Positions 1 to 64,000 of a stretch of DNA of 64,000 bases are shown here, in pieces. The position numbers and the translations under genes are program-made. Position 1 is the first letter of the stretch. The number at the start of each line of letters is the position of its first letter. Source of the DNA: Salegentibacter sediminis (GTDB taxonomy: Bacteria; Bacteroidota; Bacteroidia; Flavobacteriales; Flavobacteriaceae); NCBI RefSeq assembly GCF_002078605.1, contig NZ_MSJR01000001.1:744001-808000 (forward strand), written 5' to 3'. A model generated the notes under the pieces. It was not told where the DNA came from. It worked only from the letters and a program-made list of their open reading frames with translations, and ran no database searches.

Positions 1-18
1 AACCAAACATTTAATTTT

Positions 19-1263
19 ATGATTTTACAAAAACTCAGGCCTTTAGCAGTTACTGTTATGGCCGCAGCATTCATGTTCTCCTGTTCCCAGGATAAGGAGG
101 AAAACCAAAGTCTGGAAGAGCAGCAGGTAGCTCCTTCCAATTCCGAAATTATTCAGGGCCAATACATCGTGGTTTTTAACACCGATGTGACAGGTGATGA
201 AGCTGCAAAGTATCCTGACAGCTATGCAAAAGCCCAGGAATCGGTTAAAGCTAAAACCGAAAAACTTTTAAAAGAAAGCGCTATTGAAGATGCCGACATT
301 TTTGCGGTATACAGTAAAGTGTTAAATGGAGCTGCAATGAAATTAACTGCGGAACAAGTGGAACGCCTTCGCGGAAAAAAAGAAGTGTCTTATATTGAAG
401 AAGACAGGATTGTAACTTTCGCTCCACCTTGTGGTACACCAAACGGTGGCCCATGTGATGGTGACGGCGGTGGAGATGGTGGAGGTAGTACCGGCCAGGA
501 GACTCCCTTTGGTATCACCCGCGTAAACGGAGTAGCAAATTACACCGGTTCGGGAGTGGCCTGGGTAATTGATTCGGGAATAGACCTGGATCACGAAGAC
601 CTTAATGTGGATGCTTCCAGAGGTTTTAATGCCTTTACTTCCGGAAAGGATGGTAAATCTACCGATGATGGTAACGGGCACGGAACACACGTTGCAGGTA
701 CTATCGCTGCACTAAATAATGATATAGGAGTAATTGGGGTTGCACCAGGTGCGACTGTAATTCCGGTAAAAGTTCTTGACAGTCGTGGTAGTGGCTCTTA
801 CTCAGGAGTAATCGCCGGGGTTGATCACGTTGCAGCTAACGGAAACAGCGGAGATGTAGCCAATATGAGCCTTGGAGGACCAACTTCTGATGCTTTGGAT
901 CAGGCTGTACTTTCGGCTTCACAACAAGGGATTAAGTTTGCTCTTGCTGCTGGTAATGAAAGCTCCGATGCTAACACCAGTTCTCCTGCAAGGGTTAACG
1001 GTGCTAATATCGTTACAATTTCAGCAATGGATTCTAATGATAACTGGGCTTCTTTCTCTAACTACGGAAACCCACCCGTAGACTATGCAGCTCCTGGAGT
1101 CGCGATTAAGTCTACCTGGAAAGGTGGTGGATATAATACCATAAGCGGTACCTCTATGGCTTCACCACATGCAGCAGGAGTGTTGTTGCTTGGTAATGCC
1201 AGTACCGATGGTACTGTAAACGGAGATCCAGATGGAAATGCAGATCCAATTATTGTACACTAA
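19..1263 (+). CDS. Subtilisin-like S8 serine protease, lipoprotein
   Basis: Secreted, probably membrane-anchored serine endopeptidase. An N-terminal hydrophobic segment ends in a lipobox-like FSCS (Cys about residue 22). Residues about 45-135 resemble an inhibitor I9 propeptide. A glycine/aspartate-rich linker with two cysteines (about 140-162) joins it to the catalytic domain. The triad is visible: Asp185 in VIDSGID, His221 in GNGHGTHVAGT and Ser379 in GTSMASPHAAG. About 35 residues follow the serine, as in proteinase K-type enzymes, so the protein looks complete. The ATG at 19 gives the full signal peptide. A terminator follows directly, so it is probably monocistronic. The substrate is unknown; processing of exported proteins or scavenging are both possible. 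Confidence 0.93.
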   Translation: MILQKLRPLAVTVMAAAFMFSCSQDKEENQSLEEQQVAPSNSEIIQGQYIVVFNTDVTGDEAAKYPDSYAKAQESVKAKTEKLLKESAIEDADIFAVYSKVLNGAAMKLTAEQVERLRGKKEVSYIEEDRIVTFAPPCGTPNGGPCDGDGGGDGGGSTGQETPFGITRVNGVANYTGSGVAWVIDSGIDLDHEDLNVDASRGFNAFTSGKDGKSTDDGNGHGTHVAGTIAALNNDIGVIGVAPGATVIPVKVLDSRGSGSYSGVIAGVDHVAANGNSGDVANMSLGGPTSDALDQAVLSASQQGIKFALAAGNESSDANTSSPARVNGANIVTISAMDSNDNWASFSNYGNPPVDYAAPGVAIKSTWKGGGYNTISGTSMASPHAAGVLLLGNASTDGTVNGDPDGNADPIIVH

Positions 1264-1281
1264 GAAATTAAATAGATCATT

Positions 1282-1312
1282 AAAAGCATCGGTTTTACCG
1301 GTGCTTTTTTTG
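1282..1312 (+). terminator. Rho-independent terminator after the S8 protease
   Basis: An 11-bp stem with one G-T wobble (AAAGCATCGGT / ACCGGTGCTTT), a 3-nt loop and a T-run start 19 bases after the stop codon. Confidence 0.85.
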
Positions 1313-1423
1313 TTGATATACGTTTAGCCGTTTTTTTGCGTTAAAAAGATATAGAGTATTATTCTATTATTTTATTTAATTGATATATTTACCCGGGAAG
1401 TTAAGACCGATAAATCTACATTT

Positions 1424-2113
1424 ATGAACAAAAGTTTTTTACCCATTTTAATTGGGCTAATGTTTTTCAGCCTTTCTTCAAATGCTCAGGAATATAGTTT
1501 TGGAGTGAAAGGGGGTGGTAATTATGTAATGGGAGGATCCATTACCGGCGAAAATTCAGGAGTAGGCAATTTTGATGGCACCGTGGAAGCTGATCCTGAA
1601 TTTGGATTTCACGCCGGGGTTTTCTTTCAGTTGAAATTTGGTAAATTCTTCATCAGGCCGGAAGCGATGTATCACACTATGGGAACTACCTTCGAATTTC
1701 CAACGCAGCCTTCTGCTTACGAGGTGGAGAAATTAAGTATCCCGCTTCTTTTTGGTTATAATATTTGGGGCCCAATAGATATCTATGCGGGACCTGCCTA
1801 CCAGAATGTTATGAGTTCCTCCCTGGAAGGTACCGAACCACCAGATCAGGTTATCGTGGCGCAGAATACTCCGTTGGCAGCTCAGGCAGGGGTGAAAGTC
1901 AATTTCGGAAGGTTTGAATTTGACCTGAGGTATGACCGTACTCTTGCTTCTAAGGAAACCCAGAATATAGACATAGTTAGGGCGGAATATGGAATTAATA
2001 AAGGTTATTTTACCGATACCCGTCTTAACCAGGTGCTTTTAAGTATAGGCTTTAAAATAGGGGATAGTGAGTCTAATCCGGGTAGACGCCGTGGCAAAGG
2101 TTGCTATTTCTAA
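1424..2113 (+). CDS. Outer membrane beta-barrel protein (PorT-like)
   Basis: Probable small outer-membrane beta-barrel. A signal peptide (residues 1-21, ending SSNAQ) is followed by alternating amphipathic strands beginning YSFGVKGGGNY. The pattern and size (229 aa) fit the PorT-like barrel families common in Bacteroidota. Typical motifs are FGFHAGVFFQ, FIRPEAMY, LLFGYNI and a strand-like end VLLSIGFKIG, followed by a short basic tail. It stands alone between two terminators. No ligand or specific function can be inferred. Confidence 0.8.
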   Translation: MNKSFLPILIGLMFFSLSSNAQEYSFGVKGGGNYVMGGSITGENSGVGNFDGTVEADPEFGFHAGVFFQLKFGKFFIRPEAMYHTMGTTFEFPTQPSAYEVEKLSIPLLFGYNIWGPIDIYAGPAYQNVMSSSLEGTEPPDQVIVAQNTPLAAQAGVKVNFGRFEFDLRYDRTLASKETQNIDIVRAEYGINKGYFTDTRLNQVLLSIGFKIGDSESNPGRRRGKGCYF

Positions 2114-2133
2114 TAACAAAAATATAAATATAG

Positions 2134-2172
2134 AAAGCCTCAGTTTCGAGATTCGGAATTGAGGCTTTTTTT
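2134..2172 (+). terminator. Rho-independent terminator
   Basis: AAAGCCTCA pairs with TGAGGCTTT around a loop, followed by a T-run; it lies 20 bases after the barrel gene. Confidence 0.85.
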
Positions 2173-2269
2173 ATTAGGAAAAACTTAAAAAAACCGGGCT
2201 TATTTTGTTATTTTGTATGGCACTCAATTGTTTACAAGAGAGCGTGATTTTTGATTAATCCCGATTGCT

Positions 2270-2956
2270 ATGAAAGATCTATTTTCCATTAAGCCTGAAA
2301 AAAGGAAACGCCTTATATTGTTGCTTAGTCTTTTTTTTGCTCTTATTCTTATTGCTGAATTGATTGAGAATAAAAACCTTCAAAAAATCGATAACGATTT
2401 TTCTTCCCTGTATGAAGATAGGTTGATCCCCGCTTCGCAAATGTATATGCTTTCCGATCTTCTTCACGAAAAGCAACTCATCTTTGAACACCTTAACGAC
2501 AATAACTTTAGAATTGCGTCTACTGATCTCGAAAAGATAAAGGAGGAGAACAGGGAGATAAATAATATTCTGGCAGCATATGAAACTACTTATCTGGTGG
2601 AGGAGGAAGTAGAACATCTGTCAAATTTTAAAGCTAATCTAAAGGCTTACCAGGAGGTGGAGACTGAGATTCTTTATCATCTTGAGAATAAAAATTTTGG
2701 GGTGGCCCAGGGACTAATCAACACCAGAGGGAGAAAGCTTTTTGATAATGCTAATACTCATTTAAACCGACTTGCAGAGATACAGCCGGAAGTAGGCAGA
2801 GAATTACTGGCTCATTATCGTTCCAGTTTTGGGAGTTCCAGTTTGTTGTATTACTTTAAAATTGCGATTACGCTGCTTTTTGGGGTTTTTGTTTTACGCC
2901 TGCTTGGCCTGGTGAATCTGGTGAGTCAGCCAAAACAGAAATTCGAGCTCAATTAG
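2270..2956 (+). CDS. Membrane protein with a 4-helix-bundle (MCP-type) sensor-like domain
   Basis: 228-aa protein with one membrane helix near the N-terminus (about 14-31) and a second near the C-terminus (about 192-212). Between them are about 160 residues of charged, helical sequence. That plan resembles the periplasmic four-helix bundle (4HB_MCP) sensor of chemoreceptors and histidine kinases, but there is no HAMP, kinase or methyl-accepting part. Its stop codon overlaps the stop codon of the convergent polymerase gene (TAG at 2954-2956 against TAA at 2953-2955). A role as a standalone sensor or accessory membrane protein is inference. Confidence 0.6.
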   Translation: MKDLFSIKPEKRKRLILLLSLFFALILIAELIENKNLQKIDNDFSSLYEDRLIPASQMYMLSDLLHEKQLIFEHLNDNNFRIASTDLEKIKEENREINNILAAYETTYLVEEEVEHLSNFKANLKAYQEVETEILYHLENKNFGVAQGLINTRGRKLFDNANTHLNRLAEIQPEVGRELLAHYRSSFGSSSLLYYFKIAITLLFGVFVLRLLGLVNLVSQPKQKFELN

Positions 2957-5922
2957 TAAACAGCTGCGACCAGGCGGGGATCGCTTAAAACAGGCTGTCT
3001 TTCTATCGATTTTACCTGCAGGGAAAGATAACCTAATTCATTTACTACCCTGCCCTTACACAGGTAAATGCCCTTAGCTCTTACCGGATATTTTTCGGCT
3101 ATATTGGGGAAATGCACCGTGTCGAAAACATCATCGTTTTTATCGAAAAAAGTTCCGAAATACATATACCGCCCATTAATGGTTGCTGTTTTCTTCAGGG
3201 TAATGAGGTTTCCATAGATACTAACTTCCTTCCCTACATAAGCTTTTAATTGGCCAGCCATTACCGAGGCCTTCATTTTATATTTCAGCAATCTAAACCG
3301 ACTGCACAGCGGAAACCCGAGAAGTTCTATCTCGTCGTAGGCATCTATCAATTCGGAATAAGAGAATTCAGGTAACTCAAAATCTTTATGCGGAGGTTTG
3401 AACAACACCGCCTGCGAGGTTCTGGCTTTGGTTTTGTTGAGTTTGAAGTGGGCTTTCCATAACAGTTGATGTTTGTCTGTGCCTGTAAATCTGAAGGCAT
3501 TGATGCGCAGGAGAATGCTAAGTTGTTCGATGGAAATGCTTACCCGATCTATAAATTCATCAAAGGATTTAAACTCCCCAAAAAACTGGCGATTCTCCAG
3601 GATCTTCTGAATGCTTTTGAGCTCAAGTTCTTTTAGGTACCCAAAGCCAAGGTAGACATCTTTTCCGTAGATTACTGTGGGGTGGTCGCTTTTATTGATA
3701 CAGGGCGGATGGATGTTGCCGCCACATCTTTTTATTTCCTTGAGGTAGGTTTCCACGTCATAAAATCCGCCACCGTTGTTTAGTGCCGCCACCATAAATT
3801 CCAACGGGAAGTAGCGCTTTAAATAAAGGCTCTGGTAGCTTTCTACCGCATAAGAAGCCGAGTGGCCCTTCGGAAAGGCATAGCCGGCAAAAGAAGCGAT
3901 TTGTTCCCAAACTTCCTCTATCAGGTATTCTTCATAGCCTTTTTTAAGACAATTCTCTCTGAAAGTAGTTTTGATGCGCAGGAGGTCTTCCTGCAGGTAT
4001 TTCTTCCCGCTCATGCCACGTCGTAATACATCGGCATCGTCAAAATTAAGATCAGCGAAGTGGTGAGCTACTTTCATCACATCTTCCTGGTACACCATTA
4101 CTCCATAAGTGTCGGGCATAATTTTTAGCAACACGGGGTGAGCCTCCTTCCTTTTCTCCGGATTCCTGTGACGCTGAATATACTCTTCCTTCATCCCTCC
4201 GCTGGAGACCCCCGGTCGTATCACCGAGCTCGCTGCCACCAGATTCATATAATCCTGAGTCTGCAGTTTGATAAGTAGCCCCCGCATGGCAGGAGATTCT
4301 ACATAGAAAACTCCCATACAATCTCCTTTCTTCAGCAGGGAATTGATCTTGGGGTCTTCCTTGAAAAGCTGTATATTTTCAATGTCTTCTATTTTTGCCT
4401 CCGGCTGGTTTTCTTTGATGATCTCAATAGCATCGGTGATCTTGGAGAGTCCGCGCTGGGCGAGGATGTCGAATTTATGGATGCCTACATCTTCGCAAAC
4501 ATTCATATCTATTTGCAGCGTTCTAAAACCTTTGGGTGGTAAAAAAGTAGCACAATAATTATAAACGGAATCATCGAGGATGGCGATTCCGCCGGAATGC
4601 ACGCTTAAATAATTGGGAAAACCTTCAATAAGAGCGCTATACCTCAGTACCAGTTTCTGGGTTTCGTCCAGTTCTTTAAGTTCAAAATAGCCCGATGCCA
4701 GTTTGTCGATCTCTTCTTTAGGAAGTCCGAAAACCTTGCCGAGTTCCCGGGCCACCGCGCGGCGTTTAAAAGTGACGTAGGTGGTTAGCAGGGCTGTGTT
4801 TTCATATTTTCTGAAGATATAGGAGGTTACCTCGTTGCGGTCTTTCCACGAAAAATCTATATCGAAATCGGGCGGCGAATTACGGTAGGCATTGATGAAA
4901 CGCTCAAAATAGAGGTCAAGTTCAATGGGATCTACATTGGTAACCCCAATGATATAAGCTACAATGGAATTGGCTCCGCTGCCCCGACCAATGAACGGGA
5001 AATTCCTGGATCGGGCATATTCCACGATGTCGAGATTGATGAGGAAATAGGGCGTGAAATTGAGGGCGGTGATGGCTTTGAGTTCTTTTTCCACCCGTTC
5101 CAAGATTTCCTGAGTGGGGCTTGGGTATCGTTTTGACAAACGTTCATAGCAAAGCTCCCGTAGCTTATTAATATCATCAGGTTTATTATTTCCGAAGACC
5201 TGCAGGTTGCGGTTGATGCGGTTTGCGCCAAAATCGAAGTTTACGCGGCAGGACTGCATCAGCTTCCTGGTGTTTTCTATGATGTACGGGAAATCTTCAA
5301 ATTCCTTTAAAAGCTCCTCTTCGGGAAACATTTTTTGAGAAAAAGGAGCCTGTTCCTCTTTTGGAAGTTTACTCAGCAAGGTATTATTGTCTATGGCCCG
5401 AAGGAGTCGGTGTGCGTTGTAATCTTTTTTACTTCGGAAGCTCACGCTTTGGAGAAGCACCAGCTTATCTTCGAAGTTCAGGTATTCTGAGAATTTTAAT
5501 TTCCGAAGGCGTTCCGCAGAAACCCCGATAAATTCATTAGTGCGGAAGTGAATTTTCTTCCTGCTCATCACTTTTTCAAGAGGGTAGATGATGAAGCATT
5601 CCGGGAGTTCAGGAGCATCTGCGGGAAAATCTTTTTTCTGATGAAGCTGTTCAGCAAGATGTGTATTGAGTTCCCTGAAGCCGGTATTGTTCGCGGCTAT
5701 CCCCACATATTGCTGATCTACACCATTTCTGAAATCTATCCCGATAATTGGCGTGATTTGATATTGCGGGGCCTGTTTAATAAAATCCAGGCAGGCCGAA
5801 GTGTTGTTAATATCGGTTAAAGCCAGAGTAGAAACGGCATTTTTTTGTGCAAGCTTGCAGAGTTTCTCTACAGAAAAGGTTCCGTAGCGCAGGGAATAAT
5901 ATGTGTGGCAGTTGAGGTACAT
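2953..5922 (-). CDS. dnaE2: DNA polymerase III alpha subunit, error-prone DnaE2-like
   Basis: C-family DNA polymerase of 989 aa, shorter than a replicative DnaE (about 1,150-1,500 aa). An N-terminal PHP domain (about 1-200) begins LNCHTYYSLRYG. The palm carries the catalytic acidic motif PDFDIDF (Asp352, Asp354), with the third Asp probably Asp485 in HKFDILAQRG. Finger and helix-hairpin-helix regions follow, and an OB-fold-like segment lies at about 885-975. The ATG overlaps the stop of the upstream Y-family polymerase gene (TAATG), implying translational coupling. The pairing resembles the imuB-dnaE2 mutasome of other bacteria, so the likely role is damage-induced translesion synthesis. No imuA or lexA-type gene lies beside it. 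Confidence 0.9.
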   Translation of the reverse strand: MYLNCHTYYSLRYGTFSVEKLCKLAQKNAVSTLALTDINNTSACLDFIKQAPQYQITPIIGIDFRNGVDQQYVGIAANNTGFRELNTHLAEQLHQKKDFPADAPELPECFIIYPLEKVMSRKKIHFRTNEFIGVSAERLRKLKFSEYLNFEDKLVLLQSVSFRSKKDYNAHRLLRAIDNNTLLSKLPKEEQAPFSQKMFPEEELLKEFEDFPYIIENTRKLMQSCRVNFDFGANRINRNLQVFGNNKPDDINKLRELCYERLSKRYPSPTQEILERVEKELKAITALNFTPYFLINLDIVEYARSRNFPFIGRGSGANSIVAYIIGVTNVDPIELDLYFERFINAYRNSPPDFDIDFSWKDRNEVTSYIFRKYENTALLTTYVTFKRRAVARELGKVFGLPKEEIDKLASGYFELKELDETQKLVLRYSALIEGFPNYLSVHSGGIAILDDSVYNYCATFLPPKGFRTLQIDMNVCEDVGIHKFDILAQRGLSKITDAIEIIKENQPEAKIEDIENIQLFKEDPKINSLLKKGDCMGVFYVESPAMRGLLIKLQTQDYMNLVAASSVIRPGVSSGGMKEEYIQRHRNPEKRKEAHPVLLKIMPDTYGVMVYQEDVMKVAHHFADLNFDDADVLRRGMSGKKYLQEDLLRIKTTFRENCLKKGYEEYLIEEVWEQIASFAGYAFPKGHSASYAVESYQSLYLKRYFPLEFMVAALNNGGGFYDVETYLKEIKRCGGNIHPPCINKSDHPTVIYGKDVYLGFGYLKELELKSIQKILENRQFFGEFKSFDEFIDRVSISIEQLSILLRINAFRFTGTDKHQLLWKAHFKLNKTKARTSQAVLFKPPHKDFELPEFSYSELIDAYDEIELLGFPLCSRFRLLKYKMKASVMAGQLKAYVGKEVSIYGNLITLKKTATINGRYMYFGTFFDKNDDVFDTVHFPNIAEKYPVRAKGIYLCKGRVVNELGYLSLQVKSIERQPVLSDPRLVAAVY

Positions 5923-7139
5923 TATTGTTTTCTATGGGCCAGAACTATCGGCGGGGCGCCATCAAAAGCATTCCCCATTCTACCGATGGTTTTTGTGCCT
6001 AAAGTGATGGCCCGCATCACGCTGTGTTCCCCAAATTTATTGCGAATACGATCTATGGAATTGTAGAGGTTCAGCATTTCTTCAGAATCATCGAAGAGAT
6101 TGATCTGGTAATTTCCGCCTACGATCCCGCTGAATCTCACTCCTATAAGCCTTATCAACAAGCGGCGGGAATAAAGTTGTTGAAAGAGTTGTTCCACCTT
6201 TGGAATGAGAATATGATCGGCACTGGTATAAGGAATTTTGATCTGTTTGCTTTGCGTCTGAAAATCGGAATATCTGATCTTTACGCTCACCTGGCTGGTG
6301 AGTTTATTTCCTTTTCTAAGCTGATAGGCCAGGCTCTCTGTCATGGCTACCAGGGTGGCGTGTAACCTTACCACATCTATGGTATCGCGACCAAAGGTAC
6401 GTTCGGTAGAGATAGATTTTCTCTCGTGAAAAGGGATGATAGGGGGATTGTCTATGCCGTGGGCCCTTTTCCATATCGTGCGGCCGTTTTTGCCCAAAAC
6501 GCTTTCCAGCATTTCTACGGGCATTTGCTGGATGGTTTCAATTTTATAAATGCCCAGGTTCATTAGGGTTTGATAGGTTTTATTGCCTATCATCGGGATC
6601 TTGTTTACGGCGAGAGGCGCCAGGAAATTCCGTTCGTTGCCCTGGGCGACGATACTTTCAGCATTGGGTTTTGCTTCGCCGGTGGCGATTTTTGAAACGA
6701 TCTTGTTCTGCGATAAGCCAAAAGAGATGGGGAGGCCACTCTCTTTTATAATACTTTGGCGAAGCTCTTTAGCGAATTTCTCTATTCCGAAGAACTTGTC
6801 CATTCCGCTGAGATCGGCATAGAACTCATCTACGCTGGCTTTTTCAAAAGAAGGAACCTGATTTTTAATGATTTCGGTAACCACATGGGAGTGGTGGGTA
6901 TAGGTACTGGCATTTCCTTTTATAACAGTAGCCTGGGGGCAAAGCTGCCGGGCTACTTTCATAGACATTCCGGAGAAGACCCCAAATTTACGCGTCTCGT
7001 AACTCGAAGCAGCTACCACCCCGCGGTCTCCCATGCCACCTACGATAAGCGGACGGTTGTTTAATTTGCTGTTGTGCAAACGTTCTACCGACACAAAAAA
7101 TGTGTCCAAATCCAGATGTAAGATAGACTTTTTATTCAT
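5922..7139 (-). CDS. dinB: Y-family DNA polymerase (Pol IV/DinB-like, ImuB-like partner)
   Basis: 405-aa Y-family translesion polymerase. The N-terminal motif LHLDLDTFFVSVE supplies the first metal ligand (Asp10), and ASVDEFYADL gives Asp104-Glu105, so the active site looks intact. A helix-hairpin-helix thumb (NKIPMIGNKTYQTLMNLGI) and a little-finger domain (about 230-345) follow. This differs from classical ImuB, which has usually lost the catalytic acids. It is the first gene of a two-gene operon with the DnaE2-like polymerase (one-base overlap). The 208-bp upstream region has no LexA box that I can recognise. Confidence 0.9.
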   Translation of the reverse strand: MNKKSILHLDLDTFFVSVERLHNSKLNNRPLIVGGMGDRGVVAASSYETRKFGVFSGMSMKVARQLCPQATVIKGNASTYTHHSHVVTEIIKNQVPSFEKASVDEFYADLSGMDKFFGIEKFAKELRQSIIKESGLPISFGLSQNKIVSKIATGEAKPNAESIVAQGNERNFLAPLAVNKIPMIGNKTYQTLMNLGIYKIETIQQMPVEMLESVLGKNGRTIWKRAHGIDNPPIIPFHERKSISTERTFGRDTIDVVRLHATLVAMTESLAYQLRKGNKLTSQVSVKIRYSDFQTQSKQIKIPYTSADHILIPKVEQLFQQLYSRRLLIRLIGVRFSGIVGGNYQINLFDDSEEMLNLYNSIDRIRNKFGEHSVMRAITLGTKTIGRMGNAFDGAPPIVLAHRKQ

Positions 7140-7347
7140 TAAAAAAAGGAATTAATCCATTAAATAGGAAATAATCCAAAATTATAAAATTGTGAAGATG
7201 TAGCAGTGGGTTTATGCGTTAAATTTTAAGTGATAAAAACGGCGGGCTGAAAAATAATTTAAGAATTTTTTTTTCCTGAGAAATATCATTCTTTCCAGTG
7301 CATTTATGCGCTAAGTTTATTAGAGATATTAACCTAAAGTAAATATA
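7140..7347. promoter_or_regulatory. Divergent control region with two TTTATGCG motifs
   Basis: AT-rich region between the divergent dinB-like gene and the DUF6799 gene. The octamer TTTATGCG occurs at 7211-7218 (followed by TTAAA) and at 7303-7310 (followed by CTAAG). A third copy lies in another intergenic region at 24603-24610 (followed by CTCAA). Function unknown. Confidence 0.3.
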
Positions 7348-8043
7348 ATGAGGATACTATTTTTATTGGTATTTCTGTTCTTAGGCGTCCAAACAGGGAT
7401 TGCGCAGGACAGGGATCAGGACAAAGACCAGGATCGTGATCAAACACGATTAATGATGGTAGATGGAGATCTTTTACAGATAAGAGATCAGGATCAACAG
7501 CGGTTACAGGACAAAATAACCCTGAATGACGGTACCGTATTAAGTCCGAATGGGGCTTATGTAACCCGCGACGGGAAAAGACTTCGACTTAAAAACGGAG
7601 AATGTCTTGATATGGACGGGGTGAAGTATAACAACGAATATCAGTACCGGTTCAAGGTTCAACAGGAGAATAAAGGCTTATCTGAAGCCCAGATCCAGGA
7701 ACGGAATCAAAATCGTGTGCAATATTCCCGTATAGATGGAGATATGTATCGGATAAGGAATCAGTCGCAAAACCGTGTGCAGGAACAGCTTAACGTGGGA
7801 GATGGGATATCTGTAAGACCAGATGGAACTTACCAGGTTCGCAATCAACAACAAATGCGCCTTCAGGATGGCGAATGTCTGAATATGGATGGTGAGAAAC
7901 TCACCAATATGTATCAGTTTCGTAAAAACATCGCGCAGAAGAATATGATGCAGAACAAGGTACAGAAGAACATGCAAAAAAACGTTCCAAAGAACGTACA
8001 AAAACAGGTTCAGAAAACTCCCCGGAAAGGAAAAAACAATTAA
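7348..8043 (+). CDS. Secreted protein with two DUF6799-like repeats
   Basis: 231-aa exported protein with a signal peptide (1-19, ending GIAQ). An Asp/Gln/Arg-rich stretch (about 20-33) is followed by two homologous repeats of about 55 residues (about 37-92 and 123-180). Each contains a VDGDL/IDGDMYRIRDQ-type start, a PNGAY/PDGTY turn, and an NGEC/DGEC-LDMDG end with one conserved Cys. This is the DUF6799 pattern of Bacteroidota. The basic tail is rich in Asn, Gln, Lys and Met (NKVQKNMQKN-type). A strong terminator follows. Function unknown; the composition suggests an extracellular or periplasmic low-complexity protein. Confidence 0.8.
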   Translation: MRILFLLVFLFLGVQTGIAQDRDQDKDQDRDQTRLMMVDGDLLQIRDQDQQRLQDKITLNDGTVLSPNGAYVTRDGKRLRLKNGECLDMDGVKYNNEYQYRFKVQQENKGLSEAQIQERNQNRVQYSRIDGDMYRIRNQSQNRVQEQLNVGDGISVRPDGTYQVRNQQQMRLQDGECLNMDGEKLTNMYQFRKNIAQKNMMQNKVQKNMQKNVPKNVQKQVQKTPRKGKNN

Positions 8044-8046
8044 TCA

Positions 8047-8083
8047 GAAAGCCGGCAATCAGTTTTGATTGCCGGCTTTCTTT
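8047..8083 (+). terminator. Strong Rho-independent terminator
   Basis: A perfect 15-bp stem (GAAAGCCGGCAATCA / TGATTGCCGGCTTTC) with a 4-nt loop and a short T-run, 4 bases after the DUF6799 gene and 12 bases before the next ATG. Confidence 0.9.
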
Positions 8084-8094
8084 AAATCTTAATT

Positions 8095-8961
8095 ATGAAA
8101 AAGCTACTACTATTCCTCATGATATTTCAGGGGATTGGCTTATGGGCCCAGGCCGATAAAAACCTAAGGGAAGAAAAAAAACAGGAAGGGATTTCCTTTC
8201 TTTTTGCAGACCTTAGTTATTCTAGTGATGCGGTTTTTATGGGAAGAAGAGATTCTGTGGCGGCGCCTTATGTGATGCCGTCTTTAGGATATTACCACCG
8301 TTCCGGTTTTTATGCCGATGCTTCGTTGTCTTACCTGGTAAAAGATGAAAACAGGGTGGATATGGGCTTGCTTAGTGCCGGTTACCGCTTTGATGCAAAT
8401 GGGCTTAACGGAGGGATTTCGGCTACCAAATATTTCTTTAATGAAGACAGTTACAATGTGCAGTCTCAAACCTCCGGAAACCTAATGGCTCTGTTAGGCT
8501 ATGATTTTAATTTCCTGGAATTGAGTGTGACCGGGAGCGCTTATTTCTCTGAAGACGGGGATACCGATTTTTTCGCCGGGCTTATCCTTGATAATACCCT
8601 TAATTTAATTGAAAATAAGCTCACTCTAAACCCTACTTTCAGGTTAAATGCGGGCTCCCAGTATTTCTACCAGGAATATTATCAAACCAGCCGTTTGGGA
8701 AACCGAAAGGGAAAAAACGCTATGCAGCAGGTTCCGGCAGAGACTATAGAGATAGAGGAAGCTTCAAACTTCAATATTCTTTCTGTGGAATTGAGCCTAC
8801 CTGTGTATTACTATCATAATCAATTTATTTTTTCTTTCAGGCCTCATCTTGCATTTCCGCAGGGAGAGAGCAAGATTATTATCCAGGACGCGGTGTATGA
8901 AGAAACTTTAGACGATGTTTTCTATTTTTCAGTGGGAATAGGTTACTGGCTTATTCCATAG
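8095..8961 (+). CDS. Hypothetical outer-membrane beta-barrel protein
   Basis: 288-aa exported protein with a signal peptide (1-19, ending LWAQA). Repeated amphipathic strands such as FADLSYSSDAVF, MPSLGYYHRSGFYADASLSYL and FYFSVGIGYWLIP end in an aromatic residue near the C-terminus, as outer-membrane barrels do. It lies 12 bases after a strong terminator, so its promoter must be read through or sit within a very short region. No family function is recognised. Confidence 0.7.
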   Translation: MKKLLLFLMIFQGIGLWAQADKNLREEKKQEGISFLFADLSYSSDAVFMGRRDSVAAPYVMPSLGYYHRSGFYADASLSYLVKDENRVDMGLLSAGYRFDANGLNGGISATKYFFNEDSYNVQSQTSGNLMALLGYDFNFLELSVTGSAYFSEDGDTDFFAGLILDNTLNLIENKLTLNPTFRLNAGSQYFYQEYYQTSRLGNRKGKNAMQQVPAETIEIEEASNFNILSVELSLPVYYYHNQFIFSFRPHLAFPQGESKIIIQDAVYEETLDDVFYFSVGIGYWLIP

Positions 8962-9142
8962 AAGCTGTCTATTAAAAAACAAATTGCTCTTACTTGTATG
9001 ATCTCCTGCTTATTTTTTGAGAAATGCTGCTTTTGTTTTCTCTTGCATCATAAAATTTTGTGAAAGCTGCCGGACTAAGTTCCTATTGGCTCAAAACTTC
9101 TTAGTTTTAAATTTCTTTCTTAATAACACCAAAACCTAAATT

Positions 9143-10717
9143 ATGAGTAACAGTAAGTCTTATCAAGTTGAACCGATTCATCAGGACACTTACCTGGCAA
9201 ACGGAGAATTAATAAAATGGGAAGGGAAGAAGGATGAGGTTTATTCCACTATTTCTTCTTCGGAAAGCTACAGCAAAACCCTGTTAGGGACGGTGCCGCA
9301 TATGGATGAGGCTACTGCCCTGGAGGTATTGGAGCACGCCTGCAATGCTTACGATAAAGGGAAAGGAGAATGGCCTACCGCGAAAGTGGCTGAGCGGGTG
9401 AAGAGCATGACGAAGTTCGTGAAACTTATGGAGAAAGAGCGGGAAACCGTAGTGAAGTTCCTGATGTGGGAGATAGGTAAATCCCTGCCCGATTCTGAAA
9501 AGGAATTTGACAGGACGGTGGAATATATTTACGATACTATTGAAGATTATAAACAGCTGGATCGCGATAGCGCCAATTTTAAGAAGCGGGATAATGTGCA
9601 CGCACATATCCGCCGCGGGCCATTGGGAGTGGTTTTATGCTTAGGCCCATATAATTATCCATTAAATGAAACCTTTGCCTTGCTTATTCCGGCCTTAATT
9701 ATGGGGAACACGGTGATCTTTAAACCGGCAAAACACGGGGTATTATTATTGTCTCCTTTGCTAAAGGCCTTCCAGGAAAGCTTCCCTAAAGGCGTGGTAA
9801 ACATTATTTACGGCAGGGGTAGAGAAGTGGCCGCACCAATTATGAAAACCGGCAGAATAGATGTGCTGGCGTTAATTGGCAATAGCAAGTCGGCTATTGC
9901 CTTGCAGGATCAGCACCCGCATAAGAACAGGCTGAGACTGGTGTTAGGTCTCGAGGCTAAAAATCCCGCGATTATCCTACCCGATGCTGATCTGGATCAC
10001 ACCATTGAGGAAGTCCTGTCTGGGACTCTATCCTTTAACGGCCAACGTTGTACAGCTTTGAAGATCATATATGTTCATGAAGATATAAGAGAGGAGTTTA
10101 ATAGGCGTTTTGCCGAAAGGGTAGACCAGTTAAAATTCGGCAATCCCTGGGATGATGGCGTAAAACTAACGCCCCTGCCTGAACCGGATAAACCTAAATA
10201 TATCACCGAATTGATAGAAGATGCACAGGAAAAAGGGGCAAAGATCCTGAATAAAAAAGGAGGCAAGGTGATCGATAATTACATTTTCCCTGCCGTGCTT
10301 TATCCGGTGACCAAAGAGATGAGGGTGTATCAGGAAGAGCAGTTTGGCCCGGTGATTCCCGTAAAGTCCTTTACTTCTATAGAAGACCTTCTAGACGAGA
10401 TAGCCGATTCCAATTATGGCCAGCAAGTAAGTCTCTTCGGAAAAGATGTGCATAAGCTCGCGCCGCTTATCGACACCATGGTAAACCTGGTTTGTCGTGT
10501 TAATCTAAACTCTGCCTGCCAGCGAGGGCCAGATGTGTTCCCTTTCACCGGAAGAAAAGACTCTGCTGTGGGAACCCTGAGCGTACACGATGCACTACGT
10601 TCTTTCTCTATAAGAACCTTTGTGGCTTCCAAGGACAACGAGTATAATAACAAGATCCTGCAGGAATTGGTTTCCGGGAAGGAATCTAATTTTGTGAGTA
10701 CAGATTATATTCTTTAA
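9143..10717 (+). CDS. gapN: NADP-dependent (non-phosphorylating) glyceraldehyde-3-phosphate dehydrogenase, GapN-like
   Basis: Aldehyde dehydrogenase superfamily protein of 524 aa. Visible features are the cofactor-binding strand [11 protein letters not shown], the FKPAKHG segment, the general-base Glu in [10 protein letters not shown] and the nucleophilic Cys in FNGQRCTAL. The GYNYP-type motif and the acidic C-terminal half match the GapN group. That group oxidises glyceraldehyde 3-phosphate directly to 3-phosphoglycerate with NADP+, bypassing substrate-level phosphorylation and giving NADPH. It is monocistronic. Another aldehyde substrate cannot be excluded from sequence. Confidence 0.82.
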
Positions 10718-10718
10718 A

Positions 10719-10763
10719 CTCAGTTCTCAGTTCTCAGTTCTCAGTTCTCAGTTCTGAGAACTG
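10719..10763 (+). repeat. Five tandem 7-bp CTCAGTT units ending in a perfect hairpin
   Basis: CTCAGTT is repeated exactly five times (10719-10753). CTGAGAACTG (10754-10763) then pairs with CAGTTCTCAG (10742-10751) around a 2-nt loop. It follows the gapN stop by one base. No T-run follows, so it is a hairpin or processing site more than a classical terminator. Confidence 0.85.
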
Positions 10764-10868
10764 GGTTCTGTATTTTAGTTTTTCCGTGGATAGTGGATTG
10801 TTGAAGTTGGAAGTCTTTGGTCTATAGATTTACTTAACTTTATAATCCCATTTTGAAGCCCTTATTAA

Positions 10869-11447
10869 ATGAAACTTTCCAGGTTTTTACAAAACATTGT
10901 TCCCTTTCCTGCTGATGAACTGGAGGATATTGTTTCTTATTTTGAAAGAGAAACAGTTTATAAAAATGTTCCCCTGGTTAAGGGAGGACAGGTTTGCTCT
11001 AAACTTTACCTGGTAGAGGAAGGAGTAGGAAGAAGTTATTACCTTAAGGAAGACGGGAAAGAAATTACACAGTGGTTTTTTGTAGAAGGGCAATTCATGT
11101 CAAGTATTGAAAGCTTTTTTCAGCAGAATCCCAGTTTATATTACCTTGAAATGTTAGAGGATTCGGTTTTATACAGCATTACGCGGGAAAATCTCGATCT
11201 CTTGTTTGCTCGTTACCACAATATGGAAAAACTGGGCAGGCTTCTTTCTACAGAGATGCTTACGCGCGTAGTTAATAAACTCAATGCTATCCAGTTTCAA
11301 ACGGCCCGTGAGCGTTACGATTATATGCTTAACGAATACCCCAATATTGTTAACCGGGTACCCCTGGGAAATATTGCTTCCTACCTGGGAATGACCCAGG
11401 AAACCCTAAGCCGTATTCGTAAAACAGAATCCCGTAATAAATCCTGA
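10869..11447 (+). CDS. Crp/Fnr-family transcriptional regulator
   Basis: 192-aa regulator with a cyclic-nucleotide-binding-type jelly roll (about 20-115, e.g. LVKGGQVCSKLYLVEEGVGR and WFFVEGQFMSS). A linker helix (about 118-150) and a C-terminal helix-turn-helix PLGNIASYLGMTQETLSRIRK follow, cut to fit a short tail. The charged signature of cAMP binding (GE...R) is not obvious, so the ligand is unknown. It lies just before a TolC-HlyD-ABC2 operon, with an Fnr-box-like palindrome between them. It probably regulates that operon, its own gene, or both. Confidence 0.88.
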   Translation: MKLSRFLQNIVPFPADELEDIVSYFERETVYKNVPLVKGGQVCSKLYLVEEGVGRSYYLKEDGKEITQWFFVEGQFMSSIESFFQQNPSLYYLEMLEDSVLYSITRENLDLLFARYHNMEKLGRLLSTEMLTRVVNKLNAIQFQTARERYDYMLNEYPNIVNRVPLGNIASYLGMTQETLSRIRKTESRNKS

Positions 11448-11456
11448 TTTGTATTA

Positions 11457-11472
11457 TTTGATCTAGGTCAAA
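11457..11472 (+). promoter_or_regulatory. Fnr-box-like palindrome before the efflux operon
   Basis: TTTGATCTAGGTCAAA is an almost perfect inverted repeat. Its core TTGATctagGTCAA differs from the classical Fnr box TTGATnnnnATCAA at one position. It starts 10 bases after the stop of the Crp/Fnr-family gene and ends 50 bases before the tolC-like ATG. Confidence 0.6.
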
Positions 11473-11522
11473 AGAAACTAGCTCCCTAATAAGGAAATTT
11501 GCAGTGTTTAAAAAAAGCTGCA

Positions 11523-12893
11523 ATGAAAATAGATTTATTGAAATTTACCCTACAGGTTATTCTGCTGGTGGGGCTGCTTCCTGATGCTTCTATTGCCCAG
11601 GAAACAGATCCTGCCCTGGAAAACCTTATTAAAAAGGGCCTGGAGAAAAGCCATAGTATTAACATTAATCAGCTGGATGCCGAACAGGCGCAGGTAGATC
11701 AAAAACTTGCAAAGTCTGTTTTTCTTCCAAAGATTTCTCTCAACGGTAGCTATACCCGTCTTAACGATGATATCTCCTTTGATGATGATACTCAAAACCT
11801 TTTAATGGCTACTCAAAAGCTTCTGATAAAAGAAGCAGCAGGTCTTCCTTTTAATGCGGCTTTTCCCGAAAATATTCCACTACAGGAAGTCAACAATCTT
11901 CAGGATAAGGATATCCTGAAATCTTCTGTAGATGTGGATTGGGTCTTGTTTAGCGGATTTGAGGCTACCAATGCTCTCAAAGCTGCGAAACATAAGGAGG
12001 CATCTTTACACTATGCAGGAATGGCCGAAAAAGACCGAATCATTCTCAAAATTATTGAAACATACGACAAATTGGCCCTGGTAAATGCCTCAGAAAATGT
12101 GCTTGCTGCTTCTGAAGAATATTTAAAGGATCAGGAACATTTTGTAAAGAAAGCTATAGAGAATGGACTGGCTACTCCTATAAGCCGGAAAAAAATAGAG
12201 CTGGCCCAGCAGCAACTGGCAGCCAGGCAACTGGAGTTCAGCCATAACAAGACCCTTCTTATCGAGGTGTTACACCAGCTCACGGGAGAAAATAAGAAAG
12301 TCTTAGGCTCCCTCAATCCCAGACTTACCGGGATGCAAACTAATGAATTAGCTCCTGAAAAACGGAATGAAGTGATGGCTTTGGAAGAGGCAGAAAAAGC
12401 TACTGAATATAAATCAAAGATGGAGAAAAGCCAGTTTATACCTAAAATAGCCTTAAAAGGCCATTATGAATTTCTAGAGGATGATTTATCGCTTTTTGAT
12501 CCCCAATGGTATGCCGCAGTTGGTGTTAAATGGAATCTTTTTGATGGTGGGCAGGCCCGGTTGAACAGTCAAAAAACAGAACTTGAAGCAAGAAAATACA
12601 GGGAACAGATCCAAGAAGCTGAAGAAATGATCGCCTTGAGCATTGTTAAAGCCGAAAACGCTTATGAAGCTTCCCTCCAAAATTCCCGTATTGCCAAAAA
12701 GGAGATTGAATTGGCCAGTGCCACCTTTGAGCTGGTGAACAAGCAGCATAAAAATGATCTGGCCTCTATTGCCGAAGTTTTAGATGCCCTGAAGGACCTG
12801 GAAAGGGCCAATTTCCAATTGCAGGAATCTTACTTCAGCCAGCGAAGAGCCGCAACCACGCTGCTTCATTCTAAAGGATTACTTAATTACTAA
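11523..12893 (+). CDS. TolC-family outer membrane efflux protein
   Basis: Outer-membrane channel subunit of a tripartite exporter, about 456 aa from the ATG at 11523. An upstream TTG at 11499 would add eight residues in front of the signal peptide, which starts MKIDLLKFTLQ and ends SIAQ, so I prefer 11523. Two internally repeated helical halves show OEP features: LPKISLNGSYTRLND and IPKIALKGHYEF strands, long coiled helices, and WNLFDGGQARLNSQ. It is the first gene of a three-gene operon, 14 bases before the HlyD-like gene. Confidence 0.9.
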   Translation: MKIDLLKFTLQVILLVGLLPDASIAQETDPALENLIKKGLEKSHSININQLDAEQAQVDQKLAKSVFLPKISLNGSYTRLNDDISFDDDTQNLLMATQKLLIKEAAGLPFNAAFPENIPLQEVNNLQDKDILKSSVDVDWVLFSGFEATNALKAAKHKEASLHYAGMAEKDRIILKIIETYDKLALVNASENVLAASEEYLKDQEHFVKKAIENGLATPISRKKIELAQQQLAARQLEFSHNKTLLIEVLHQLTGENKKVLGSLNPRLTGMQTNELAPEKRNEVMALEEAEKATEYKSKMEKSQFIPKIALKGHYEFLEDDLSLFDPQWYAAVGVKWNLFDGGQARLNSQKTELEARKYREQIQEAEEMIALSIVKAENAYEASLQNSRIAKKEIELASATFELVNKQHKNDLASIAEVLDALKDLERANFQLQESYFSQRRAATTLLHSKGLLNY

Positions 12894-12907
12894 AGCATTT
12901 TAAAGAT

Positions 12908-13867
12908 ATGAGAATAATAAAGATTGGATTAAGCCTTATTAGTTTATCGATGTTACTTTCCTGTAACAATGAGCAGGAAATCACTCCCTACAGAGGGAAA
13001 GTGAAATTTGAAAGTATTTCTGTTAGCAGTAAGCTGGCCGGGCGCATTAATAAACTGTATGTAGCAGAAGGGGATGAAGTACGTAAAGGCGATACCCTTG
13101 CCTATATTGATATACCCGAGATCAATGCAAAAATGATGCAAGCCGAAGGTGCAATAACAGCTGCCCGCGGGCAATTCAACATGGCTAATGCCGGGGCCAC
13201 AAAAGAACAGCTTACCCAGATAGAAGGAAAACTGAATGCTGCAAAAGCAGAATTGGAATTTGCCCGTGAATCGTATTCACGACTGGACAATATGTACAAG
13301 GATTCTCTGATAACCCGTCAGCAATTGGATGAGGTGAATATGAAACTTCAAATGGCCAGGGCCCAGGTGGAAGCACTGGAAGCAAAACGAGAAGAAGCTG
13401 GAAAAAGTGTTAGAACTGAACAGCTGAACCAGGCCCGGGGGCAATTGGATCGTGCCCGTGGTGCCAGGGAGGAGGTGCGCACTGCTTCAAGTGAAAAGTA
13501 TCTTCTTGCCCCTGCCGATATGACTATAGAAACTATAAGTTTGGAAGAAGGAGAGCTGCTTAGTCCCGGATATGCGCTGTTTAATGGTTATAAAAAGAAC
13601 AGTGTTTATTTCAGATTTACTATTAATGAATCCAAAATATATGACTTTGAGAGAGGAAGTGAATTAGTGATGCTTAACCCATACACCAAAGAAGAAATCA
13701 CTGGCAGAATCGCCTACATAAAGCAACTTCCCCGATATGCCGAGATCACCAGTACGGCGCCGCTTTATGATTTGGCAGAATCTGTATACGAATTAAAGGT
13801 GGTTCCTACCACCAACTTAAATGAGAAAGCCTATTATACCAATGCTACCATTCTGATAAAAGAATAA
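12908..13867 (+). CDS. HlyD-family membrane fusion lipoprotein
   Basis: Periplasmic adaptor of 319 aa. It carries a lipoprotein signal ending LLSCN (Cys about residue 19). A biotinyl-lipoyl half motif (SVSSKLAGRINKLYVAEGDEVRKGDTLAYID, about 40-70) is followed by a long alpha-hairpin (about 75-195) and a second lipoyl/beta-barrel part (LLAPADMTIETISLEEGE onward). It would link the TolC channel to the inner-membrane permease encoded 4 bases downstream. The cargo is unknown. Confidence 0.9.
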   Translation: MRIIKIGLSLISLSMLLSCNNEQEITPYRGKVKFESISVSSKLAGRINKLYVAEGDEVRKGDTLAYIDIPEINAKMMQAEGAITAARGQFNMANAGATKEQLTQIEGKLNAAKAELEFARESYSRLDNMYKDSLITRQQLDEVNMKLQMARAQVEALEAKREEAGKSVRTEQLNQARGQLDRARGAREEVRTASSEKYLLAPADMTIETISLEEGELLSPGYALFNGYKKNSVYFRFTINESKIYDFERGSELVMLNPYTKEEITGRIAYIKQLPRYAEITSTAPLYDLAESVYELKVVPTTNLNEKAYYTNATILIKE

Positions 13868-13871
13868 ACCG

Positions 13872-15044
13872 ATGAAAGAGTTTTATAAGTTATTAAGATG
13901 GGAATTTAAGCGTATTTTTTCCAATAGTGTTCTCTGTGCTATCTTTTTCGGTGCCCCTGTACTTTACGGAATTCTGTTTGGTTATGTTTACCAGCAGGCT
14001 AATGTAGTTGACTTGCCAATTGTAATCGTAGACCAGGATAATAGTCCGTTAACAGATAAGATTACTGATGCATTTGAAGATAATGAAGGGCTTCTCGTGA
14101 AAGACCGGCGTTATAACCCCGGCAATATACTGGACGAAATGCCGGTTGAACAATATGTTGCTGTGGTGACCTTACCTTCAGGTTTTGAGGCAGATGTACT
14201 TCAGAAAAGATATCCTGAGGTTAGGGTGGATCTCAATATGGCCAATATCCTTAACGCCAATACTGCCAGTAAGAATATTCAGCAGGTTTTAATGAGCCTC
14301 AATGCGGGGATAGAGATTGAAGGTCTTAAGAAGCAGGGTTTAAATCCGGCGGCAGCTAAAGCATCCTTTGAGAGTTTTAAAATTAACTTCCATAAGCTTT
14401 ATAACTCTACCGGCAATTACCTTAGCTTTATGATGCCCGGTTTGTTGGGAGCTATTATGCAGCAGATAATTTTTCTTGCAATGGCGCTGGTATTTTCTAG
14501 AGATTTTGAAGATGGTTATTTCAGACAACTGGTGAAAAAAGATAAATCGTCTTTATATCTCATAGTTTTAAAAGCTACACCGTTTATACTGTTTTTGCCT
14601 TTTATGTGGCTATTTGTAGGGCGTTTGTTTATATTCTTTAATATAGAGGCCGAGATCTTTAATTTCCCTATGCTGATTTTGATCACCCTCTTAAGCCTGG
14701 CCTCCATGGGAGTGGGGATGTTGTTCTCAGTGGCTATTCCCAATCAATTAAAAGCAACAGAATTACTTATGGTGATTTCTACCCCGGCCTTTGTAATTAG
14801 TGGATTTACCTGGCCCAGCCTGGCCATTCCGGGGTTTATTAACGGGATAGCACAATCAATTCCTGTCACTCATTTTCTTACTGCCTTCAGAAAAGTAGCT
14901 TATTTAGGGGGTGATCTGAGTCATGTATTTCCGGAAATTAAAATGCTGTTGCTTATTATTTTAATAAGCTTTATTGCAATGGCTGTGTTACTACAAATTA
15001 AAATAAACAGAGCCCGGACGAGACATGTATCAAGAAGGGTATAA
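13872..15044 (+). CDS. ABC-2 type transporter permease
   Basis: 390-aa inner-membrane protein of the ABC2_membrane_3 / YhhJ-YbhS type. It has one N-terminal transmembrane helix (about 17-38), a large extracytoplasmic domain (about 40-175, including VDQDNSPLTDKI) and about five C-terminal helices (about 180-375). It is translationally close to the HlyD gene. No ATP-binding cassette gene is present in this operon or nearby. The ATPase must therefore come from elsewhere, or the permease works differently from YbhFSR-type exporters. Confidence 0.88.
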   Translation: MKEFYKLLRWEFKRIFSNSVLCAIFFGAPVLYGILFGYVYQQANVVDLPIVIVDQDNSPLTDKITDAFEDNEGLLVKDRRYNPGNILDEMPVEQYVAVVTLPSGFEADVLQKRYPEVRVDLNMANILNANTASKNIQQVLMSLNAGIEIEGLKKQGLNPAAAKASFESFKINFHKLYNSTGNYLSFMMPGLLGAIMQQIIFLAMALVFSRDFEDGYFRQLVKKDKSSLYLIVLKATPFILFLPFMWLFVGRLFIFFNIEAEIFNFPMLILITLLSLASMGVGMLFSVAIPNQLKATELLMVISTPAFVISGFTWPSLAIPGFINGIAQSIPVTHFLTAFRKVAYLGGDLSHVFPEIKMLLLIILISFIAMAVLLQIKINRARTRHVSRRV

Positions 15045-15102
15045 AATCTGCTATTGAAGAATATCCTCACGGGTTTGGATGATGTGCCGAGGTAGATATT
15101 TA

Positions 15103-15128
15103 AAAAGCCCCGCTATAAACGGGGCTTT
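15103..15128. terminator. Hairpin terminator between convergent genes
   Basis: AAAGCCCCG pairs with CGGGGCTTT around a 7-nt loop, with A and T runs on both sides, so it can serve both the permease and the convergent metalloprotease gene. Confidence 0.8.
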
Positions 15129-15145
15129 AAAATAATGGTTTCTTT

Positions 15146-17596
15146 TTACCAGGTATCAACAGCTAAAGCAGCATCGATTCTTGCAAGCAGGTCGTTCCAA
15201 TGGTAAACGCTTAATTGATTATTAACCCGATTTCTTCTTGCTCTAAGGTCTCTCCTTAACTGCTCCAGATCTCCACGCATTAATGCGATTATATCGGTAG
15301 AGGTGACCTCGCTTCTTTCTTCCTTTTTTAGGTTCTGAACATATTTGGCCGCGGCATCAACATAGGCACGTTGAATATTTCTCCTGTAGGCATCTACTTT
15401 CTGAGATTTATACAGCTCTTCAAAAATGCCTTTTCTAAGGTCGGTCATCATTTCGACAGCCGTGTAAGCTGAATTGCCGTTCACCTGCTCATTACTAATC
15501 ATTCGTTGTAGACGGTCGCTTTCCAGAAGATCGTTCAGGGCCCGGCTTTGAAGGCTCTGTACACGTTCAATGGCACCCGAGGGCTCTATGCGTTGCAATA
15601 GTTCACGATCCAGCAGCCACTCCGGAGTAGAAAAGGCGTGGTCGTTTAAAAATTTCACTGCTGATTTTTGTTTTGTTTCCGGTACTTGGGTATAAACGCT
15701 TCCTTCCTGGTCTGCAGTTTTTCTGGTTTCGTAGACTCCGCCTACGTTTGCCACCACATGGGATACATAGCCTCTCCACATATAAGTAAGTTCGCGGTAA
15801 ACTTCAGTTAACTCAGAATAATCGGTGTTGTCTTTTGAGGTCCATTCCACCAGATTTGGCACTACTTTTTTCAGGTTCGCAAGACCGTACTCACTGGCTT
15901 TGATCTGGTCGTCGCCTAAGCTTTCTCTTTGCGACTGCGGATCAACCCCGCCGTAACCGTTTCCAAATTCATACACCGGATCTCCCGCTTTCTCCAGGAT
16001 CCACTTGCTCAGAATTGGCTTCTCTTCCTGGGGGGAATCGGCTTCAGGAATATACCTGTAGCCCCAGTTGATCGCGTAAAGGTCATAAGGTCCCATCATC
16101 CTGATGTAGCGTACGCCTTCATCTTCCTGCTGTGCCACATAGTTCACCCGGGCATAATCCATAATGGAAGGAGTAAGGCCATACTTTTGAGTAAATTTTG
16201 CAGAACGAAGTGAATCTGTGGCATAAGCCGAACTCGCCTTCATATTATGCGGTAACCCAAGGGCGTGTCCCACTTCGTGCGCGATCACCATTCGCATCAT
16301 CTCCCCAATCTCTTTCTCGGGCGTGTTGAGACTGCGTGCTGAAGGCTTTTGTGCCCCGGCCTCAATCATGTAACGATTCCTGTATGAGCGCAGGTGGTTG
16401 TGATACCAAATAATATCACTTTCTATAATTTCCCCGGTGCGAGGATCGGTTACTGAAGGCCCCATGGCATTTCGTGTGGTACTGGCAACATAACGTACTA
16501 CCGAGTAGCGAACATCTTCAGGGCTAAAATCCGGGTCTTCCTCTTTACTGGGAGGATCTTTGGCGATCACCGCATTTTTGAAACCTGCAGCTTCAAAGGC
16601 CACATTCCAGTCTTCAATTCCCTGCTTAAAGTAAGGTCTCCATTTTTTTGGCGTGGCAGGATCCAGATACCATACAATAGGTTCTACCGGCTCTACCAAT
16701 TCCCCCCTTTTGTAGGCTTCAATATCTTTAGGTACCAACTGCCATCGGTTGATGATCCTATAGTCGTCACTCTTTAGTTCATCGGAATTATAGTCATATT
16801 TTTTAGTAGTGAACCAGCCCACTCGATGATCGGCCAGCCGTGGCTGCATTTGCTCTTCCGGAAGCAGGATCATAGACTGGTTCATCATCATGCTAATGGT
16901 CCCGGCCTGGTCTCTTTCGGGTGGTTCTTCCGCTTCATAGGTCAATACGTGTTTCACCTCAATATTTTCGGGAAAAGCATTGGCCGAAGTGATATAAGAG
17001 CGGGATTTATCCAGTTTTTTTACCTTGTAACGTTTCCGTAGTGCAGGGGATATTCCATTTATGGCAGCTACCTCTTCTTTAAAAAGATCGCTTACCTCGA
17101 TTACTGCGGAAGTTTTTTCGTCGTTATAAGCTACGATCTTTGAGCTGAAGAGGATAGGAAAGAAATTATTGGCAGCCACCGATTGGTATATTGGCGACCC
17201 TTCCTCGCTTTCATTCTCAAAGCTAATCACCTTCATGTCGATATTATTGTCTCTTTTTGACCAACGAACTACCTGTTCGTTGGCTTTGGAACCGGCATTT
17301 ACATAGCCGCCGCCAAAACCTGCGGGCACTCCGGCAATACGGCTTACCAGGAGCATGTCTTTCTCCAGCATCTCCAGGGGAATTTCGAAATAAAGCTTAT
17401 CATCTACAAAATGAGTAATAAAGAGACCCTCGTCACTCTTCGCGTCAGCGGTGATGACTTCATCGTAAGGTTTAATGTCTTCCTGGGTCTTTTTTGGAGT
17501 CGTGGACTCATTTGTTTGTGTCGTAACTTCCTTTTGGGTTTGGCAACTCACGCCAACGGCCAGGATGAGTCCGAACACCGGTAATTTTTTTATCAT
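15146..17596 (-). CDS. Zinc metalloprotease lipoprotein (DUF5117/DUF5118/DUF4953 type)
   Basis: 816-aa exported lipoprotein with a signal ending VGVSC (Cys about residue 18). The metzincin-type zinc motif HEVGHALGLPH has ligands His440, His444 and His450 with Glu441 as catalytic base. A downstream Met-turn-like SIMDYARVNY follows. The N-terminal half matches the DUF5117 pattern (LLVSRIAGVPAGFGGGYVN) and a DUF5118-like start. The C-terminus is helical. Such proteins are common, uncharacterised Bacteroidota peptidases. It is monocistronic and has a convergent terminator. Confidence 0.88.
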   Translation of the reverse strand: MIKKLPVFGLILAVGVSCQTQKEVTTQTNESTTPKKTQEDIKPYDEVITADAKSDEGLFITHFVDDKLYFEIPLEMLEKDMLLVSRIAGVPAGFGGGYVNAGSKANEQVVRWSKRDNNIDMKVISFENESEEGSPIYQSVAANNFFPILFSSKIVAYNDEKTSAVIEVSDLFKEEVAAINGISPALRKRYKVKKLDKSRSYITSANAFPENIEVKHVLTYEAEEPPERDQAGTISMMMNQSMILLPEEQMQPRLADHRVGWFTTKKYDYNSDELKSDDYRIINRWQLVPKDIEAYKRGELVEPVEPIVWYLDPATPKKWRPYFKQGIEDWNVAFEAAGFKNAVIAKDPPSKEEDPDFSPEDVRYSVVRYVASTTRNAMGPSVTDPRTGEIIESDIIWYHNHLRSYRNRYMIEAGAQKPSARSLNTPEKEIGEMMRMVIAHEVGHALGLPHNMKASSAYATDSLRSAKFTQKYGLTPSIMDYARVNYVAQQEDEGVRYIRMMGPYDLYAINWGYRYIPEADSPQEEKPILSKWILEKAGDPVYEFGNGYGGVDPQSQRESLGDDQIKASEYGLANLKKVVPNLVEWTSKDNTDYSELTEVYRELTYMWRGYVSHVVANVGGVYETRKTADQEGSVYTQVPETKQKSAVKFLNDHAFSTPEWLLDRELLQRIEPSGAIERVQSLQSRALNDLLESDRLQRMISNEQVNGNSAYTAVEMMTDLRKGIFEELYKSQKVDAYRRNIQRAYVDAAAKYVQNLKKEERSEVTSTDIIALMRGDLEQLRRDLRARRNRVNNQLSVYHWNDLLARIDAALAVDTW

Positions 17597-17831
17597 GTGG
17601 AATTTGGATTTTAAAAGCCCACAAGATAAAGATTGTAGGTAGAACTAAGAAATTGGAGGAACAAAGAGACCCAGGAGTCCGCTTAGGCCATTAATAATTG
17701 CAATAGGACGAAGGTTATAATAAGACAATTTTTTGCTTTCTTGTGGCTGTCTATTTCTGTTAGGCTTGCAATTGATCGCTTTTCTAAAAATAAGTAGCTT
17801 TTTCTCAGTATAAATTTTAATGTAAATAAAA
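17597..17831. other. Intergenic region, nothing recognised
   Basis: Divergent spacer between the metalloprotease and the membrane-protein/XRE pair. AT-rich; no ORF or RNA is recognised before the repeat block that starts at 17832. Confidence 0.5.
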
Positions 17832-17900
17832 CTTTACAATTTGTTATTTTTAATTACATTTGTAAAGTAAACATTACATTAAGTAAACTATTAATTACAT
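17832..17900 (+). promoter_or_regulatory. Operator-like repeat block before the membrane-protein/XRE operon
   Basis: CTTTACAA (17832-17839) is inverted as TTGTAAAG (17860-17867). ATTACAT recurs at 17853, 17873 and 17894, a period of about 20-21 bp, and AAGTAAAC recurs at 17865 and 17881. A TAnnTTTG-type -7 element (TACATTTG, 17855-17862) lies inside. The block ends 5 bases before the ATG, as expected for an autoregulated promoter. Confidence 0.5.
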
Positions 17901-17904
17901 CATA

Positions 17905-18297
17905 ATGAAAAAGGAACGTAAAAAAAATCTTTATAGCCTTGCCGTATGGACCTGGAGTTGGGTGGCTACAATGGCAATCGCTACTTTTGGACCGATGTAC
18001 ATTTGGGATGACCATAGTGTACTAACAGTTCTGGCAGTAGCAGTAAACTTTGTTCATGGAATTCTAATGATAATCGCAAACAGGAGGTTATTTAATAATT
18101 TTGATGAGCTGGAACGCAAAATCCATTTGGAGGCTCTGGCCTTAACATTGGGATTGGCTGTGGTGATCGGGTTATCATACTCACTTTTAGACACCACCAA
18201 TTTAATTGGTTATGATGCAGAAATAAGCAACCTGGTGATATTCATAGGTGTAACTTATTTAGTTATTGTCACTATAAATACTAAAAGGTACTTATGA
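17905..18297 (+). CDS. Small integral membrane protein paired with an XRE regulator
   Basis: 130-aa protein with four predicted membrane helices (about 10-30, 37-58, 75-95, 106-125) and a short charged loop NRRLFNNFDELERKIHLEA between helices 2 and 3. Its stop overlaps the start of the downstream XRE-type gene (ATGA). Such membrane-protein/XRE pairs are common in bacteria; the membrane partner may control the regulator or be its target. Function unknown. Confidence 0.7.
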   Translation: MKKERKKNLYSLAVWTWSWVATMAIATFGPMYIWDDHSVLTVLAVAVNFVHGILMIIANRRLFNNFDELERKIHLEALALTLGLAVVIGLSYSLLDTTNLIGYDAEISNLVIFIGVTYLVIVTINTKRYL

Positions 18298-18491
18298 AAA
18301 ACAGGTTAAAAGTACTTCGGGCTGAAAACAGCTATACGCAGGAGGACTTAGCTGATATTATAGGTGTTTCCCGACAAACAATTAATGCCATTGAAAAGGA
18401 GAAATTTGATCCCAGTCTGCCAACGGCTTTTAGAATCTCCAAACTCTTTAAATTACCCATAGAAGATATTTTCTATTTTGAAGAAACTTAA
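18294..18491 (+). CDS. XRE/Cro-type helix-turn-helix regulator (YgzD-like)
   Basis: 65-aa single-domain DNA-binding protein. The HTH is EDLADIIGVSRQTINAIEK (about residues 17-35), followed by the PSLPTAFRISKLFKLPIEDIF helix typical of short Cro-like repressors. It is translated with a 4-base overlap from the membrane-protein gene. Repeats before that gene are candidate binding sites. A 10-bp direct duplication (AAGAAACTTA at 18481-18490 and 18491-18500) spans its stop codon. Confidence 0.88.
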   Translation: MKNRLKVLRAENSYTQEDLADIIGVSRQTINAIEKEKFDPSLPTAFRISKLFKLPIEDIFYFEET

Positions 18492-18529
18492 AGAAACTTA
18501 CATTGGAACGGAAGTCAAAGAGAAAGCTT

Positions 18530-18548
18530 CAGCCTAAAAATTAGGCTG
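18530..18548 (+). terminator. Perfect hairpin between convergent genes, weak terminator
   Basis: CAGCCTAA and TTAGGCTG form an 8-bp stem with a 3-nt A loop. There is no real T-run on either side, so termination is uncertain. Confidence 0.4.
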
Positions 18549-18590
18549 TTAATACCACTGGAGTAATTAGAGAAAAGAAAGTCGGTGCGC

Positions 18591-19292
18591 TTAATCATAC
18601 ATCCGGCTAATCCTTTCGAGTCCGTTAGGGTCGCTGATTTTAATTCGGGTACCCTGGGTGCTGATAAGCTTTTCCGATCTGAACTCAGAGAGGAGTCGGT
18701 TAACGGTTTCTTTAACCGTACCTACATAGCCAGCGAGATCTGCCCGGGTCATGGCAACCTGGAAAGGTTCTCTGCTGGTGGTATTGAATTTACTGTCGAG
18801 ACTAAGCAAGGCTTCTGCCAGGCGACCCCGTACCGGTTTGTAAGCCAGGTCTACTATTTTCTCATTGCCTTTCCTAATATTCTGAGCAAGTTGTTGCAAT
18901 AAACTTCTAAAAATTTGGTCATCCTCTTTTAAAACCTTCCAGAAATCTTGTTTTGGAATAAAAAGAAGAGACGAGTCTTCCAGGGTTTTGGCAGAATTTC
19001 CATACCTGCATTGTGAGAACAGGTCTGAGAGACAAAGTAGTTCGCCATTAGTTGCTATTCTTAGGATTTGTTCTTTTCCTGAGCTCCCCAGTTTAACGAT
19101 CTTTATACTTCCGTTTTCTACAAAATAGGCCCCAAGAGGAGTGCTGCCTTCCTGGTAAATCAACTGAGCTTTTTTATAGTACAAATAATCTGCTCGTGCC
19201 CTTAAAGGAGCCGGAATCTCCAGGGCGTGGTTATCGGTGGAATACGAAACAGGTGTCATATAATGGTTTTTTAAAAGATTAGCTGGTAACAT
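18591..19292 (-). CDS. Crp/Fnr-family transcriptional regulator
   Basis: 233-aa regulator with an N-terminal effector domain (about 35-130, YQEGSTPLGAYFVENGSIKIVKLG, GELLCLSDLF). A dimerisation helix and a C-terminal winged HTH (TRADLAGYVGTVKETVNRLLSEF, about 180-205) follow. The N-terminal Cys cluster of oxygen-sensing Fnr is absent. An in-frame ATG at 19259 is an alternative start. A perfect palindrome 37 bases upstream (19329-19344) is a candidate self-regulatory site. The ligand is unknown; redox, nitrosative or carbon signals are typical of the family. Confidence 0.88.
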   Translation of the reverse strand: MLPANLLKNHYMTPVSYSTDNHALEIPAPLRARADYLYYKKAQLIYQEGSTPLGAYFVENGSIKIVKLGSSGKEQILRIATNGELLCLSDLFSQCRYGNSAKTLEDSSLLFIPKQDFWKVLKEDDQIFRSLLQQLAQNIRKGNEKIVDLAYKPVRGRLAEALLSLDSKFNTTSREPFQVAMTRADLAGYVGTVKETVNRLLSEFRSEKLISTQGTRIKISDPNGLERISRMYD

Positions 19293-19328
19293 ATATGATG
19301 AAAATTAAGAATAAAACCCAGCGCTTAC

Positions 19329-19344
19329 AATGACAAATGTCATT
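19329..19344. promoter_or_regulatory. Perfect 16-bp palindrome, candidate Crp/Fnr site
   Basis: AATGACA, a 2-nt centre and TGTCATT form a perfect inverted repeat 37 bases upstream of the Crp/Fnr gene. A weaker dyad, GTGATTTTAGTCAC (19500-19513), lies nearer the divergent lipoprotein gene. Confidence 0.5.
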
Positions 19345-19634
19345 TTTGGGATTTTGAAATTGGAGTGTAATATGTTTTAAGTCAAATATTTAGCTAGATA
19401 TTTCAGGCTAATTTTTGGCGTTCTTTTAAGGAGGTGTTAGAAAAAAACCAGCTCCGAAAGGGAAAGAAGTAAAGGCGTGCCAATTTTATTTTTGAAGCAG
19501 TGATTTTAGTCACCACAATTAGGATATAAAACATTTTTTTGGATAGCAAGCACTACTTCAAAAACCGGTTAATTTATTTAATTTCAGGGTATTGGGTAAA
19601 AATCCAAAACTTCTATTAACCTTAAAATATTAAG
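19345..19634. other. Intergenic region, no gene seen
   Basis: Remainder of the divergent spacer before the glycine-rich lipoprotein gene. Apart from the imperfect dyad at 19500-19513 I see no RNA gene or ORF. Confidence 0.5.
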
Positions 19635-20903
19635 ATGATGAAACTATTTAGCATTTTTTTAAAATCGGCAGCGATTGCCGTACTCATGGTCTTTTTCACC
19701 GGTTGTGAGAAAGATGAGCTAAACGAACAGCTTTATGAAGTCGAAGCGAAAGTAAAAGTTCCTACTGTAGAATCTGTAGGAAATAACCTTTCTTTCCCTG
19801 TTATCTGGGCTGAAAATGTAACCAAATCACTTCGAACTCCTCCTGCAAACCTTGGGGAAGCCGAATATTTACTGGAAGGAACCTGGTGGTATGTTTGGGG
19901 AGACGATCCAATAGATCCTTCTTATCCAATTTACAGTTGTGCTCCCAGTCCCGCTGATTCATTATTATGTGTGGATCAAACCGAACCAGGGGAAGATGTA
20001 TTTAAGGCCTGGGTTCAAAAAGATCCGCTTAACTACTGGGAGGCTTATAATGCTACTGCTCCAAATGAGGTAAATGTAGATTTTATCGACTGGGGTGATA
20101 ATCTGGAGTCTATAGACTGGACAATTCAATCCAGGGTACGTACTGAATTGGTTTTATATGAAAATGTTGTTGACCAGGGAGAAAGTGGTCCCGTTCTTCA
20201 ATATCCAATGAGGCATGTGTCGGGCTGGGGTACCGATGAAGTACACGGCCTTCAAACAAACCTAGATGGATCCATTTACGATCCTACCCTTGAAGACCCA
20301 TTATCAACTTTTGGAATGCAGGCTACCGTTTATTCTACACACACCAGGATGACTATTCAGAAACTTAATGTAGATCGTGGAGACGAGAGATTAAATCAAT
20401 TGAGCTGGGATGAAGAAACTGCTCAATGGGTAGATAACGGCGGTGGAGAGTTCCTTCTTATCAACGAGCCATTATTTAGTAATGCTTTATATGAAGCCGC
20501 TGATGGCCCGGGCTATTTCAATGCTGAGGTTAACGTTAAGGGTAAAATCATGTACGGATACACCTGGGATATGAAGAAGATGAATGAAGGAACCGGATCT
20601 TATAGGATCACTTATAGCTTTGATACAGATGCCCCTGGTTCTTTAGGTTTAAATACCTTTTTCACTGAAAATACAGAAATAATTGTTCCTTTAGAAGAAG
20701 AGGAAGAAATAAGTGTGGCAGCAGAGGAAGCTGATAGAGGGGGAGTTGGAATGTTGGATGTTGGTAATAACCTTACCTATATGGACATTGAAATAATTGG
20801 AAGAACTACCGGTGGCGGTGGCGGAAACAGCGGCGGCGGAAACGGCGGTGGCGGCAACAATAGTGGCGGTGGCGGCAATGGCAATGGCGGCGGTCGTAAT
20901 TAA
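19635..20903 (+). CDS. Hypothetical lipoprotein with a Gly/Asn-rich tail
   Basis: 422-aa exported lipoprotein with a signal ending FFTGCEK (Cys about residue 24). The body is acidic and tryptophan-rich (GTWWYVWGDDPIDPSYP, WDEETAQWVDNGGGEF) with no recognised domain. The last 30 residues are almost only Gly, Asn and Ser, ending GGGRN. Repeated GTYSI-like ends suggest a beta-rich fold. Monocistronic with its own terminator. Homologues probably occur in Flavobacteriaceae; function unknown. Confidence 0.65.
   Translation: MMKLFSIFLKSAAIAVLMVFFTGCEKDELNEQLYEVEAKVKVPTVESVGNNLSFPVIWAENVTKSLRTPPANLGEAEYLLEGTWWYVWGDDPIDPSYPIYSCAPSPADSLLCVDQTEPGEDVFKAWVQKDPLNYWEAYNATAPNEVNVDFIDWGDNLESIDWTIQSRVRTELVLYENVVDQGESGPVLQYPMRHVSGWGTDEVHGLQTNLDGSIYDPTLEDPLSTFGMQATVYSTHTRMTIQKLNVDRGDERLNQLSWDEETAQWVDNGGGEFLLINEPLFSNALYEAADGPGYFNAEVNVKGKIMYGYTWDMKKMNEGTGSYRITYSFDTDAPGSLGLNTFFTENTEIIVPLEEEEEISVAAEEADRGGVGMLDVGNNLTYMDIEIIGRTTGGGGGNSGGGNGGGGNNSGGGGNGNGGGRN
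20811..20898 (+). repeat. GGC/GGT-rich codon repeat encoding a Gly/Asn/Ser tail
   Basis: Near-tandem GGCGGTGGCGG units encode the C-terminal poly-Gly/Asn/Ser stretch. The GC content is far above that of the surrounding DNA, and the repeat is a likely site of length variation. Confidence 0.8.
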
Positions 20904-20929
20904 TTCATACTAAATACCATTCTAATAGC

Positions 20930-20965
20930 AAAAGCCGGTCTACAAATGCAGACCGGCTTTTTAAT
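20930..20965. terminator. Terminator between convergent genes
   Basis: AAAAGCCGGTCT pairs with AGACCGGCTTTT around an 8-nt loop, with a T-run. It can serve both the lipoprotein and the S9 peptidase gene. Confidence 0.88.
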
Positions 20966-20983
20966 GCTTCATAAATCATTTTC

Positions 20984-22969
20984 TTATTTCCTTTGAAGTT
21001 CCAGATTTGTTTCGGGGATTTCGAGGGCTCCCTCCTTGAGGTAGGTATCAAACCAACGCATCATTCTAAGCATAAAATCATACCTGGCGGTGGCTTTTCT
21101 GTTTCCATGGCCTTCCCCGGGATAAAGCACTAACCTTACCGGAGTGTCTGTTCTGGTTTTAAGATGACGGTACAATTCAAAAGATTGCCCGGGGTTTACA
21201 CGGGTATCTTCTTTTCCGTGGAGAATAAGAAGCGGGGTTTTGCCTTGCCCGGCATAAAAGATGGGACTGCGCTCCAGGTAGAACTGATAATCGTCCCAAA
21301 TACGCTTGCGACTGTGTACCAGGAACATTTCCTCTGGGATATCGCTGGTTCCCCATTTTGAGATGTTGTTGCTTATTCCTACAGACATCACTCCGGCAGC
21401 AAAGCGCTCGGTGTGTCGGGTGGCCATCCAGGCCGTGGCATAACCTCCGTAAGATCCTCCGGTAACGCCCACTTTATCTTTATCAATATTATAATTTTCA
21501 ATAAGGTGATCTACCCCGTCAATAATATCATCAAATTCCTTTCCTGCTGGATCTCCCTGGCTGGATTTAGCGAATTTAATGCCTCTACCTGTGCTTCCCC
21601 TGTAATTAGGATAGAATACCGCGTAAGCATTTGCGGCACCAACCTGCCCGGGCATACTGTATGCGGTGAGCCAGCCATTGTCGTAATGCGCCTCGGGACC
21701 GCCGTGAACAACTGTTATCAATGGGGTTTTGCCTGAGGTCTCTAAAGGATGTATCAAAATACCCTGTAGCTCCAGGCCATCTTCAGCTTTGTAAGTAATC
21801 ACTTCCTGTTTACCCAGCTTTCTGTCTTTCAACCAGGGATTAGAATCGGTAATCCTGATAAGCGCATCATTTTTAGTATTCAGCATAAAAAGCTCTCCGG
21901 GATGTTCTGCAGAATTCCCCGTGAAAGCTATAGTATTGGTTTTAGCTGCAGAAAAACCGCTAATATTCAGGTTTTGGTCTGTAAAAATTTTATTCATTTT
22001 ATCATTGATGTCCAGGCTGTACAGGCTGCTGTAAACTCCTTCACTGGCAAGAACCCTGAGGCTTTTGTTATCTTTCCATTCAAGCTGGTGAAACTGACCT
22101 TCAAAGTCTTTCTGAAGGATTTTCGGGCTGCCCCCGGAGGTTTCAGCGATGAAGATGCGGCCTTCAATAGGATCGTGTTGATCTTCTCCGGCGAGAAAAG
22201 CTATCCGTTTGCCATCGGGGCTCCAATTTAAAGCTCCCATTTTGCCTGTATGATCAACTTTCGCAGTGACCTTTGAAGTATTAGCATCTACAAAATAGAT
22301 CTTTTGGCTGGTGTAATAATCATCTACCAGAGAAGAAGGAGCAGCACTTACGGCAAGACTGGTTGAGTTTGGACTCCATTGCACCGAGGTGATGTGGCCT
22401 TCCACTTCCAGTTTCTTCGGGCTTGCATCATCAAGATCTACAATATATGCCGATGCTTGCTGAAGATCGGTTTCGTAGATCTCGGGTTGATAGGGAAGGG
22501 GATTATCCACTTCATTTTTTACAGCTGAAACAAAGGCAAGTTTGGTTCCGTTGGCCTGCCAGTCGTAAGAAGAAATATTACCTTCAAACTCGTAGAGTTT
22601 TTGGGCCTCTCCACCGTTTAGGCTAATTTCGTATAAAGCCGTAGTCTTATCGTCTTCCTTTTTGGTGGTAAAGCTGATACTGTTGTGTTCAGGCCTCAGT
22701 TTAACATTGGAGGCACTATATCCGGTTACAAATGGAGTAGCTGTTTTGTTACTCGTATTGTACACATAGAGATGGGTGCTTGCCGGTTCATTTTCCTTGG
22801 TGGGATCGGCTGGTACCAGGAGCTGGTAAACAATATTTTCTCCGTCTTCAGAAATAATGGCCTGGGAGACTTGTTGTATTTCGGCTACATCCTCCGGACT
22901 AAGGCCGGGTTGCTGGGCAAACAGCCCGTGGAGGACAAAAAATAAAAGAAGCGTGATTGATCTTTTCAT
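20984..22969 (-). CDS. S9 family (prolyl oligopeptidase-like) peptidase, exported
   Basis: 661-aa exported serine peptidase with a signal peptide (1-18, ending LFAQQ). An N-terminal beta-propeller (about 35-370) has repeated blades such as WSPNSTSLAVS and WSPDGKRIAFL. A C-terminal alpha/beta-hydrolase domain carries Ser506 in GGSYGGY, Asp588 in HGKEDTR and His621 in GEGHGNRK. The order and size fit acylaminoacyl-peptidase/DPP-like S9C enzymes, which trim small peptides in the periplasm. Monocistronic. Confidence 0.9.
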   Translation of the reverse strand: MKRSITLLLFFVLHGLFAQQPGLSPEDVAEIQQVSQAIISEDGENIVYQLLVPADPTKENEPASTHLYVYNTSNKTATPFVTGYSASNVKLRPEHNSISFTTKKEDDKTTALYEISLNGGEAQKLYEFEGNISSYDWQANGTKLAFVSAVKNEVDNPLPYQPEIYETDLQQASAYIVDLDDASPKKLEVEGHITSVQWSPNSTSLAVSAAPSSLVDDYYTSQKIYFVDANTSKVTAKVDHTGKMGALNWSPDGKRIAFLAGEDQHDPIEGRIFIAETSGGSPKILQKDFEGQFHQLEWKDNKSLRVLASEGVYSSLYSLDINDKMNKIFTDQNLNISGFSAAKTNTIAFTGNSAEHPGELFMLNTKNDALIRITDSNPWLKDRKLGKQEVITYKAEDGLELQGILIHPLETSGKTPLITVVHGGPEAHYDNGWLTAYSMPGQVGAANAYAVFYPNYRGSTGRGIKFAKSSQGDPAGKEFDDIIDGVDHLIENYNIDKDKVGVTGGSYGGYATAWMATRHTERFAAGVMSVGISNNISKWGTSDIPEEMFLVHSRKRIWDDYQFYLERSPIFYAGQGKTPLLILHGKEDTRVNPGQSFELYRHLKTRTDTPVRLVLYPGEGHGNRKATARYDFMLRMMRWFDTYLKEGALEIPETNLELQRK

Positions 22970-23035
22970 GTGGTTTTTACTTTAATTATTTGTTTCTTAA
23001 AGATACCGTAAAATGGAAATTCTTACAAGTATACT

Positions 23036-23479
23036 TTAATTGTTTAGCAGGTTACGGGCATTCTCAATACTGGAATTAACGGCCTCCTTCATTTCATTTA
23101 CCTTCTCAATTTCCTCCTGAAGGCCCTGGTTTTTCTTTAGGATTTCTTCTTCAGAAAGATCTTCCAGAGGAGGCTGGTTTTTAACATAATTATCAGAAAA
23201 ATCGTGCATCCAATCCATCATAAAATCGTGAGCATTTTCCAGGTCTTTTCTGGCTTCCTTATAGGTTTGGAAATCACGTGAAGAAGAATCTGTTTTTTCT
23301 TTCAGTTTCATGGAAAGAGCATTTAACTCACCCATTTTAGGCATTACTTCATCGTGAATACGTAGAACTTCATCATAATTTTGTTCATACTCTTTCCTGG
23401 CATCAGATTCGTTATTACAGGCCAAGAAACCTATACTTAAAAATATAAGCAGGAACCATTGTGTTTTTAATAGTTTCAT
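23036..23479 (-). CDS. Hypothetical coiled-coil lipoprotein
   Basis: 147-aa lipoprotein with a signal ending GFLACN (Cys about residue 21). The mature part is highly charged and helical (e.g. EEILKKNQGLQEEIEKVNEM) and probably forms a coiled coil. Similar short proteins in flavobacteria are sometimes given the misleading name 'viral A-type inclusion protein'. No function can be assigned. Monocistronic. Confidence 0.7.
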   Translation of the reverse strand: MKLLKTQWFLLIFLSIGFLACNNESDARKEYEQNYDEVLRIHDEVMPKMGELNALSMKLKEKTDSSSRDFQTYKEARKDLENAHDFMMDWMHDFSDNYVKNQPPLEDLSEEEILKKNQGLQEEIEKVNEMKEAVNSSIENARNLLNN

Positions 23480-23783
23480 AAGTACTTTATTAGTTTTTTA
23501 ATTTAAATTATTTATTAGTCTAATATACTATTTGATTTCCCTTCGGGGATGCTGTAAGCTCAAAAAAAAAACTATTTATGAAGGCTTTGAACACCTGTTT
23601 GAGTGCAGCCGGGATGATATTTTGGAAATTTTTTATCTGACCAAAGCTGTCAGGAATGCGATTAAGATATGTAAAAGGCAATAAAATTATGGAGGAATGG
23701 TAGGGAATAAGAGGCTTTATTTTTATGTTTAAGAATTATTACTTTATTTTTTTTTAGGAATTAAATAGCAAGAAAGCAGAAGT
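23480..23783. other. Intergenic region, nothing recognised
   Basis: Divergent AT-rich spacer of about 300 bp between the coiled-coil lipoprotein and the MgtC-like gene. No ORF, terminator or clear repeat is seen; promoters for both genes are presumably inside. Confidence 0.5.
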
Positions 23784-24230
23784 ATGAGCAAAGAAGAGTA
23801 TCTTATAAGAATAGCGGTAGGATTAATTGCGGGCTTATTAATTGGGATTGAACGAGAAGCCCAAAGTAAAAGTGCAGGTATAAAAACCAATGCCCTCGTG
23901 GCCTTAGGTGCAGCTGTATTTATTATTCTTTCGCTACAATATCGAGGTGAAGAGTTTGTAGATATTACCCGGGTTCTTGGACAGGTAGTAATTGGAGTTG
24001 GTTTTATTGGGGGTGGGGTAATACTTCAACATAAGGGGAGCATACTTGGCTTAACCACTGCTGCTACTGTTTGGTGCAGTGCAGCAGCAGGTTGTATGGC
24101 CGGAATGGGTATGTTCTTTGAACTCCTGTTTCTGGTTTTATTCGTCCTTTTAATAAATATATTTTTGGAGCCACTTGATAAATTTATCAGGGGAAAGTTT
24201 AAAGAAAACAGGAAGAGAACGCCTGATTAA
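23784..24230 (+). CDS. MgtC/SapB family membrane protein
   Basis: 148-aa inner-membrane protein with about four helices. The family signatures are visible: IAVGLIAGLLIGIEREAQSK, AGIKTNALVALGAA, QVVIGVGFIGGGVIL and GLTTAATVWCSAAAGCMAG. These include the conserved Arg/Glu of the first loop and the GxGFIGGG motif. MgtC proteins affect magnesium homeostasis or membrane potential; the C-terminal ACT-like domain of longer members is absent. Monocistronic. Confidence 0.9.
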   Translation: MSKEEYLIRIAVGLIAGLLIGIEREAQSKSAGIKTNALVALGAAVFIILSLQYRGEEFVDITRVLGQVVIGVGFIGGGVILQHKGSILGLTTAATVWCSAAAGCMAGMGMFFELLFLVLFVLLINIFLEPLDKFIRGKFKENRKRTPD

Positions 24231-24434
24231 AAGTCAATACCTATTATTGAAGAATCTTAAGCATTTTAAGCTTTCAGAAATTAGAAGTAACACCCACCTT
24301 AGTTTTCTTATACCATTCTAAAAAATAGCATTTTCCAACTAAAAAAACCTAATCCAACGGAAAGTAATAAGAGTGGATACTATTTATCCTAGATCGATAT
24401 TAATAAAAGCGAATTAAAAATACTAAAAACTCCA

Positions 24435-24470
24435 AAAAAACCCCGTAAATCCTGAGATTTCGGGGTTTTT
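24435..24470 (-). terminator. Terminator downstream of a tRNA-like scar
   Basis: ACCCCG and CGGGGT arms enclose an inner AAATC/GATTT stem with a CTGA loop, with A- and T-runs on both ends. On the minus strand it follows the tRNA-3'-end-like scar at 24494-24513, as a tRNA terminator would. It could also end the MgtC-like transcript. Confidence 0.8.
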
Positions 24471-24493
24471 ATTGTTGACTGGTAGCCAAAAAG

Positions 24494-24513
24494 TGGAGTC
24501 GGAGGGAACGACC
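24494..24513 (-). other. tRNA 3'-end-like fragment, candidate attachment-site scar
   Basis: Read on the minus strand, these 20 bases end CCCTCCGACTCCA, like an acceptor stem with an encoded CCA. They are followed 23 bases later by a strong terminator. The rest of a tRNA (T-loop, anticodon and D arms) is missing. This is the pattern left at the far end of an element that integrated into a tRNA gene. The T-loop consensus is not preserved, so the identification is tentative. Confidence 0.35.
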
Positions 24514-24698
24514 ATTTTTTGAAGCTTATAGTATTTACAAGCCTTTCCAGAGGGTAAAAAAAATTGGTCACCGGATTGGTCTCGCTTTAACAAATTTTAA
24601 CGTTTATGCGCTCAACTCAGATTATTTTCAACTTTAGTCTTAGGGACGAATGGAGCTGCATTATAAATTTTAGAATTATTAAGTAGATAATTCTTCAG

Positions 24699-25460
24699 TT
24701 AATCAGCAATTATAACCTCCACATTATTTTTTTCCAACATTTCTATATCTGCTTTCTCGATCCCTTCATCAGTAATTACTTTATTGATATGTTCGAAATT
24801 TTGTATAAAAGCAAGCCCTGTTTTTTTAAATTTAGTAGAATCTGCGACTACAATCACTTCTTCAGCAATATCAATCATTATTTGATTAAGGTAAGCTTCT
24901 TCCATATGGTGGGTAAAAAAACCAATGTTACTTCTTATTCCATCTACACCTAAAAATAATTTATTGCAAAATAATTGTTTAAGATTTCGCTCCGCCATTG
25001 GGCCAACCAATGACATAGAAAATTCCTGTAAATAACCCCCGGGCATATATACTTTGAGATTGTCAAATTGAGCCAAATTGTTTACAATATCCAGGGCGTT
25101 GGATATAACGGTTATCTCCTTAAAATTTCCCAAATTACTGGAGATCTCAAAAGTAGTGGTTCCTGAATCTAATATAATAGAATCATTTTCCTGAATAAGA
25201 CTAACAGCTTTTTTCCCGATTAGTTTTTTTAGATCTTTGTTTATAGTTTTCTTTTCGGACACGGCAAGAGCTAAATTACTGGTTTTAAACGCACCACCGT
25301 GTGCCCTAACTAAAAGTTTACTTTGTTCTAATTTATCCAGATCGTTTCTTATCGTAACCTCACTCACTTTTAGTTGATTACTTAGATCGGTAACATTTAC
25401 CTTATTGAATTCATCCAAAATTTCAAGTATTTTGGACCTTCGTGCCGCGGCTTTTCTCAT
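24699..25460 (-). CDS. DeoR-family transcriptional regulator (AgaR-like)
   Basis: 253-aa repressor-type protein. The N-terminal DeoR HTH (about 6-55: ILEILDEFNKVNVTDLSNQL, SEVTIRNDLDKLE, VRAHGGA) is followed by a DeoR C-terminal sensor domain. Its motifs include DSGTTTFEISSNL, VISNALDIVN, GGYLQEFSMSLVGP and VVADSTKFKKTGLAFI, which normally bind a phosphorylated sugar. It sits next to an agaS/kinase/aldolase operon, so a GalN-6-P, GalNAc-6-P or tagatose-phosphate effector is a reasonable inference. Repeated TTTCATTYRAAA motifs across the locus are candidate operators. Confidence 0.9.
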   Translation of the reverse strand: MRKAAARRSKILEILDEFNKVNVTDLSNQLKVSEVTIRNDLDKLEQSKLLVRAHGGAFKTSNLALAVSEKKTINKDLKKLIGKKAVSLIQENDSIILDSGTTTFEISSNLGNFKEITVISNALDIVNNLAQFDNLKVYMPGGYLQEFSMSLVGPMAERNLKQLFCNKLFLGVDGIRSNIGFFTHHMEEAYLNQIMIDIAEEVIVVADSTKFKKTGLAFIQNFEHINKVITDEGIEKADIEMLEKNNVEVIIAD

Positions 25461-25531
25461 ATGTTTGTATTATTCAAGGATTTACCCGTTTCAATTTTAA
25501 ATCGGATATATCTATTATAATAAAGTGAAAA

Positions 25532-25571
25532 TAAAAAATTCCTGTCATTTTTCATCAAAAAACAGGAATTT
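25532..25571 (-). terminator. Terminator after the GH109/agaS operon
   Basis: AAATTCCTGT and ACAGGAATTT form a perfect 10-bp stem around a 16-nt loop, with a T-run on the minus strand. It lies between the GH109 stop and the regulator start, so the regulator probably has its own promoter. Confidence 0.75.
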
Positions 25572-25583
25572 AAAAAAATATTG

Positions 25584-25601
25584 GTTTCATTCGAAAGAAA
25601 C
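25584..25601. promoter_or_regulatory. Palindromic motif, candidate operator of the DeoR regulator
   Basis: GTTTCATTCGAAAGAAAC is an inverted repeat with one mismatched pair. The core TTTCATTCGAAA (25585-25596) recurs exactly, on the opposite strand, at 48775-48786. It recurs as TTTCATTTAAAA at 32018 and 32048. Confidence 0.5.
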
Positions 25602-25621
25602 TAGGCTAAAACACAAAAAAT

Positions 25622-27031
25622 TTAACTTTTTAGAAGTACCTCAGTAGTACCTCCCCCTTGCAAGCTAATATCTACAGGTTTATTGCCTTTCCAGCCACCT
25701 CTTGTAAAATCGGGTACATCTACAGATTGAGCCCTGTTATTTACAGAATCTACAGAAAGAGGAGTAATAGAACTCCATAATGCTGCATCATAAACATCCT
25801 GATCCAACGGTAATCCATTTCTTAGGCAATCTATCAACCTCCAATCCATTATGAAGTCCATACCGCCATGTCCTCCAACTTTTCTAGCCATTTCTCCTAC
25901 CTTTTTAACAATTTCAGGGGTGTATCTGGCTTCTAGTTCTTTGAATTCTTCTTCATTTAACCAGGTATGCCCTTTAGCTACTCTTTCCGGAGTAGGCCAT
26001 TTCCTAGCAAAAGCTTCAGTACCACTAACTAAATGGATCCTTGAATAAGGTCTGGGAGACGATACGTCGTGTTGTACCATTATACTTTTCCCATTCATAG
26101 TTTTTATCATTGTAGTATTCATATTACCCCGATAATCTTTACCGGTGAACTGTTCATAAAAACTATCATCAGCAGCTAACTCCCTGGCTTTTGCCGCCAT
26201 ATGGAAATCATTGCTAGAAAGAGAGGTTAAATAATCCATCTGGTCCCCACGATTTATATTCATGATCTGGCAAATAGGCCCTAAGCCATGAGTCGGATAA
26301 AGATTTCCGTTTCGTTCATAATTCTCGCGTAAACGCCACATATCTTCATAGCCATTTTTATCGAAATTCAAATCTATTAAGTCATGAATATATGCACCTT
26401 CTCCATGGATGATTTCACCAAAATAGCCCTGCCTTGCCATATTCAGAGTTAATAACTCAAAGAAATCATAGCAACAATTTTCAAGCATCATACAATGTTT
26501 TCTGGTCCTTTCAGAAGTTTCTACGAGTTCCCAGCACTCATCGATGGTTTTTGCAGCAGGAACTTCTACAGCAGCGTGTTTACCGGCATTCATGGCATAA
26601 ACAGCCATGGGAGTATGCCATTCCCAGGGAGTAGCAATGTAAATTAAATCTAGGTCCTCGCGATCCACCATTTCCTTCCAGGCATAGTCGCTTCCTGAAT
26701 ATAAATCGGGATCATGAGAAGTATTTTCTAATAATGCTTTTGTTTTCTCTACTGATTCAGGTCTTAAATCACATAATGCTTTAATTTCAACACCTTCAAT
26801 CTGGCTCATTCGGTTTACCGCTTGGGGCCCACGCATACCTAGGCCAATAAACCCAATTCTTACAGTTTCTAATTTGGGTGCTGCATAACCGCTCATATTA
26901 AAACGTTGCGGTCCAGCAGGTCCACCAGTTAAAACCCGCTGTGAAGTATCACAGCTCAATAGGCTTCCACTTATCAGGCCCAGTCCGCCTAAACTGGTTA
27001 CTCTTAAAAAATCTCTTCTATTATTTTTCAT
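25622..27031 (-). CDS. GH109 alpha-N-acetylgalactosaminidase (Gfo/Idh/MocA fold)
   Basis: 469-aa NAD-dependent glycosidase candidate. The N-terminus combines a twin-arginine signal (NNRRDFLR) and a lipobox-like LLSC (Cys about residue 27), so it is probably a Tat-exported lipoprotein. The Rossmann domain (about 55-190) has IGFIGLGMRG and IYIATPWEWHTPMAVYAM. The GH109 hallmarks YPTHGLGPICQ (Tyr245, His248) and KVGGHGGMDFIMDWRL separate it from sugar dehydrogenases. Characterised GH109 enzymes remove terminal alpha-GalNAc by an oxidation/reduction mechanism. Last gene of the agaS operon. Confidence 0.9.
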   Translation of the reverse strand: MKNNRRDFLRVTSLGGLGLISGSLLSCDTSQRVLTGGPAGPQRFNMSGYAAPKLETVRIGFIGLGMRGPQAVNRMSQIEGVEIKALCDLRPESVEKTKALLENTSHDPDLYSGSDYAWKEMVDREDLDLIYIATPWEWHTPMAVYAMNAGKHAAVEVPAAKTIDECWELVETSERTRKHCMMLENCCYDFFELLTLNMARQGYFGEIIHGEGAYIHDLIDLNFDKNGYEDMWRLRENYERNGNLYPTHGLGPICQIMNINRGDQMDYLTSLSSNDFHMAAKARELAADDSFYEQFTGKDYRGNMNTTMIKTMNGKSIMVQHDVSSPRPYSRIHLVSGTEAFARKWPTPERVAKGHTWLNEEEFKELEARYTPEIVKKVGEMARKVGGHGGMDFIMDWRLIDCLRNGLPLDQDVYDAALWSSITPLSVDSVNNRAQSVDVPDFTRGGWKGNKPVDISLQGGGTTEVLLKS

Positions 27032-27067
27032 GATATAAGTTTTAGTAGCAAAATGCTGTATGTGGAT

Positions 27068-28057
27068 TTAAAAATCAGAAAATCCGTAAGTTTCTTTGGC
27101 GTTGGTATAGAAAATCTTATTCACCACTTTCTCAGGAAGGTCAAGGCCTTTGAACTCACCCTGAAATTCAGGCGCAGTCAAGGATTTATTTGTGGCAAAA
27201 AAGTCGTAGTGAAAATTCCACAAATGTTCAAACCGGGCTGCGATTTCATCCGCCGGGGTGTTCCCATCGTCTATTACATCGGTACCATAGATGATCCTGT
27301 CCTGGTATTTTATGCAGAAGTCACGTACAGCCTGCCAATTATCTTTTGCCTGAAGCTGCAAATGACAAACCCGTTCAGCCACATCGGTTAAGGTGTTGGG
27401 ATATTTGTCAAGCCGTGTGGCCACTTCATGAATACTCCATTCCATACTGAAAAGATGAAGACCGACATAGGTGATTCCGGGGAATTTAAGAAGCATGTTG
27501 TCTCTTGCACGCATTTGTTCCTCATAGGAAGGATATTCCTTTTGCAGGAACATATGGTATTCTGGATGATCTTTGAAATAATTCCGGTCTGAATCTACGG
27601 TCATTTCCTCTAGCGGCAACCAACAGTTTCTAGGTTCCCCCTGATGACCTATCAGCATAATATTATTTTTCTGTAGGTATTCAAAAATTGGATCAAAAAC
27701 CGGGTCATCTATCATAACAAAACTGCCATCTTCTTTGTGGTAATCAAAGCCTACATCCTTCCAGATTTTCACTCCAACAGCCCCATTACCTAATCCGCGT
27801 TTTATTTGAGCAATGGCATCCTCAACAAATTCAGGTGTTCCCCATTTTTTGAAATTAAAAGTGGTAAAGTATTTCACCCGACCGGGATATTCCTTCTGAA
27901 ATTTCAGAATTATCTTTTCTTGTTCTTCGATTTCATCAAAAAACGGGATATTAGTATTTATGGATAAAAACCCCGCATTATATTCCATCATTTTCTCCAT
28001 TTTTTCCGGGGACAGCGTGTTTAAATGTACGTGTGCGTCTATAAATTTTGGTATCAT
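27068..28057 (-). CDS. Cytoplasmic amidohydrolase (PF04909-type)
   Basis: About 330-aa metal-dependent TIM-barrel hydrolase. IPKFIDAHVHL supplies the HxH metal motif at the N-terminus. Later motifs are VGVKIWKD, MLIGHQGE, VGLHLF and YGTDVIDD. I start it at the ATG at 28057, directly before the metal motif; an in-frame ATG at 28084 adds nine residues. It has no signal peptide. It differs from NagA/AgaA deacetylases (PF01979), but it lies inside a galactosamine operon that lacks them. It could hydrolyse an amide or a lactone; the substrate is unknown. Confidence 0.8.
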   Translation of the reverse strand: MIPKFIDAHVHLNTLSPEKMEKMMEYNAGFLSINTNIPFFDEIEEQEKIILKFQKEYPGRVKYFTTFNFKKWGTPEFVEDAIAQIKRGLGNGAVGVKIWKDVGFDYHKEDGSFVMIDDPVFDPIFEYLQKNNIMLIGHQGEPRNCWLPLEEMTVDSDRNYFKDHPEYHMFLQKEYPSYEEQMRARDNMLLKFPGITYVGLHLFSMEWSIHEVATRLDKYPNTLTDVAERVCHLQLQAKDNWQAVRDFCIKYQDRIIYGTDVIDDGNTPADEIAARFEHLWNFHYDFFATNKSLTAPEFQGEFKGLDLPEKVVNKIFYTNAKETYGFSDF

Positions 28058-28165
28058 ATGGATTTCTTTTAAATTTTCATTCACCGATTAAACTTTTAAA
28101 GGCTATTACTTTACCTGACTAGCCTTGTCAAAAGAGGATTAGGGACCTTTATATTCAAATTATTT

Positions 28166-28990
28166 TCAGGTATTATTTTTTATGGTCTCCAATTTCCCTT
28201 TAACCAGTTTGGTAATTTCACCGGTTGCTACGGGGAATACCTTTCGTAAATCTATTTCTTCATTATTTCGTAATTGGAATTGCAGGGTTTTCATAAAAAT
28301 ATTCTTTATCTCGGTAGCAAGATTTACTTTGCAAATTCCTCTGGAAATTGCCGCCTGCAATTGTGAGGCTGGAACTCCAGATCCGCCATGCAATACCAAG
28401 CCCACAGGAGTGGCTTCAGCGATTCTCTCAAGTAAACCCAATTGTAATTCAGGTTCTTTTTTATAAAATCCGTGAGCTGTACCAATAGCTACCGCCAAGG
28501 CGTCAATTCCTGTTTCCTCCACAAATTGCTTTGCCTCTTCAGGCTGGGTAAAAACCTTATCGTCATGCGATTGCCCTAACTTGGCCACATATCCTAATTC
28601 AGCTTCCACGTGGGCACCGTATTTCTTAGCACGCGCCACGACCTCTTTTGTGATTTTTATATTTTCCTCAAAAGCTAGTTCACTACCGTCTATCATCACT
28701 GAATCGAAACCAGCATCCAGACAGCGTTGCGCCAGTTCCACAGATCCGCCGTGATCTAAATGGATCCAACCTTCCACACCAAATTGTTTTAATCCTGTTC
28801 GGCCTAAATTAACAGCAGTTTCTAAACCCATATAATCTATAGAGCTTTCTGTAAGTTGTAAGATTAAAGGTTCGTTCATTTCTGAAGCGGCACCCAGCAC
28901 ACCGTGCAGGGTCTCCAGGTTATAAAAATTAGTAGCCAGAATTCCACGGCCTTCACTTCGTAATTGGTGTAATTTTTCTTTTAACTTCAT
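28166..28990 (-). CDS. Class II bisphosphate aldolase (tagatose-1,6-bisphosphate aldolase-like)
   Basis: 274-aa zinc aldolase. Motifs include ILATNFYNLETL, GWIHLDHGGS (Asp-His zinc/acid site), VEAELGYVAK, IGTAHGFYK, VLHGGSGVP and CKVNLATEIK. These match GatY/KbaY/Fba class II aldolases, which cleave tagatose- or fructose-1,6-bisphosphate to DHAP and glyceraldehyde 3-phosphate. Context with AgaS and a LacC-like kinase favours tagatose bisphosphate. Its ATG overlaps the stop of the upstream PfkB kinase (TAATG). Confidence 0.88.
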   Translation of the reverse strand: MKLKEKLHQLRSEGRGILATNFYNLETLHGVLGAASEMNEPLILQLTESSIDYMGLETAVNLGRTGLKQFGVEGWIHLDHGGSVELAQRCLDAGFDSVMIDGSELAFEENIKITKEVVARAKKYGAHVEAELGYVAKLGQSHDDKVFTQPEEAKQFVEETGIDALAVAIGTAHGFYKKEPELQLGLLERIAEATPVGLVLHGGSGVPASQLQAAISRGICKVNLATEIKNIFMKTLQFQLRNNEEIDLRKVFPVATGEITKLVKGKLETIKNNT

Positions 28991-29934
28991 TATAGTTTAT
29001 TATTCTTGATTTCTTGAATTTTTATTTCAATTTCCTTAGCATCACCAAATGCTCCAGTTCCTCCTGCAGCCGTAGTATTTAATGACCCGGTAAGGTTCGC
29101 AAAATCCAGGCATTCCTTTAATGTCGCCCCTTCCAGGAATTTTTTGAGGAACCCGGCATTAAAAGAGTCGCCTGCGCCGATAGCATCTTTGTAAGCTTTA
29201 TTTAAATAAGGTTTGATCAAGATATCTTCCGAGTCTGTTACAACACGTCCACCTTTATCTCCTAATTTTAAAGCAAGAGTATTACTATAGTTTTTTATTA
29301 CTTGAATTGCATCTTCAAGGTTATTCTTTCCGCTAAGCTTCAAAAGTTCATTTTCGTTTGGAAGAAAAATATCTACAAATGGCAAACAATTTTTATAATC
29401 AAAATCCCAATTGTTGTCGGGATCCACCTGTAAATCCAGAGAAGTGCTAAGCCCGGCTTCCTTTGCTTTTTTAAATAGGTTCACGATGTTTGGCTGCATG
29501 CCCGGTTGGAGAAAATAACTTGAAAAATGCAGATGATCGAATTCAGTAATGTTCTTCCAAGGAATATGATTGATAGTTAATTCATTCATCGCTCCACAAA
29601 AAGTCACATTGGCCCGGTCCTGGTCGTAATTCATTACGACAGTAATCCCGGTTTTATGCTTTTTGGAGAGACTAACGAACCGAGGGTCAACATTTTTATT
29701 TTGCAATTCTTTTAGAATATACTCTCCAAAATTATCTTCCCCTAATAGCCCACAAAAAGAGGTTGAAATTCCTAAGGCCGATATATTGGAAGCTAAAATT
29801 GCTGAAGAGCTACCTAAGGTGAAATCCATATTTTCGGCCAGTTTTTCTGCGCCAATTTCCGGGAAGCCATGAATATCATTTAAAATCAGATCGATATTTA
29901 ATTCACCCACAACAAGGATTTTTTTATTACTCAT
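28990..29934 (-). CDS. PfkB-family sugar kinase (ribokinase-like)
   Basis: 314-aa ribokinase-fold kinase. It begins ILVVGELNIDLIL and has an FTLGSSSAILASNISALG substrate region, NENELLKLSG, and the catalytic motif AIGAGDSFNAGFLKKF near residue 255 with the active-site Asp. It is translationally coupled on both sides. One kinase of this operon must make the 6-phosphate of the imported sugar and the other phosphorylates tagatose 6-phosphate. This ribokinase-like one is the better candidate for the free sugar (GalN or GalNAc), by inference. Confidence 0.86.
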   Translation of the reverse strand: MSNKKILVVGELNIDLILNDIHGFPEIGAEKLAENMDFTLGSSSAILASNISALGISTSFCGLLGEDNFGEYILKELQNKNVDPRFVSLSKKHKTGITVVMNYDQDRANVTFCGAMNELTINHIPWKNITEFDHLHFSSYFLQPGMQPNIVNLFKKAKEAGLSTSLDLQVDPDNNWDFDYKNCLPFVDIFLPNENELLKLSGKNNLEDAIQVIKNYSNTLALKLGDKGGRVVTDSEDILIKPYLNKAYKDAIGAGDSFNAGFLKKFLEGATLKECLDFANLTGSLNTTAAGGTGAFGDAKEIEIKIQEIKNNKL

Positions 29935-30850
29935 AAGTTTCTATTTGAACTTGTTTCAACATTTTTTCTACATCTTGCTTTTTTAACATTCCCAATTCTT
30001 TGTTTAAGCAATTAGCTGTTCCACAGGCAACGCCCCAGGTGGCAATCTCTGATAGTTTAAGCTTCTGGTTTAAAGCAAGGGCAATTCCAGCAGTTAAACA
30101 GTCACCACTACCAACCGTACTTATAACTTGGCTGGGTGGAAGGCTGATTTTAGCTTTGATAATTTCATCCCTATAGGCGAGTTCAAGCCCTTCAGCCCCT
30201 TTGGTTAAAACTATAAATTGAACTTTATCACCAAGAAATTCTCGAAGAGTTCTTATATCGGTTGCACCGCAAATCGTTTTGGCTTCGTGATGATTAAGGT
30301 GAATTCCGAAGAATCCTTCCTTTAAAGCGTTTTGCAATTGAATTCCAGTACAATCCAAAATTACTTTTTTATGATACTTCTTTGCTATCTCAATAAGCTG
30401 TGCATAGCCATCATTAGGGGATTCTGCCGGCCAGGATCCCGACATACAGATAAATTCAGCCTTGGTAACCTCTCTGTTGAATAGGGTAATAAATTCTTCG
30501 AAGTGTGAATGATTAATTTTCGGGCCTGGTTCCAGTAATTCGGTATGGTGCAATTTCGTATTTTCTGAGATAAACGTATAGCATTTACGGTTGTTTCCTC
30601 TTATATTCACACCATCTATTTCTACCTTCTTAGTCTTACATTCCTGAATAATCCAATCACCACTTCCTCCGGCCCAAAATCCGAGAAGTTTAGACGAAAA
30701 ACCTAACTCAGCAATAGCAAGAGCCACGTGTACACCTTTTCCTCCCGGATAATCCTCTAAAGCAGAGATTCTATTAACCTCTCCAAGTTTAAAATCAGGA
30801 ATCCGGGCATATGAATCGATAGAAGGATTGGGACAAAGATTAAGGATCAT
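29927..30850 (-). CDS. PfkB-family hexose-phosphate kinase (LacC/FruK-like)
   Basis: 307-aa kinase of the 1-phosphofructokinase/tagatose-6-phosphate kinase group. Motifs are LCPNPSIDSYARIPDF, EDYPGGKGVHVALAIAELG, CMSGSWP and VGSGDCLTAGIALAL with the catalytic Asp. The group normally phosphorylates fructose 1-P or tagatose 6-P to the bisphosphate. With the adjacent class II aldolase this is probably tagatose-6-phosphate kinase. It overlaps both neighbours (8 and 4 bases), typical of an operon. Confidence 0.87.
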   Translation of the reverse strand: MILNLCPNPSIDSYARIPDFKLGEVNRISALEDYPGGKGVHVALAIAELGFSSKLLGFWAGGSGDWIIQECKTKKVEIDGVNIRGNNRKCYTFISENTKLHHTELLEPGPKINHSHFEEFITLFNREVTKAEFICMSGSWPAESPNDGYAQLIEIAKKYHKKVILDCTGIQLQNALKEGFFGIHLNHHEAKTICGATDIRTLREFLGDKVQFIVLTKGAEGLELAYRDEIIKAKISLPPSQVISTVGSGDCLTAGIALALNQKLKLSEIATWGVACGTANCLNKELGMLKKQDVEKMLKQVQIETYE

Positions 30851-31992
30851 TTTTTTTGCTTTTCAGGATAATCGTAAATTTTCACACCCTGTACTACACG
30901 GCTTATTGCTCCGGAAACTGAAGGGTTGTCTGGGTTCAGTCCTAATTGCAGTGATTTATAGTATCCTAAAATCTGCCCAATGATAGTAGCTGGAATGATA
31001 TTGAAATCTTGGTTTTTGTCCAGTTCTAAATCAATATTTAAATAAGAATTAATATCCGAATCAGCTTTCCGACCAACACTGAAAGTTAATAAATTTCTGG
31101 GATCCCGGGCTATGGAGATTGCCAGATCGCGCTCATAACGATATACATGATCTTGAGAAGAGAACAGATAAACGACTAGCGTTTTCTCATTGGTTACTGC
31201 GCGGGGGCCGTGTCGAAAACCTAAGAAAGAATCGTGTTTACAAATAATCTTGCCATCTGTTAATTCTTGAAGTTTTAAGTGGCATTCCCGAGCTATGCCA
31301 AGCATGGGGCCGGAACCTAAAAACACTACTCGTTCGAATTCTAATTGGGTTAGCTTTTTGAGTTGTGTATAATTGCTTAGCAAATAGTTAGCTTGAATAA
31401 TTATTTTATCAACCTGCTTTTTCAAAGTAAAAACATTCTTTTTGCTGCTTGCCAAGAGGACACTTAATAACATAGAAGTAAAGCTTCCGGTCATAGCAAG
31501 ACTTTTATCATTTGCTTTTTCCGGGAGCAATATTGCTAAAGCAGTTTTGGTATTCGCACGGGTATAAGTGAATAGTTCCCCCTCTTTATTGCAGGTTATT
31601 ATCAAATGATAAATGTTCTTGCAAAATTTATCGGCAAGCTTTACGGTTTCAATACTTTCAGGACTATTACCAGAACGGGCGAAAGAAACCAAAAGAACAG
31701 GACTACTATTTATTGGAAAAAATAATTCGGGATGTGTTACCAAATCAGTAGTTGCAATTGCTCGTGTTAAACATCCGGTGTTCTTTTGCACTAATCCTTG
31801 AGCGGCCTCTCCTACAAATGCAGAAGAACCGGCACCTGTCAAAATAATTTGTAAATTTTCTTTTTCATATAAAGGAGTGAGAAAGCGCTTAATTCCTTCT
31901 TCTTCTGCCTTTATTTGATTAAAAACCTCCTGCCAAAGCTTAGGTTGGCCTTCAATCTCAGTTCTTGTATGATTAAGTTCAGTATTTATCAT
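30847..31992 (-). CDS. agaS: SIS-domain galactosamine-6-phosphate isomerase/deaminase (AgaS-like)
   Basis: 381-aa protein with two SIS domains. The first has IILTGAGSSAFVGEAAQGLV and LVSFARSGNSPESIE; the second has VFLGSGPMLGIARECHLKLQEL and the DSFLGFRHGPRA motif of AgaS proteins. AgaS converts galactosamine 6-phosphate to tagatose 6-phosphate with release of ammonia. It is the first gene of the minus-strand operon, so its upstream region (31993-32100) holds the operon promoter and two copies of the candidate operator. Confidence 0.9.
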   Translation of the reverse strand: MINTELNHTRTEIEGQPKLWQEVFNQIKAEEEGIKRFLTPLYEKENLQIILTGAGSSAFVGEAAQGLVQKNTGCLTRAIATTDLVTHPELFFPINSSPVLLVSFARSGNSPESIETVKLADKFCKNIYHLIITCNKEGELFTYTRANTKTALAILLPEKANDKSLAMTGSFTSMLLSVLLASSKKNVFTLKKQVDKIIIQANYLLSNYTQLKKLTQLEFERVVFLGSGPMLGIARECHLKLQELTDGKIICKHDSFLGFRHGPRAVTNEKTLVVYLFSSQDHVYRYERDLAISIARDPRNLLTFSVGRKADSDINSYLNIDLELDKNQDFNIIPATIIGQILGYYKSLQLGLNPDNPSVSGAISRVVQGVKIYDYPEKQKK

Positions 31993-32017
31993 TTATAATT
32001 GGTGTGAGAATAAAATT

Positions 32018-32062
32018 TTTCATTTAAAAAAAATAACTCGTTAAAAGTTTCATTTAAAATGA
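32018..32062. promoter_or_regulatory. Two TTTCATTTAAAA motifs in the agaS/susC divergent region
   Basis: TTTCATTTAAAA occurs at 32018-32029 and exactly 30 bp later at 32048-32059. The second copy is part of the palindrome TCATTTAAAATGA (32050-32062). Both differ from the 25585 and 48775 motif only at the central CG (to TA). AAACGAAA (32084-32091) is a further TTTCGTTT-type half-site on the other strand. Confidence 0.45.
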
Positions 32063-32326
32063 TAAATACAAATAAACAAAATAAAACGAAATAAAAAAAG
32101 CTAAATAATGTAATTTTTTATTCGGTTTTTTAAAATAAGCAATCCATTCTTAGGGTAGGGATACAATTTCTGGAGTTGTCTCAGCTATTATTTGATATAA
32201 CCTGTGAATGCAGTGTAATCAAGGCATTGTATTAGTATCTAATACACTTTAGGAGTAAAAGATTTCTTTTTAAGAGCACTTCTCTCAAAAAATAAAGTAA
32301 TAAATTGAAAATTATTGTCTAAAACT

Positions 32327-32356
32327 TTTGTTAATATCATTAAAGTTTTATCTTAG
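32327..32356 (+). promoter_or_regulatory. Bacteroidota-type promoter before susC
   Basis: TTTG (32327-32330), an 18-bp spacer and TATCTTAG (32349-32356) match the TTTG-N17-23-TAnnTTTG promoter of this phylum with one mismatch. It lies about 120 bp before the ATG. Confidence 0.5.
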
Positions 32357-32380
32357 CAACAAGAATTGAAGATTTTTTTT

Positions 32381-32395
32381 GTTCTTTCGAAGAAT
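32381..32395. promoter_or_regulatory. TTCTTTCGAAGAA inverted repeat, candidate operator
   Basis: An inverted repeat about 25 bp after the susC promoter. Its reverse complement shares the 10-mer TTCGAAAGAA with the dyad at 25584-25601. Confidence 0.4.
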
Positions 32396-32475
32396 AAAAT
32401 CAACTTTTTTATTTTTTTTACAAACTAAATCGATTTCGAATAAATAATTATAATCTATTAAATAACAATATCGAA

Positions 32476-35400
32476 ATGAAAAACATTCTACTACTAATGT
32501 GTTTTGTTTTACTTTCTCAAGTAAGCAGTTTTGCACAAGATTCTAACATTGACGTGAGTGGTGTGGTGACCGATGAGAATTCTGGGTTGCCTATACCAAC
32601 CGTAAATGTTGTCGAAAAAGGCACGTCGAACGGTGTAATGACAGATTTTGATGGAAATTTTAATATTAATGTTGCGGAAGACGCAGTTCTAGTTTTTTCT
32701 TTTATGGGTTATTCCACAAAAGAAGTGAGCGTGCAAGGACGGGACTATATTGAAGTTACTATGAAAGAAGAAGCTTCAGCCTTAAATGAAGTAGTTTTAA
32801 TTGGATATGGTACGCAGAAGAAGAAAAATCTCACTGGTGCTATCTCTTCTATTGAAACTGAGGATATTGTGTTGACTGGCGGGGCGGATATAGGGAATAT
32901 GATCAAAGGAAAGGCTGCTGGATTGAATATTCAGCAGAACAGTGCTCAACCTGGTGGTGGTTTAGATATTACGATTAGAGGAGCTGGTTCGATAAATGCT
33001 AGTAATGACCCCTTAATCGTAGTGGATGGTTTTCCGATTACAGATTTGGAGCAACCTGATACAGGAGGGAGATATGACGCGGGCACACAGAGTATTTTAA
33101 ATTCCTTCAATCCCAGTGATATTGAATCCATAGAGGTTCTAAAAGATGCGAGTGCTACTTCAATTTATGGGTCAAGAGCGGCCAATGGAGTAATTTTAAT
33201 CACTACCAAGAGAGGTGCAGAGGGTAGACCTACAGTTCAGTATTCTGTTTCTTCTTCTTTTCAACCTTATAATAGTCCCTTTGATGTTTTACCATTAAAT
33301 GAATGGATGGAAGTGAGGAATGAAGCAGCCTGGGAACATTGGTTATTCACCAATAATGTATCTCCCTGGGGCGAGCGTTCTTTGGAGGAGGCGGAATCGA
33401 ATCCTGTTGCAGGTCAATACCAGCAACTCTATACTCAAAACGCTATTAATAATGTAGGTAAAGGAACTGATTGGGTTGATTTGGTGACTAGGGATGGAAT
33501 GATAAAACAACATAACATTTCTCTTTCTGGTGGAAGTGATTCTTTTAAATATAGGCTTTCTGGAAATTATTTCGATCAGGAAGGTGTTGTGAAAAACTCT
33601 GCATTAACCAGATATACAATAAGGGGTAATTTGGACCAGACTTTTAATGAATATCTGAAGCTTGGTTTTAATATTTCAACCAGCCGTATAGACAATGAAA
33701 ATAGTTCTCTGGGAGGTGGAATGTGGGAGAATTCGGGAGTCATCAGAGCTGCTATGCAGCAAGGACCTCATATTCAGGCTATTGATGAGGATGGGAATTA
33801 CCCAATAAATCCACAATTGTCTCAGCAACCTAATCCATACTCCTTACTTACAATTACTGATAGGGGAAGGATAGAGAGGACTATGATTAATTCATTTTTG
33901 GACATAACACCTGTAGATGGATTGTTGGTAAGATTAAAAGCAGGTTTGGATAGAGGAATAACTGACAGATGGAGTTATATTCCTAAAACAACTCTCCATG
34001 GAGCTTTGGAAGATGGAAGAGCTAGTATATCAGAGATAGATAATAATCATTATCTTCTTGAAGCTACTGCTAACTACAACCGGGAGATAGGAGATGGACA
34101 TAATTTTGATCTTTTGGTTGGTGTTTCGGAAGAGCACTTTGAAGACGCTTCTAATAGTAGTGGGAATACAGGATTTATTACTGATGCTTTTCTATGGAAC
34201 AATTTAAACGCGGGTACCGGCACAAGAAGTGTTAGTTCTTACGGGCAGGAAAGAATGATAGCTTCCTATTTTAGTCGTTTGAATTATAATTTTAAAGAAA
34301 GGTATCTAATTACTTTTACTGTTCGTACAGATGGTTCAAGTGTGTTTGCGGAAAACAATAAATGGGCTACTTTCCCTTCTGGGGCTTTCGCCTGGAATAT
34401 CGCGGAAGAACCTTTCCTTGAAGATATTGATGAGGTTGTGTCACACTTGAAATTAAGGTTTAGTTATGGAGAAACAGGGAATGCTTCAATTGGAAGTAAT
34501 GCCTTTGCCGCTTATTCGGCTTATCCAGCATATCTTTCAGGAGAGGATGTGAGAAATATAGGTGTTTCCCTTGCCAGGCTCGAAAATCCTGATCTAAAAT
34601 GGGAGACTACTACCGAAGCAAACTTTGGAATCGATTTTGGGTTCTTTGAAAACCGGATCAATGGTTCGGTAGAAGTTTATCACAGGATAATATCTGATCT
34701 CTTAGCCACAAAACCATTAAACTCTTATCATGAGATTAACACAGTTATTGCAAATATTGGTGAGACAGAAAGCAAAGGTCTTGAAATAACCGTTAACACT
34801 CATAATATTAAAAGTCTGGACTTCCAATGGAAAAGCACCTTTACCTTTGGGAGCTTTAAGGATAATTGGAGGGAAAGAGCAGATGATTGGAAGCCGGCAG
34901 TTTATCAAAACGAGGACGATCCGATCAGGGCCATCTATAGTAGAATCTCTGACGGGATTATGCAGGAGGGAGAGGAAGTTCCAGCGCAACCAAATCTTCA
35001 ACCCGGAATGATAAAGATTGTTGATTTTAATGGATTTGTACGTGATGATGCAGGAAACCCTGTTGTTGACGAAAATGGTCGCTTTCTGAGAACAGGTGCG
35101 CCTGATGGAATGATCGATGAAGCAGACACGAAATTAATAGGCACTTCGGATCCAGATTTCGTAATAGGTTTCTCCAATGTTTTAAACTATAAAAACTTTG
35201 ATTTTAAATTTGACTTCAATGGAATGTTCGGACGCAAAATGGCTGATCCAAATTACACTGCCTATGGAGTTAGCGCTGAGCCGATTTATACTTATGGGTA
35301 CAACGCTTTAAGGACAGTCAAAGATCGTTGGACACCTAATAATCCATCTACTACACAACCCAGCTCTTACTATGGCTGGTCGGAGTATGGATCTGGAGAC

Positions 35401-35628
35401 TTCTTTTTGGAAGATGCATGGTTTATTCGATTGCAAAATGTTTCCTTGGGATATGACTTGCCACAAACCTGGTTTGGAGGTGTTTTTGAGCAGGCTCGTA
35501 TACATGTTGACGGACAGAATTTATTCGTGATTACCCCTTATGGCGGGATTGATCCTGAAACTGATTCCTATACTGCGGCATATCCAAACGTCCGAACCTT
35601 TACCTTAGGAGCGAACATTACATTTTAG
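32476..35628 (+). CDS. SusC-family TonB-dependent outer membrane receptor
   Basis: 1050-aa importer of the SusC/RagA type. A signal peptide (1-20, ending SSFAQ) is followed by a carboxypeptidase-regulatory-like domain (about 25-105). A TonB-box-like stretch NEVVLIGYG (about 108-116) precedes the plug, which has DPLIVVDGFPI and SATSIYGSRAANGVILITTKRG. The C-terminal beta-barrel ends TLGANITF. It should take up oligosaccharides together with the SusD-like lid encoded 22 bases downstream. No extended N-terminal signalling domain is seen, so control probably rests with the DeoR regulator. Confidence 0.95.
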   Translation: MKNILLLMCFVLLSQVSSFAQDSNIDVSGVVTDENSGLPIPTVNVVEKGTSNGVMTDFDGNFNINVAEDAVLVFSFMGYSTKEVSVQGRDYIEVTMKEEASALNEVVLIGYGTQKKKNLTGAISSIETEDIVLTGGADIGNMIKGKAAGLNIQQNSAQPGGGLDITIRGAGSINASNDPLIVVDGFPITDLEQPDTGGRYDAGTQSILNSFNPSDIESIEVLKDASATSIYGSRAANGVILITTKRGAEGRPTVQYSVSSSFQPYNSPFDVLPLNEWMEVRNEAAWEHWLFTNNVSPWGERSLEEAESNPVAGQYQQLYTQNAINNVGKGTDWVDLVTRDGMIKQHNISLSGGSDSFKYRLSGNYFDQEGVVKNSALTRYTIRGNLDQTFNEYLKLGFNISTSRIDNENSSLGGGMWENSGVIRAAMQQGPHIQAIDEDGNYPINPQLSQQPNPYSLLTITDRGRIERTMINSFLDITPVDGLLVRLKAGLDRGITDRWSYIPKTTLHGALEDGRASISEIDNNHYLLEATANYNREIGDGHNFDLLVGVSEEHFEDASNSSGNTGFITDAFLWNNLNAGTGTRSVSSYGQERMIASYFSRLNYNFKERYLITFTVRTDGSSVFAENNKWATFPSGAFAWNIAEEPFLEDIDEVVSHLKLRFSYGETGNASIGSNAFAAYSAYPAYLSGEDVRNIGVSLARLENPDLKWETTTEANFGIDFGFFENRINGSVEVYHRIISDLLATKPLNSYHEINTVIANIGETESKGLEITVNTHNIKSLDFQWKSTFTFGSFKDNWRERADDWKPAVYQNEDDPIRAIYSRISDGIMQEGEEVPAQPNLQPGMIKIVDFNGFVRDDAGNPVVDENGRFLRTGAPDGMIDEADTKLIGTSDPDFVIGFSNVLNYKNFDFKFDFNGMFGRKMADPNYTAYGVSAEPIYTYGYNALRTVKDRWTPNNPSTTQPSSYYGWSEYGSGDFFLEDAWFIRLQNVSLGYDLPQTWFGGVFEQARIHVDGQNLFVITPYGGIDPETDSYTAAYPNVRTFTLGANITF

Positions 35629-35650
35629 GTTAAAATAAAAATTTCGAGTT

Positions 35651-37123
35651 ATGAAAACACACAAAATAATTATCTTATTGTTAGCAGCTCTTACCTTTGG
35701 CAGCTGTGAAAAGGAACTTGAACTAGTGGATTATGGGGAAATAAACCCTTCTATATTTCCTCAGTCCGCCGCCGATGTGCAGGCCATGGTCGATGCTTCC
35801 TATTATCCATTGCGTGCCTCCTGGTGGGATGGTATAAATTCACCTTCAGAAAGAGGGATCATGTTCGCTAATGCATCAACCACGGAAGTGCTCACGGGAG
35901 ATTTCGGGGTGCAGTTAAATGCTAGTCTGCTTCATTTTACTCCTGCAAGTACGGAAATCACTTTTTTCTACGATTGGTACTATAATAAAATCAGCCGAAT
36001 GACAACGACCATTGATTATATTCAACAGGCCGATGTGAGCGAGGAAATAAAGACTAAAGCCATTGCGGAGGTTCGTTGTGCAAGAGGTATGCTGGCTTAT
36101 TATCTATACGATATGTACGGCCCAATTGTAATAGCGCCATTGGAGGTCCTGAAGAATCCTCTCAAAGAGGAACCCTTGCCAAGACTTTCCCATGATGAAA
36201 TGGTAAATTTTATTGAAGCAGATCTTAAAGCGGCAGCCGAGGATCTACCGCATCCGGCGGAAACAGAATACGGAAGATTTAGCAAGGGGCTTGCAAAAAT
36301 GCTTGCCATAAGATTGAATCTTAAAGAGAAAAGATGGGATGAGGTAAACAAACTTGCCGATGAGATCATTGCCATGGGATATTATGAGCTGGATTCTGAT
36401 TATTTGGGTATGTGGGATTTGGACGGAGCTAGAAATAGCCAGGAAGTTATTTGGGCCATTCCAAATGATTATGAAGGCACTAGTGAGAACCAATGGCAGA
36501 TGATGGCTTTGCCTTCCAATTTTCCAGGTAGAGGTGGCTGGGGAACTGTCCAGAGTACATGGTGGTTTTATGACACCTTCGAAGAAAATGATGTCCGGAA
36601 AACGAATCTTATTGCAGAATATGTTGGAACAGATGGCATTACATACAATAGAAGCAATCCAGGGAATAATATGAATCTTGGACCGATTCCCCTTAAAATG
36701 GATGCAGATGCAGCAAGAACGACTGCACTTTCAACGGTTGATCTTATTCAATATCGTTATGCGGACGTACTCCTTTCAAAGGCGGAAGCAATAGCTAACC
36801 ATAACGCTTCCGGCCCGAACGAAGAAGCCATGGAGTTGGTTAATCGGGTACGTCGGAGAGCTAATCTTGATGATTTGGAGCTGGATGACTATAGCAACCT
36901 TTCTGACTTCAATGATATGATTCTTACGGAAAGAAGCCATGAGTTCTGGTGTGAAAATGGTCAATATCGGGCAGATCTTATTCGTCACGGTAAACTTATT
37001 TCCAGGGTTATTGAAGTTACACAATCGCCCTATGCAACAGAAACAGACACTGTATATCCGTTCTCCAGAGAAAGAATCAGTGAAGGGAAAGGGGTTTTTA
37101 TCCAGAATCCAGGATATAACTAG
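35651..37123 (+). CDS. SusD/RagB-family glycan-binding lipoprotein
   Basis: 490-aa surface lipoprotein with a signal ending FGSCEK (Cys about residue 19). It has SusD-type sequence: PQSAADVQAMVDASYYPLRA, ADVSEEIKTKAIAEVRCARGMLAYYLYDMYGP, and the C-terminal VDLIQYRYADVLLSKAEAIA and ILTERSHEFWCENGQYRADLIRHGK. It forms the lid and glycan-binding partner of the SusC protein. Second gene of the plus-strand susCD operon. Confidence 0.95.
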   Translation: MKTHKIIILLLAALTFGSCEKELELVDYGEINPSIFPQSAADVQAMVDASYYPLRASWWDGINSPSERGIMFANASTTEVLTGDFGVQLNASLLHFTPASTEITFFYDWYYNKISRMTTTIDYIQQADVSEEIKTKAIAEVRCARGMLAYYLYDMYGPIVIAPLEVLKNPLKEEPLPRLSHDEMVNFIEADLKAAAEDLPHPAETEYGRFSKGLAKMLAIRLNLKEKRWDEVNKLADEIIAMGYYELDSDYLGMWDLDGARNSQEVIWAIPNDYEGTSENQWQMMALPSNFPGRGGWGTVQSTWWFYDTFEENDVRKTNLIAEYVGTDGITYNRSNPGNNMNLGPIPLKMDADAARTTALSTVDLIQYRYADVLLSKAEAIANHNASGPNEEAMELVNRVRRRANLDDLELDDYSNLSDFNDMILTERSHEFWCENGQYRADLIRHGKLISRVIEVTQSPYATETDTVYPFSRERISEGKGVFIQNPGYN

Positions 37124-37160
37124 TAGTCTGTATTAATGATCAAATTGAAAACAGAACTAA

Positions 37161-38537
37161 ATGAGAAGAAAGATGTTTAACGGATTATTATGGGGCCTAC
37201 TGTTTGGTAGCTTAAGCCTAGGTTGTTCGGATTCAGGGCCTGATGAAGAAATACCCGAAATTAAACCAAAAGGAATAACTTACGAGGAATCACAAGAGGT
37301 TTTTCCTAACCCCGAGAGAGGTTTCTATGACCACACAGAGGCTCACGGCCCAGATGATGGATTGACTTCAACACAATTGAGTTCTCTAAAATCGGAAAAT
37401 GTGTCCTTGATCATTAGGGTATACTATTTAACCAATTATAGGGATGGGCAGATAGATGTGGCAATGTTAGAAATGATCAAAAGCGATATGGAAGCCGTAC
37501 GTGATGCGGGAATTAAAGCTATCATAAGGTTTGCCTATACCAATGAAATGGAAGGGGAGGATGCGTCTCTGGAAAAAATAGAAGACCATGTAGAGCAGTT
37601 GGCCCCCGTTCTTAATTCAAATAAAGATGTAATAGCTTTTATCCAGGCGGGTTTTATTGGTCCCTGGGGAGAGTGGCATAATTCAAGCCATGGCCTGACG
37701 ACTGTGGAAAATGAAAGAAAAATTCTTTTCAAACTTTTAGAAGAGCTTTCTTCGGACATCTTAGTGCAGGTGAGAACTCCAGGAGCAAAACAAAGAATTT
37801 TCGAAACAGCTGAACCTATAGGATCGGCAATAGCTTATACAGATGAATTTCGTGCCAGGGTTGGCCATCACAATGACTGTTTTATGGCAGGAGTAGATGA
37901 TTACGGGACCTACGCTAATGTAGAGGCCGAAAAAGCATATATTAACCAGGAAGCTCTATATGTTCCTACAGGGGGTGAAACCTGTCCTCCACAGGGTGAC
38001 TATCCTGATTGTGCAAAAGCCCGGGAAGAAATGAAACTCCTAAGATGGACGTATTTGAATCGCGATTATTACCTGCCCGTAATTAGCAGTTGGAAAGATG
38101 CAGGATGTCTGGATGAATTCAAAAGGAGACTGGGTTATCGTTTTGTCCTGGATAGTGCTATTCTACCGGAAGAGATAGATCAGGGCGGGAATTATCCTCT
38201 ACAAATAAACCTAACTAACAAGGGATTTGCGCCGCTCTATAAGGCAAAGACAACAAGCTTGGTGTTTGTTAATAAAACAGATGGCGGTAAGTATACCTTT
38301 GAATTGGCTGTGGATTTAAGGGAAGTTAAACCTGGTGTATCTTTTACTATTGAAGAATCAGTGAAAATTTCAGAGCTTCCTGCCGGTAATTATGATCTCT
38401 TTTTGGAAATCACAGATGAATCAGAAAAACTTGAAAACCGGGTGGATTATAAAATCCGTTTGGCAAATAAAAATTCCTGGGACCCCGAAAGCGGAATGAA
38501 TAAACTCCAGCAGCAAGTAACAGTGTTGGCAGATTAA
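37161..38537 (+). CDS. DUF4874/DUF4832 lipoprotein, putative TIM-barrel glycan hydrolase (paralogue 1)
   Basis: 458-aa lipoprotein (Cys about residue 22, LGCSD). An N-terminal DUF4874-like domain opens with VFPNPERGFYDHTE. A DUF4832-like part contains QAGFIGPWGEWHN, RVGHHNDCFMAG, DDYGTY, TGGETCPP, WTYLNRDYY and LGYRFVLD. A C-terminal beta-sandwich (about 365-455) follows. These motifs recur in the paralogue at 46903-48414. The repeated acidic residues (Glu in WGE and GGETC) look catalytic, but this is inference; no activity is known to me. Third gene of the susCD cluster, so probably a surface enzyme or binder for the same glycan. Confidence 0.8.
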   Translation: MRRKMFNGLLWGLLFGSLSLGCSDSGPDEEIPEIKPKGITYEESQEVFPNPERGFYDHTEAHGPDDGLTSTQLSSLKSENVSLIIRVYYLTNYRDGQIDVAMLEMIKSDMEAVRDAGIKAIIRFAYTNEMEGEDASLEKIEDHVEQLAPVLNSNKDVIAFIQAGFIGPWGEWHNSSHGLTTVENERKILFKLLEELSSDILVQVRTPGAKQRIFETAEPIGSAIAYTDEFRARVGHHNDCFMAGVDDYGTYANVEAEKAYINQEALYVPTGGETCPPQGDYPDCAKAREEMKLLRWTYLNRDYYLPVISSWKDAGCLDEFKRRLGYRFVLDSAILPEEIDQGGNYPLQINLTNKGFAPLYKAKTTSLVFVNKTDGGKYTFELAVDLREVKPGVSFTIEESVKISELPAGNYDLFLEITDESEKLENRVDYKIRLANKNSWDPESGMNKLQQQVTVLAD

Positions 38538-38593
38538 CCAGAGAATTTGGGGACCTCTAACTAAAATTTAATAAATATTTTATACTCAACATC

Positions 38594-39469
38594 ATGAAAA
38601 AAAATAAATGGATACCTATCGTAAATATCCTTGCGTTACTTCTAGTTGTTTCGTGCAGTAAAGATGAAGATACCTCCAGTGACACAAAAGCTGTTTTTAG
38701 TTATGTAGCAGATGGATTCCTAGTAAATTTTACCAATTTCTCTAGGAATGCAGATGAATACTTATGGGATTTTGACGTTGACGGAGCCACTTCCACACGC
38801 CGTGATCCCGCTCATATTTTTCCTGAAAAAGGGGTGTATCTTGTGAGTCTTACAGCTACGAGAGGCCAGGAATCTAGCACATTTGTAGATACTGTTCGTA
38901 TAACCGGACCTAATATTAAGATCGATGGGGACTTTTCAGATTGGGAACATGTGGATTATACTTTTGAGAACCCGGAAGGTAGTGGGGGTACACTTTTAAA
39001 AGTCAAAACATTTGCTTCTCCGAATGCATTGAACTTCTACATTGAAGGAACTTCTGAGATGAACTTCGCTGTAATGAACTTTTATCTGGATACCGATAAT
39101 AATACCGATACAGGCCATACTACCTGGATGTATCCCGCTGGATCGGGAGCAGAATTCATGGGAGAAGGAAACTTTAATCCCGAAGATCCTGGAGCTTCTT
39201 CTGGAGCTATTTATGAATATGGAGGCCCCGGGGGCAGTGACTGGACCTGGGCTTCAGTTGCCTCTTTTGCCGATGCCATGCAGTTTGCTGAATTTGGAAC
39301 TAACGAAGGAAACAAAGCAATAGAGTTTTCTATTTCACGCGATGTTCTTGGAGATATGGAAGGGGTTGTTAATTTTGGATTAACGGAAAGTGATTCCGGG
39401 TGGACCCACATCGGATCTATTCCTGTATTTCAAACTCCAGAATCTGAATTCGCCCCATTTGAACTATAG
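38594..39469 (+). CDS. PKD-domain surface lipoprotein (glycan-binding candidate)
   Basis: 291-aa lipoprotein with a signal ending VVSCSK (Cys about residue 20). A PKD domain (about 33-105) contains DEYLWDFDVDGATSTRRDPAHIF. A second domain beginning IKIDGDFSDWEHVDY resembles CBM9-like/DOMON beta-sandwiches that bind sugars. Its position after susCD is where surface glycan-binding proteins are usually encoded. The ligand is unknown. Confidence 0.78.
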   Translation: MKKNKWIPIVNILALLLVVSCSKDEDTSSDTKAVFSYVADGFLVNFTNFSRNADEYLWDFDVDGATSTRRDPAHIFPEKGVYLVSLTATRGQESSTFVDTVRITGPNIKIDGDFSDWEHVDYTFENPEGSGGTLLKVKTFASPNALNFYIEGTSEMNFAVMNFYLDTDNNTDTGHTTWMYPAGSGAEFMGEGNFNPEDPGASSGAIYEYGGPGGSDWTWASVASFADAMQFAEFGTNEGNKAIEFSISRDVLGDMEGVVNFGLTESDSGWTHIGSIPVFQTPESEFAPFEL

Positions 39470-39581
39470 AATTTCATGTTGAATTTATAAAAAACACCGT
39501 GCTGTACGAATTTAATTTTAGCAATTATTGACCATAGGAGTCTAGACTGACTTGACCAGAAAAAAGTCGCGCCAAAATTAA

Positions 39582-40259
39582 ATGGATATGAATGATGCTA
39601 AAATTGATATAGCAGGAATTATAGAAGTTAAAAAATGCTCAGATTTTGAACTGAATGGTGATGGTGAGAATCAAAACTGGGCATTAACGGAATGGATAAA
39701 TTTACCCCAACGAAATTCACTAAGTAAAATTCTGCTCACTAAAACCAAAGTATTATATTCTGAAAATGGTATTTATTTTCTTTTTTATTGTGAAGACAAC
39801 GAAATCACAGCTACTCTGAATGCTGATTTTAAAGATCTTTGGAAAGAAGATGTGGTAGAGGTTTTTCTTTGGCCAGATGAATCGGTCCCTGTTTATTTTG
39901 AATATGAAATTTCACCTCTGAATTATGAACTACCCATATTAGTGTCCAATGAAAAGGGAGATCTTGTAAGATGGATCCCTTTTCATTATCATTCTGATAG
40001 GAAAACTCTGCATGCTACCAGCGTAAAAGGAGGAAGGAAAATGAGTTATTCAAAGGTTTCAAGTTGGACGGCAGAATTTTTTCTGCCTTTTAAGCTCCTA
40101 AGGCCTCTTTCGAATATTCCTCCAAGCAAAGGCTCAAAATGGAGAGCAAATATGTGCAGAATAGACTATCAGGCTGAAAATGCTGTTTTGTGGTCTAAGG
40201 GATCCATAGAAACTAGTTTTCATGAGTATGAAAGCTTTGTTACTTTCTCATTCCAATAA
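39582..40259 (+). CDS. Carbohydrate-binding family 9-like protein
   Basis: 225-aa protein with the CBM9-like pattern: FELNGDGENQNWALTEWINLPQR at the start, TKTKVLYSENGIYFLFYCEDNEITA, and LWKEDVVEVFLWPDESVPVYFEYEISPLN. The motif WTAEFFLPFKLL and a final SFHEYESFVTFSF complete the fold. There is no signal peptide from this start, which is odd for a glycan-binding module; it may be cytoplasmic. Related proteins are common next to SusCD systems. Function uncertain. Confidence 0.78.
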   Translation: MDMNDAKIDIAGIIEVKKCSDFELNGDGENQNWALTEWINLPQRNSLSKILLTKTKVLYSENGIYFLFYCEDNEITATLNADFKDLWKEDVVEVFLWPDESVPVYFEYEISPLNYELPILVSNEKGDLVRWIPFHYHSDRKTLHATSVKGGRKMSYSKVSSWTAEFFLPFKLLRPLSNIPPSKGSKWRANMCRIDYQAENAVLWSKGSIETSFHEYESFVTFSFQ

Positions 40260-40652
40260 GGATGACGTTCAGAAATTATCTAAATAAACAGCTCAAGGAA
40301 TTCAGGAAATTTAAAATTCTGGTCATCTCAATAGATTATTAGGCATTCTTTGACCTGGTAAAAATCCAAAAGGTTTCTATTTTATAAATCTTTGAATAAG
40401 GTTGAAGCAAAGACTTTAAAAGAAATTACTGAATCTCTCCTTCACACTTTTGTGCGAATTATTATAAAAAATACTGAGTTTATTTTTCATTTATAAATGA
40501 ACAACTATTCTTCTACCAATCACAAAAAGTAAATTGAAATACAATACTTCTTTTTGTTCTTATAGCTATGGGGAAGGGATGTTTGTGGATTATTTTGCTT
40601 TATTTCAGGGTTTTATCGAAACTTATAATATTTAATAGATAAAATTAAAATT
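40260..40652. other. Intergenic region with a palindrome
   Basis: AT-rich spacer before the secreted amidohydrolase gene. It contains the perfect 14-bp palindrome TCATTTATAAATGA (40487-40500), similar to the palindrome at 32050. No clear ORF; a 26-codon reading frame at 40261 is not supported by any other evidence. Confidence 0.5.
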
Positions 40653-41723
40653 ATGATAAGAATAATTGTGCCACTTTTTCTAATAGTTTTGACAGGCAAC
40701 TTTTCTTTCGGACAAGAACAAGATATTTTGTTAAAGGAATATGATCCCGTCTCTATATATAATATTCCAAAAACCTTTCCTGTAAAGGCCAGGTTTCCTG
40801 TAATCGATATGCATTCTCATCCATATGCGAAATCTCAGTCAGAAATTGAAGAATGGATAGATAACATGGATGAAGCCGGAATAGAAAAGACAATACTTCT
40901 CACTTATGAGACCGGAGTTGCTTTTGATAGTATTTACGACGTTTATTCGAAATATGAAGGGCGATTTGAATTATGGTGTGGGTTTGATTATACAGGATAC
41001 GATCAGCCGGACTGGACCAAAAAAGCTGTTGCAGAACTTGTGCGCTGCTATAAGAAAGGGGCCAGGGGTGTTGGCGAGTTGGGAGATAAGGGAGAAGGTC
41101 TTTCTTATTCTCAACCAACTGCAGCTCCTGGGATGCACATCGATGATAAGAGGATGGTTCCTCTTCTTAAAAAATGTGGGGAATTAGGAATGCCTGTGAA
41201 CATTCATGTTGCTGAGCCCTACTGGATGTATCAACCTATTGACAAGCATAATGACGGGTTAATGAATGCCAAGACTTGGAAAGTAGATACAACAAAGAAT
41301 GGAATTTTGGGGCATGCAGCACTTTTGAAGACTTTGGAAAATGCAGTAAACAGCAATTCTGGGACTACTTTTATTGCTTGTCATTTTGCTAATACAAGTT
41401 ATGACCTCGGCATTCTGGGTGATCTCCTGGAAAAATATCCAAACCTTTACGCAGATATTTCTGCGCGCTATGCAGAGACTGCTCCTATTCCTCGACGTGT
41501 TAAAAAGTTTTTTGAAAAGTACCAGGATAGATTACTTTATGGAACTGATATGGGTTTTTCACCTTCCATGTATACCACAACTTTCAGGATTTTAGAAACC
41601 GAAGATGAACATTTTTACCAAAAGGATATGTTTAGTTATCACTGGGCGTTAAACGGCTTTGGTTTATCTGATAATATTTTAAAAAAAATATACTATGAAA
41701 ATGCGAGACGAATACTTCAATAA
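40653..41723 (+). CDS. Exported amidohydrolase (PF04909-type)
   Basis: 356-aa secreted protein with a signal peptide (1-20, ending FSFGQ). The TIM-barrel metal-hydrolase motifs are FPVIDMHSHPY (HxH, about residues 54-56), GVGELGD, PVNIHVAEPYW, FIACHFANTSYDLG, YADISARYAE and LLYGTDMGF with the late Asp ligand. It is distinct from the cytoplasmic amidohydrolase of the agaS operon. It probably acts in the periplasm on a sugar derivative. Its end overlaps the GH36 start by 29 bases. Confidence 0.82.
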   Translation: MIRIIVPLFLIVLTGNFSFGQEQDILLKEYDPVSIYNIPKTFPVKARFPVIDMHSHPYAKSQSEIEEWIDNMDEAGIEKTILLTYETGVAFDSIYDVYSKYEGRFELWCGFDYTGYDQPDWTKKAVAELVRCYKKGARGVGELGDKGEGLSYSQPTAAPGMHIDDKRMVPLLKKCGELGMPVNIHVAEPYWMYQPIDKHNDGLMNAKTWKVDTTKNGILGHAALLKTLENAVNSNSGTTFIACHFANTSYDLGILGDLLEKYPNLYADISARYAETAPIPRRVKKFFEKYQDRLLYGTDMGFSPSMYTTTFRILETEDEHFYQKDMFSYHWALNGFGLSDNILKKIYYENARRILQ

Positions 41724-43788
41724 AAAAAACTTTTTCAGACTTCTACTTTTTTTACTTGTTATTCTGGGGATTACCGGTTTTTCAATAAAACAGTCAAAAA
41801 ACATGTCGTCAGTAAAGATTACTAAAGGGAATATTATATTTGAAGTAAATTCTGATCTTTATACCCGGATTTCTTCCAGCTTTCCCGAAAGTAAACCAAT
41901 CATGGATGGGTACCAGGCTTCCGAAAATCTAACAATAAATAATAAGGTTATCTCCAAATTTAAGCTAAAAGAAGTTCAGGAGAGCACCTTAGAAGGGAAA
42001 TTATTAGGAAGAGAATGGTTGGTAAGGGGGGAGGTTGATGAGGATGGCCTTAAATTGTTGAAAAACCTGAAATTAACGGCTTATGATGATTTTCCAAATC
42101 TTATTTCAGTGGAAGTGGAATATGTTAACGCTTCCAAAGAGGATGTATATATCAATAATTGGATTAATGGAAATTATCAAATTCTTCCTCAAGGAGATCA
42201 ACCTCCTTTCTGGGCTTTCCAAGGAAGCTCCTCGTCCAGTCGCAGTGATTGGGTGAAACCTTTAGGGCCTGGTTATTACCAAAAGAATTACATGGGAATG
42301 AATGACTCTGATTACGGAGGTGGAATTCCTGTGACTAGTGTCTGGAGACCGGATTTGAATATTGCTGTAGGGCATTTGTCCCTTGTCCCTGAGCTGGTAA
42401 ATCTTCCTACGGAAATGTTGAAAGATTCGAAGGTTGTCATAGGTGTTTCAAATGATTTTGCCCACCGCACCCTATTTAAAGCCCAGGATACAATTACGAC
42501 CTTAGAAACCTTCGTTTCCGTTTCCAAAGGCGATTATTTTGAGAACCTTGCAAAATACTCCGAGCTGATGCAGGAAAAAGGAATTGAAATGGTAAAGCCA
42601 GAGGAAGCTGCATTTGAACCTATCTGGTGTGCCTGGGGATATGGAAGAGAATTTACTATGGAAGAAGTGGTGAATACCCTTCCAAAAGTAAAAGAACTAG
42701 GTATTGACTGGGCCGTACTGGATGACGGATTTCAAGTTGCTGAGGGCGACTGGGAACCAGCTTCCGATAGATTTCCGGAAGGGGAGGATGCCATTAAAAA
42801 GCTGGTTGAAAGGATTCACGGATATGGATTAAAAGCCAAGATATGGTGGACACCCCTAGCTGCTGATCCGGGAAGCAAGGCATTAGAGCAAAATCCACAA
42901 ATGATAATAAAAAAAGAGAACGGTGCACCGCAATTTATAACATGGTGGGATGCTTATTACTTATCTCCCACTAAAGAGGAAACTGTTAAGCACACCAAGG
43001 ATATCCTTCATCTATTTCTAAACCAATGGGATTTCGATGGTTTAAAAATGGATGGGCAACACATGAATGCTGTAGCTCCCGATCATACTCTCGAAAATCC
43101 TGAAGAAGCCCCCAAAGGCCTCCCGGATTTCTTTCATATGATATATAATGAAGCTCGGAAGATAAAACCTAACGCAGTTGTAGAAAACTGTCCTTGCGGA
43201 ACTTGTATGTCATATTATAACATGGCATCTACCAACCAGACAGTTTCCTCCGATCCATTGTCGAGCTGGCAAATACGTCACAAAGGGAAAACATACAAAG
43301 CCCTCGTTCCCCAGACTGCCTATTACGGTGATCATGTAGAATTGAGTGATAATGGAAGTGATTTTGCCAGTTCATTTGGAATAGGGGCAGTGTTGGGAAC
43401 GAAATTTACCGTACCTAGTTCCAGTGAGAATGAAGAATCGGAAAAGTTTCTACTGACAGAGAGGAAAGAAAAGGTTTGGAAAAAATGGTTTAATCTATAC
43501 AACGATAAAATGTTGTCGAAAGAGAAATATATAGGTAGCTTATATGACATTGGTTATGATAAACCTGAAACTCATGTTATAAAAAAGCAGGATAGGTTGT
43601 ATTATGCTTTTTATGCGGACTCCTGGGAGGGGAAAATAGAATTGCGAGGGTTGGAAAACAATACAGAGTATCGTATTGTGGATTATTTCAACAAAGTAGA
43701 TTTAGAACATGTAAAAGCGTCTCAACCATTTCTTGATGTAAACTTCAAGGAGTTTATTCTTTTAGAGGCTGTCCCGGTAGGGAAGTAA
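41695..43788 (+). CDS. GH36-family alpha-galactosidase or alpha-N-acetylgalactosaminidase
   Basis: 697-aa glycosidase with an N-terminal membrane-anchor or signal helix (about 12-30). A beta-sandwich (about 40-290) precedes the TIM barrel. The nucleophile is Asp453 in FDGLKMDGQ, and the acid/base is probably Asp520 in SSDPLSSWQ. Further GH36 motifs are WCAWGYGREF, VLDDGFQ and KAKIWWTPLAADPG. GH36 contains alpha-galactosidases and alpha-N-acetylgalactosaminidases; the locus favours the latter but the sequence does not decide. Two in-frame ATGs (41695, 41701) are close together. Confidence 0.87.
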   Translation: MKMRDEYFNKKNFFRLLLFLLVILGITGFSIKQSKNMSSVKITKGNIIFEVNSDLYTRISSSFPESKPIMDGYQASENLTINNKVISKFKLKEVQESTLEGKLLGREWLVRGEVDEDGLKLLKNLKLTAYDDFPNLISVEVEYVNASKEDVYINNWINGNYQILPQGDQPPFWAFQGSSSSSRSDWVKPLGPGYYQKNYMGMNDSDYGGGIPVTSVWRPDLNIAVGHLSLVPELVNLPTEMLKDSKVVIGVSNDFAHRTLFKAQDTITTLETFVSVSKGDYFENLAKYSELMQEKGIEMVKPEEAAFEPIWCAWGYGREFTMEEVVNTLPKVKELGIDWAVLDDGFQVAEGDWEPASDRFPEGEDAIKKLVERIHGYGLKAKIWWTPLAADPGSKALEQNPQMIIKKENGAPQFITWWDAYYLSPTKEETVKHTKDILHLFLNQWDFDGLKMDGQHMNAVAPDHTLENPEEAPKGLPDFFHMIYNEARKIKPNAVVENCPCGTCMSYYNMASTNQTVSSDPLSSWQIRHKGKTYKALVPQTAYYGDHVELSDNGSDFASSFGIGAVLGTKFTVPSSSENEESEKFLLTERKEKVWKKWFNLYNDKMLSKEKYIGSLYDIGYDKPETHVIKKQDRLYYAFYADSWEGKIELRGLENNTEYRIVDYFNKVDLEHVKASQPFLDVNFKEFILLEAVPVGK

Positions 43789-44195
43789 AAGGAGGCTTAT
43801 CCAGGTCTAATGTTTTGCAGGTAAATAGTTCTTTTTTTAGAAGAATGAGGAAATGGCACCAACCATAAGTTAAGCCAGAAAATAAATATCCGACGGTTAG
43901 ATGGGAAAAACATCAGATTGCTTAAGCAAGATCATTCTGCATCTTCTGCTTGAATTATTGCTATTGCCCAAAAGCTGTCATAACATTACGTATAGAAAAT
44001 CCTTTGATCTAGGCTTACAATTGAATTAGCAACTATTCTGGTGGACAGTATAAAATGGATAGCTCGGATCTAAAAGAGGAGATTTCTAAAGGTTGCCAAC
44101 AGGAGGGGAGTGGGAACATGCCACAGGTGCTTGAAAAGTAAAGGTGACGAATGTTTGCAATGCTACCAGATTATATCTTAGGTGCTTAACAATAA
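43789..44195. other. Intergenic region, no supported gene
   Basis: Convergent spacer after GH36. It contains a 28-codon reading frame starting at 44055 (MDSSDLKEEISKGCQQ...), with no recognised relative and nothing else to support it. No repeat or RNA is seen. Confidence 0.4.
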
Positions 44196-44238
44196 AAAAG
44201 AGTCCGTGGTTCCTTAATCTTCCTTGGACTCTTCTTTC
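44196..44238. terminator. Terminator between convergent GH36 and EamA genes
   Basis: AAGAGTCC (44198-44205) pairs with GGACTCTT (44226-44233), with an inner GG/CC pair and T-rich flanks. Confidence 0.75.
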
Positions 44239-44253
44239 AAAGTAAAGGGCAAT

Positions 44254-45117
44254 TCAAACGGATAAAATAAAAATAGCAACTACAGCCAGGATCAATCCTA
44301 TTATGAGGATTGGACCTGGCATAACACTGTATATGATCAAGGACAGAATAATGGTGATTAGGGGCGCCAGGCCCGTGAGCGGAGCAACAATTATAGCTTT
44401 TCCATAGCGAAAAGCGTAAACCAGCGTTAAAGCACCTACTGCATTTAATACATGTATTATGGCAGCAAGGTAAGGTCCCTTGAACCCCCAGTTAATCGAT
44501 TGACTGAAATCAGTCATCCATATTGCTAAAGGGGCCAGAAGAAGTCCCATTAGAGCCATATAGAAGAAAATGCTTTCCGCTTTCATAGTTTTATTGGAAA
44601 ATTTCATGATGAAGGCTTGTAAGCCCCAGGCAATAAAAACCATTACTGAAAATGCAAGCCAAACATATCCCCGGACTTCCGATGTTCCAGGTTCTTGATA
44701 GGAAAGGAAAAAAATAGCTATCAATGCAGTTCCTATCCCTATCCATTTTAAAAATGATGTTTTTTCTTTTAATAGTACCACTGACAAAAGAATGGTGAGT
44801 GCCGGAGAAAGAGATATGAAAGGGAAAATGATGTAAGCAGGTCCGTCTTGGAGGGCTTGGAAAAGCAGGAGTTGACCTCCTGCTCCAAGAATTCCCACGG
44901 CTGATCCTAAAATTATTGATCGTTTATCCTTATCAATTTTCCACTTTACCAGATACAGTGCAATGGCGGCACAGGGAATCATGGTAAGTGCCCAAATCAC
45001 ATACCCGAGAGTGGCAGGGAAACCTGCTTTCTCTGGTATTTCGATAAGTGCACCCCAAACTCCCCAGAATACTGTTGTTATTATCGCATAAAATAGCCAC
45101 GAGTGTAATTTCTTCAT
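44254..45117 (-). CDS. EamA/DMT-family transporter
   Basis: Inner-membrane protein of about 287 aa with ten predicted helices in two EamA halves (FWGVWGALIEIP; GRP/RhaT-like LLQALQDGPAYIIFPFISLSPALT). I start it at the ATG at 45117 (MKKLHSWLFY); an upstream ATG would add 26 charged, non-conserved residues. Drug/metabolite or sugar transport is typical of the family. In this locus it may export or import a sugar-derived metabolite, by inference. Confidence 0.82.
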   Translation of the reverse strand: MKKLHSWLFYAIITTVFWGVWGALIEIPEKAGFPATLGYVIWALTMIPCAAIALYLVKWKIDKDKRSIILGSAVGILGAGGQLLLFQALQDGPAYIIFPFISLSPALTILLSVVLLKEKTSFLKWIGIGTALIAIFFLSYQEPGTSEVRGYVWLAFSVMVFIAWGLQAFIMKFSNKTMKAESIFFYMALMGLLLAPLAIWMTDFSQSINWGFKGPYLAAIIHVLNAVGALTLVYAFRYGKAIIVAPLTGLAPLITIILSLIIYSVMPGPILIIGLILAVVAIFILSV

Positions 45118-45267
45118 AATAATTTTTTCGTCAGGTCCGGGTATGTATAATCTTTCGGACGCAATAGAAAATTGAATACAGCATTCCATCCGCATACCAA
45201 GTCAATTCCGATGGTTTTAATCATTCTCCCAATTCTTTTATAGCTTTTTTGATAAAGCATAAACTGC

Positions 45268-46872
45268 TTATTTTCTTTTGAAAATGGGCAATTCATTTAA
45301 ATTCACTTCGACTTCAATTCGATTCCCTCCAAAAAAGGTTTTACCTTTCCAGGTCCATTCCCCTTTTGGCAAGATGACCATCCTTGAATTTGTGCCACGC
45401 TTTAATACTGGGGCTACAAGAATATCAGGACCTAGCATGAACTGATCTTTAATATTATGATAGCCCTCTCCGGGAAAATCGTATTCCATTGGTCTAACTA
45501 TAGGTTGGCCATCCTGTGAAGCCTGTTGAACCAAATCCATAATCACTGGCAAGTATTGTTTCCTTAACTTTACGGCTTTTTGTACAGCTCCCAGGTGTTC
45601 TTCATCCAGGACTCTCCATGGAGCAACTGAAAATTGCATCATCGGCATTAGTGCATGCACCTGTGCTGACCGTACGATCAGTTCCTGATCTACTTCCTCA
45701 AGATTGCGGAAGGAACCGAATTCCCCGCCTCCAATCATATCAGGAGCATTAAAAGGATAGCCTATAAGGCCCTGAAGCAACATTTGCGGGATTAACATTT
45801 GTAAATCATCCCAATTATGACCTTTATCATGTAACCTTTGTGCCAGGGGTTGTCCTCCCATTTTCCAGGATGCTCTATATTCGTTTAGAGGGTATTCCAG
45901 GCCGAATTGCTGAAAAGTAAGCGTATGCTCATTCGGGGAGACCTCCTTGTAGGACTTTAAGGGTTGGTTATAGAAATAGCTGTCCCCAGCGTCAAATTTA
46001 AACCCATCGACACCATAAGTGTCACTGAGCCTGTTCAATTGTTCCTGATACCATTCCACTGCTCCAGGATTAGTAAAATCCAGGACCGCACTGGCACCAT
46101 TCCACCAACGTACAATTAAAGGATTGTTATCACCTGTGGCTTCTTGAATCAGATAGTTTTTGTTTTCCAGTTCCCTATAAACATCGCTATCGGGGCTTAC
46201 AAATGGGCATACCCAAAGCATCACTTTGAAACCCATCTCATGTAAAGAATCCATCATTAATTTGGGATCCTCAAACCTTCCCTCATGGAACTGCCACTTG
46301 CCGTAATCCTCCTGCCAATTATCATCAATCATCAGCACCCCAGGAGGAAATCCATTTTTTAATATGTTCTCGGCATATTCCAAGATGTCCTTTTGATTCT
46401 GATTGTACGTAAGTTCAATCCAGGTATTGTACTGTGGTTTGGTAAAAAGAAGGGTATCCGGGATTTTTCCGGAGGCCGGGAAATATTCAGAAGAAGCATG
46501 GGCGAAAGCCGTCTTTAAATTACTGCTTCCGTCTGGTTCCGAGACCTCAATGGGAGTTCCGTAGGATCCAACCTTTATCTTTTGGTTGTCCACAGTGAAT
46601 TTTATAGGGGATTCAGACCAGATCACCCTTCCTTTGTCGGATAGCAGCATAGGTTGAATTTGGTTCCCTTTATTGTTACCCCATAAGTCAATTGAGTATT
46701 CCTGGTCAGTTTCAAAAGGCATTAAATGTCCATCCCTAACAACCCCACCCCACCAGTTCTCATCCGGAAGCAGTTTAACAGTTGTAGAATCCGTCACTTC
46801 TTGTGCATTAAGAAGGAAGGAGGTCATCAAACAGGTCGTTAGGAGTAAACCTTTATAGATGTATTTTTTCAT
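45268..46872 (-). CDS. GH31-family glycoside hydrolase, exported
   Basis: 534-aa exported enzyme with a signal peptide (1-23, ending LLNAQ). The GH31 TIM barrel shows LMIDDNWQ, FKVMLWVCPF, the nucleophile Asp294 in GFKFDAGDS and the acid/base Asp378 in NAPDMIGGG. A C-terminal beta domain (about 460-534) follows. GH31 includes alpha-glucosidases, alpha-galactosidases and alpha-N-acetylgalactosaminidases; with GH36 and GH109 nearby, an alpha-Gal or alpha-GalNAc substrate is likely. Confidence 0.85.
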   Translation of the reverse strand: MKKYIYKGLLLTTCLMTSFLLNAQEVTDSTTVKLLPDENWWGGVVRDGHLMPFETDQEYSIDLWGNNKGNQIQPMLLSDKGRVIWSESPIKFTVDNQKIKVGSYGTPIEVSEPDGSSNLKTAFAHASSEYFPASGKIPDTLLFTKPQYNTWIELTYNQNQKDILEYAENILKNGFPPGVLMIDDNWQEDYGKWQFHEGRFEDPKLMMDSLHEMGFKVMLWVCPFVSPDSDVYRELENKNYLIQEATGDNNPLIVRWWNGASAVLDFTNPGAVEWYQEQLNRLSDTYGVDGFKFDAGDSYFYNQPLKSYKEVSPNEHTLTFQQFGLEYPLNEYRASWKMGGQPLAQRLHDKGHNWDDLQMLIPQMLLQGLIGYPFNAPDMIGGGEFGSFRNLEEVDQELIVRSAQVHALMPMMQFSVAPWRVLDEEHLGAVQKAVKLRKQYLPVIMDLVQQASQDGQPIVRPMEYDFPGEGYHNIKDQFMLGPDILVAPVLKRGTNSRMVILPKGEWTWKGKTFFGGNRIEVEVNLNELPIFKRK

Positions 46873-46902
46873 AGTTAAGGTAAGTGGTTTGAACGATCGT
46901 TG

Positions 46903-48414
46903 TTACTTATTGACGTTAATGGTAAAATCAAGGTTATTGTATCCTTTATTTTTGTCCCACATTTTTTCATTTGCTAACCTTATGGCGTACTCAGGGCGGT
47001 CAGCAATGGATTCATTGGCATCAGGTAAGAATAAATGTACCGTATATTCCCCGGCTTCTATATCCGCTGGAAGATGAAAGGTTTGTTCATGATTTACACT
47101 ATCGGTCCAGAACCTAATATCGGTATCTAATGGCAACCGGACCTCCTTTTCGCCTGAATTAGCTCTTAGGACAAGGAACACAGGACGTTCTTTTACTGGT
47201 GAAGCATACCCGACGTTTCTAAAATCGAGTTCAATATCAAATTCATCAGAGATACTGATATTTTCCGGAATAACAGCGCGGTCCAATATCAGACGGTACC
47301 CAAGGTTCTTCTTAATGTCATCCATGCACCCATTATCTACCCAGTCGTTATTTACTTCATTGTTATAGTCAGCGTTCAGGTAGGTATAATGTAACAGTCT
47401 CAAATCTTCATCGGCCATTCCGCCGGGGGCGCAGTCATTTTCCGGACTGTAGCCATCAGAACAGGTTTCTCCACCTATGACTACCCACTTACTGTCTTTT
47501 GCAAAATAAGACTTTAAGGTCTCGATGTCCTGGCGTGCCGGCGTGTCAGAGTTTCCATAGTCTTTGTAAGTTCCATAATCATCCGCACTGGCAAATAAAC
47601 AATCATTGTGGATTCCTATTCTAGCCTTGTGAGAACCACTGAAAGCTTCCTCTTTGGTTAGAGGATCTACACTGGTTTCTGCATCGATACCATATACAGC
47701 ACGTTGTTTGATTTGAGGGTATCGAACCTGAACCATCAATTCTTCCGGGGTAGCATCTAACAAGGCTTTTAGGACTTCAATCCGGTCTTCCCAGTTCTCA
47801 TCTGTTAATTTCCCTTGATTTGCATTCGATGAAGCATCTCCAAAATAGTCCGTGTAATACTGTTCACCCCATATTCCAATAAATCCCATTTGAAGCGTAA
47901 AGATAACATCAGCGTTTTTCGTAAGGATAGGGGCCACCTGATCTATGTGGTTTAAAATGATTTCCTTTGGAGCATCACCATAAGGGGGGCAGAATGAACT
48001 TTCAGGGCAGTCTCCTGGCCGAGGAGATACTGTATATGCAAATCGTGGAATCAATTTCACTCCCGCTTCTCGTGCCGCATCGAAATCCTCCTGCATTGCC
48101 TGGAGATATTCTTCCGATATAGGCTGGTCTATAAAATCTTCTAATACAAAATATCTGAATACTAACGAATTGAAGCTGGGATAGGATGCTCCGCGAGAAA
48201 TAGTTTCTTTTCTGTATCTCTTTAACGTATCAATTGAAAGGGGCTCATAATCACTCGAGCTAACTCTCGACGCACGATAAAAGCCTCTTTCCGGGTTTAC
48301 AAAATCTTCATCTGATTCAATAAAAGTCATTTCATTAGATGAAGTATTTGATTCTTCACCTGTTTTACAGCCTATCAGTAGGAGTAGAAAAATAAAGGTA
48401 ATAAATGGTTTCAT
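46903..48414 (-). CDS. DUF4874/DUF4832 lipoprotein, putative TIM-barrel glycan hydrolase (paralogue 2)
   Basis: About 503 aa from the ATG at 48414, which gives a clean lipoprotein signal (LIGCKTG); an upstream ATG adds 19 residues without a signal. It has the same set of motifs as the susCD-linked paralogue: DFVNPERGFYRA, LQMGFIGIWGEQYYT, RIGIHNDCLFAS, DDYGTY, IGGETCSD, LHYTYLN and LGYRLILDRA. The C-terminal part (about 410-500) is beta-rich. Thirty bases separate it from the GH31 gene, so they are probably co-transcribed. Confidence 0.8.
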   Translation of the reverse strand: MKPFITFIFLLLLIGCKTGEESNTSSNEMTFIESDEDFVNPERGFYRASRVSSSDYEPLSIDTLKRYRKETISRGASYPSFNSLVFRYFVLEDFIDQPISEEYLQAMQEDFDAAREAGVKLIPRFAYTVSPRPGDCPESSFCPPYGDAPKEIILNHIDQVAPILTKNADVIFTLQMGFIGIWGEQYYTDYFGDASSNANQGKLTDENWEDRIEVLKALLDATPEELMVQVRYPQIKQRAVYGIDAETSVDPLTKEEAFSGSHKARIGIHNDCLFASADDYGTYKDYGNSDTPARQDIETLKSYFAKDSKWVVIGGETCSDGYSPENDCAPGGMADEDLRLLHYTYLNADYNNEVNNDWVDNGCMDDIKKNLGYRLILDRAVIPENISISDEFDIELDFRNVGYASPVKERPVFLVLRANSGEKEVRLPLDTDIRFWTDSVNHEQTFHLPADIEAGEYTVHLFLPDANESIADRPEYAIRLANEKMWDKNKGYNNLDFTINVNK

Positions 48415-48900
48415 ATGGAAGTTTTTTATAAAACGAAAGAAAGTATTTACTTTCCGGTCTTTAATAATCATAAAAGTATATAAAAACAGTCGGTTAATAA
48501 ATTTTAAATTTCGTTTTCTTTGTATTTTGCTTGCACAATATATAAAAAATATTGTGAATTACCCTTTTTATTATGCCAGATTTTATAACTAGAATGTTGT
48601 TTTAATCTATTATTTTATGAAGTAATCCTCTAAAAATAACGATTCTAATTTATGTTAGGAAGTTTTGTGTTTAAAGTGATAACTTGAAATAAGAATTTTA
48701 TGATTTAAAAATTAAGAAAGGAATCGAAGTTTAAATTTTACTATTTGGCTATTTAATTATAGATTTATGCACTTTTTCGAATGAAAAAAATACAAATTCT
48801 TAAAGACCTCTGAACTGGTCAATAGAAATATACTCTTAAAACAAGATGAATTTCAAAGTAGGGTATCATTAAACAAACTAATTTAAAAAGCGAAGAACCA
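48415..48900. promoter_or_regulatory. Divergent control region with TTTCGTTT and TTTCATTCGAAA motifs
   Basis: Between the DUF4832/GH31 operon and the MFS gene. TTTCGTTTTCTTTG (48509-48522) resembles AgaR-type direct repeats, as I recall that consensus. TTTCGAATGAAA (48775-48786) is an exact reverse copy of the motif at 25585. AT-rich; no gene seen. Confidence 0.45.
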
Positions 48901-50157
48901 ATGGTAAAATCTTCAAATAGTACAACTCGTTCAATCATCATAATAGGTGCCCTGTTTTTCATTTTTGGGTTTGTGACGTGGTTGAATTCCGTTTTAATTC
49001 CTTATCTGAAAACAGCAAGCCAACTGAACAATTTCGAATCATACCTGGTTGCGTTTGCTTCATACATTTCCTACTTCGTAATGGCTATACCCTCGGCTTG
49101 GGTATTAAAAAAGACGGGCTTTAAGAATGGGATGTCCCTTGGTCTTATTGTCATGGCGATTGGGGCCCTAGTTTTTATTCCTGCAGCTATGTCTAGGACC
49201 TACGCTTTATTTTTATTCGGATTATTTGTGCAAGGCACAGGTTTGGCCTTATTGCAATCGGCAGCAAATCCTTACATCACAATTCTTGGCCCTATAGAAA
49301 GTGCGGCTAAACGAATTAGTATTATGGGAATTTGCAACAAAATGGCCGGGGCCCTTGCACCAATTATTTTTGGTGCAATCTTGTTGAAAAATATGGATAA
49401 ATTGGAAGCGAGCTTGGTAGGAATGAACGCTATTGAAAAAGCCGTTGAACTGGACGCACTATCAGACAGAGTGATTACACCTTATATAATTATGGCGATA
49501 ATTCTGGTAGGTCTATCAGTGTTAATTTATTATTCGGCTTTACCTGAAATCGAGACCGACGGAGAAGATGAAACCTTAGCGGCAACCAATAAGAATAAAA
49601 CCAGTGTTTTTCAATTTCCTAACTTACTATTGGGTACCCTGGCCATGTTTCTATACGTGGGGGTGGAAGTAATTGCGGGCGATACAGTTATTAGTTATGC
49701 CCGGGACGGACAGGGAATCTCTACCAATGTGGCCAAATATTTTACTACCTATACCCTCATCGCAATGATTGCGGGTTACCTTATCGGTACCGTAACTATT
49801 CCTAAATTTATTACCCAGCAGAAAGCTTTACAAATTTCCGGAATGTTGGGAATTATTTTTGGGCTTGTAGCTATTTTCACTGAAGGTTATATTTCTGTAT
49901 TGAGTATTTCATTTTTAGGTCTTGCAAATGCCTTGGTTTTTCCGGCAATCTGGCCGTTGGCTCTTGATGGTTTAGGACGATTTACTAAAATAGGATCTTC
50001 TTTTTTAATTATGGCACTGGCTGGAGGGGCAATTTTACCCCTTATCTATGGCTTCCTGGCAGATACTTTTGACCCTCAATCAGCTTATTGGATAGTAATT
50101 CCTTGTTATCTCTACATTTGGTTTTACGCCACAAAAGGCTATAAGATTCAATTTTAA
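48901..50157 (+). CDS. MFS sugar transporter (FucP/NagP/GluP-like)
   Basis: 418-aa inner-membrane protein with twelve predicted helices. FFIFGFVTWLNSVLIPYLK opens the FucP-type signature, and SAANPYITILGP, NKMAGALAPIIFGAIL and GVEVIAGDTVISY follow. These proton symporters import fucose, galactose, glucose or N-acetylhexosamines. It is the only obvious inner-membrane sugar importer of the locus and, without a PTS, implies that a cytoplasmic kinase makes the sugar phosphate. Confidence 0.9.
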   Translation: MVKSSNSTTRSIIIIGALFFIFGFVTWLNSVLIPYLKTASQLNNFESYLVAFASYISYFVMAIPSAWVLKKTGFKNGMSLGLIVMAIGALVFIPAAMSRTYALFLFGLFVQGTGLALLQSAANPYITILGPIESAAKRISIMGICNKMAGALAPIIFGAILLKNMDKLEASLVGMNAIEKAVELDALSDRVITPYIIMAIILVGLSVLIYYSALPEIETDGEDETLAATNKNKTSVFQFPNLLLGTLAMFLYVGVEVIAGDTVISYARDGQGISTNVAKYFTTYTLIAMIAGYLIGTVTIPKFITQQKALQISGMLGIIFGLVAIFTEGYISVLSISFLGLANALVFPAIWPLALDGLGRFTKIGSSFLIMALAGGAILPLIYGFLADTFDPQSAYWIVIPCYLYIWFYATKGYKIQF

Positions 50158-50638
50158 TTTAGGATATATAGACCTTGAGTTCGTTCGACATTACTTATAT
50201 CTGACAAATTTGGAAGCCTCTTGGTTATTCGTTATTCCGCGTGTTAATTTGTAGACATAATTGAAGACTTTTATGGAGAGAGGCCAAGAACATCCGAAGC
50301 TCATTAAACTATTAAAAAGACCGGGCAACCAAAAAAACTCTTAACTCCGGAATTAAAAGAAAAACTAGATTTCGACAATAAAAAGCAGATTGGTTTGAAC
50401 CTACAATAGAAACAAATGATTTATTCAACAACCTCGATCCGGAATACTTTCTCAAATAGATTTATTAACGATTCCCTTCCCGGGAGACAATATTCACCAC
50501 ATCATCATAAACTCCAACTTTATTATCACAGCCATTATTCAACGCAAACTTGGTTCCCAAGTGATGAGTTGTGAATGGCTTTCAGAATTGTATTTTTAAT
50601 TAGGATTCACAGGAGTGTGAACATCCAGGGCTTGACCT
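50158..50638. other. Decayed intergenic region
   Basis: AT-rich region between the MFS and Fic genes. Apart from the degenerate fragment at 50326-50459, a short open frame is readable on the minus strand near 50460-50560. Neither is intact and neither matches a family I recognise. Confidence 0.4.
50326..50459 (+). pseudogene. Degenerate coding fragment, family not recognised
   Basis: One frame reads QPKKLLTPELKEKLDFDNKK and, after a frameshift near 50385, another continues ADWFEPTIETNDLFNNLDP to a stop at 50457-50459. The frame change and lack of a start suggest a gene remnant. No family is recognised. Confidence 0.35.
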
Positions 50639-51754
50639 TTATTGTTGTGAATTGTCGAGTTTCAGGTAGTAAGAAGTGCTTCGTCCGCCCCCCTCTTTGA
50701 TAAAAATTCCTTTATCATAAAGATCCTGGAGATCTCTGGTGGCAGTTGCTTTCGAAGTTCTATTCAAAGAAACATATTTTCTTGCATTAATGCCACCTTC
50801 AAATCCTTCCGGGCCTGCTTCGAACATTCTCTTTAGAGCCTTTAATTGTCTTTCATTAAGTTTACTTTTGAACCTGTCGAAAAACTTAGTTTTTTTCAGG
50901 GTAAAAGCAACTAAAGATTCGGCATCTTTTTGAGCAGTAATTGTTGTATTTATGAAATAAGTTATCCAGGGAGTAATTTCATTCTTTCGTTGAGCTCGTT
51001 GTAATTCGTCATAATAATCCTTTTTATTGTTTTCAATGGTCTTAGAAAGACTAAGTAATACTGGCCTTCGCATAAATTGTGAAAGGGCTTTTTCTGAAAT
51101 GGCTCTTCCAATTCTTCCGTTGCCGTCTTCAAAAGGATGTATTGATTCAAAATAAAGGTGGGCAACTGCCGCTCGAATGATGGGTTTTCTTATTTCTGTT
51201 TTGCCTCTATGGGCTGTGTCATTAAACCATTGAATAAACCTTTTCATTTCAGAAGGAACTACTTTAGAAGGTGGAGCTTCGTAATGGATTATTTCTCTAC
51301 CCATGGCACCCGAAACAATTTGCATGGGTTCCTTGTGACTACGCCATTTCCCCGCTTCAATTCTTCTATTTCCTTTCATAAGCATTCTGTGCCATGTTAA
51401 AAGACTGCTTTTTGTTAATGCCTGCTGATAATTTTGTTGAGCATCTACCATTAACTCGGAAATTCCCTGTGCACTAAGATCTTTAGTTGTATATTTTGTG
51501 TAAAGGCCCAGGTTATTTTTAATAGAAGACATCACGTCTTTCCTGTCAAGATATTCACCCTCAATTTCTGAGGTTTTGATTGCTTCCGAAACCAAAATTT
51601 CAATTATGGATTCCATTTTAATATCCTGGGGTAATCCTTCTAATATTCCATTAATTCTTCCGCTTCTTTCAGAAAATTCAAAAAGGAGATCTTCTACATG
51701 TTGTGTAGAATACTGAAATTTTGGCCAGTCAGGTTGTTGCCAATTGTATTTCAT
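50639..51754 (-). CDS. Fic-family protein (class II, self-inhibited)
   Basis: 371-aa Fic protein, probably an AMP- or nucleotidyl-transferase acting on proteins. An N-terminal DUF4172-like domain (about 5-80) carries a TSEIEG segment matching the class II inhibitory motif (Thr61, Glu65, Gly66). The catalytic motif HPFEDGNGRIGR begins at His206. A C-terminal winged-helix part (about 300-371: RQLKALKRMFEAGPEGFEGG, RTSKATATRDLQDL) suggests DNA binding. Three TCGGCTCA-type repeats at its promoter and start are candidate operators for it. It lies between decayed sequences, so it may be cargo of the former element. Confidence 0.9.
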   Translation of the reverse strand: MKYNWQQPDWPKFQYSTQHVEDLLFEFSERSGRINGILEGLPQDIKMESIIEILVSEAIKTSEIEGEYLDRKDVMSSIKNNLGLYTKYTTKDLSAQGISELMVDAQQNYQQALTKSSLLTWHRMLMKGNRRIEAGKWRSHKEPMQIVSGAMGREIIHYEAPPSKVVPSEMKRFIQWFNDTAHRGKTEIRKPIIRAAVAHLYFESIHPFEDGNGRIGRAISEKALSQFMRRPVLLSLSKTIENNKKDYYDELQRAQRKNEITPWITYFINTTITAQKDAESLVAFTLKKTKFFDRFKSKLNERQLKALKRMFEAGPEGFEGGINARKYVSLNRTSKATATRDLQDLYDKGIFIKEGGGRSTSYYLKLDNSQQ

Positions 51755-51825
51755 GAGCCGAATAAATTAATTAATCGGCTCAAATATACGTAATTTTTGA
51801 TTTGTTTGTTTTGCTAATCGGCTCA
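51754..51825. promoter_or_regulatory. Three TCGGCTCA/TGAGCCGA repeats at the fic promoter
   Basis: TAATCGGCTCA occurs at 51772-51782 and at 51815-51825, 43 bp apart (about four helical turns). An inverted copy TGAGCCGA (51754-51761) overlaps the start codon, and together they can form hairpins. Operator-like arrangement. Confidence 0.55.
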
Positions 51826-51928
51826 GTATTTTAGGTATAGGTGTCTCAAAATTTTTCAAGAACAAAAATCATCAGTTTTTGGAGTATTTATAAACTGGGC
51901 CTGTTAAGTCAAATTTTAGACCTGGATT

Positions 51929-52580
51929 TTAATTTTTCTTCTTTTTAGCATCTGTAGATTTCTGAACATCTTTTTCTGCCAGTTTACTTTTAAAGGCCTT
52001 CATATCATCACTGATTTTTCGGTCTACGATTTTAGCATAATGTTAGGTAGTTCGAAGATCTCTATTTCCCAACATTTTACTTACAGATTCTATAGGAACA
52101 CCATTGGTGAGTGTAATAGTGGTTGCGAACGTATGTCGGGCCAGGTGAGTGGTAAGGGGTTTGGTAATTCCACATAGTGCAGCGATTTCTTTTAAAAATG
52201 CATTTGATTTCTGATTGCTTAGTACCGGTTAAACATACTTACCGTTTTTCACCTCAGGGTGATCTTGGTAACGTTCTAAATTTCTTCTGCAACAGGTAAC
52301 AGGGGAATACTGCTTAAAGATTTTGTCTTGTCCTTTTTATGCGAATCCATTTACCGCCGTCTATGCCTTTAGTTATATCAGCACTGCTTAATTTTTTCAA
52401 ATCAGAATAGACCAGGCCGGTATAACGGCTAAAAAAAACATCTCCCGAACCAGTTTCAGGCGATCCAGGAGGAGGTTTTTCTCGATTAGTGTTTGAACTT
52501 CTTCCTCATACAAAAATTCCCGTTCCACCGTTTCAAACAGTACCTTGTAATTATAGAAAGGATCCTGGTCCATCCACTTT
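51929..52580 (-). pseudogene. Decayed tyrosine recombinase/integrase
   Basis: Minus-strand reading gives recognisable but broken integrase segments. The N-terminal part (WMDQDPFYNYKVLFETVERE and IEKNLLLDRLKLVREMF) shifts frame at about 52435 to FSRYTGLVYSDLKKL. Another frameshift follows near 52330, and near 52275 an in-frame TAG. The C-terminal part has the catalytic box HLARHTFATT and VSKMLGNRDL. A TAA replaces the expected Gln before HYAKIVDRK. The end at 51929 matches a normal C-terminus (KSTDAKKKKN). Not functional. Confidence 0.85.
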
Positions 52581-52749
52581 CAAGATTAAGTGAATCACGT
52601 AGTTATTTCTATCTATCCTTTCTCTATTTTTGCACCAGCATACAGGAAGCTTTAAAACCAAATATCAAATTTTCAAAAATATCCATTAAAGGTTAATTTT
52701 GTCAATTTCTCTATAGATCATTTTCCTTATTTTAAGGCACCCGCTACCA

Positions 52750-52762
52750 AGTGGTTACCACT
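52750..52762. promoter_or_regulatory. Perfect palindrome AGTGGTTACCACT before a PAS kinase
   Basis: AGTGGT, a central T and ACCACT form a perfect dyad 18 bases before the start codon. It may be an operator or an mRNA hairpin at the ribosome binding region. Confidence 0.4.
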
Positions 52763-52780
52763 CTATGAACTTCAACCTAT

Positions 52781-53953
52781 ATGACAGAAATTTATCCTGG
52801 AAAAGACGCCTCTAATATCTCATTAAAACAACTTGCAAAGGAGTTCAAATTTGTAATTGACCTTATGCCACAAATGGTTTGGGCAACCCAACCTGACGGC
52901 TATCATGATTTTTACAATCAACGTTGGTACGAATTTACCGGTCTTTCGTTTGAGGAGACAAAAGATAAAGGTTGGTCATTGGTTCTCCATCCTGACGATT
53001 ATGAGCGTGCCTGGGAGGTGTGGCAAAAATCCTTAGATACCGGTGCACCATATGAAATTGAATACCGAATGAGGAAATATGACGGTACTTACACCTGGTT
53101 TCTCGCCCGGGCTCAGCCTCTCAGAGATGAAAATGGGAAAATTGTCAAATGGTTTGGCACGTGTACAGATATCCAGGAACAAAAAGAGACTCTGGAAGAG
53201 TTGGAAAGGACTAAAGAAGAGCTTCATAAGGCAAACAAGGACTTGAGCCACTCTGTGGACGATTTAAGTAAAATTAATTTGGAACTGGATAATTTTGTCT
53301 ATTCCGCATCACACGATCTTAAAGCTCCCTTAAATAACTTGGAAGGACTTATAGCTCTTCTCCAGCCTTCTGAAAAAGAGGAGTCGAATCAAAAAGAAAT
53401 ACTCCCACTGATAGGTAAATCAGTAAGCCGCTTTAAAGAAGTGGTCAATGATATGACCTTAATAGCTCAAACTGCAAAAGACACCTATAATATTCATAAT
53501 ATAGACTTTCCTGTTTTACTGGGCGAAATAAAAAGCGATCTTAATCATCTTATTAATTCAACAGAAACTGTTTTAAAGCTGAATTTACAGGTTAAGCATT
53601 TTCAATATCCAAGAAAGGATATTAGAAGTATTTTATTCAATCTTATTTCTAACGCAATAAAATACAGGCATCCCGACAGACCACCAAAAATTAAAATAAG
53701 TACCAAAATTACACTGGAAGAAATTATTCTGGTGGTGGAGGATAATGGCTGCGGAATTGAAGATAAATATTTATCCGCATTATTCGACAAATATTTCCGA
53801 ATCAACACCACTGTTGAGGGGTCGGGCTTAGGCTTATTTATTATAAAACAGATGGTCGGGAACAGAGGAGGAAGAATTGAAGTCACAAGTAAACCTGGAG
53901 AGGGTTCCCGGTTTTCAGTTTTCCTTAAGATTCAAAAAAGCACTTCCAACTAA
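52781..53953 (+). CDS. PAS-domain histidine kinase
   Basis: 390-aa soluble kinase. A single PAS domain (about 20-130: MPQMVWATQPDGYHDFYNQRWYEFTGLS and PAC-like IQEQKETLEELE) is followed by a coiled coil. The HisKA helix contains His178 in YSASHDLKAPLNN. The HATPase domain (about 270-385) has NLISNAIKY, VEDNGCGIEDKYL and GSGLGLFIIK. The N, G1 and G2 boxes look intact. No membrane helices, so it senses a cytoplasmic signal. No response regulator is adjacent on this strand. Confidence 0.9.
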   Translation: MTEIYPGKDASNISLKQLAKEFKFVIDLMPQMVWATQPDGYHDFYNQRWYEFTGLSFEETKDKGWSLVLHPDDYERAWEVWQKSLDTGAPYEIEYRMRKYDGTYTWFLARAQPLRDENGKIVKWFGTCTDIQEQKETLEELERTKEELHKANKDLSHSVDDLSKINLELDNFVYSASHDLKAPLNNLEGLIALLQPSEKEESNQKEILPLIGKSVSRFKEVVNDMTLIAQTAKDTYNIHNIDFPVLLGEIKSDLNHLINSTETVLKLNLQVKHFQYPRKDIRSILFNLISNAIKYRHPDRPPKIKISTKITLEEIILVVEDNGCGIEDKYLSALFDKYFRINTTVEGSGLGLFIIKQMVGNRGGRIEVTSKPGEGSRFSVFLKIQKSTSN

Positions 53954-54152
53954 TTTAATTATCAGTACCGGAATGTTACGTACTGTAATCTCTTCTTTAA
54001 AAGAATTTCTAGATTTTAATGGATGGCTTTTCATAGCTATTTATCAATTTTAAGGTCTGGTAAACCTCTCATTAATTCACCTTCAGATTTACCCGGAAAT
54101 GTAACTTCCGAACTTAATTTATAGGCTTCAATCTAATAAACAACATTTAAAT

Positions 54153-54926
54153 CTATATTTTAATAGCCTGCATTGTTTTTGCCTTAAACTTCCACGAACT
54201 AAGATTCACATCCAGCAGGGATTCTAATTCCTCGATATCTCTTTTAAAATAGGTATAATAAATATATTTCGCAGTGTCTTTCTCTAATTCACTATTTGAT
54301 TTAGAGAAATAACTCAATATTCCTATCCTTTTGCCCGCAACTTTTTGTCTGCTGAGGTTATGTTCAATTTTCTCGCTTGAGAATTTAAACTCCAACTCTA
54401 AACTTTCCTTGATCTCCATTAAAATTTGATATGAAGAATTTTTTAAAGTTTCATATCGAATAATTTGAAGTTTATGTTCACTTGAATTTTTTATTAAATT
54501 TTTAATTGTTTGCAAATATTTTCCTGCAAGTATATAACCTGTTTTAGTTGATCCTATACCAACTTCATCAGGTGCATTATCCCATTTAATAGCTTCCATA
54601 AAACCGGTGTGTTCTATTTTATCTTCCTTATTTTTCTTGTAAGCGGCAAAAGCTCTATGAACGGGATTCCTTAAGAGCAAGTAAATTTGACCGCCTGATT
54701 TTAAATGTGAGAAGATATTGAGATCGCACAGTTCCTCCAGATTTTTCACCTCAAAAATCCCCAGACTTTTCTGAGTAAAAACCCTGGATTCAAGCCTTAG
54801 TATAGCTCTATTATCTAGAATATCAGGAGGTGTCATACTTTTCAGATTCTGCTGCAAAAGATTAAATATCTCTCTGGCCCCACTGTATTCAGGGGCGATT
54901 ATAATACAATCGAATTTATTTACCAT
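54153..54926 (-). CDS. Sulfotransferase-like protein
   Basis: 257-aa protein with weak sulfotransferase features. IYLLLRNPVHRAFAAYKK resembles the 3'-phosphate-binding RNPxxRxxSxY motif. GKYLQTIKNLIKNSSEHKLQIIRYETLKN matches the middle helix of bacterial sulfotransferases, and LLDVNLSSWK the end. The 5'-phosphosulfate loop (usually PKSGTT) is degenerate here (APEYSGAREI), so PAPS binding is doubtful. No signal peptide. It could modify polysaccharides or be an inactive relative. Confidence 0.55.
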   Translation of the reverse strand: MVNKFDCIIIAPEYSGAREIFNLLQQNLKSMTPPDILDNRAILRLESRVFTQKSLGIFEVKNLEELCDLNIFSHLKSGGQIYLLLRNPVHRAFAAYKKNKEDKIEHTGFMEAIKWDNAPDEVGIGSTKTGYILAGKYLQTIKNLIKNSSEHKLQIIRYETLKNSSYQILMEIKESLELEFKFSSEKIEHNLSRQKVAGKRIGILSYFSKSNSELEKDTAKYIYYTYFKRDIEELESLLDVNLSSWKFKAKTMQAIKI

Positions 54927-55017
54927 AGGGGCTGGCTTTAAATTGGAAAACTTCTTTTTTTAGATCCTATATTACCAGAATCTTAGTTCTATCGGTTAAA
55001 ACAGATCTAAGATTCTT

Positions 55018-55506
55018 TTAATCATAATCAACTATTATCTCTACTGATCCAGGACTGGTATATAAACCCGGTTCCTGTTCATTCTTCACCAAAATGACAG
55101 CTCCTAATACAAGAATATCCTGATTTTTATTTAACCCTTCTTGAATTGACCGGTTACTGTAAAACTCTTTGATCTTCAATTGGGCAGTACCATTGCTAAG
55201 TATAAGTTCCTCATTGGGCAGATTGATCCTCAAATTTCTAATTGATTCCCCTTCAAGTTGAAAGCTGGCAAGATTACTAAATGCAGCTTGCCCCATTTCT
55301 AAATCTGCAGAATTTATGCGAACTCCTCTTGTTGTGGAGCGTTTTACCTTGGAATTTGCGGAATTTACTCTGGAAATTTTTATCGATTCCGGTGGTGTGT
55401 AACTATCCGGATTTACAATAGTTACGGAGGCTTTAAAACTGGCTGAAGCCTGTCCCAAGAAATTCAAAGGAATAAAAAACAGTATCAGGGTTGCTATCAA
55501 TTTCAC
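55018..55506 (-). CDS. Secreted DUF4402-like protein
   Basis: 162-aa exported protein with a signal peptide (1-19, ending FLGQA). A beta-rich mature part with MGQAAFSNLASFQLEGESIRNLRINLPNEELILSNG and a final PGLYTSPGSVEIIVDYD fits the DUF4402 pattern seen in surface or pilus-like proteins. Function unknown. It stands between the sulfotransferase-like gene and a response regulator, with its own spacers. Confidence 0.6.
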   Translation of the reverse strand: MKLIATLILFFIPLNFLGQASASFKASVTIVNPDSYTPPESIKISRVNSANSKVKRSTTRGVRINSADLEMGQAAFSNLASFQLEGESIRNLRINLPNEELILSNGTAQLKIKEFYSNRSIQEGLNKNQDILVLGAVILVKNEQEPGLYTSPGSVEIIVDYD

Positions 55507-55666
55507 GGTGATTCTCAGGCTTTTAAATTCAGGTTAACCTAAATTACCTCCATTTCCGTACTTATTTTACCGTAAACTACCTATTCTGCCTCTAAGTAAA
55601 ACACTTAGATGCATATCGTGTCTTTCAAAATTTAGGTTTATAATAGTGGATCACCTATATAAGCAT

Positions 55667-56065
55667 TTAGATTAAATTACGATAGTCTGCCTTAAGGAAC
55701 TTCTTAAGACTATTGGGCCCAATAGGCTTATTTAGAAAATCAATTACCAGGGGGGATTTTTTTGCCCGCTCATAATCTTCCTGGAATTTAGAAGAGGTAA
55801 CTACTACCACCGCAAGCTGGAATGGATAATCTCTTTGCTTCAAAACTTCAAGGAATTCCCAGCCATTCATAACTGGCATATTTAGGTCCAGAAGAATAAG
55901 ATAATTTTCCGATGGTTTTTTTATTATTTGTTCATCCAGAAAATTCACTGCTTCTAAACCATTAGAGAAGACTTCCGCTTTACGATTAAAGGTTTTTGTT
56001 ATCCACATCTTTTGCATTATGGCCACCACAGCATCATCTTCTATGATAAGAATATTCTTTTTCAT
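55667..56065 (-). CDS. Single-domain response regulator
   Basis: 132-aa receiver domain of the CheY type. It has Asp10/Asp11 in IIEDDAV, the phosphorylated Asp60 in LILLDLNMP, Thr in VVVTSSK and Lys in FLNKPIG. There is no output domain. It lies 5 bases after the PAS/HisKA protein gene, so they are probably a pair; it may pass a phosphate on or bind a target directly. Confidence 0.92.
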   Translation of the reverse strand: MKKNILIIEDDAVVAIMQKMWITKTFNRKAEVFSNGLEAVNFLDEQIIKKPSENYLILLDLNMPVMNGWEFLEVLKQRDYPFQLAVVVVTSSKFQEDYERAKKSPLVIDFLNKPIGPNSLKKFLKADYRNLI

Positions 56066-56070
56066 TAAAA

Positions 56071-58830
56071 TTAAATTTCTTCGGTTTTTCTTATGATCTT
56101 TATAACTACATCATCCAGTTCATCGGCTGAATTACTGATTAGATCTATGAGTTCATCATGGTTCCATTCATCATATACCTCATTTTTTACAAGTTCCACA
56201 AGTCCTTTCAATCTGGTAAGGGGTCCACGCACAACATGTGCCTGTTCCCAGGCTATTTCCCGCAGCACTTTGTTTTGCTTTTTGATTTCCCTAATCATTC
56301 TTCGGGAATCTGAAACGTCCAGTGTGGCCCCAACCATTCTGATGGCTTTTCCTTTTGCATCTCTAATAATATACCCACGATCTATTACATAGGCTTTTTC
56401 GCCGGTTTTTTTCAGAAAACGGTATTCACGTTTCCATTTCGTAGCTTTTGGGTCTTCCAGAACAGCAAAAAGAGACTCTTTAACCTTTTCCCTGTCCTTC
56501 AATAAAATTTTATCAAACCAAAACCGTTCTACTGAAGAATCATTACTATCGTAGCCGTATAGTTTCTTAAAAGCTTTGCTTCTTTGAATAATATTTTCTT
56601 TAATATTCCAGTCCCAGATCATCTCCCGGGTGGCTTTCATGGCGTAATTGAATCTTATATTCGCCAGTTTTACAGCATCCTTGCTTGAGATTATTTCTGA
56701 AATATCACTGGTAGCACCAATTAGTCTTACAGCTTTTCCCTCATCATCTCTAATTATCTGCCCCCGATCTATTATGGTAGCATAAGTGCCATCACTTCGC
56801 TTAAATCTATATTGAACACTGATATTATCGGTATTAGGGTTATTAATAGATGCATGTAGACTCTTTATCCATTCTTCTCTATCCTCAGGATGGACATGTT
56901 CTTTCCAGAATTTTCTTTTCTCAATTTCGTCTAAAGAATATCCATACAAAAGCTTTTTACCATCAGTGAATTTGGTAACCTCATCAGTTAATAAATTCCA
57001 ATCATATATGAGATCATGGGTAGCTTTGGCTGCTAATTTGTAGCGTTTATTTAAATCCCTAATCTCCTTATTACGTTCCATTTCCTGTGTAATTTCACGG
57101 GAATTAGTTATTATTCCCTCTATTGGAGCAACATCCAGGAGATTGGTGGCAATGGTCTCTACCCAACGCCATTTACCCTCTCCATCCTGGAAGCGGAAAG
57201 GAAGAATTTGAATATGCTTTTGGGAGTTAATAGAAGAGAATTGAGCAAATACAAAATCTTTATCCTCAGGATGAATAAAATCAAAGGCGTTCTTACCTAT
57301 AAATTCTTTTGGAGGAATTCCTAAAACCCTGTCAGACGATGCGCTTACAAATTTATAAGTGCCGTCAGCTTCAAGTATTCCAATAAGATCAGAGCCCTCT
57401 TGTACCAGAAACTCGAATTTTTTTTCCGTCCTTATTAACTCCTCTTCCTTTTTCCCTATTTCGAGATCAGCTTTTTTCTTGTCAACAAAGCTCACCACAC
57501 TTTTTAAAAGGCTTTTGAGGAAATCTTTTTCCTCCGGGTCCCACATTTTTTCATTGGTTCGGTATTCAACTCCTACTAATCCTAACAAATCATTATTTAA
57601 AAAAACTGGAAGAAGAAGTAAAGATTTAATTCCTTTCTCTTTAAGTATTGCCTGTTGTTCTTCTGTATAGCAACTATCGGGTTGAAACATCTTATGAGTA
57701 TCATACTGAAAAGGCCCAAATATTTTCTTTAGCTTGTTATACCAACTTAGATTAATAGAGACAAAATGGGTTTTATTTGGCTTCCTGCTCCAACAAATAG
57801 TTTCGGAAATAAGCCTATTTCCTTTCAGGTCTTCCAAGGCAGCTCCTAGATAATAAATCTGATCAGCATTTATTGTTTGACCAATTTCTCCAAATATATA
57901 CTCAAGATTTTTGGAATCTACCCCATGGGCAACCAGTAGATCTATTAATCGCGAATAAAGCTCAAGAAACTCTTTCTTTTTACTAAGGTCTTTTTCTGAA
58001 CTTCGTAACCTGGTGATGTCTTTTGCGATCCCGTAAGCCCCTACAATTTGTGCATCCATCTTCATGGGGAGTAGATCAATACTTAAAATCATCTCCCTTC
58101 CCCTTGAAGACACAAAGTCTCCTTCAAATTTTTGAGGCCTACCTTCAACCGTCTTCAGAAAATAACTGAGAATCCTCTCCCGATCATGATCAGCACAAAA
58201 GGGGAGAAAATCCATTTGCAATAATTCCTCTTCAGAGGCTTCTGTTATTTCCAATAAACCTTCGTTGACACTTAGAAACCTTCCGGTTTTATCTAAAGAA
58301 TATAAACCATCGCTGTTTTCCTTAATAAAGACTCGGTTCAGTTCCGTTCTTTGTAACCTTTCGGTTTCCAGAACTCTTTTTTGTCTTTCGTAAAGAATTT
58401 CAGCGGTCTTATCTACCGCGAAATGCCATATATAAACGCCCTCATTAGTCCCCGGAACATTTGCCAGGAAATTTTGAACCTGCCAGTATCTTTCCTTTAA
58501 TTCTCCGGAACGGGATTCAGCAAGATCATATCTCATGGTTTCCATGAAGTCTGGTTCTCCGGTTTTGATCACTTTAGTAAAGGAGGTTTTTAATTGCTCC
58601 CAATCGTCTGAATTGGTAGGATAGGCATCGGGCACATTTTTTCCTATAACGTCTTCACGAGCCATTCCCGTTAATTTGCAATGGGCATCAGTAGTATTTA
58701 TTATAATGAATTTTTCCCCTTCAACTTTAAGTAAAACCCCTGATAAGGGTAGGCTGTTGAAAAAATCAGAGTTTAAAAATGGCCCTTGATAATCGAAAAG
58801 GAATTTTTGGAAAAGACTAAAAATGCTCAT
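56071..58830 (-). CDS. Multi-PAS/GAF sensor protein with a HisKA-like helix but no ATPase domain
   Basis: 919-aa soluble sensor. Order: PAS (about 15-140), PAS (about 160-275), GAF (about 295-440), PAS (about 460-580), PAS (about 590-710), PAS (about 715-840). It ends about 70 residues later in a HisKA-like helix with an H-box IAWEQAHVVRGPLTRLKG. There is no N, G1 or G2 box after it, and the stop codon is genuine. It may therefore be a phosphoacceptor without kinase activity, or need a separate kinase subunit. The next gene is a single-domain response regulator. Confidence 0.85.
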   Translation of the reverse strand: MSIFSLFQKFLFDYQGPFLNSDFFNSLPLSGVLLKVEGEKFIIINTTDAHCKLTGMAREDVIGKNVPDAYPTNSDDWEQLKTSFTKVIKTGEPDFMETMRYDLAESRSGELKERYWQVQNFLANVPGTNEGVYIWHFAVDKTAEILYERQKRVLETERLQRTELNRVFIKENSDGLYSLDKTGRFLSVNEGLLEITEASEEELLQMDFLPFCADHDRERILSYFLKTVEGRPQKFEGDFVSSRGREMILSIDLLPMKMDAQIVGAYGIAKDITRLRSSEKDLSKKKEFLELYSRLIDLLVAHGVDSKNLEYIFGEIGQTINADQIYYLGAALEDLKGNRLISETICWSRKPNKTHFVSINLSWYNKLKKIFGPFQYDTHKMFQPDSCYTEEQQAILKEKGIKSLLLLPVFLNNDLLGLVGVEYRTNEKMWDPEEKDFLKSLLKSVVSFVDKKKADLEIGKKEEELIRTEKKFEFLVQEGSDLIGILEADGTYKFVSASSDRVLGIPPKEFIGKNAFDFIHPEDKDFVFAQFSSINSQKHIQILPFRFQDGEGKWRWVETIATNLLDVAPIEGIITNSREITQEMERNKEIRDLNKRYKLAAKATHDLIYDWNLLTDEVTKFTDGKKLLYGYSLDEIEKRKFWKEHVHPEDREEWIKSLHASINNPNTDNISVQYRFKRSDGTYATIIDRGQIIRDDEGKAVRLIGATSDISEIISSKDAVKLANIRFNYAMKATREMIWDWNIKENIIQRSKAFKKLYGYDSNDSSVERFWFDKILLKDREKVKESLFAVLEDPKATKWKREYRFLKKTGEKAYVIDRGYIIRDAKGKAIRMVGATLDVSDSRRMIREIKKQNKVLREIAWEQAHVVRGPLTRLKGLVELVKNEVYDEWNHDELIDLISNSADELDDVVIKIIRKTEEI

Positions 58831-58985
58831 TACAAATTAGGAAGTATACTTATAAATTACAGGTTGAATTTTGCAACCAAAAAACAATTCCGATTAAATT
58901 ACCGGAAGAATTTAATTAGAAATTTAAGAAATTAATATTTAAGATAATTCAATAATTTTTTCTTAAGAGCAGTGAAATAGTTTTA

Positions 58986-60125
58986 TTATTTACAATGAAT
59001 GCTTATTAATTCTTTCAGTTTTTCAGGGTCAAAAGGTTTCATGAGATACTCGGTAAAATGATAAAGTTCTTTTTTACCGGGAATCTCTGTAACAGCTGTA
59101 AGAGCAATTACAGGAAGCTTTTTATATTTATCCCCGGAAAGATTCCGGATTTCCTGAATTGCCTCCAGGCCATTCATCTCAGGCATATGAATATCCATTA
59201 GAACTATATCATATTCTGAACTCACAACCTTTTCAAGAGCTTCTTTCCCGGTCTCGGCAATTTCACATTCCATCTGCCATAGTTCCAGGTACTTTGAGAT
59301 CACAAGTATATTAATCTTGTTATCTTCTACCACAAGCACTTTTTTTCCTCTTAAGTCTGAACCATTTAGTTTCCCCAAATCATATAAATTCTGGGTTGCA
59401 GAAGTTTTTTCAAAAGGCAGACTAAACCTGAAATATGTTCCGGCGCCGGGCTCACTCTCAACCCAAAGATCTCCTTCAAGGATTTTAATTAACTTCTGGG
59501 TAATACTCAACCCCAGGCCGGTACCGGCATAATTAATATTAATATCTTCCTCTCCCTGGTGGAAAGGTTCAAAAATCCTGTTTATCTGGTTAGTAGGTAT
59601 ACCGATTCCCGTATCATTCACCTCACACAATACAACCAAAGAGTCTTTATTGTCATTCTGAAGCCTTAAGCTAACGGCCACTTCTCCTTCATCGGTAAAT
59701 TTTATCGAATTAGAGACTAAATTGATGAAGATCTGGCAAAATTTCACCTGGTCTCCTATAATGATTTCAGGGATTCCGGGATCAAATTCCAGTTTAAACT
59801 CCAGGCCTTTTTCCCTTGCAGTCTGTTGTTGGGAATACAGGCAATGCTCAAGTTTTTTTCTAATATTAAAAGGTTTGTTGGTTAACTGTAGGTCCCCTGA
59901 ATTTATTTTACTAAAGTCGAGAATGTTATTCACCAACTCTAAGAGATTTTCTGAAGTGCTTTGCAGTACTTTGTAATATTCCTCCCTATGCGTTGTTTCT
60001 GACTTTTGTAAGAGATCTGATATTCCAATAATGGCATTTAAAGGGGTTCTTATCTCATGACTTAAAAGCGTAAAAATTTCAAGGTTTTTATCCGGGGATT
60101 TATCCGTCAAATTTTCAACATTCAT
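58986..60125 (-). CDS. Hybrid histidine kinase without a sensor domain
   Basis: 379-aa cytoplasmic kinase. HisKA with His23 in LSHEIRTPLNAIIG is nearly at the N-terminus. The HATPase domain (about 125-240) has NLVSNSIKF, VNDTGIGIP and GTGLGLSITQK. A C-terminal receiver (about 262-378) has VVEDNKINILV, Asp311 in VLMDIHMPEMNG and a late Lys in MKPFDPEK. It lacks any input domain, so it may be activated by a partner such as the multi-PAS protein nearby. Confidence 0.9.
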   Translation of the reverse strand: MNVENLTDKSPDKNLEIFTLLSHEIRTPLNAIIGISDLLQKSETTHREEYYKVLQSTSENLLELVNNILDFSKINSGDLQLTNKPFNIRKKLEHCLYSQQQTAREKGLEFKLEFDPGIPEIIIGDQVKFCQIFINLVSNSIKFTDEGEVAVSLRLQNDNKDSLVVLCEVNDTGIGIPTNQINRIFEPFHQGEEDININYAGTGLGLSITQKLIKILEGDLWVESEPGAGTYFRFSLPFEKTSATQNLYDLGKLNGSDLRGKKVLVVEDNKINILVISKYLELWQMECEIAETGKEALEKVVSSEYDIVLMDIHMPEMNGLEAIQEIRNLSGDKYKKLPVIALTAVTEIPGKKELYHFTEYLMKPFDPEKLKELISIHCK

Positions 60126-60323
60126 TTTTCCACATCACTATTTTAAATCGACTGTTTCAAAACAATCTAAGATTTAAATTAAACTTTTATTAATTTGTTG
60201 TCTTCCAAAGCCATCTATCGCAAGTTCAGTTTGGCTAATAATTTTCCTGCAAAAATAATTAGAAGCAATTTTTACCACTGCGGGAATCACGTAATTGATA
60301 TTAGGTGTAATACTTATTAACCT

Positions 60324-60995
60324 TTAACTGGAAAAATCCTCCACAAGATTATTCTTTAGCGCGAAAACCACCAGACCGGCAATAGATTTTGCTCCTGTTT
60401 TACTGATAAGGTTTTGCTTATGAGTTTCCACGGTTCGGACACTAATATGAAGCAGGTCCGCTATCTCTTTATTAGATTTATCTTTTAAAATAAGGTTCAA
60501 CACTTCCTTTTCTCTGGGGCTTACTGAAGAAATATCGATATTGTTCAGTTCCCGCTTAAGTTGGCTGAATTCCATCATCACTTTATTGGAAACACCACGG
60601 CTAAAATAGGTGTTGCCTCCGGCTACCTCCAGGATTGCCTCCTTTAATTCTTCCTTATCGCAATCCTTTAAAACGTAACCATGCACCCCTTCTTTCAACA
60701 TTTGTTTGATATGTAAGCTTTGGTTATGCATGGTCAGGGCTATAATTCTTAGCTCGGGAGAAAGCTTTTTTAATTCCCGGGTACAATCCATTCCATTCAT
60801 ATGGGGCATATTGATGTCCATGAGTACCACATCCGGTTTGGTTTCCATAGCCCGAATGACGTTTAAGGCTTCCACGCCGTTCCCTGCAGCCCCAAAGAAT
60901 TCAAAACTCCCCTGGAAACTCTTTACAATAGAGATTAAACCTTCTCTTACTAATTGATGGTCATCTACTATAAAAATGTGTGCTGGTTTCTTCAT
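60324..60995 (-). CDS. NarL/LuxR-type response regulator
   Basis: 223-aa DNA-binding response regulator. The receiver (1-125) has IVDDHQLVREG, Asp60 in VVLMDINMPHMNG and Lys in YVLKD. The C-terminal LuxR HTH (about 155-215) has SPREKEVLNLILKDKSNKEIADLLHIS and RTVETHKQNL. Its start overlaps the end of the multi-PAS kinase gene by 35 bases, so they form a two-component pair with coupled translation. Confidence 0.93.
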   Translation of the reverse strand: MKKPAHIFIVDDHQLVREGLISIVKSFQGSFEFFGAAGNGVEALNVIRAMETKPDVVLMDINMPHMNGMDCTRELKKLSPELRIIALTMHNQSLHIKQMLKEGVHGYVLKDCDKEELKEAILEVAGGNTYFSRGVSNKVMMEFSQLKRELNNIDISSVSPREKEVLNLILKDKSNKEIADLLHISVRTVETHKQNLISKTGAKSIAGLVVFALKNNLVEDFSS

Positions 60996-63900
60996 TTGAT
61001 TCTTCTTTATATTTAACAGGGATCTTAAACGAAATTACAGTGCCTTTACCTGAAAAAACTCTGAATTTCCCCTTCATCTTCTTAATCCGATCCCTCATTG
61101 AAATAAGGCCTATTCCCTGCTTATGATAACTTTTCTTCACATCAAATCCTTTGCCGTCATCCTGTAAAGTACCTCGCACAAAATCCTCCTCAAAAAATAA
61201 ACGTATTTGTATATTTTCTGCTTCGGAATGTTTCAGGGCATTCCCGAGCCCTTCCTGGATAATCCTGAAGATATGCAATTCTTTACCCGATGCCATTTTT
61301 CGATATTCCGTATGCTCAAAACTTATATTTTTTTTGCTGCCTGAGGAAGATTGTTCCACTAACTCCCTTACAGCCTCAATTAAACCAAAATCCTTAATAG
61401 AACTGGGCATAATGGCATGGGCCAGGCTTCGGGATTGGTCGATTACATTATTAAGGTAGTCTAGGGCTCTGTTATAGCTTTCACTGCTGGAAAGTTCGTT
61501 ATAATCATACCGCAAATTTTTCATATTCATCGCTACCACGCTAAGAGACTGCGTGATTCCATCGTGGATCTCAGAAGCGATTTTGGAACGCTCTTTTTCA
61601 CGGGCCTTTATACTGGCATTAGATACCTCAATTTCTTGTTGTACCCTTTGAGTCATATCCCTTAGCACTACCATAGCTCCAATTCGGTTTCCGGAGGCAT
61701 CTTTTAAAGCTGATCCATTAGACTGAACATATCTTACCGGTTTCCCCGGTTTTTTTATCAAAAATTCATGTTTATAAGCTTTTCCGGTTTCTAGTGCACG
61801 GAATAGACTTAGTTCTGAAGGCTTTAAATGCCGGTCGTCATCAACAGAATAGAGATGATAAACTTGAGGCCAGTTCTTGGGGGCCAGGGAGAGATCGGGG
61901 GAGCCAGCCCAATCCATGAGGGTCTGATTCACATACTTAACTTTCCCGGATAAATCACAGGCAATTATGGCATCTGAAGCATGTCTGGTCAAAACCTGCA
62001 TAAATTCCTCCTGCTCCCTAAGTTTATTTTCAGCGAGTTTCTTTTCGGTTACATCTAGTACCAAAGCATTCCAGGTTATGGTGGCATCCTTATTTTTCGT
62101 AGGGATTCCAATACCATGATGCCAGGAAATATCCCCTGTCTCTGAAAGTGTTCTCCATATTATACTCAATCGCTCTAATCTTTTTGAAGCTACCTGTAGC
62201 GACCGTCTAATATAATTATGATCTCTTGGATGAATGTTTTGAAAAAGGTGTTTTCCATTTCCACTAAATGCTTCTTCCCTCGAAAGATTCCAGATCTTTT
62301 CAGCGCCTTTTGAAAGATAAAGTACCTGGGGTGGCAAATTCCCATTAACCCTAAACTGAATAAGTCCCCCGGGGATATTATCCGAAAGCAGTTGAAGCCG
62401 CTTATTGGTGGTCTCCAGTTTTGACTGAGCTATCTTTATGGAGGTCACGTCCTGGAAGATGCCCATAACTCTGGACACTTCATAATTAGCATCCAAAATA
62501 GGCACTGCGATGATTCTTAAATGCTTTAATTTTCCATCCGGAAGAAAAATATCACCTTCCATGGAAACACTACTTTTATCCTCTAAAAGCTTTTTGATAG
62601 CCCTCCGGAACTTTAAAGCAGAAGAATGATGAAATTGACCTATTACTTCCTTCAATTCTAAAGCTGAAGCATTCTTCCTTCTCCCGAATATTCTATACAC
62701 CATAGCCGAACATGAAAAAGTTTCTGTAGCTGTTTCAAGTTCCCAATCGCCAACCATTCCCATTTCCTGGGCTCGTCTTAAACGTTCTCCCGTGCTTAAA
62801 AGTTCCAGTTCTTTCTTTTTAACCCTATCAATATCCACATGGCTACCCGCCATGAGTAAAACCCGCCCTTTTGAGTCGCGTTTAATAACCTTACCGGAAT
62901 TCAGGACCCATTTAAATTCTCCGTTTTTGCATTTCAGTCTCATTTCCTGGTAAAATGAAGTTTGCCTTCCCTGCAATATTGCCTGGACAGACCTTTGAAA
63001 GGCAGGTTGATCTTCGGGATGAATTAAACTTTCGAAAAACTCTTTGGTAGGAGAGATTTCAAATTTTTTATAGCCTAACATTTTAGCCCACTCCTCATTC
63101 ACTTCATTATATCCGGTTTCCAGATTGATATTCCAGGTGCCTAAACCACCTCCTTCAATAGCAGCAAGCATTTTGCCTTTTTCCGTAGAGGTCTCGGTGA
63201 CATCAATAACAGAATAAATAAATCCTTCGAGTTCTTTTGAAAGAAAGGCTTCCGAATTCGAAAGTACACTTCTAAATTCGCCGTTTTTTCTAACAACCTT
63301 GGTTTCCTGATGTATTGATTCGCCCACATTTCCGGAAGCAACCTTTTTCCTAAAGGCCCTGGTTTGATAAGCCTTATCTTCCGGGGGAAGAAGAAGAGAA
63401 AAATGTTGCCCTATTAATTCCTCTTTTGTATATCCATAGATTTTACAGAATCTATTGTTTAGCTTTTGGAAACAGCCGTTATTATCCAGTAAAGCGAATC
63501 CCACCGAATCGGTCTCAAAGATTACTTCAGAAAATCTTTGGTTGTCTTCCAGAGCTTTTTCTTTTTTGTGGAGTTCTGTATTGTTTTTAATTATGGAGAT
63601 TAAAAGATCCTGTGAGGGAACAGGTACCCGTTTGATCTCGAGTTTTTTAGCATCTCCTTTTTTATCAATAACTATCTGGTTCTTATAGTCAACAGGAATT
63701 TTTGGTGGATGAAAACCTGATTCAGGAAACATTTCATTAATATTATGCTTCTTAGGATTAAAATCATCAAAATGGGAATTCCCTTGTTCCGGATGGTCGG
63801 ACTCCAGGCTGAAAAATTCTGAAAATTTTTTATTTGCAATTTTAAGTTCTTTTCCTTTGAGCGTACTTACGGCAAGACCTAGAGGAAGATGTTCTACAAC

Positions 63901-64000
63901 AAGTGATAGTAATTCTGTTTTATTCTTTAATTCCTTATCCTTTTCCTCTAATTTATAATGTAATCCAGTAATCAATTCATTGATCTGACTCTTAAGCTCG
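60961..64000 (-). CDS. Multi-PAS HisKA_3 histidine kinase (partial, runs off the window)
   Basis: More than 1004 aa. The reading frame stays open to the end of the window, with a coiled coil ELKSQINEL... upstream of the in-frame TTG at 63975, so the 5' end lies outside. About six PAS domains (about 25-785) precede a HisKA_3 domain with His804 in SEIHDGITQSLS and an HATPase domain (about 890-985: EGLGNALKHSE, DDGKGFD, GIGLISMRDRI). This is the NarX/DesK-type kinase architecture, partner of the overlapping NarL-type regulator. There is no membrane segment in the visible part. Confidence 0.92.
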   Translation of the reverse strand, partial: ELKSQINELITGLHYKLEEKDKELKNKTELLSLVVEHLPLGLAVSTLKGKELKIANKKFSEFFSLESDHPEQGNSHFDDFNPKKHNINEMFPESGFHPPKIPVDYKNQIVIDKKGDAKKLEIKRVPVPSQDLLISIIKNNTELHKKEKALEDNQRFSEVIFETDSVGFALLDNNGCFQKLNNRFCKIYGYTKEELIGQHFSLLLPPEDKAYQTRAFRKKVASGNVGESIHQETKVVRKNGEFRSVLSNSEAFLSKELEGFIYSVIDVTETSTEKGKMLAAIEGGGLGTWNINLETGYNEVNEEWAKMLGYKKFEISPTKEFFESLIHPEDQPAFQRSVQAILQGRQTSFYQEMRLKCKNGEFKWVLNSGKVIKRDSKGRVLLMAGSHVDIDRVKKKELELLSTGERLRRAQEMGMVGDWELETATETFSCSAMVYRIFGRRKNASALELKEVIGQFHHSSALKFRRAIKKLLEDKSSVSMEGDIFLPDGKLKHLRIIAVPILDANYEVSRVMGIFQDVTSIKIAQSKLETTNKRLQLLSDNIPGGLIQFRVNGNLPPQVLYLSKGAEKIWNLSREEAFSGNGKHLFQNIHPRDHNYIRRSLQVASKRLERLSIIWRTLSETGDISWHHGIGIPTKNKDATITWNALVLDVTEKKLAENKLREQEEFMQVLTRHASDAIIACDLSGKVKYVNQTLMDWAGSPDLSLAPKNWPQVYHLYSVDDDRHLKPSELSLFRALETGKAYKHEFLIKKPGKPVRYVQSNGSALKDASGNRIGAMVVLRDMTQRVQQEIEVSNASIKAREKERSKIASEIHDGITQSLSVVAMNMKNLRYDYNELSSSESYNRALDYLNNVIDQSRSLAHAIMPSSIKDFGLIEAVRELVEQSSSGSKKNISFEHTEYRKMASGKELHIFRIIQEGLGNALKHSEAENIQIRLFFEEDFVRGTLQDDGKGFDVKKSYHKQGIGLISMRDRIKKMKGKFRVFSGKGTVISFKIPVKYKEESNEETSTHFYSR

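Follow-up and report, generated by a model that had tools for sequence, protein, structure and literature searches.

How the acetyl group of N-acetylgalactosamine (GalNAc) is removed is the question raised by an amino-sugar operon of Salegentibacter sediminis. GalNAc occurs widely in mucins, glycosaminoglycans and certain biofilm polymers. A first-pass annotation of this DNA had pointed out that AgaS needs galactosamine 6-phosphate whereas GH109-type enzymes release GalNAc, and had left three options: a glycan that is already de-N-acetylated, a deacetylase encoded elsewhere, or recruitment of the PF04909-type amidohydrolase of the operon, here called AH2a. Co-occurrence of genes suggests that the last option is the best supported one, i.e. 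that AH2a may be a non-orthologous GalNAc or GalNAc-6-phosphate (GalNAc-6-P) deacetylase. Such an amide-hydrolysing role, as predicted from sequence, would be a new function for PF04909.

Gene content and proposed pathway

The window, i.e. the whole stretch of 64 kb that was analysed (C1:744001-808000), carries at 27068-31992 five minus-strand genes for the PF04909 amidohydrolase, a class II aldolase, two PfkB kinases and an AgaS-family SIS protein (Table 1). The same run extends past AH2a to genes for a GH109 protein and then an AgaR-like repressor, which gives a whole operon at 24699-31992 (-). An aga-type core (AgaS, tagatose-bisphosphate aldolase, tagatose-6-phosphate kinase and AgaR) is thus assembled in one place, with AgaR and AgaS scoring under curated cut-offs; the next best family for AgaS after TIGR02815 reaches 86 bits. 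PfkB1 also matches two LacC models at 141-159 bits, under their cut-offs. The N-terminus of the GH109 protein, judged by eye, looks exported and lipoprotein-like.

Table 1. Features of the operon and its surroundings (positions in the window)
Feature	Position	Strand	Basis
AgaR-like DeoR-family repressor	24699..25460	-	NF040755 252.1 bits (cut-off 260), PF00455, PF08220
GH109-family protein, putative exo-alpha-N-acetylgalactosaminidase	25622..27031	-	PF21252 149.5 bits, PF01408
AH2a, PF04909 amidohydrolase, candidate GalNAc or GalNAc-6-P deacetylase	27068..28084	-	PF04909 57.4 bits (gathering cut-off 26.4)
Class II ketose-bisphosphate (tagatose-1,6-bisphosphate) aldolase	28166..28990	-	PF01116 287.9 bits; TIGR00167 236 bits (above cut-off 215.6)
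PfkB2, ribokinase-like sugar kinase, candidate GalN/GalNAc 6-kinase (substrate inferred)	28990..29934	-	PF00294 171.9 bits
PfkB1, LacC-like tagatose-6-phosphate kinase	29927..30850	-	TIGR03168 218.8 bits (above cut-off 216.4)
AgaS-family galactosamine-6-phosphate deaminase/isomerase	30847..31992	-	TIGR02815 364.2 bits (cut-off 529.2), PF01380
AgaR-type operator candidate	32078..32096	-	86-104 bp upstream of agaS start; exact match to TTTCRTTTYRTTTY
SusC/SusD pair, polysaccharide utilisation locus, divergent from aga operon	32476..37123	+	TIGR04056 874 bits; PF07980, PF14322
DUF4874/DUF4832 protein, Pel-hydrolase-like architecture	37161..38537	+	PF16116 208 bits, PF16173 163 bits
AH2b, second PF04909 protein, exported-looking N-terminus	40653..41723	+	PF04909 67.3 bits
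GH36-type (Melibiase) glycosidase	41695..43788	+	PF02065 43.8 bits
EamA/DMT permease, candidate inner-membrane amino-sugar carrier	44254..45195	-	PF00892 102.4 bits
GH31-family glycosidase	45268..46872	-	PF01055 133.3 bits
Second DUF4874/DUF4832 protein	46903..48471	-	PF16116 188 bits, PF16173 151 bits

We consider it reasonably probable that 24699-31992 is a NagA-independent operon for GalNAc and galactosamine (GalN) catabolism of the tagatose-6-phosphate type in which AH2a removes the acetyl group. In the pathway that we propose, GH109, perhaps together with the GH31 and GH36 enzymes, would free the sugar in the periplasm, and a permease, perhaps the EamA protein (relatives in eight of 20 AgaS loci, window counted), would import it. 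AH2a would then take off the acetyl group, with PfkB2 phosphorylating O6 either ahead of or following this step; AgaS would turn GalN-6-P into tagatose-6-phosphate by deamination and isomerisation, and PfkB1 and the aldolase would complete the pathway. This scheme, in which we infer every substrate, the deacetylation, whether kinase or deacetylase acts first, localisation in the cell and metal content, rests on gene content, conserved linkage, the finding of no NagA in most operon genomes, a sequence motif and a confident TIM-barrel model. The chief reservations about it are the NagA of the source genome and an exported sister clade of AH2a whose neighbourhoods vary.

Upstream of agaS lies an exact match to TTTCRTTTYRTTTY, which we take to be the AgaR-type consensus, and a second match with one mismatch overlaps it. 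Among 45 regions upstream of agaS in other loci, 22 contain a site of this type, where mononucleotide shuffles predict 0.7. Within the window there are three matches with at most one mismatch, the two overlapping ones and one at 15666. With up to two mismatches the whole window yields 30 matches against 24.9 expected, a number reached by 19 of 100 shuffles, and the scan at this setting is therefore not informative.

Co-occurrence of AH2a with AgaS

The comparison sample comprised 395 genomes of the phylum; G376, of the same genus as the source, lies outside it and is reported separately. AgaS was detected in 20 of these genomes and a close AH2a (E<=1e-45, a line set at a gap in match scores after the data had been seen) in 19, with 17 having both, which leaves two AH2a genomes among the 375 without AgaS. 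At the looser E<=1e-30, 36 of the 395 genomes matched, including 18 of the 20 with AgaS. Counted by genus, AH2a occurs in seven of ten AgaS genera versus two of 161 others. In all 17 genomes having both genes, agaS and AH2a are 74-4363 bp apart.

When every ORF of 150 aa or longer from 19 sampled AgaS loci and the window was clustered, AgaS appeared in 19 of the 20 loci, AgaR and PfkB2 in 18 each, AH2 in 17 and the aldolase in 15; the AH2 count takes in L090 on account of AH2b alone and omits L095, where AH2a is masked by a longer spurious ORF. The PF04909 family, present in 17 of 20 loci, thus ranks fourth among the families common to AgaS loci, so that its association with AgaS exceeds chance. 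Among the families found in at least six loci that could be named, AH2 is the sole plausible amide hydrolase; one six-locus cluster was left unnamed. G643 has AgaS and AH2b but neither a close AH2a nor NagA.

Features of the AH2a protein

The likely true start of AH2a is at 28057 (MIPKF...), which gives a protein of 329 aa in which no signal peptide was seen. It matched no NCBIfam model, nagA (TIGR00221) included, at E<=0.001. Residues H18, H20, K106, H147, H210 and D269, the putative metal ligands, make up a complete H-x-H/K/H/H/D motif that is invariant in 32 sequences, and in an AF2 model (TIM barrel, pLDDT 94.1) they lie on or beside the expected strands, K106 (K97 in model numbering) within strand 96-98. 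In the binuclear carboxylated-lysine amidohydrolases of subtype I a strand-4 lysine bridges two metals, and K106 may play this part in AH2a. AH2a is probably a metal-dependent hydrolase.

In a phylogenetic tree the relatives of AH2a form an AgaS-linked clade (clade A; 44 rows with the window, 37 of them with AgaS). All 44 retain the HxH, V-K-x-W-K, the strand-5 and strand-6 histidines and the final [TS]D, and have at most 29 residues ahead of the HxH. By a crude rule, a leader is absent in 43 of the 44 rows versus six of 61 in the sister clade B. These short N-termini suggest that AH2a is probably cytoplasmic. Clade B, whose 61 rows are mostly exported, shares the lysine (kept in 61/61 rows, as in 44/44 of clade A) and the final D motif. 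Its neighbourhoods vary and often have no recognisable amino-sugar genes, and two of its loci (L124, L172) also contain NagA; the motif alone is therefore no proof of a deacetylase. Relatives of AH2a at 43-44% identity in G291 and G109 lie outside aga loci. The view that AH2a is exclusive to amino-sugar loci was rejected in light of the varied clade B contexts.

A profile of AH2a found no match at E<=0.01 in a sequence search of solved structures. The folds listed near the model comprise uncharacterised PF04909 proteins, decarboxylases, lactonases, phosphotriesterase-like enzymes and dihydroorotase; no sugar deacetylase was recognised among those listed, which counts neither for nor against the proposed role. 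The characterised ones among them, which include decarboxylases and COG3618 lactonase-type proteins, would together with the variable clade B contexts be compatible with AH2a being a lactonase, decarboxylase or other hydrolase that acts on a by-product, e.g. of a Gfo/Idh-type GH109-like enzyme. We regard this as unlikely, given that removal of the acetyl group is the one hydrolytic step that the pathway lacks. Neither a lactone step nor a decarboxylation is required by AgaS, the kinases or the aldolase. Moreover, the GH109 homologue BT4243 is described in passages of PMC11992087 as an exo-alpha-GalNAcase.

NagA genes in the source genome and elsewhere

The first-pass statement that no NagA/AgaA-type gene is present proved correct within the operon and across the 64-kb window, where none was found, but not for the genome, which encodes one NagA at C16:302201-303334 (TIGR00221 199.1 bits, cut-off 225.65; E 8.8e-59; 30% identical to E. 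coli NagA). A source genome devoid of NagA was thus rejected, and a deacetylase located elsewhere is therefore possible. Sugar deacetylation by this unlinked NagA, with another role for AH2a, is nevertheless distinctly unlikely in our view. According to the parts of the reports concerned, E. coli NagA can stand in for AgaA (PMC3668189), and a mycobacterial NagA takes GalNAc-6-P, with a Km 40-fold higher than for GlcNAc-6-P (PMC6016474). Against this stand the neighbours of the C16 gene, GH20-like and NagB-like genes and a sodium symporter, which would fit a GlcNAc pathway. AgaR-type sites, searched for with one mismatch allowed, are also missing from the surrounding 19-kb stretch.

The C16 gene also leaves unexplained 13 of the 17 genomes with AgaS and AH2a, in which NagA was found neither with TIGR00221 (E<=1e-30) nor with a five-row NagA profile (E<=1e-12), and G376, whose operon is intact and in which NagA was likewise not found. 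Weak partial nagA matches at E<=0.001 occur in all 20 genomes of one comparison set; outside G535, G539, G547 and G575, which have a long match, they reach at most 37 bits and were not counted as NagA. NagA is present in G539, G547 and G575; in G575 and G547 it shares a contig with agaS, at a distance of about 10 kb and about 20 kb, respectively, which puts it outside the fetched stretches. None lies in the 19 fetched AgaS loci or in a set of 29 AgaS-bearing loci. A general depletion of NagA in AgaS genomes was rejected (5/20 versus 66/375; Fisher p 0.38). PIG-L deacetylases (PF02585) map to four places in the source genome and none in the window.

The polysaccharide utilisation locus

The source bacterium is a feeder on complex sugars. 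The two DUF4874/DUF4832 proteins and the GH36-type gene indicate that GalN residues may be among the window's substrates. They would accord with a de-N-acetylated, Pel-like galactosamine polymer that needs no deacetylase and leaves AH2a a different role, as would the disruption of Pel-dependent aggregates by a Streptococcus intermedius DUF4832 protein (PMC12345266, in part) and G403, which has DUF4832, GH36-type and aga genes including AgaS while AH2a, AH2b and NagA are all absent. This explanation is very unlikely: Pel, as characterised in a portion of PMC9135694, is a GalN-GalNAc dimeric repeat and would still require a deacetylase for half of its units, and the AH2a operon is accompanied by GH109 in other contexts and adjoins beta-galactosidase (GH2), sulfatase, NanA-like and neuraminidase-like genes in same-genus relatives.

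Relation to known systems

The operon shares with the aga operons of Proteobacteria and streptococci (AgaA/NagA, AgaS, LacC or KbaZ, KbaY, AgaR) the clustering of AgaS, AgaR, a tagatose-6-phosphate kinase-type protein and a class II aldolase as well as AgaR-type operator-like sites. It differs in that a PF04909 protein replaces AgaA/NagA and that PTS genes are absent, a PfkB kinase being the candidate sugar kinase. With NagA (carbohydrate esterase family 9) AH2a has in common the amidohydrolase-superfamily TIM barrel and the proposed reaction; it has Lys rather than Glu at strand 4, and in the model no beta domain precedes the barrel, which begins at residue 5. Recruitment of a non-CE9 amidohydrolase as sugar de-N-acetylase has a precedent in OngB, a D-aminoacylase-like GlcNAc1A deacetylase which, according to the section of PMC12017989 concerned, has a Cys/His/His mononuclear site and belongs to another family. 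The GalNAc route of Bacteroides thetaiotaomicron, a Bacteroides relative that likewise uses GH109, differs in the APH-type 1-kinase BT4240, which phosphorylates O1 of GalNAc; the word 'deacetylase' is absent from the main text of that report (PMC11992087).

In a published gut-genome reconstruction, GalNAc use is read from the presence of AgaA, and genomes that have AgaS but lack AgaA are assigned GalN use alone (in the portion of PMC5583593 concerned). If AH2a is a deacetylase, this rule would misread genomes having such an operon, and PF04909 would acquire an amide-hydrolysing sugar branch. More tentatively, and with slightly more doubt than belief, AH2a may represent a new carbohydrate de-N-acetylase family for NagA-independent GalNAc catabolism in Bacteroidota, Balneolota and relatives, perhaps acting on free GalNAc before phosphorylation (the reverse of the textbook order), while the exported sister clade, beside NagX-like acetyltransferases and GH109, would serve a periplasmic 'deacylate, re-acetylate, cleave' relay. 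Lysosomal heparan sulfate breakdown is comparable to such a relay.

The AH2b gene, about 12.6 kb from that of AH2a, overlaps the adjacent GH36-type gene. Its relatives (57-68%) occur in G535, G643, G712 and G490, and a sequence search of solved structures gave a single weak match (E 0.043). The arrangement resembles the Flavonifractor pair in which the GalNAc deacetylase FpGalNAcDeAc partners the GH36 galactosaminidase FpGalNase (PMC11762096, in part), a likeness by description rather than by sequence.

Predicted role of AH2a in the aga operon

The locus probably encodes the known aga pathway with a non-orthologous enzyme replacement at the deacetylase step, a function predicted for AH2a, the PF04909 amidohydrolase of the operon. 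No paper on PF04909 together with deacetylase was found in the open-licence literature, nor, in the portions accessible, any assignment of a GalNAc deacetylase role to an AgaS-linked amidohydrolase; in a GalNAc survey covering AgaS, "amidohydrolase" occurs only in a reference. The assembly holding the window (C1:744001-808000) comprises 3.26 Mb in 22 contigs, and its closest named relative by AH2a is Salegentibacter flavus (98% identity, among the best 80 of 504 stretches of a scan). By gene coordinates, neighbours among agaS, the two PfkB genes and the aldolase gene overlap by 1–8 bases.

Genes of the aga run in the window
Gene	Position	Strand	Basis
agaS	30847-31992	-	family matches
PfkB1	29927-30850	-	family matches
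PfkB2	28990-29934	-	family matches
tagatose-bisphosphate aldolase	28166-28990	-	family matches
AH2a	27068-28084	-	family matches
GH109	25622-27031	-	family matches
agaR	24699-25460	-	family matches

Co-occurrence with AgaS

AgaS (E≤1e-40; 20 genomes), AH2a (19 genomes at E≤1e-45, 36 at E≤1e-30) and NagA (TIGR00221, E≤1e-30; 71 genomes) were each searched for in the same sample, 395 genomes from the phylum. AgaS and close AH2a (E≤1e-45, a line drawn at a gap after seeing the data) occurred together in 17 genomes, where the two genes always lie 74–4363 bp apart. Three genomes have AgaS without close AH2a (G403, G535, G643) and two close AH2a without AgaS (G109, G568). For this association Fisher p is 7e-25 when genomes are counted and 6e-9 when genera are (7/10 vs 2/161), both values being too small because of shared descent. 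G535 also contains NagA and a relative of AH2b, the second PF04909 protein of the window, and G643 an AH2b relative; close AH2a, an AH2b relative and NagA were all not found in G403.

Among the best 80 of 504 stretches confirmed in a named scan for AH2a, AgaS (counted at ≥250 bits) is present in 29; of the 21 loci at ≥51% identity, 17 have it; the two with NagA (L124, L172) both lack AgaS. BLAST clustering of all ORFs ≥150 aa, taken from 19 AgaS loci and from positions 20000-50000 of the window, gave as core families, out of 20 loci, AgaS (19), AgaR (18), PfkB2 (18), AH2 (17, including L090, which has AH2b only, and missing L095, whose AH2a is masked by a longer ORF) and aldolase (15), followed by SusC (13), SusD (13) and GH109-type (12). 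In these 20 stretches (L078-L096 and the window) the LacC-like PfkB1 occurs in eight loci including the window and a KbaZ-like protein in seven, never together, a pattern that fits the proposed part of AgaZ/KbaZ in catalysing or supporting the tagatose-6-phosphate kinase step.

NagA as an alternative

The first-pass annotation had reported no NagA/AgaA-type gene; this holds for the window but not for the genome, where the search it proposed yielded one NagA on another contig (C16:302300-303316; TIGR00221 199.1 bits, under the 225.65 cut-off). A five-row NagA profile, of which this protein is itself a row, picks out the same gene. Its neighbours, encoding a sodium symporter, a GH20-like protein and a Glucosamine_iso protein, are a GlcNAc-type set, and the surrounding 19-kb stretch yielded no AgaR-type site at ≤1 mismatch. 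By analogy with E. coli, where NagA can serve GalNAc according to parts of PMC3668189, this NagA could do likewise; neighbourhood and AgaR-type site search revealed no tie to the aga operon.

As to AH2a as the replacement, no NagA was found in 13 genomes with AgaS and AH2a using TIGR00221 at E≤1e-30, a threshold that leaves the B. subtilis control, which has nagA, unmatched (14/14 controls match at E≤0.001), and again none with a NagA profile at E≤1e-12. The same-genus genome G376 keeps the whole operon (AH2a 87% identical), and no NagA was found there. A depletion of NagA in AgaS genomes was considered and rejected: 5/20 have it (G000, G535, G539, G547, G575), a frequency neither higher nor lower than elsewhere (Fisher p 0.38).

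The AgaR consensus matches exactly 86–99 bp upstream of the window agaS, with an overlapping one-mismatch copy. Sites at ≤1 mismatch occur in 22/45 agaS upstream regions (up to 350 bp) of other loci, against 0.7 expected from mononucleotide shuffles; the 22 are not independent events because some regions are near-identical (e.g. L084/L165). None was found upstream of agaS in G376, L099 and L101.

Active site and fold of AH2a

Residues H18, H20, K106, H147, H210 and D269 (338-aa numbering) are invariant in 32 aligned sequences of both clades described below, and lie on or just past strands 1, 4, 5, 6 and 8 of a confident model (pLDDT 94.1, pTM 0.91). Dihydroorotase-type binuclear amidohydrolases likewise carry Lys at strand 4. 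Structural comparison with the model also retrieves dihydroorotases (Z 17.4–17.8, rmsd 3.6–3.9 over 244–253 residues, 11–15% identity), which rank behind the uncharacterised 3irs (Z 21.8, rmsd 2.9 over 240 residues) and 3cjp (Z 19.8, rmsd 2.8 over 229 residues). By contrast, CE9 NagA has Glu at strand 4, according to sections of PMC6016474 and PMC12017989.

Two clades of PF04909 proteins

A tree of 123 PF04909 rows, with SH-aLRT as sole support measure, separates clade A (support 90; 44 rows, AgaS in the locus for 37, i.e. 36 fetched loci and the window) from clade B (support 85; 61 rows, AgaS for 10–12, depending on whether ~40-bit matches are counted). The H-x-H motif starts 2–29 residues after the first start codon in clade A and 33–71 in 58/61 clade B rows, and a crude rule assigns a leader to 1/44 vs 55/61. 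With short N-termini and few leaders, the operon version (clade A) is therefore probably cytoplasmic, as the pathway needs; the clade B version is, judging from its N-termini, probably mostly exported.

A transmembrane protein with a strong match to NagX is encoded in six clade-B loci (L124, L130, L138, L149, L151, L160), all of which have GH109 as well; in two loci the match is weaker. Two tested proteins scored 113 and 127 bits with NF046061, far under the 480 cut-off, and the one tested against Pfam gave no match. NagX is a proposed glucosamine acetyltransferase (passages of PMC9007349). In L138, L149 and L151 the NagX-like gene is flanked by two AH2a copies. Six other loci inspected by eye showed varied contexts, five without recognised amino-sugar genes and one with a GH36-type gene. 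In L173 (Chlorobiota; 9911-14203) an exported AH2a relative precedes a weakly AgaS-like SIS protein (39 bits), a transporter-like gene and one that by eye resembles a ROK kinase. The stretch contains no NagA, and may thus represent a separately arisen amino-sugar route without NagA.

Likely substrate

In the same-genus loci L049, L099 and L101 the operon is flanked by a GH2 beta-galactosidase and a sulfatase on one side and by NanA-like, SusC/D and neuraminidase-like genes on the other (family tests for L049 only), which suggests an N-acetylated animal-type glycan. The window operon adjoins DUF4832 genes: the divergent SusC/SusD locus contains two DUF4874/DUF4832 proteins, AH2b, GH36- and GH31-type glycosidases and an EamA permease. 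According to excerpts of the respective papers, DUF4832 occurs in a streptococcal Pel-degrading enzyme (PMC12345266) and in Gram-positive pel clusters (PMC7112168). DUF4874/DUF4832 proteins recur in aga loci (window 37161-38537 and 46903-48471; L091 6466-8700; by similarity only, L125 11006-14209), which suggests loci for Pel-like or galactosaminogalactan polymers.

GH109-type genes occur in 12/17 loci with AH2a vs 0/3 AgaS genomes without close AH2a, and a GH36-type gene lies within ~20 kb of agaS in 3/3 of the latter. Such a split, from small numbers and unequal stretches, would be expected if AH2a were needed for GalNAc and less for GalN; contrary to it, the window has GH36-type and GH109 genes together. 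The genes for the exported-looking AH2b and the GH36-type protein overlap by 29 bp (window 40653-43788), and the pair, which recurs in aga loci L087, L090, L117, L120 and L125, may by analogy act as a secreted deacetylase plus galactosaminidase like FpGalNAcDeAc/FpGalNase. A sodium/solute symporter is present in other aga loci, and the EamA permease (window 44254-45195) has 300–400-bit relatives inside aga loci.
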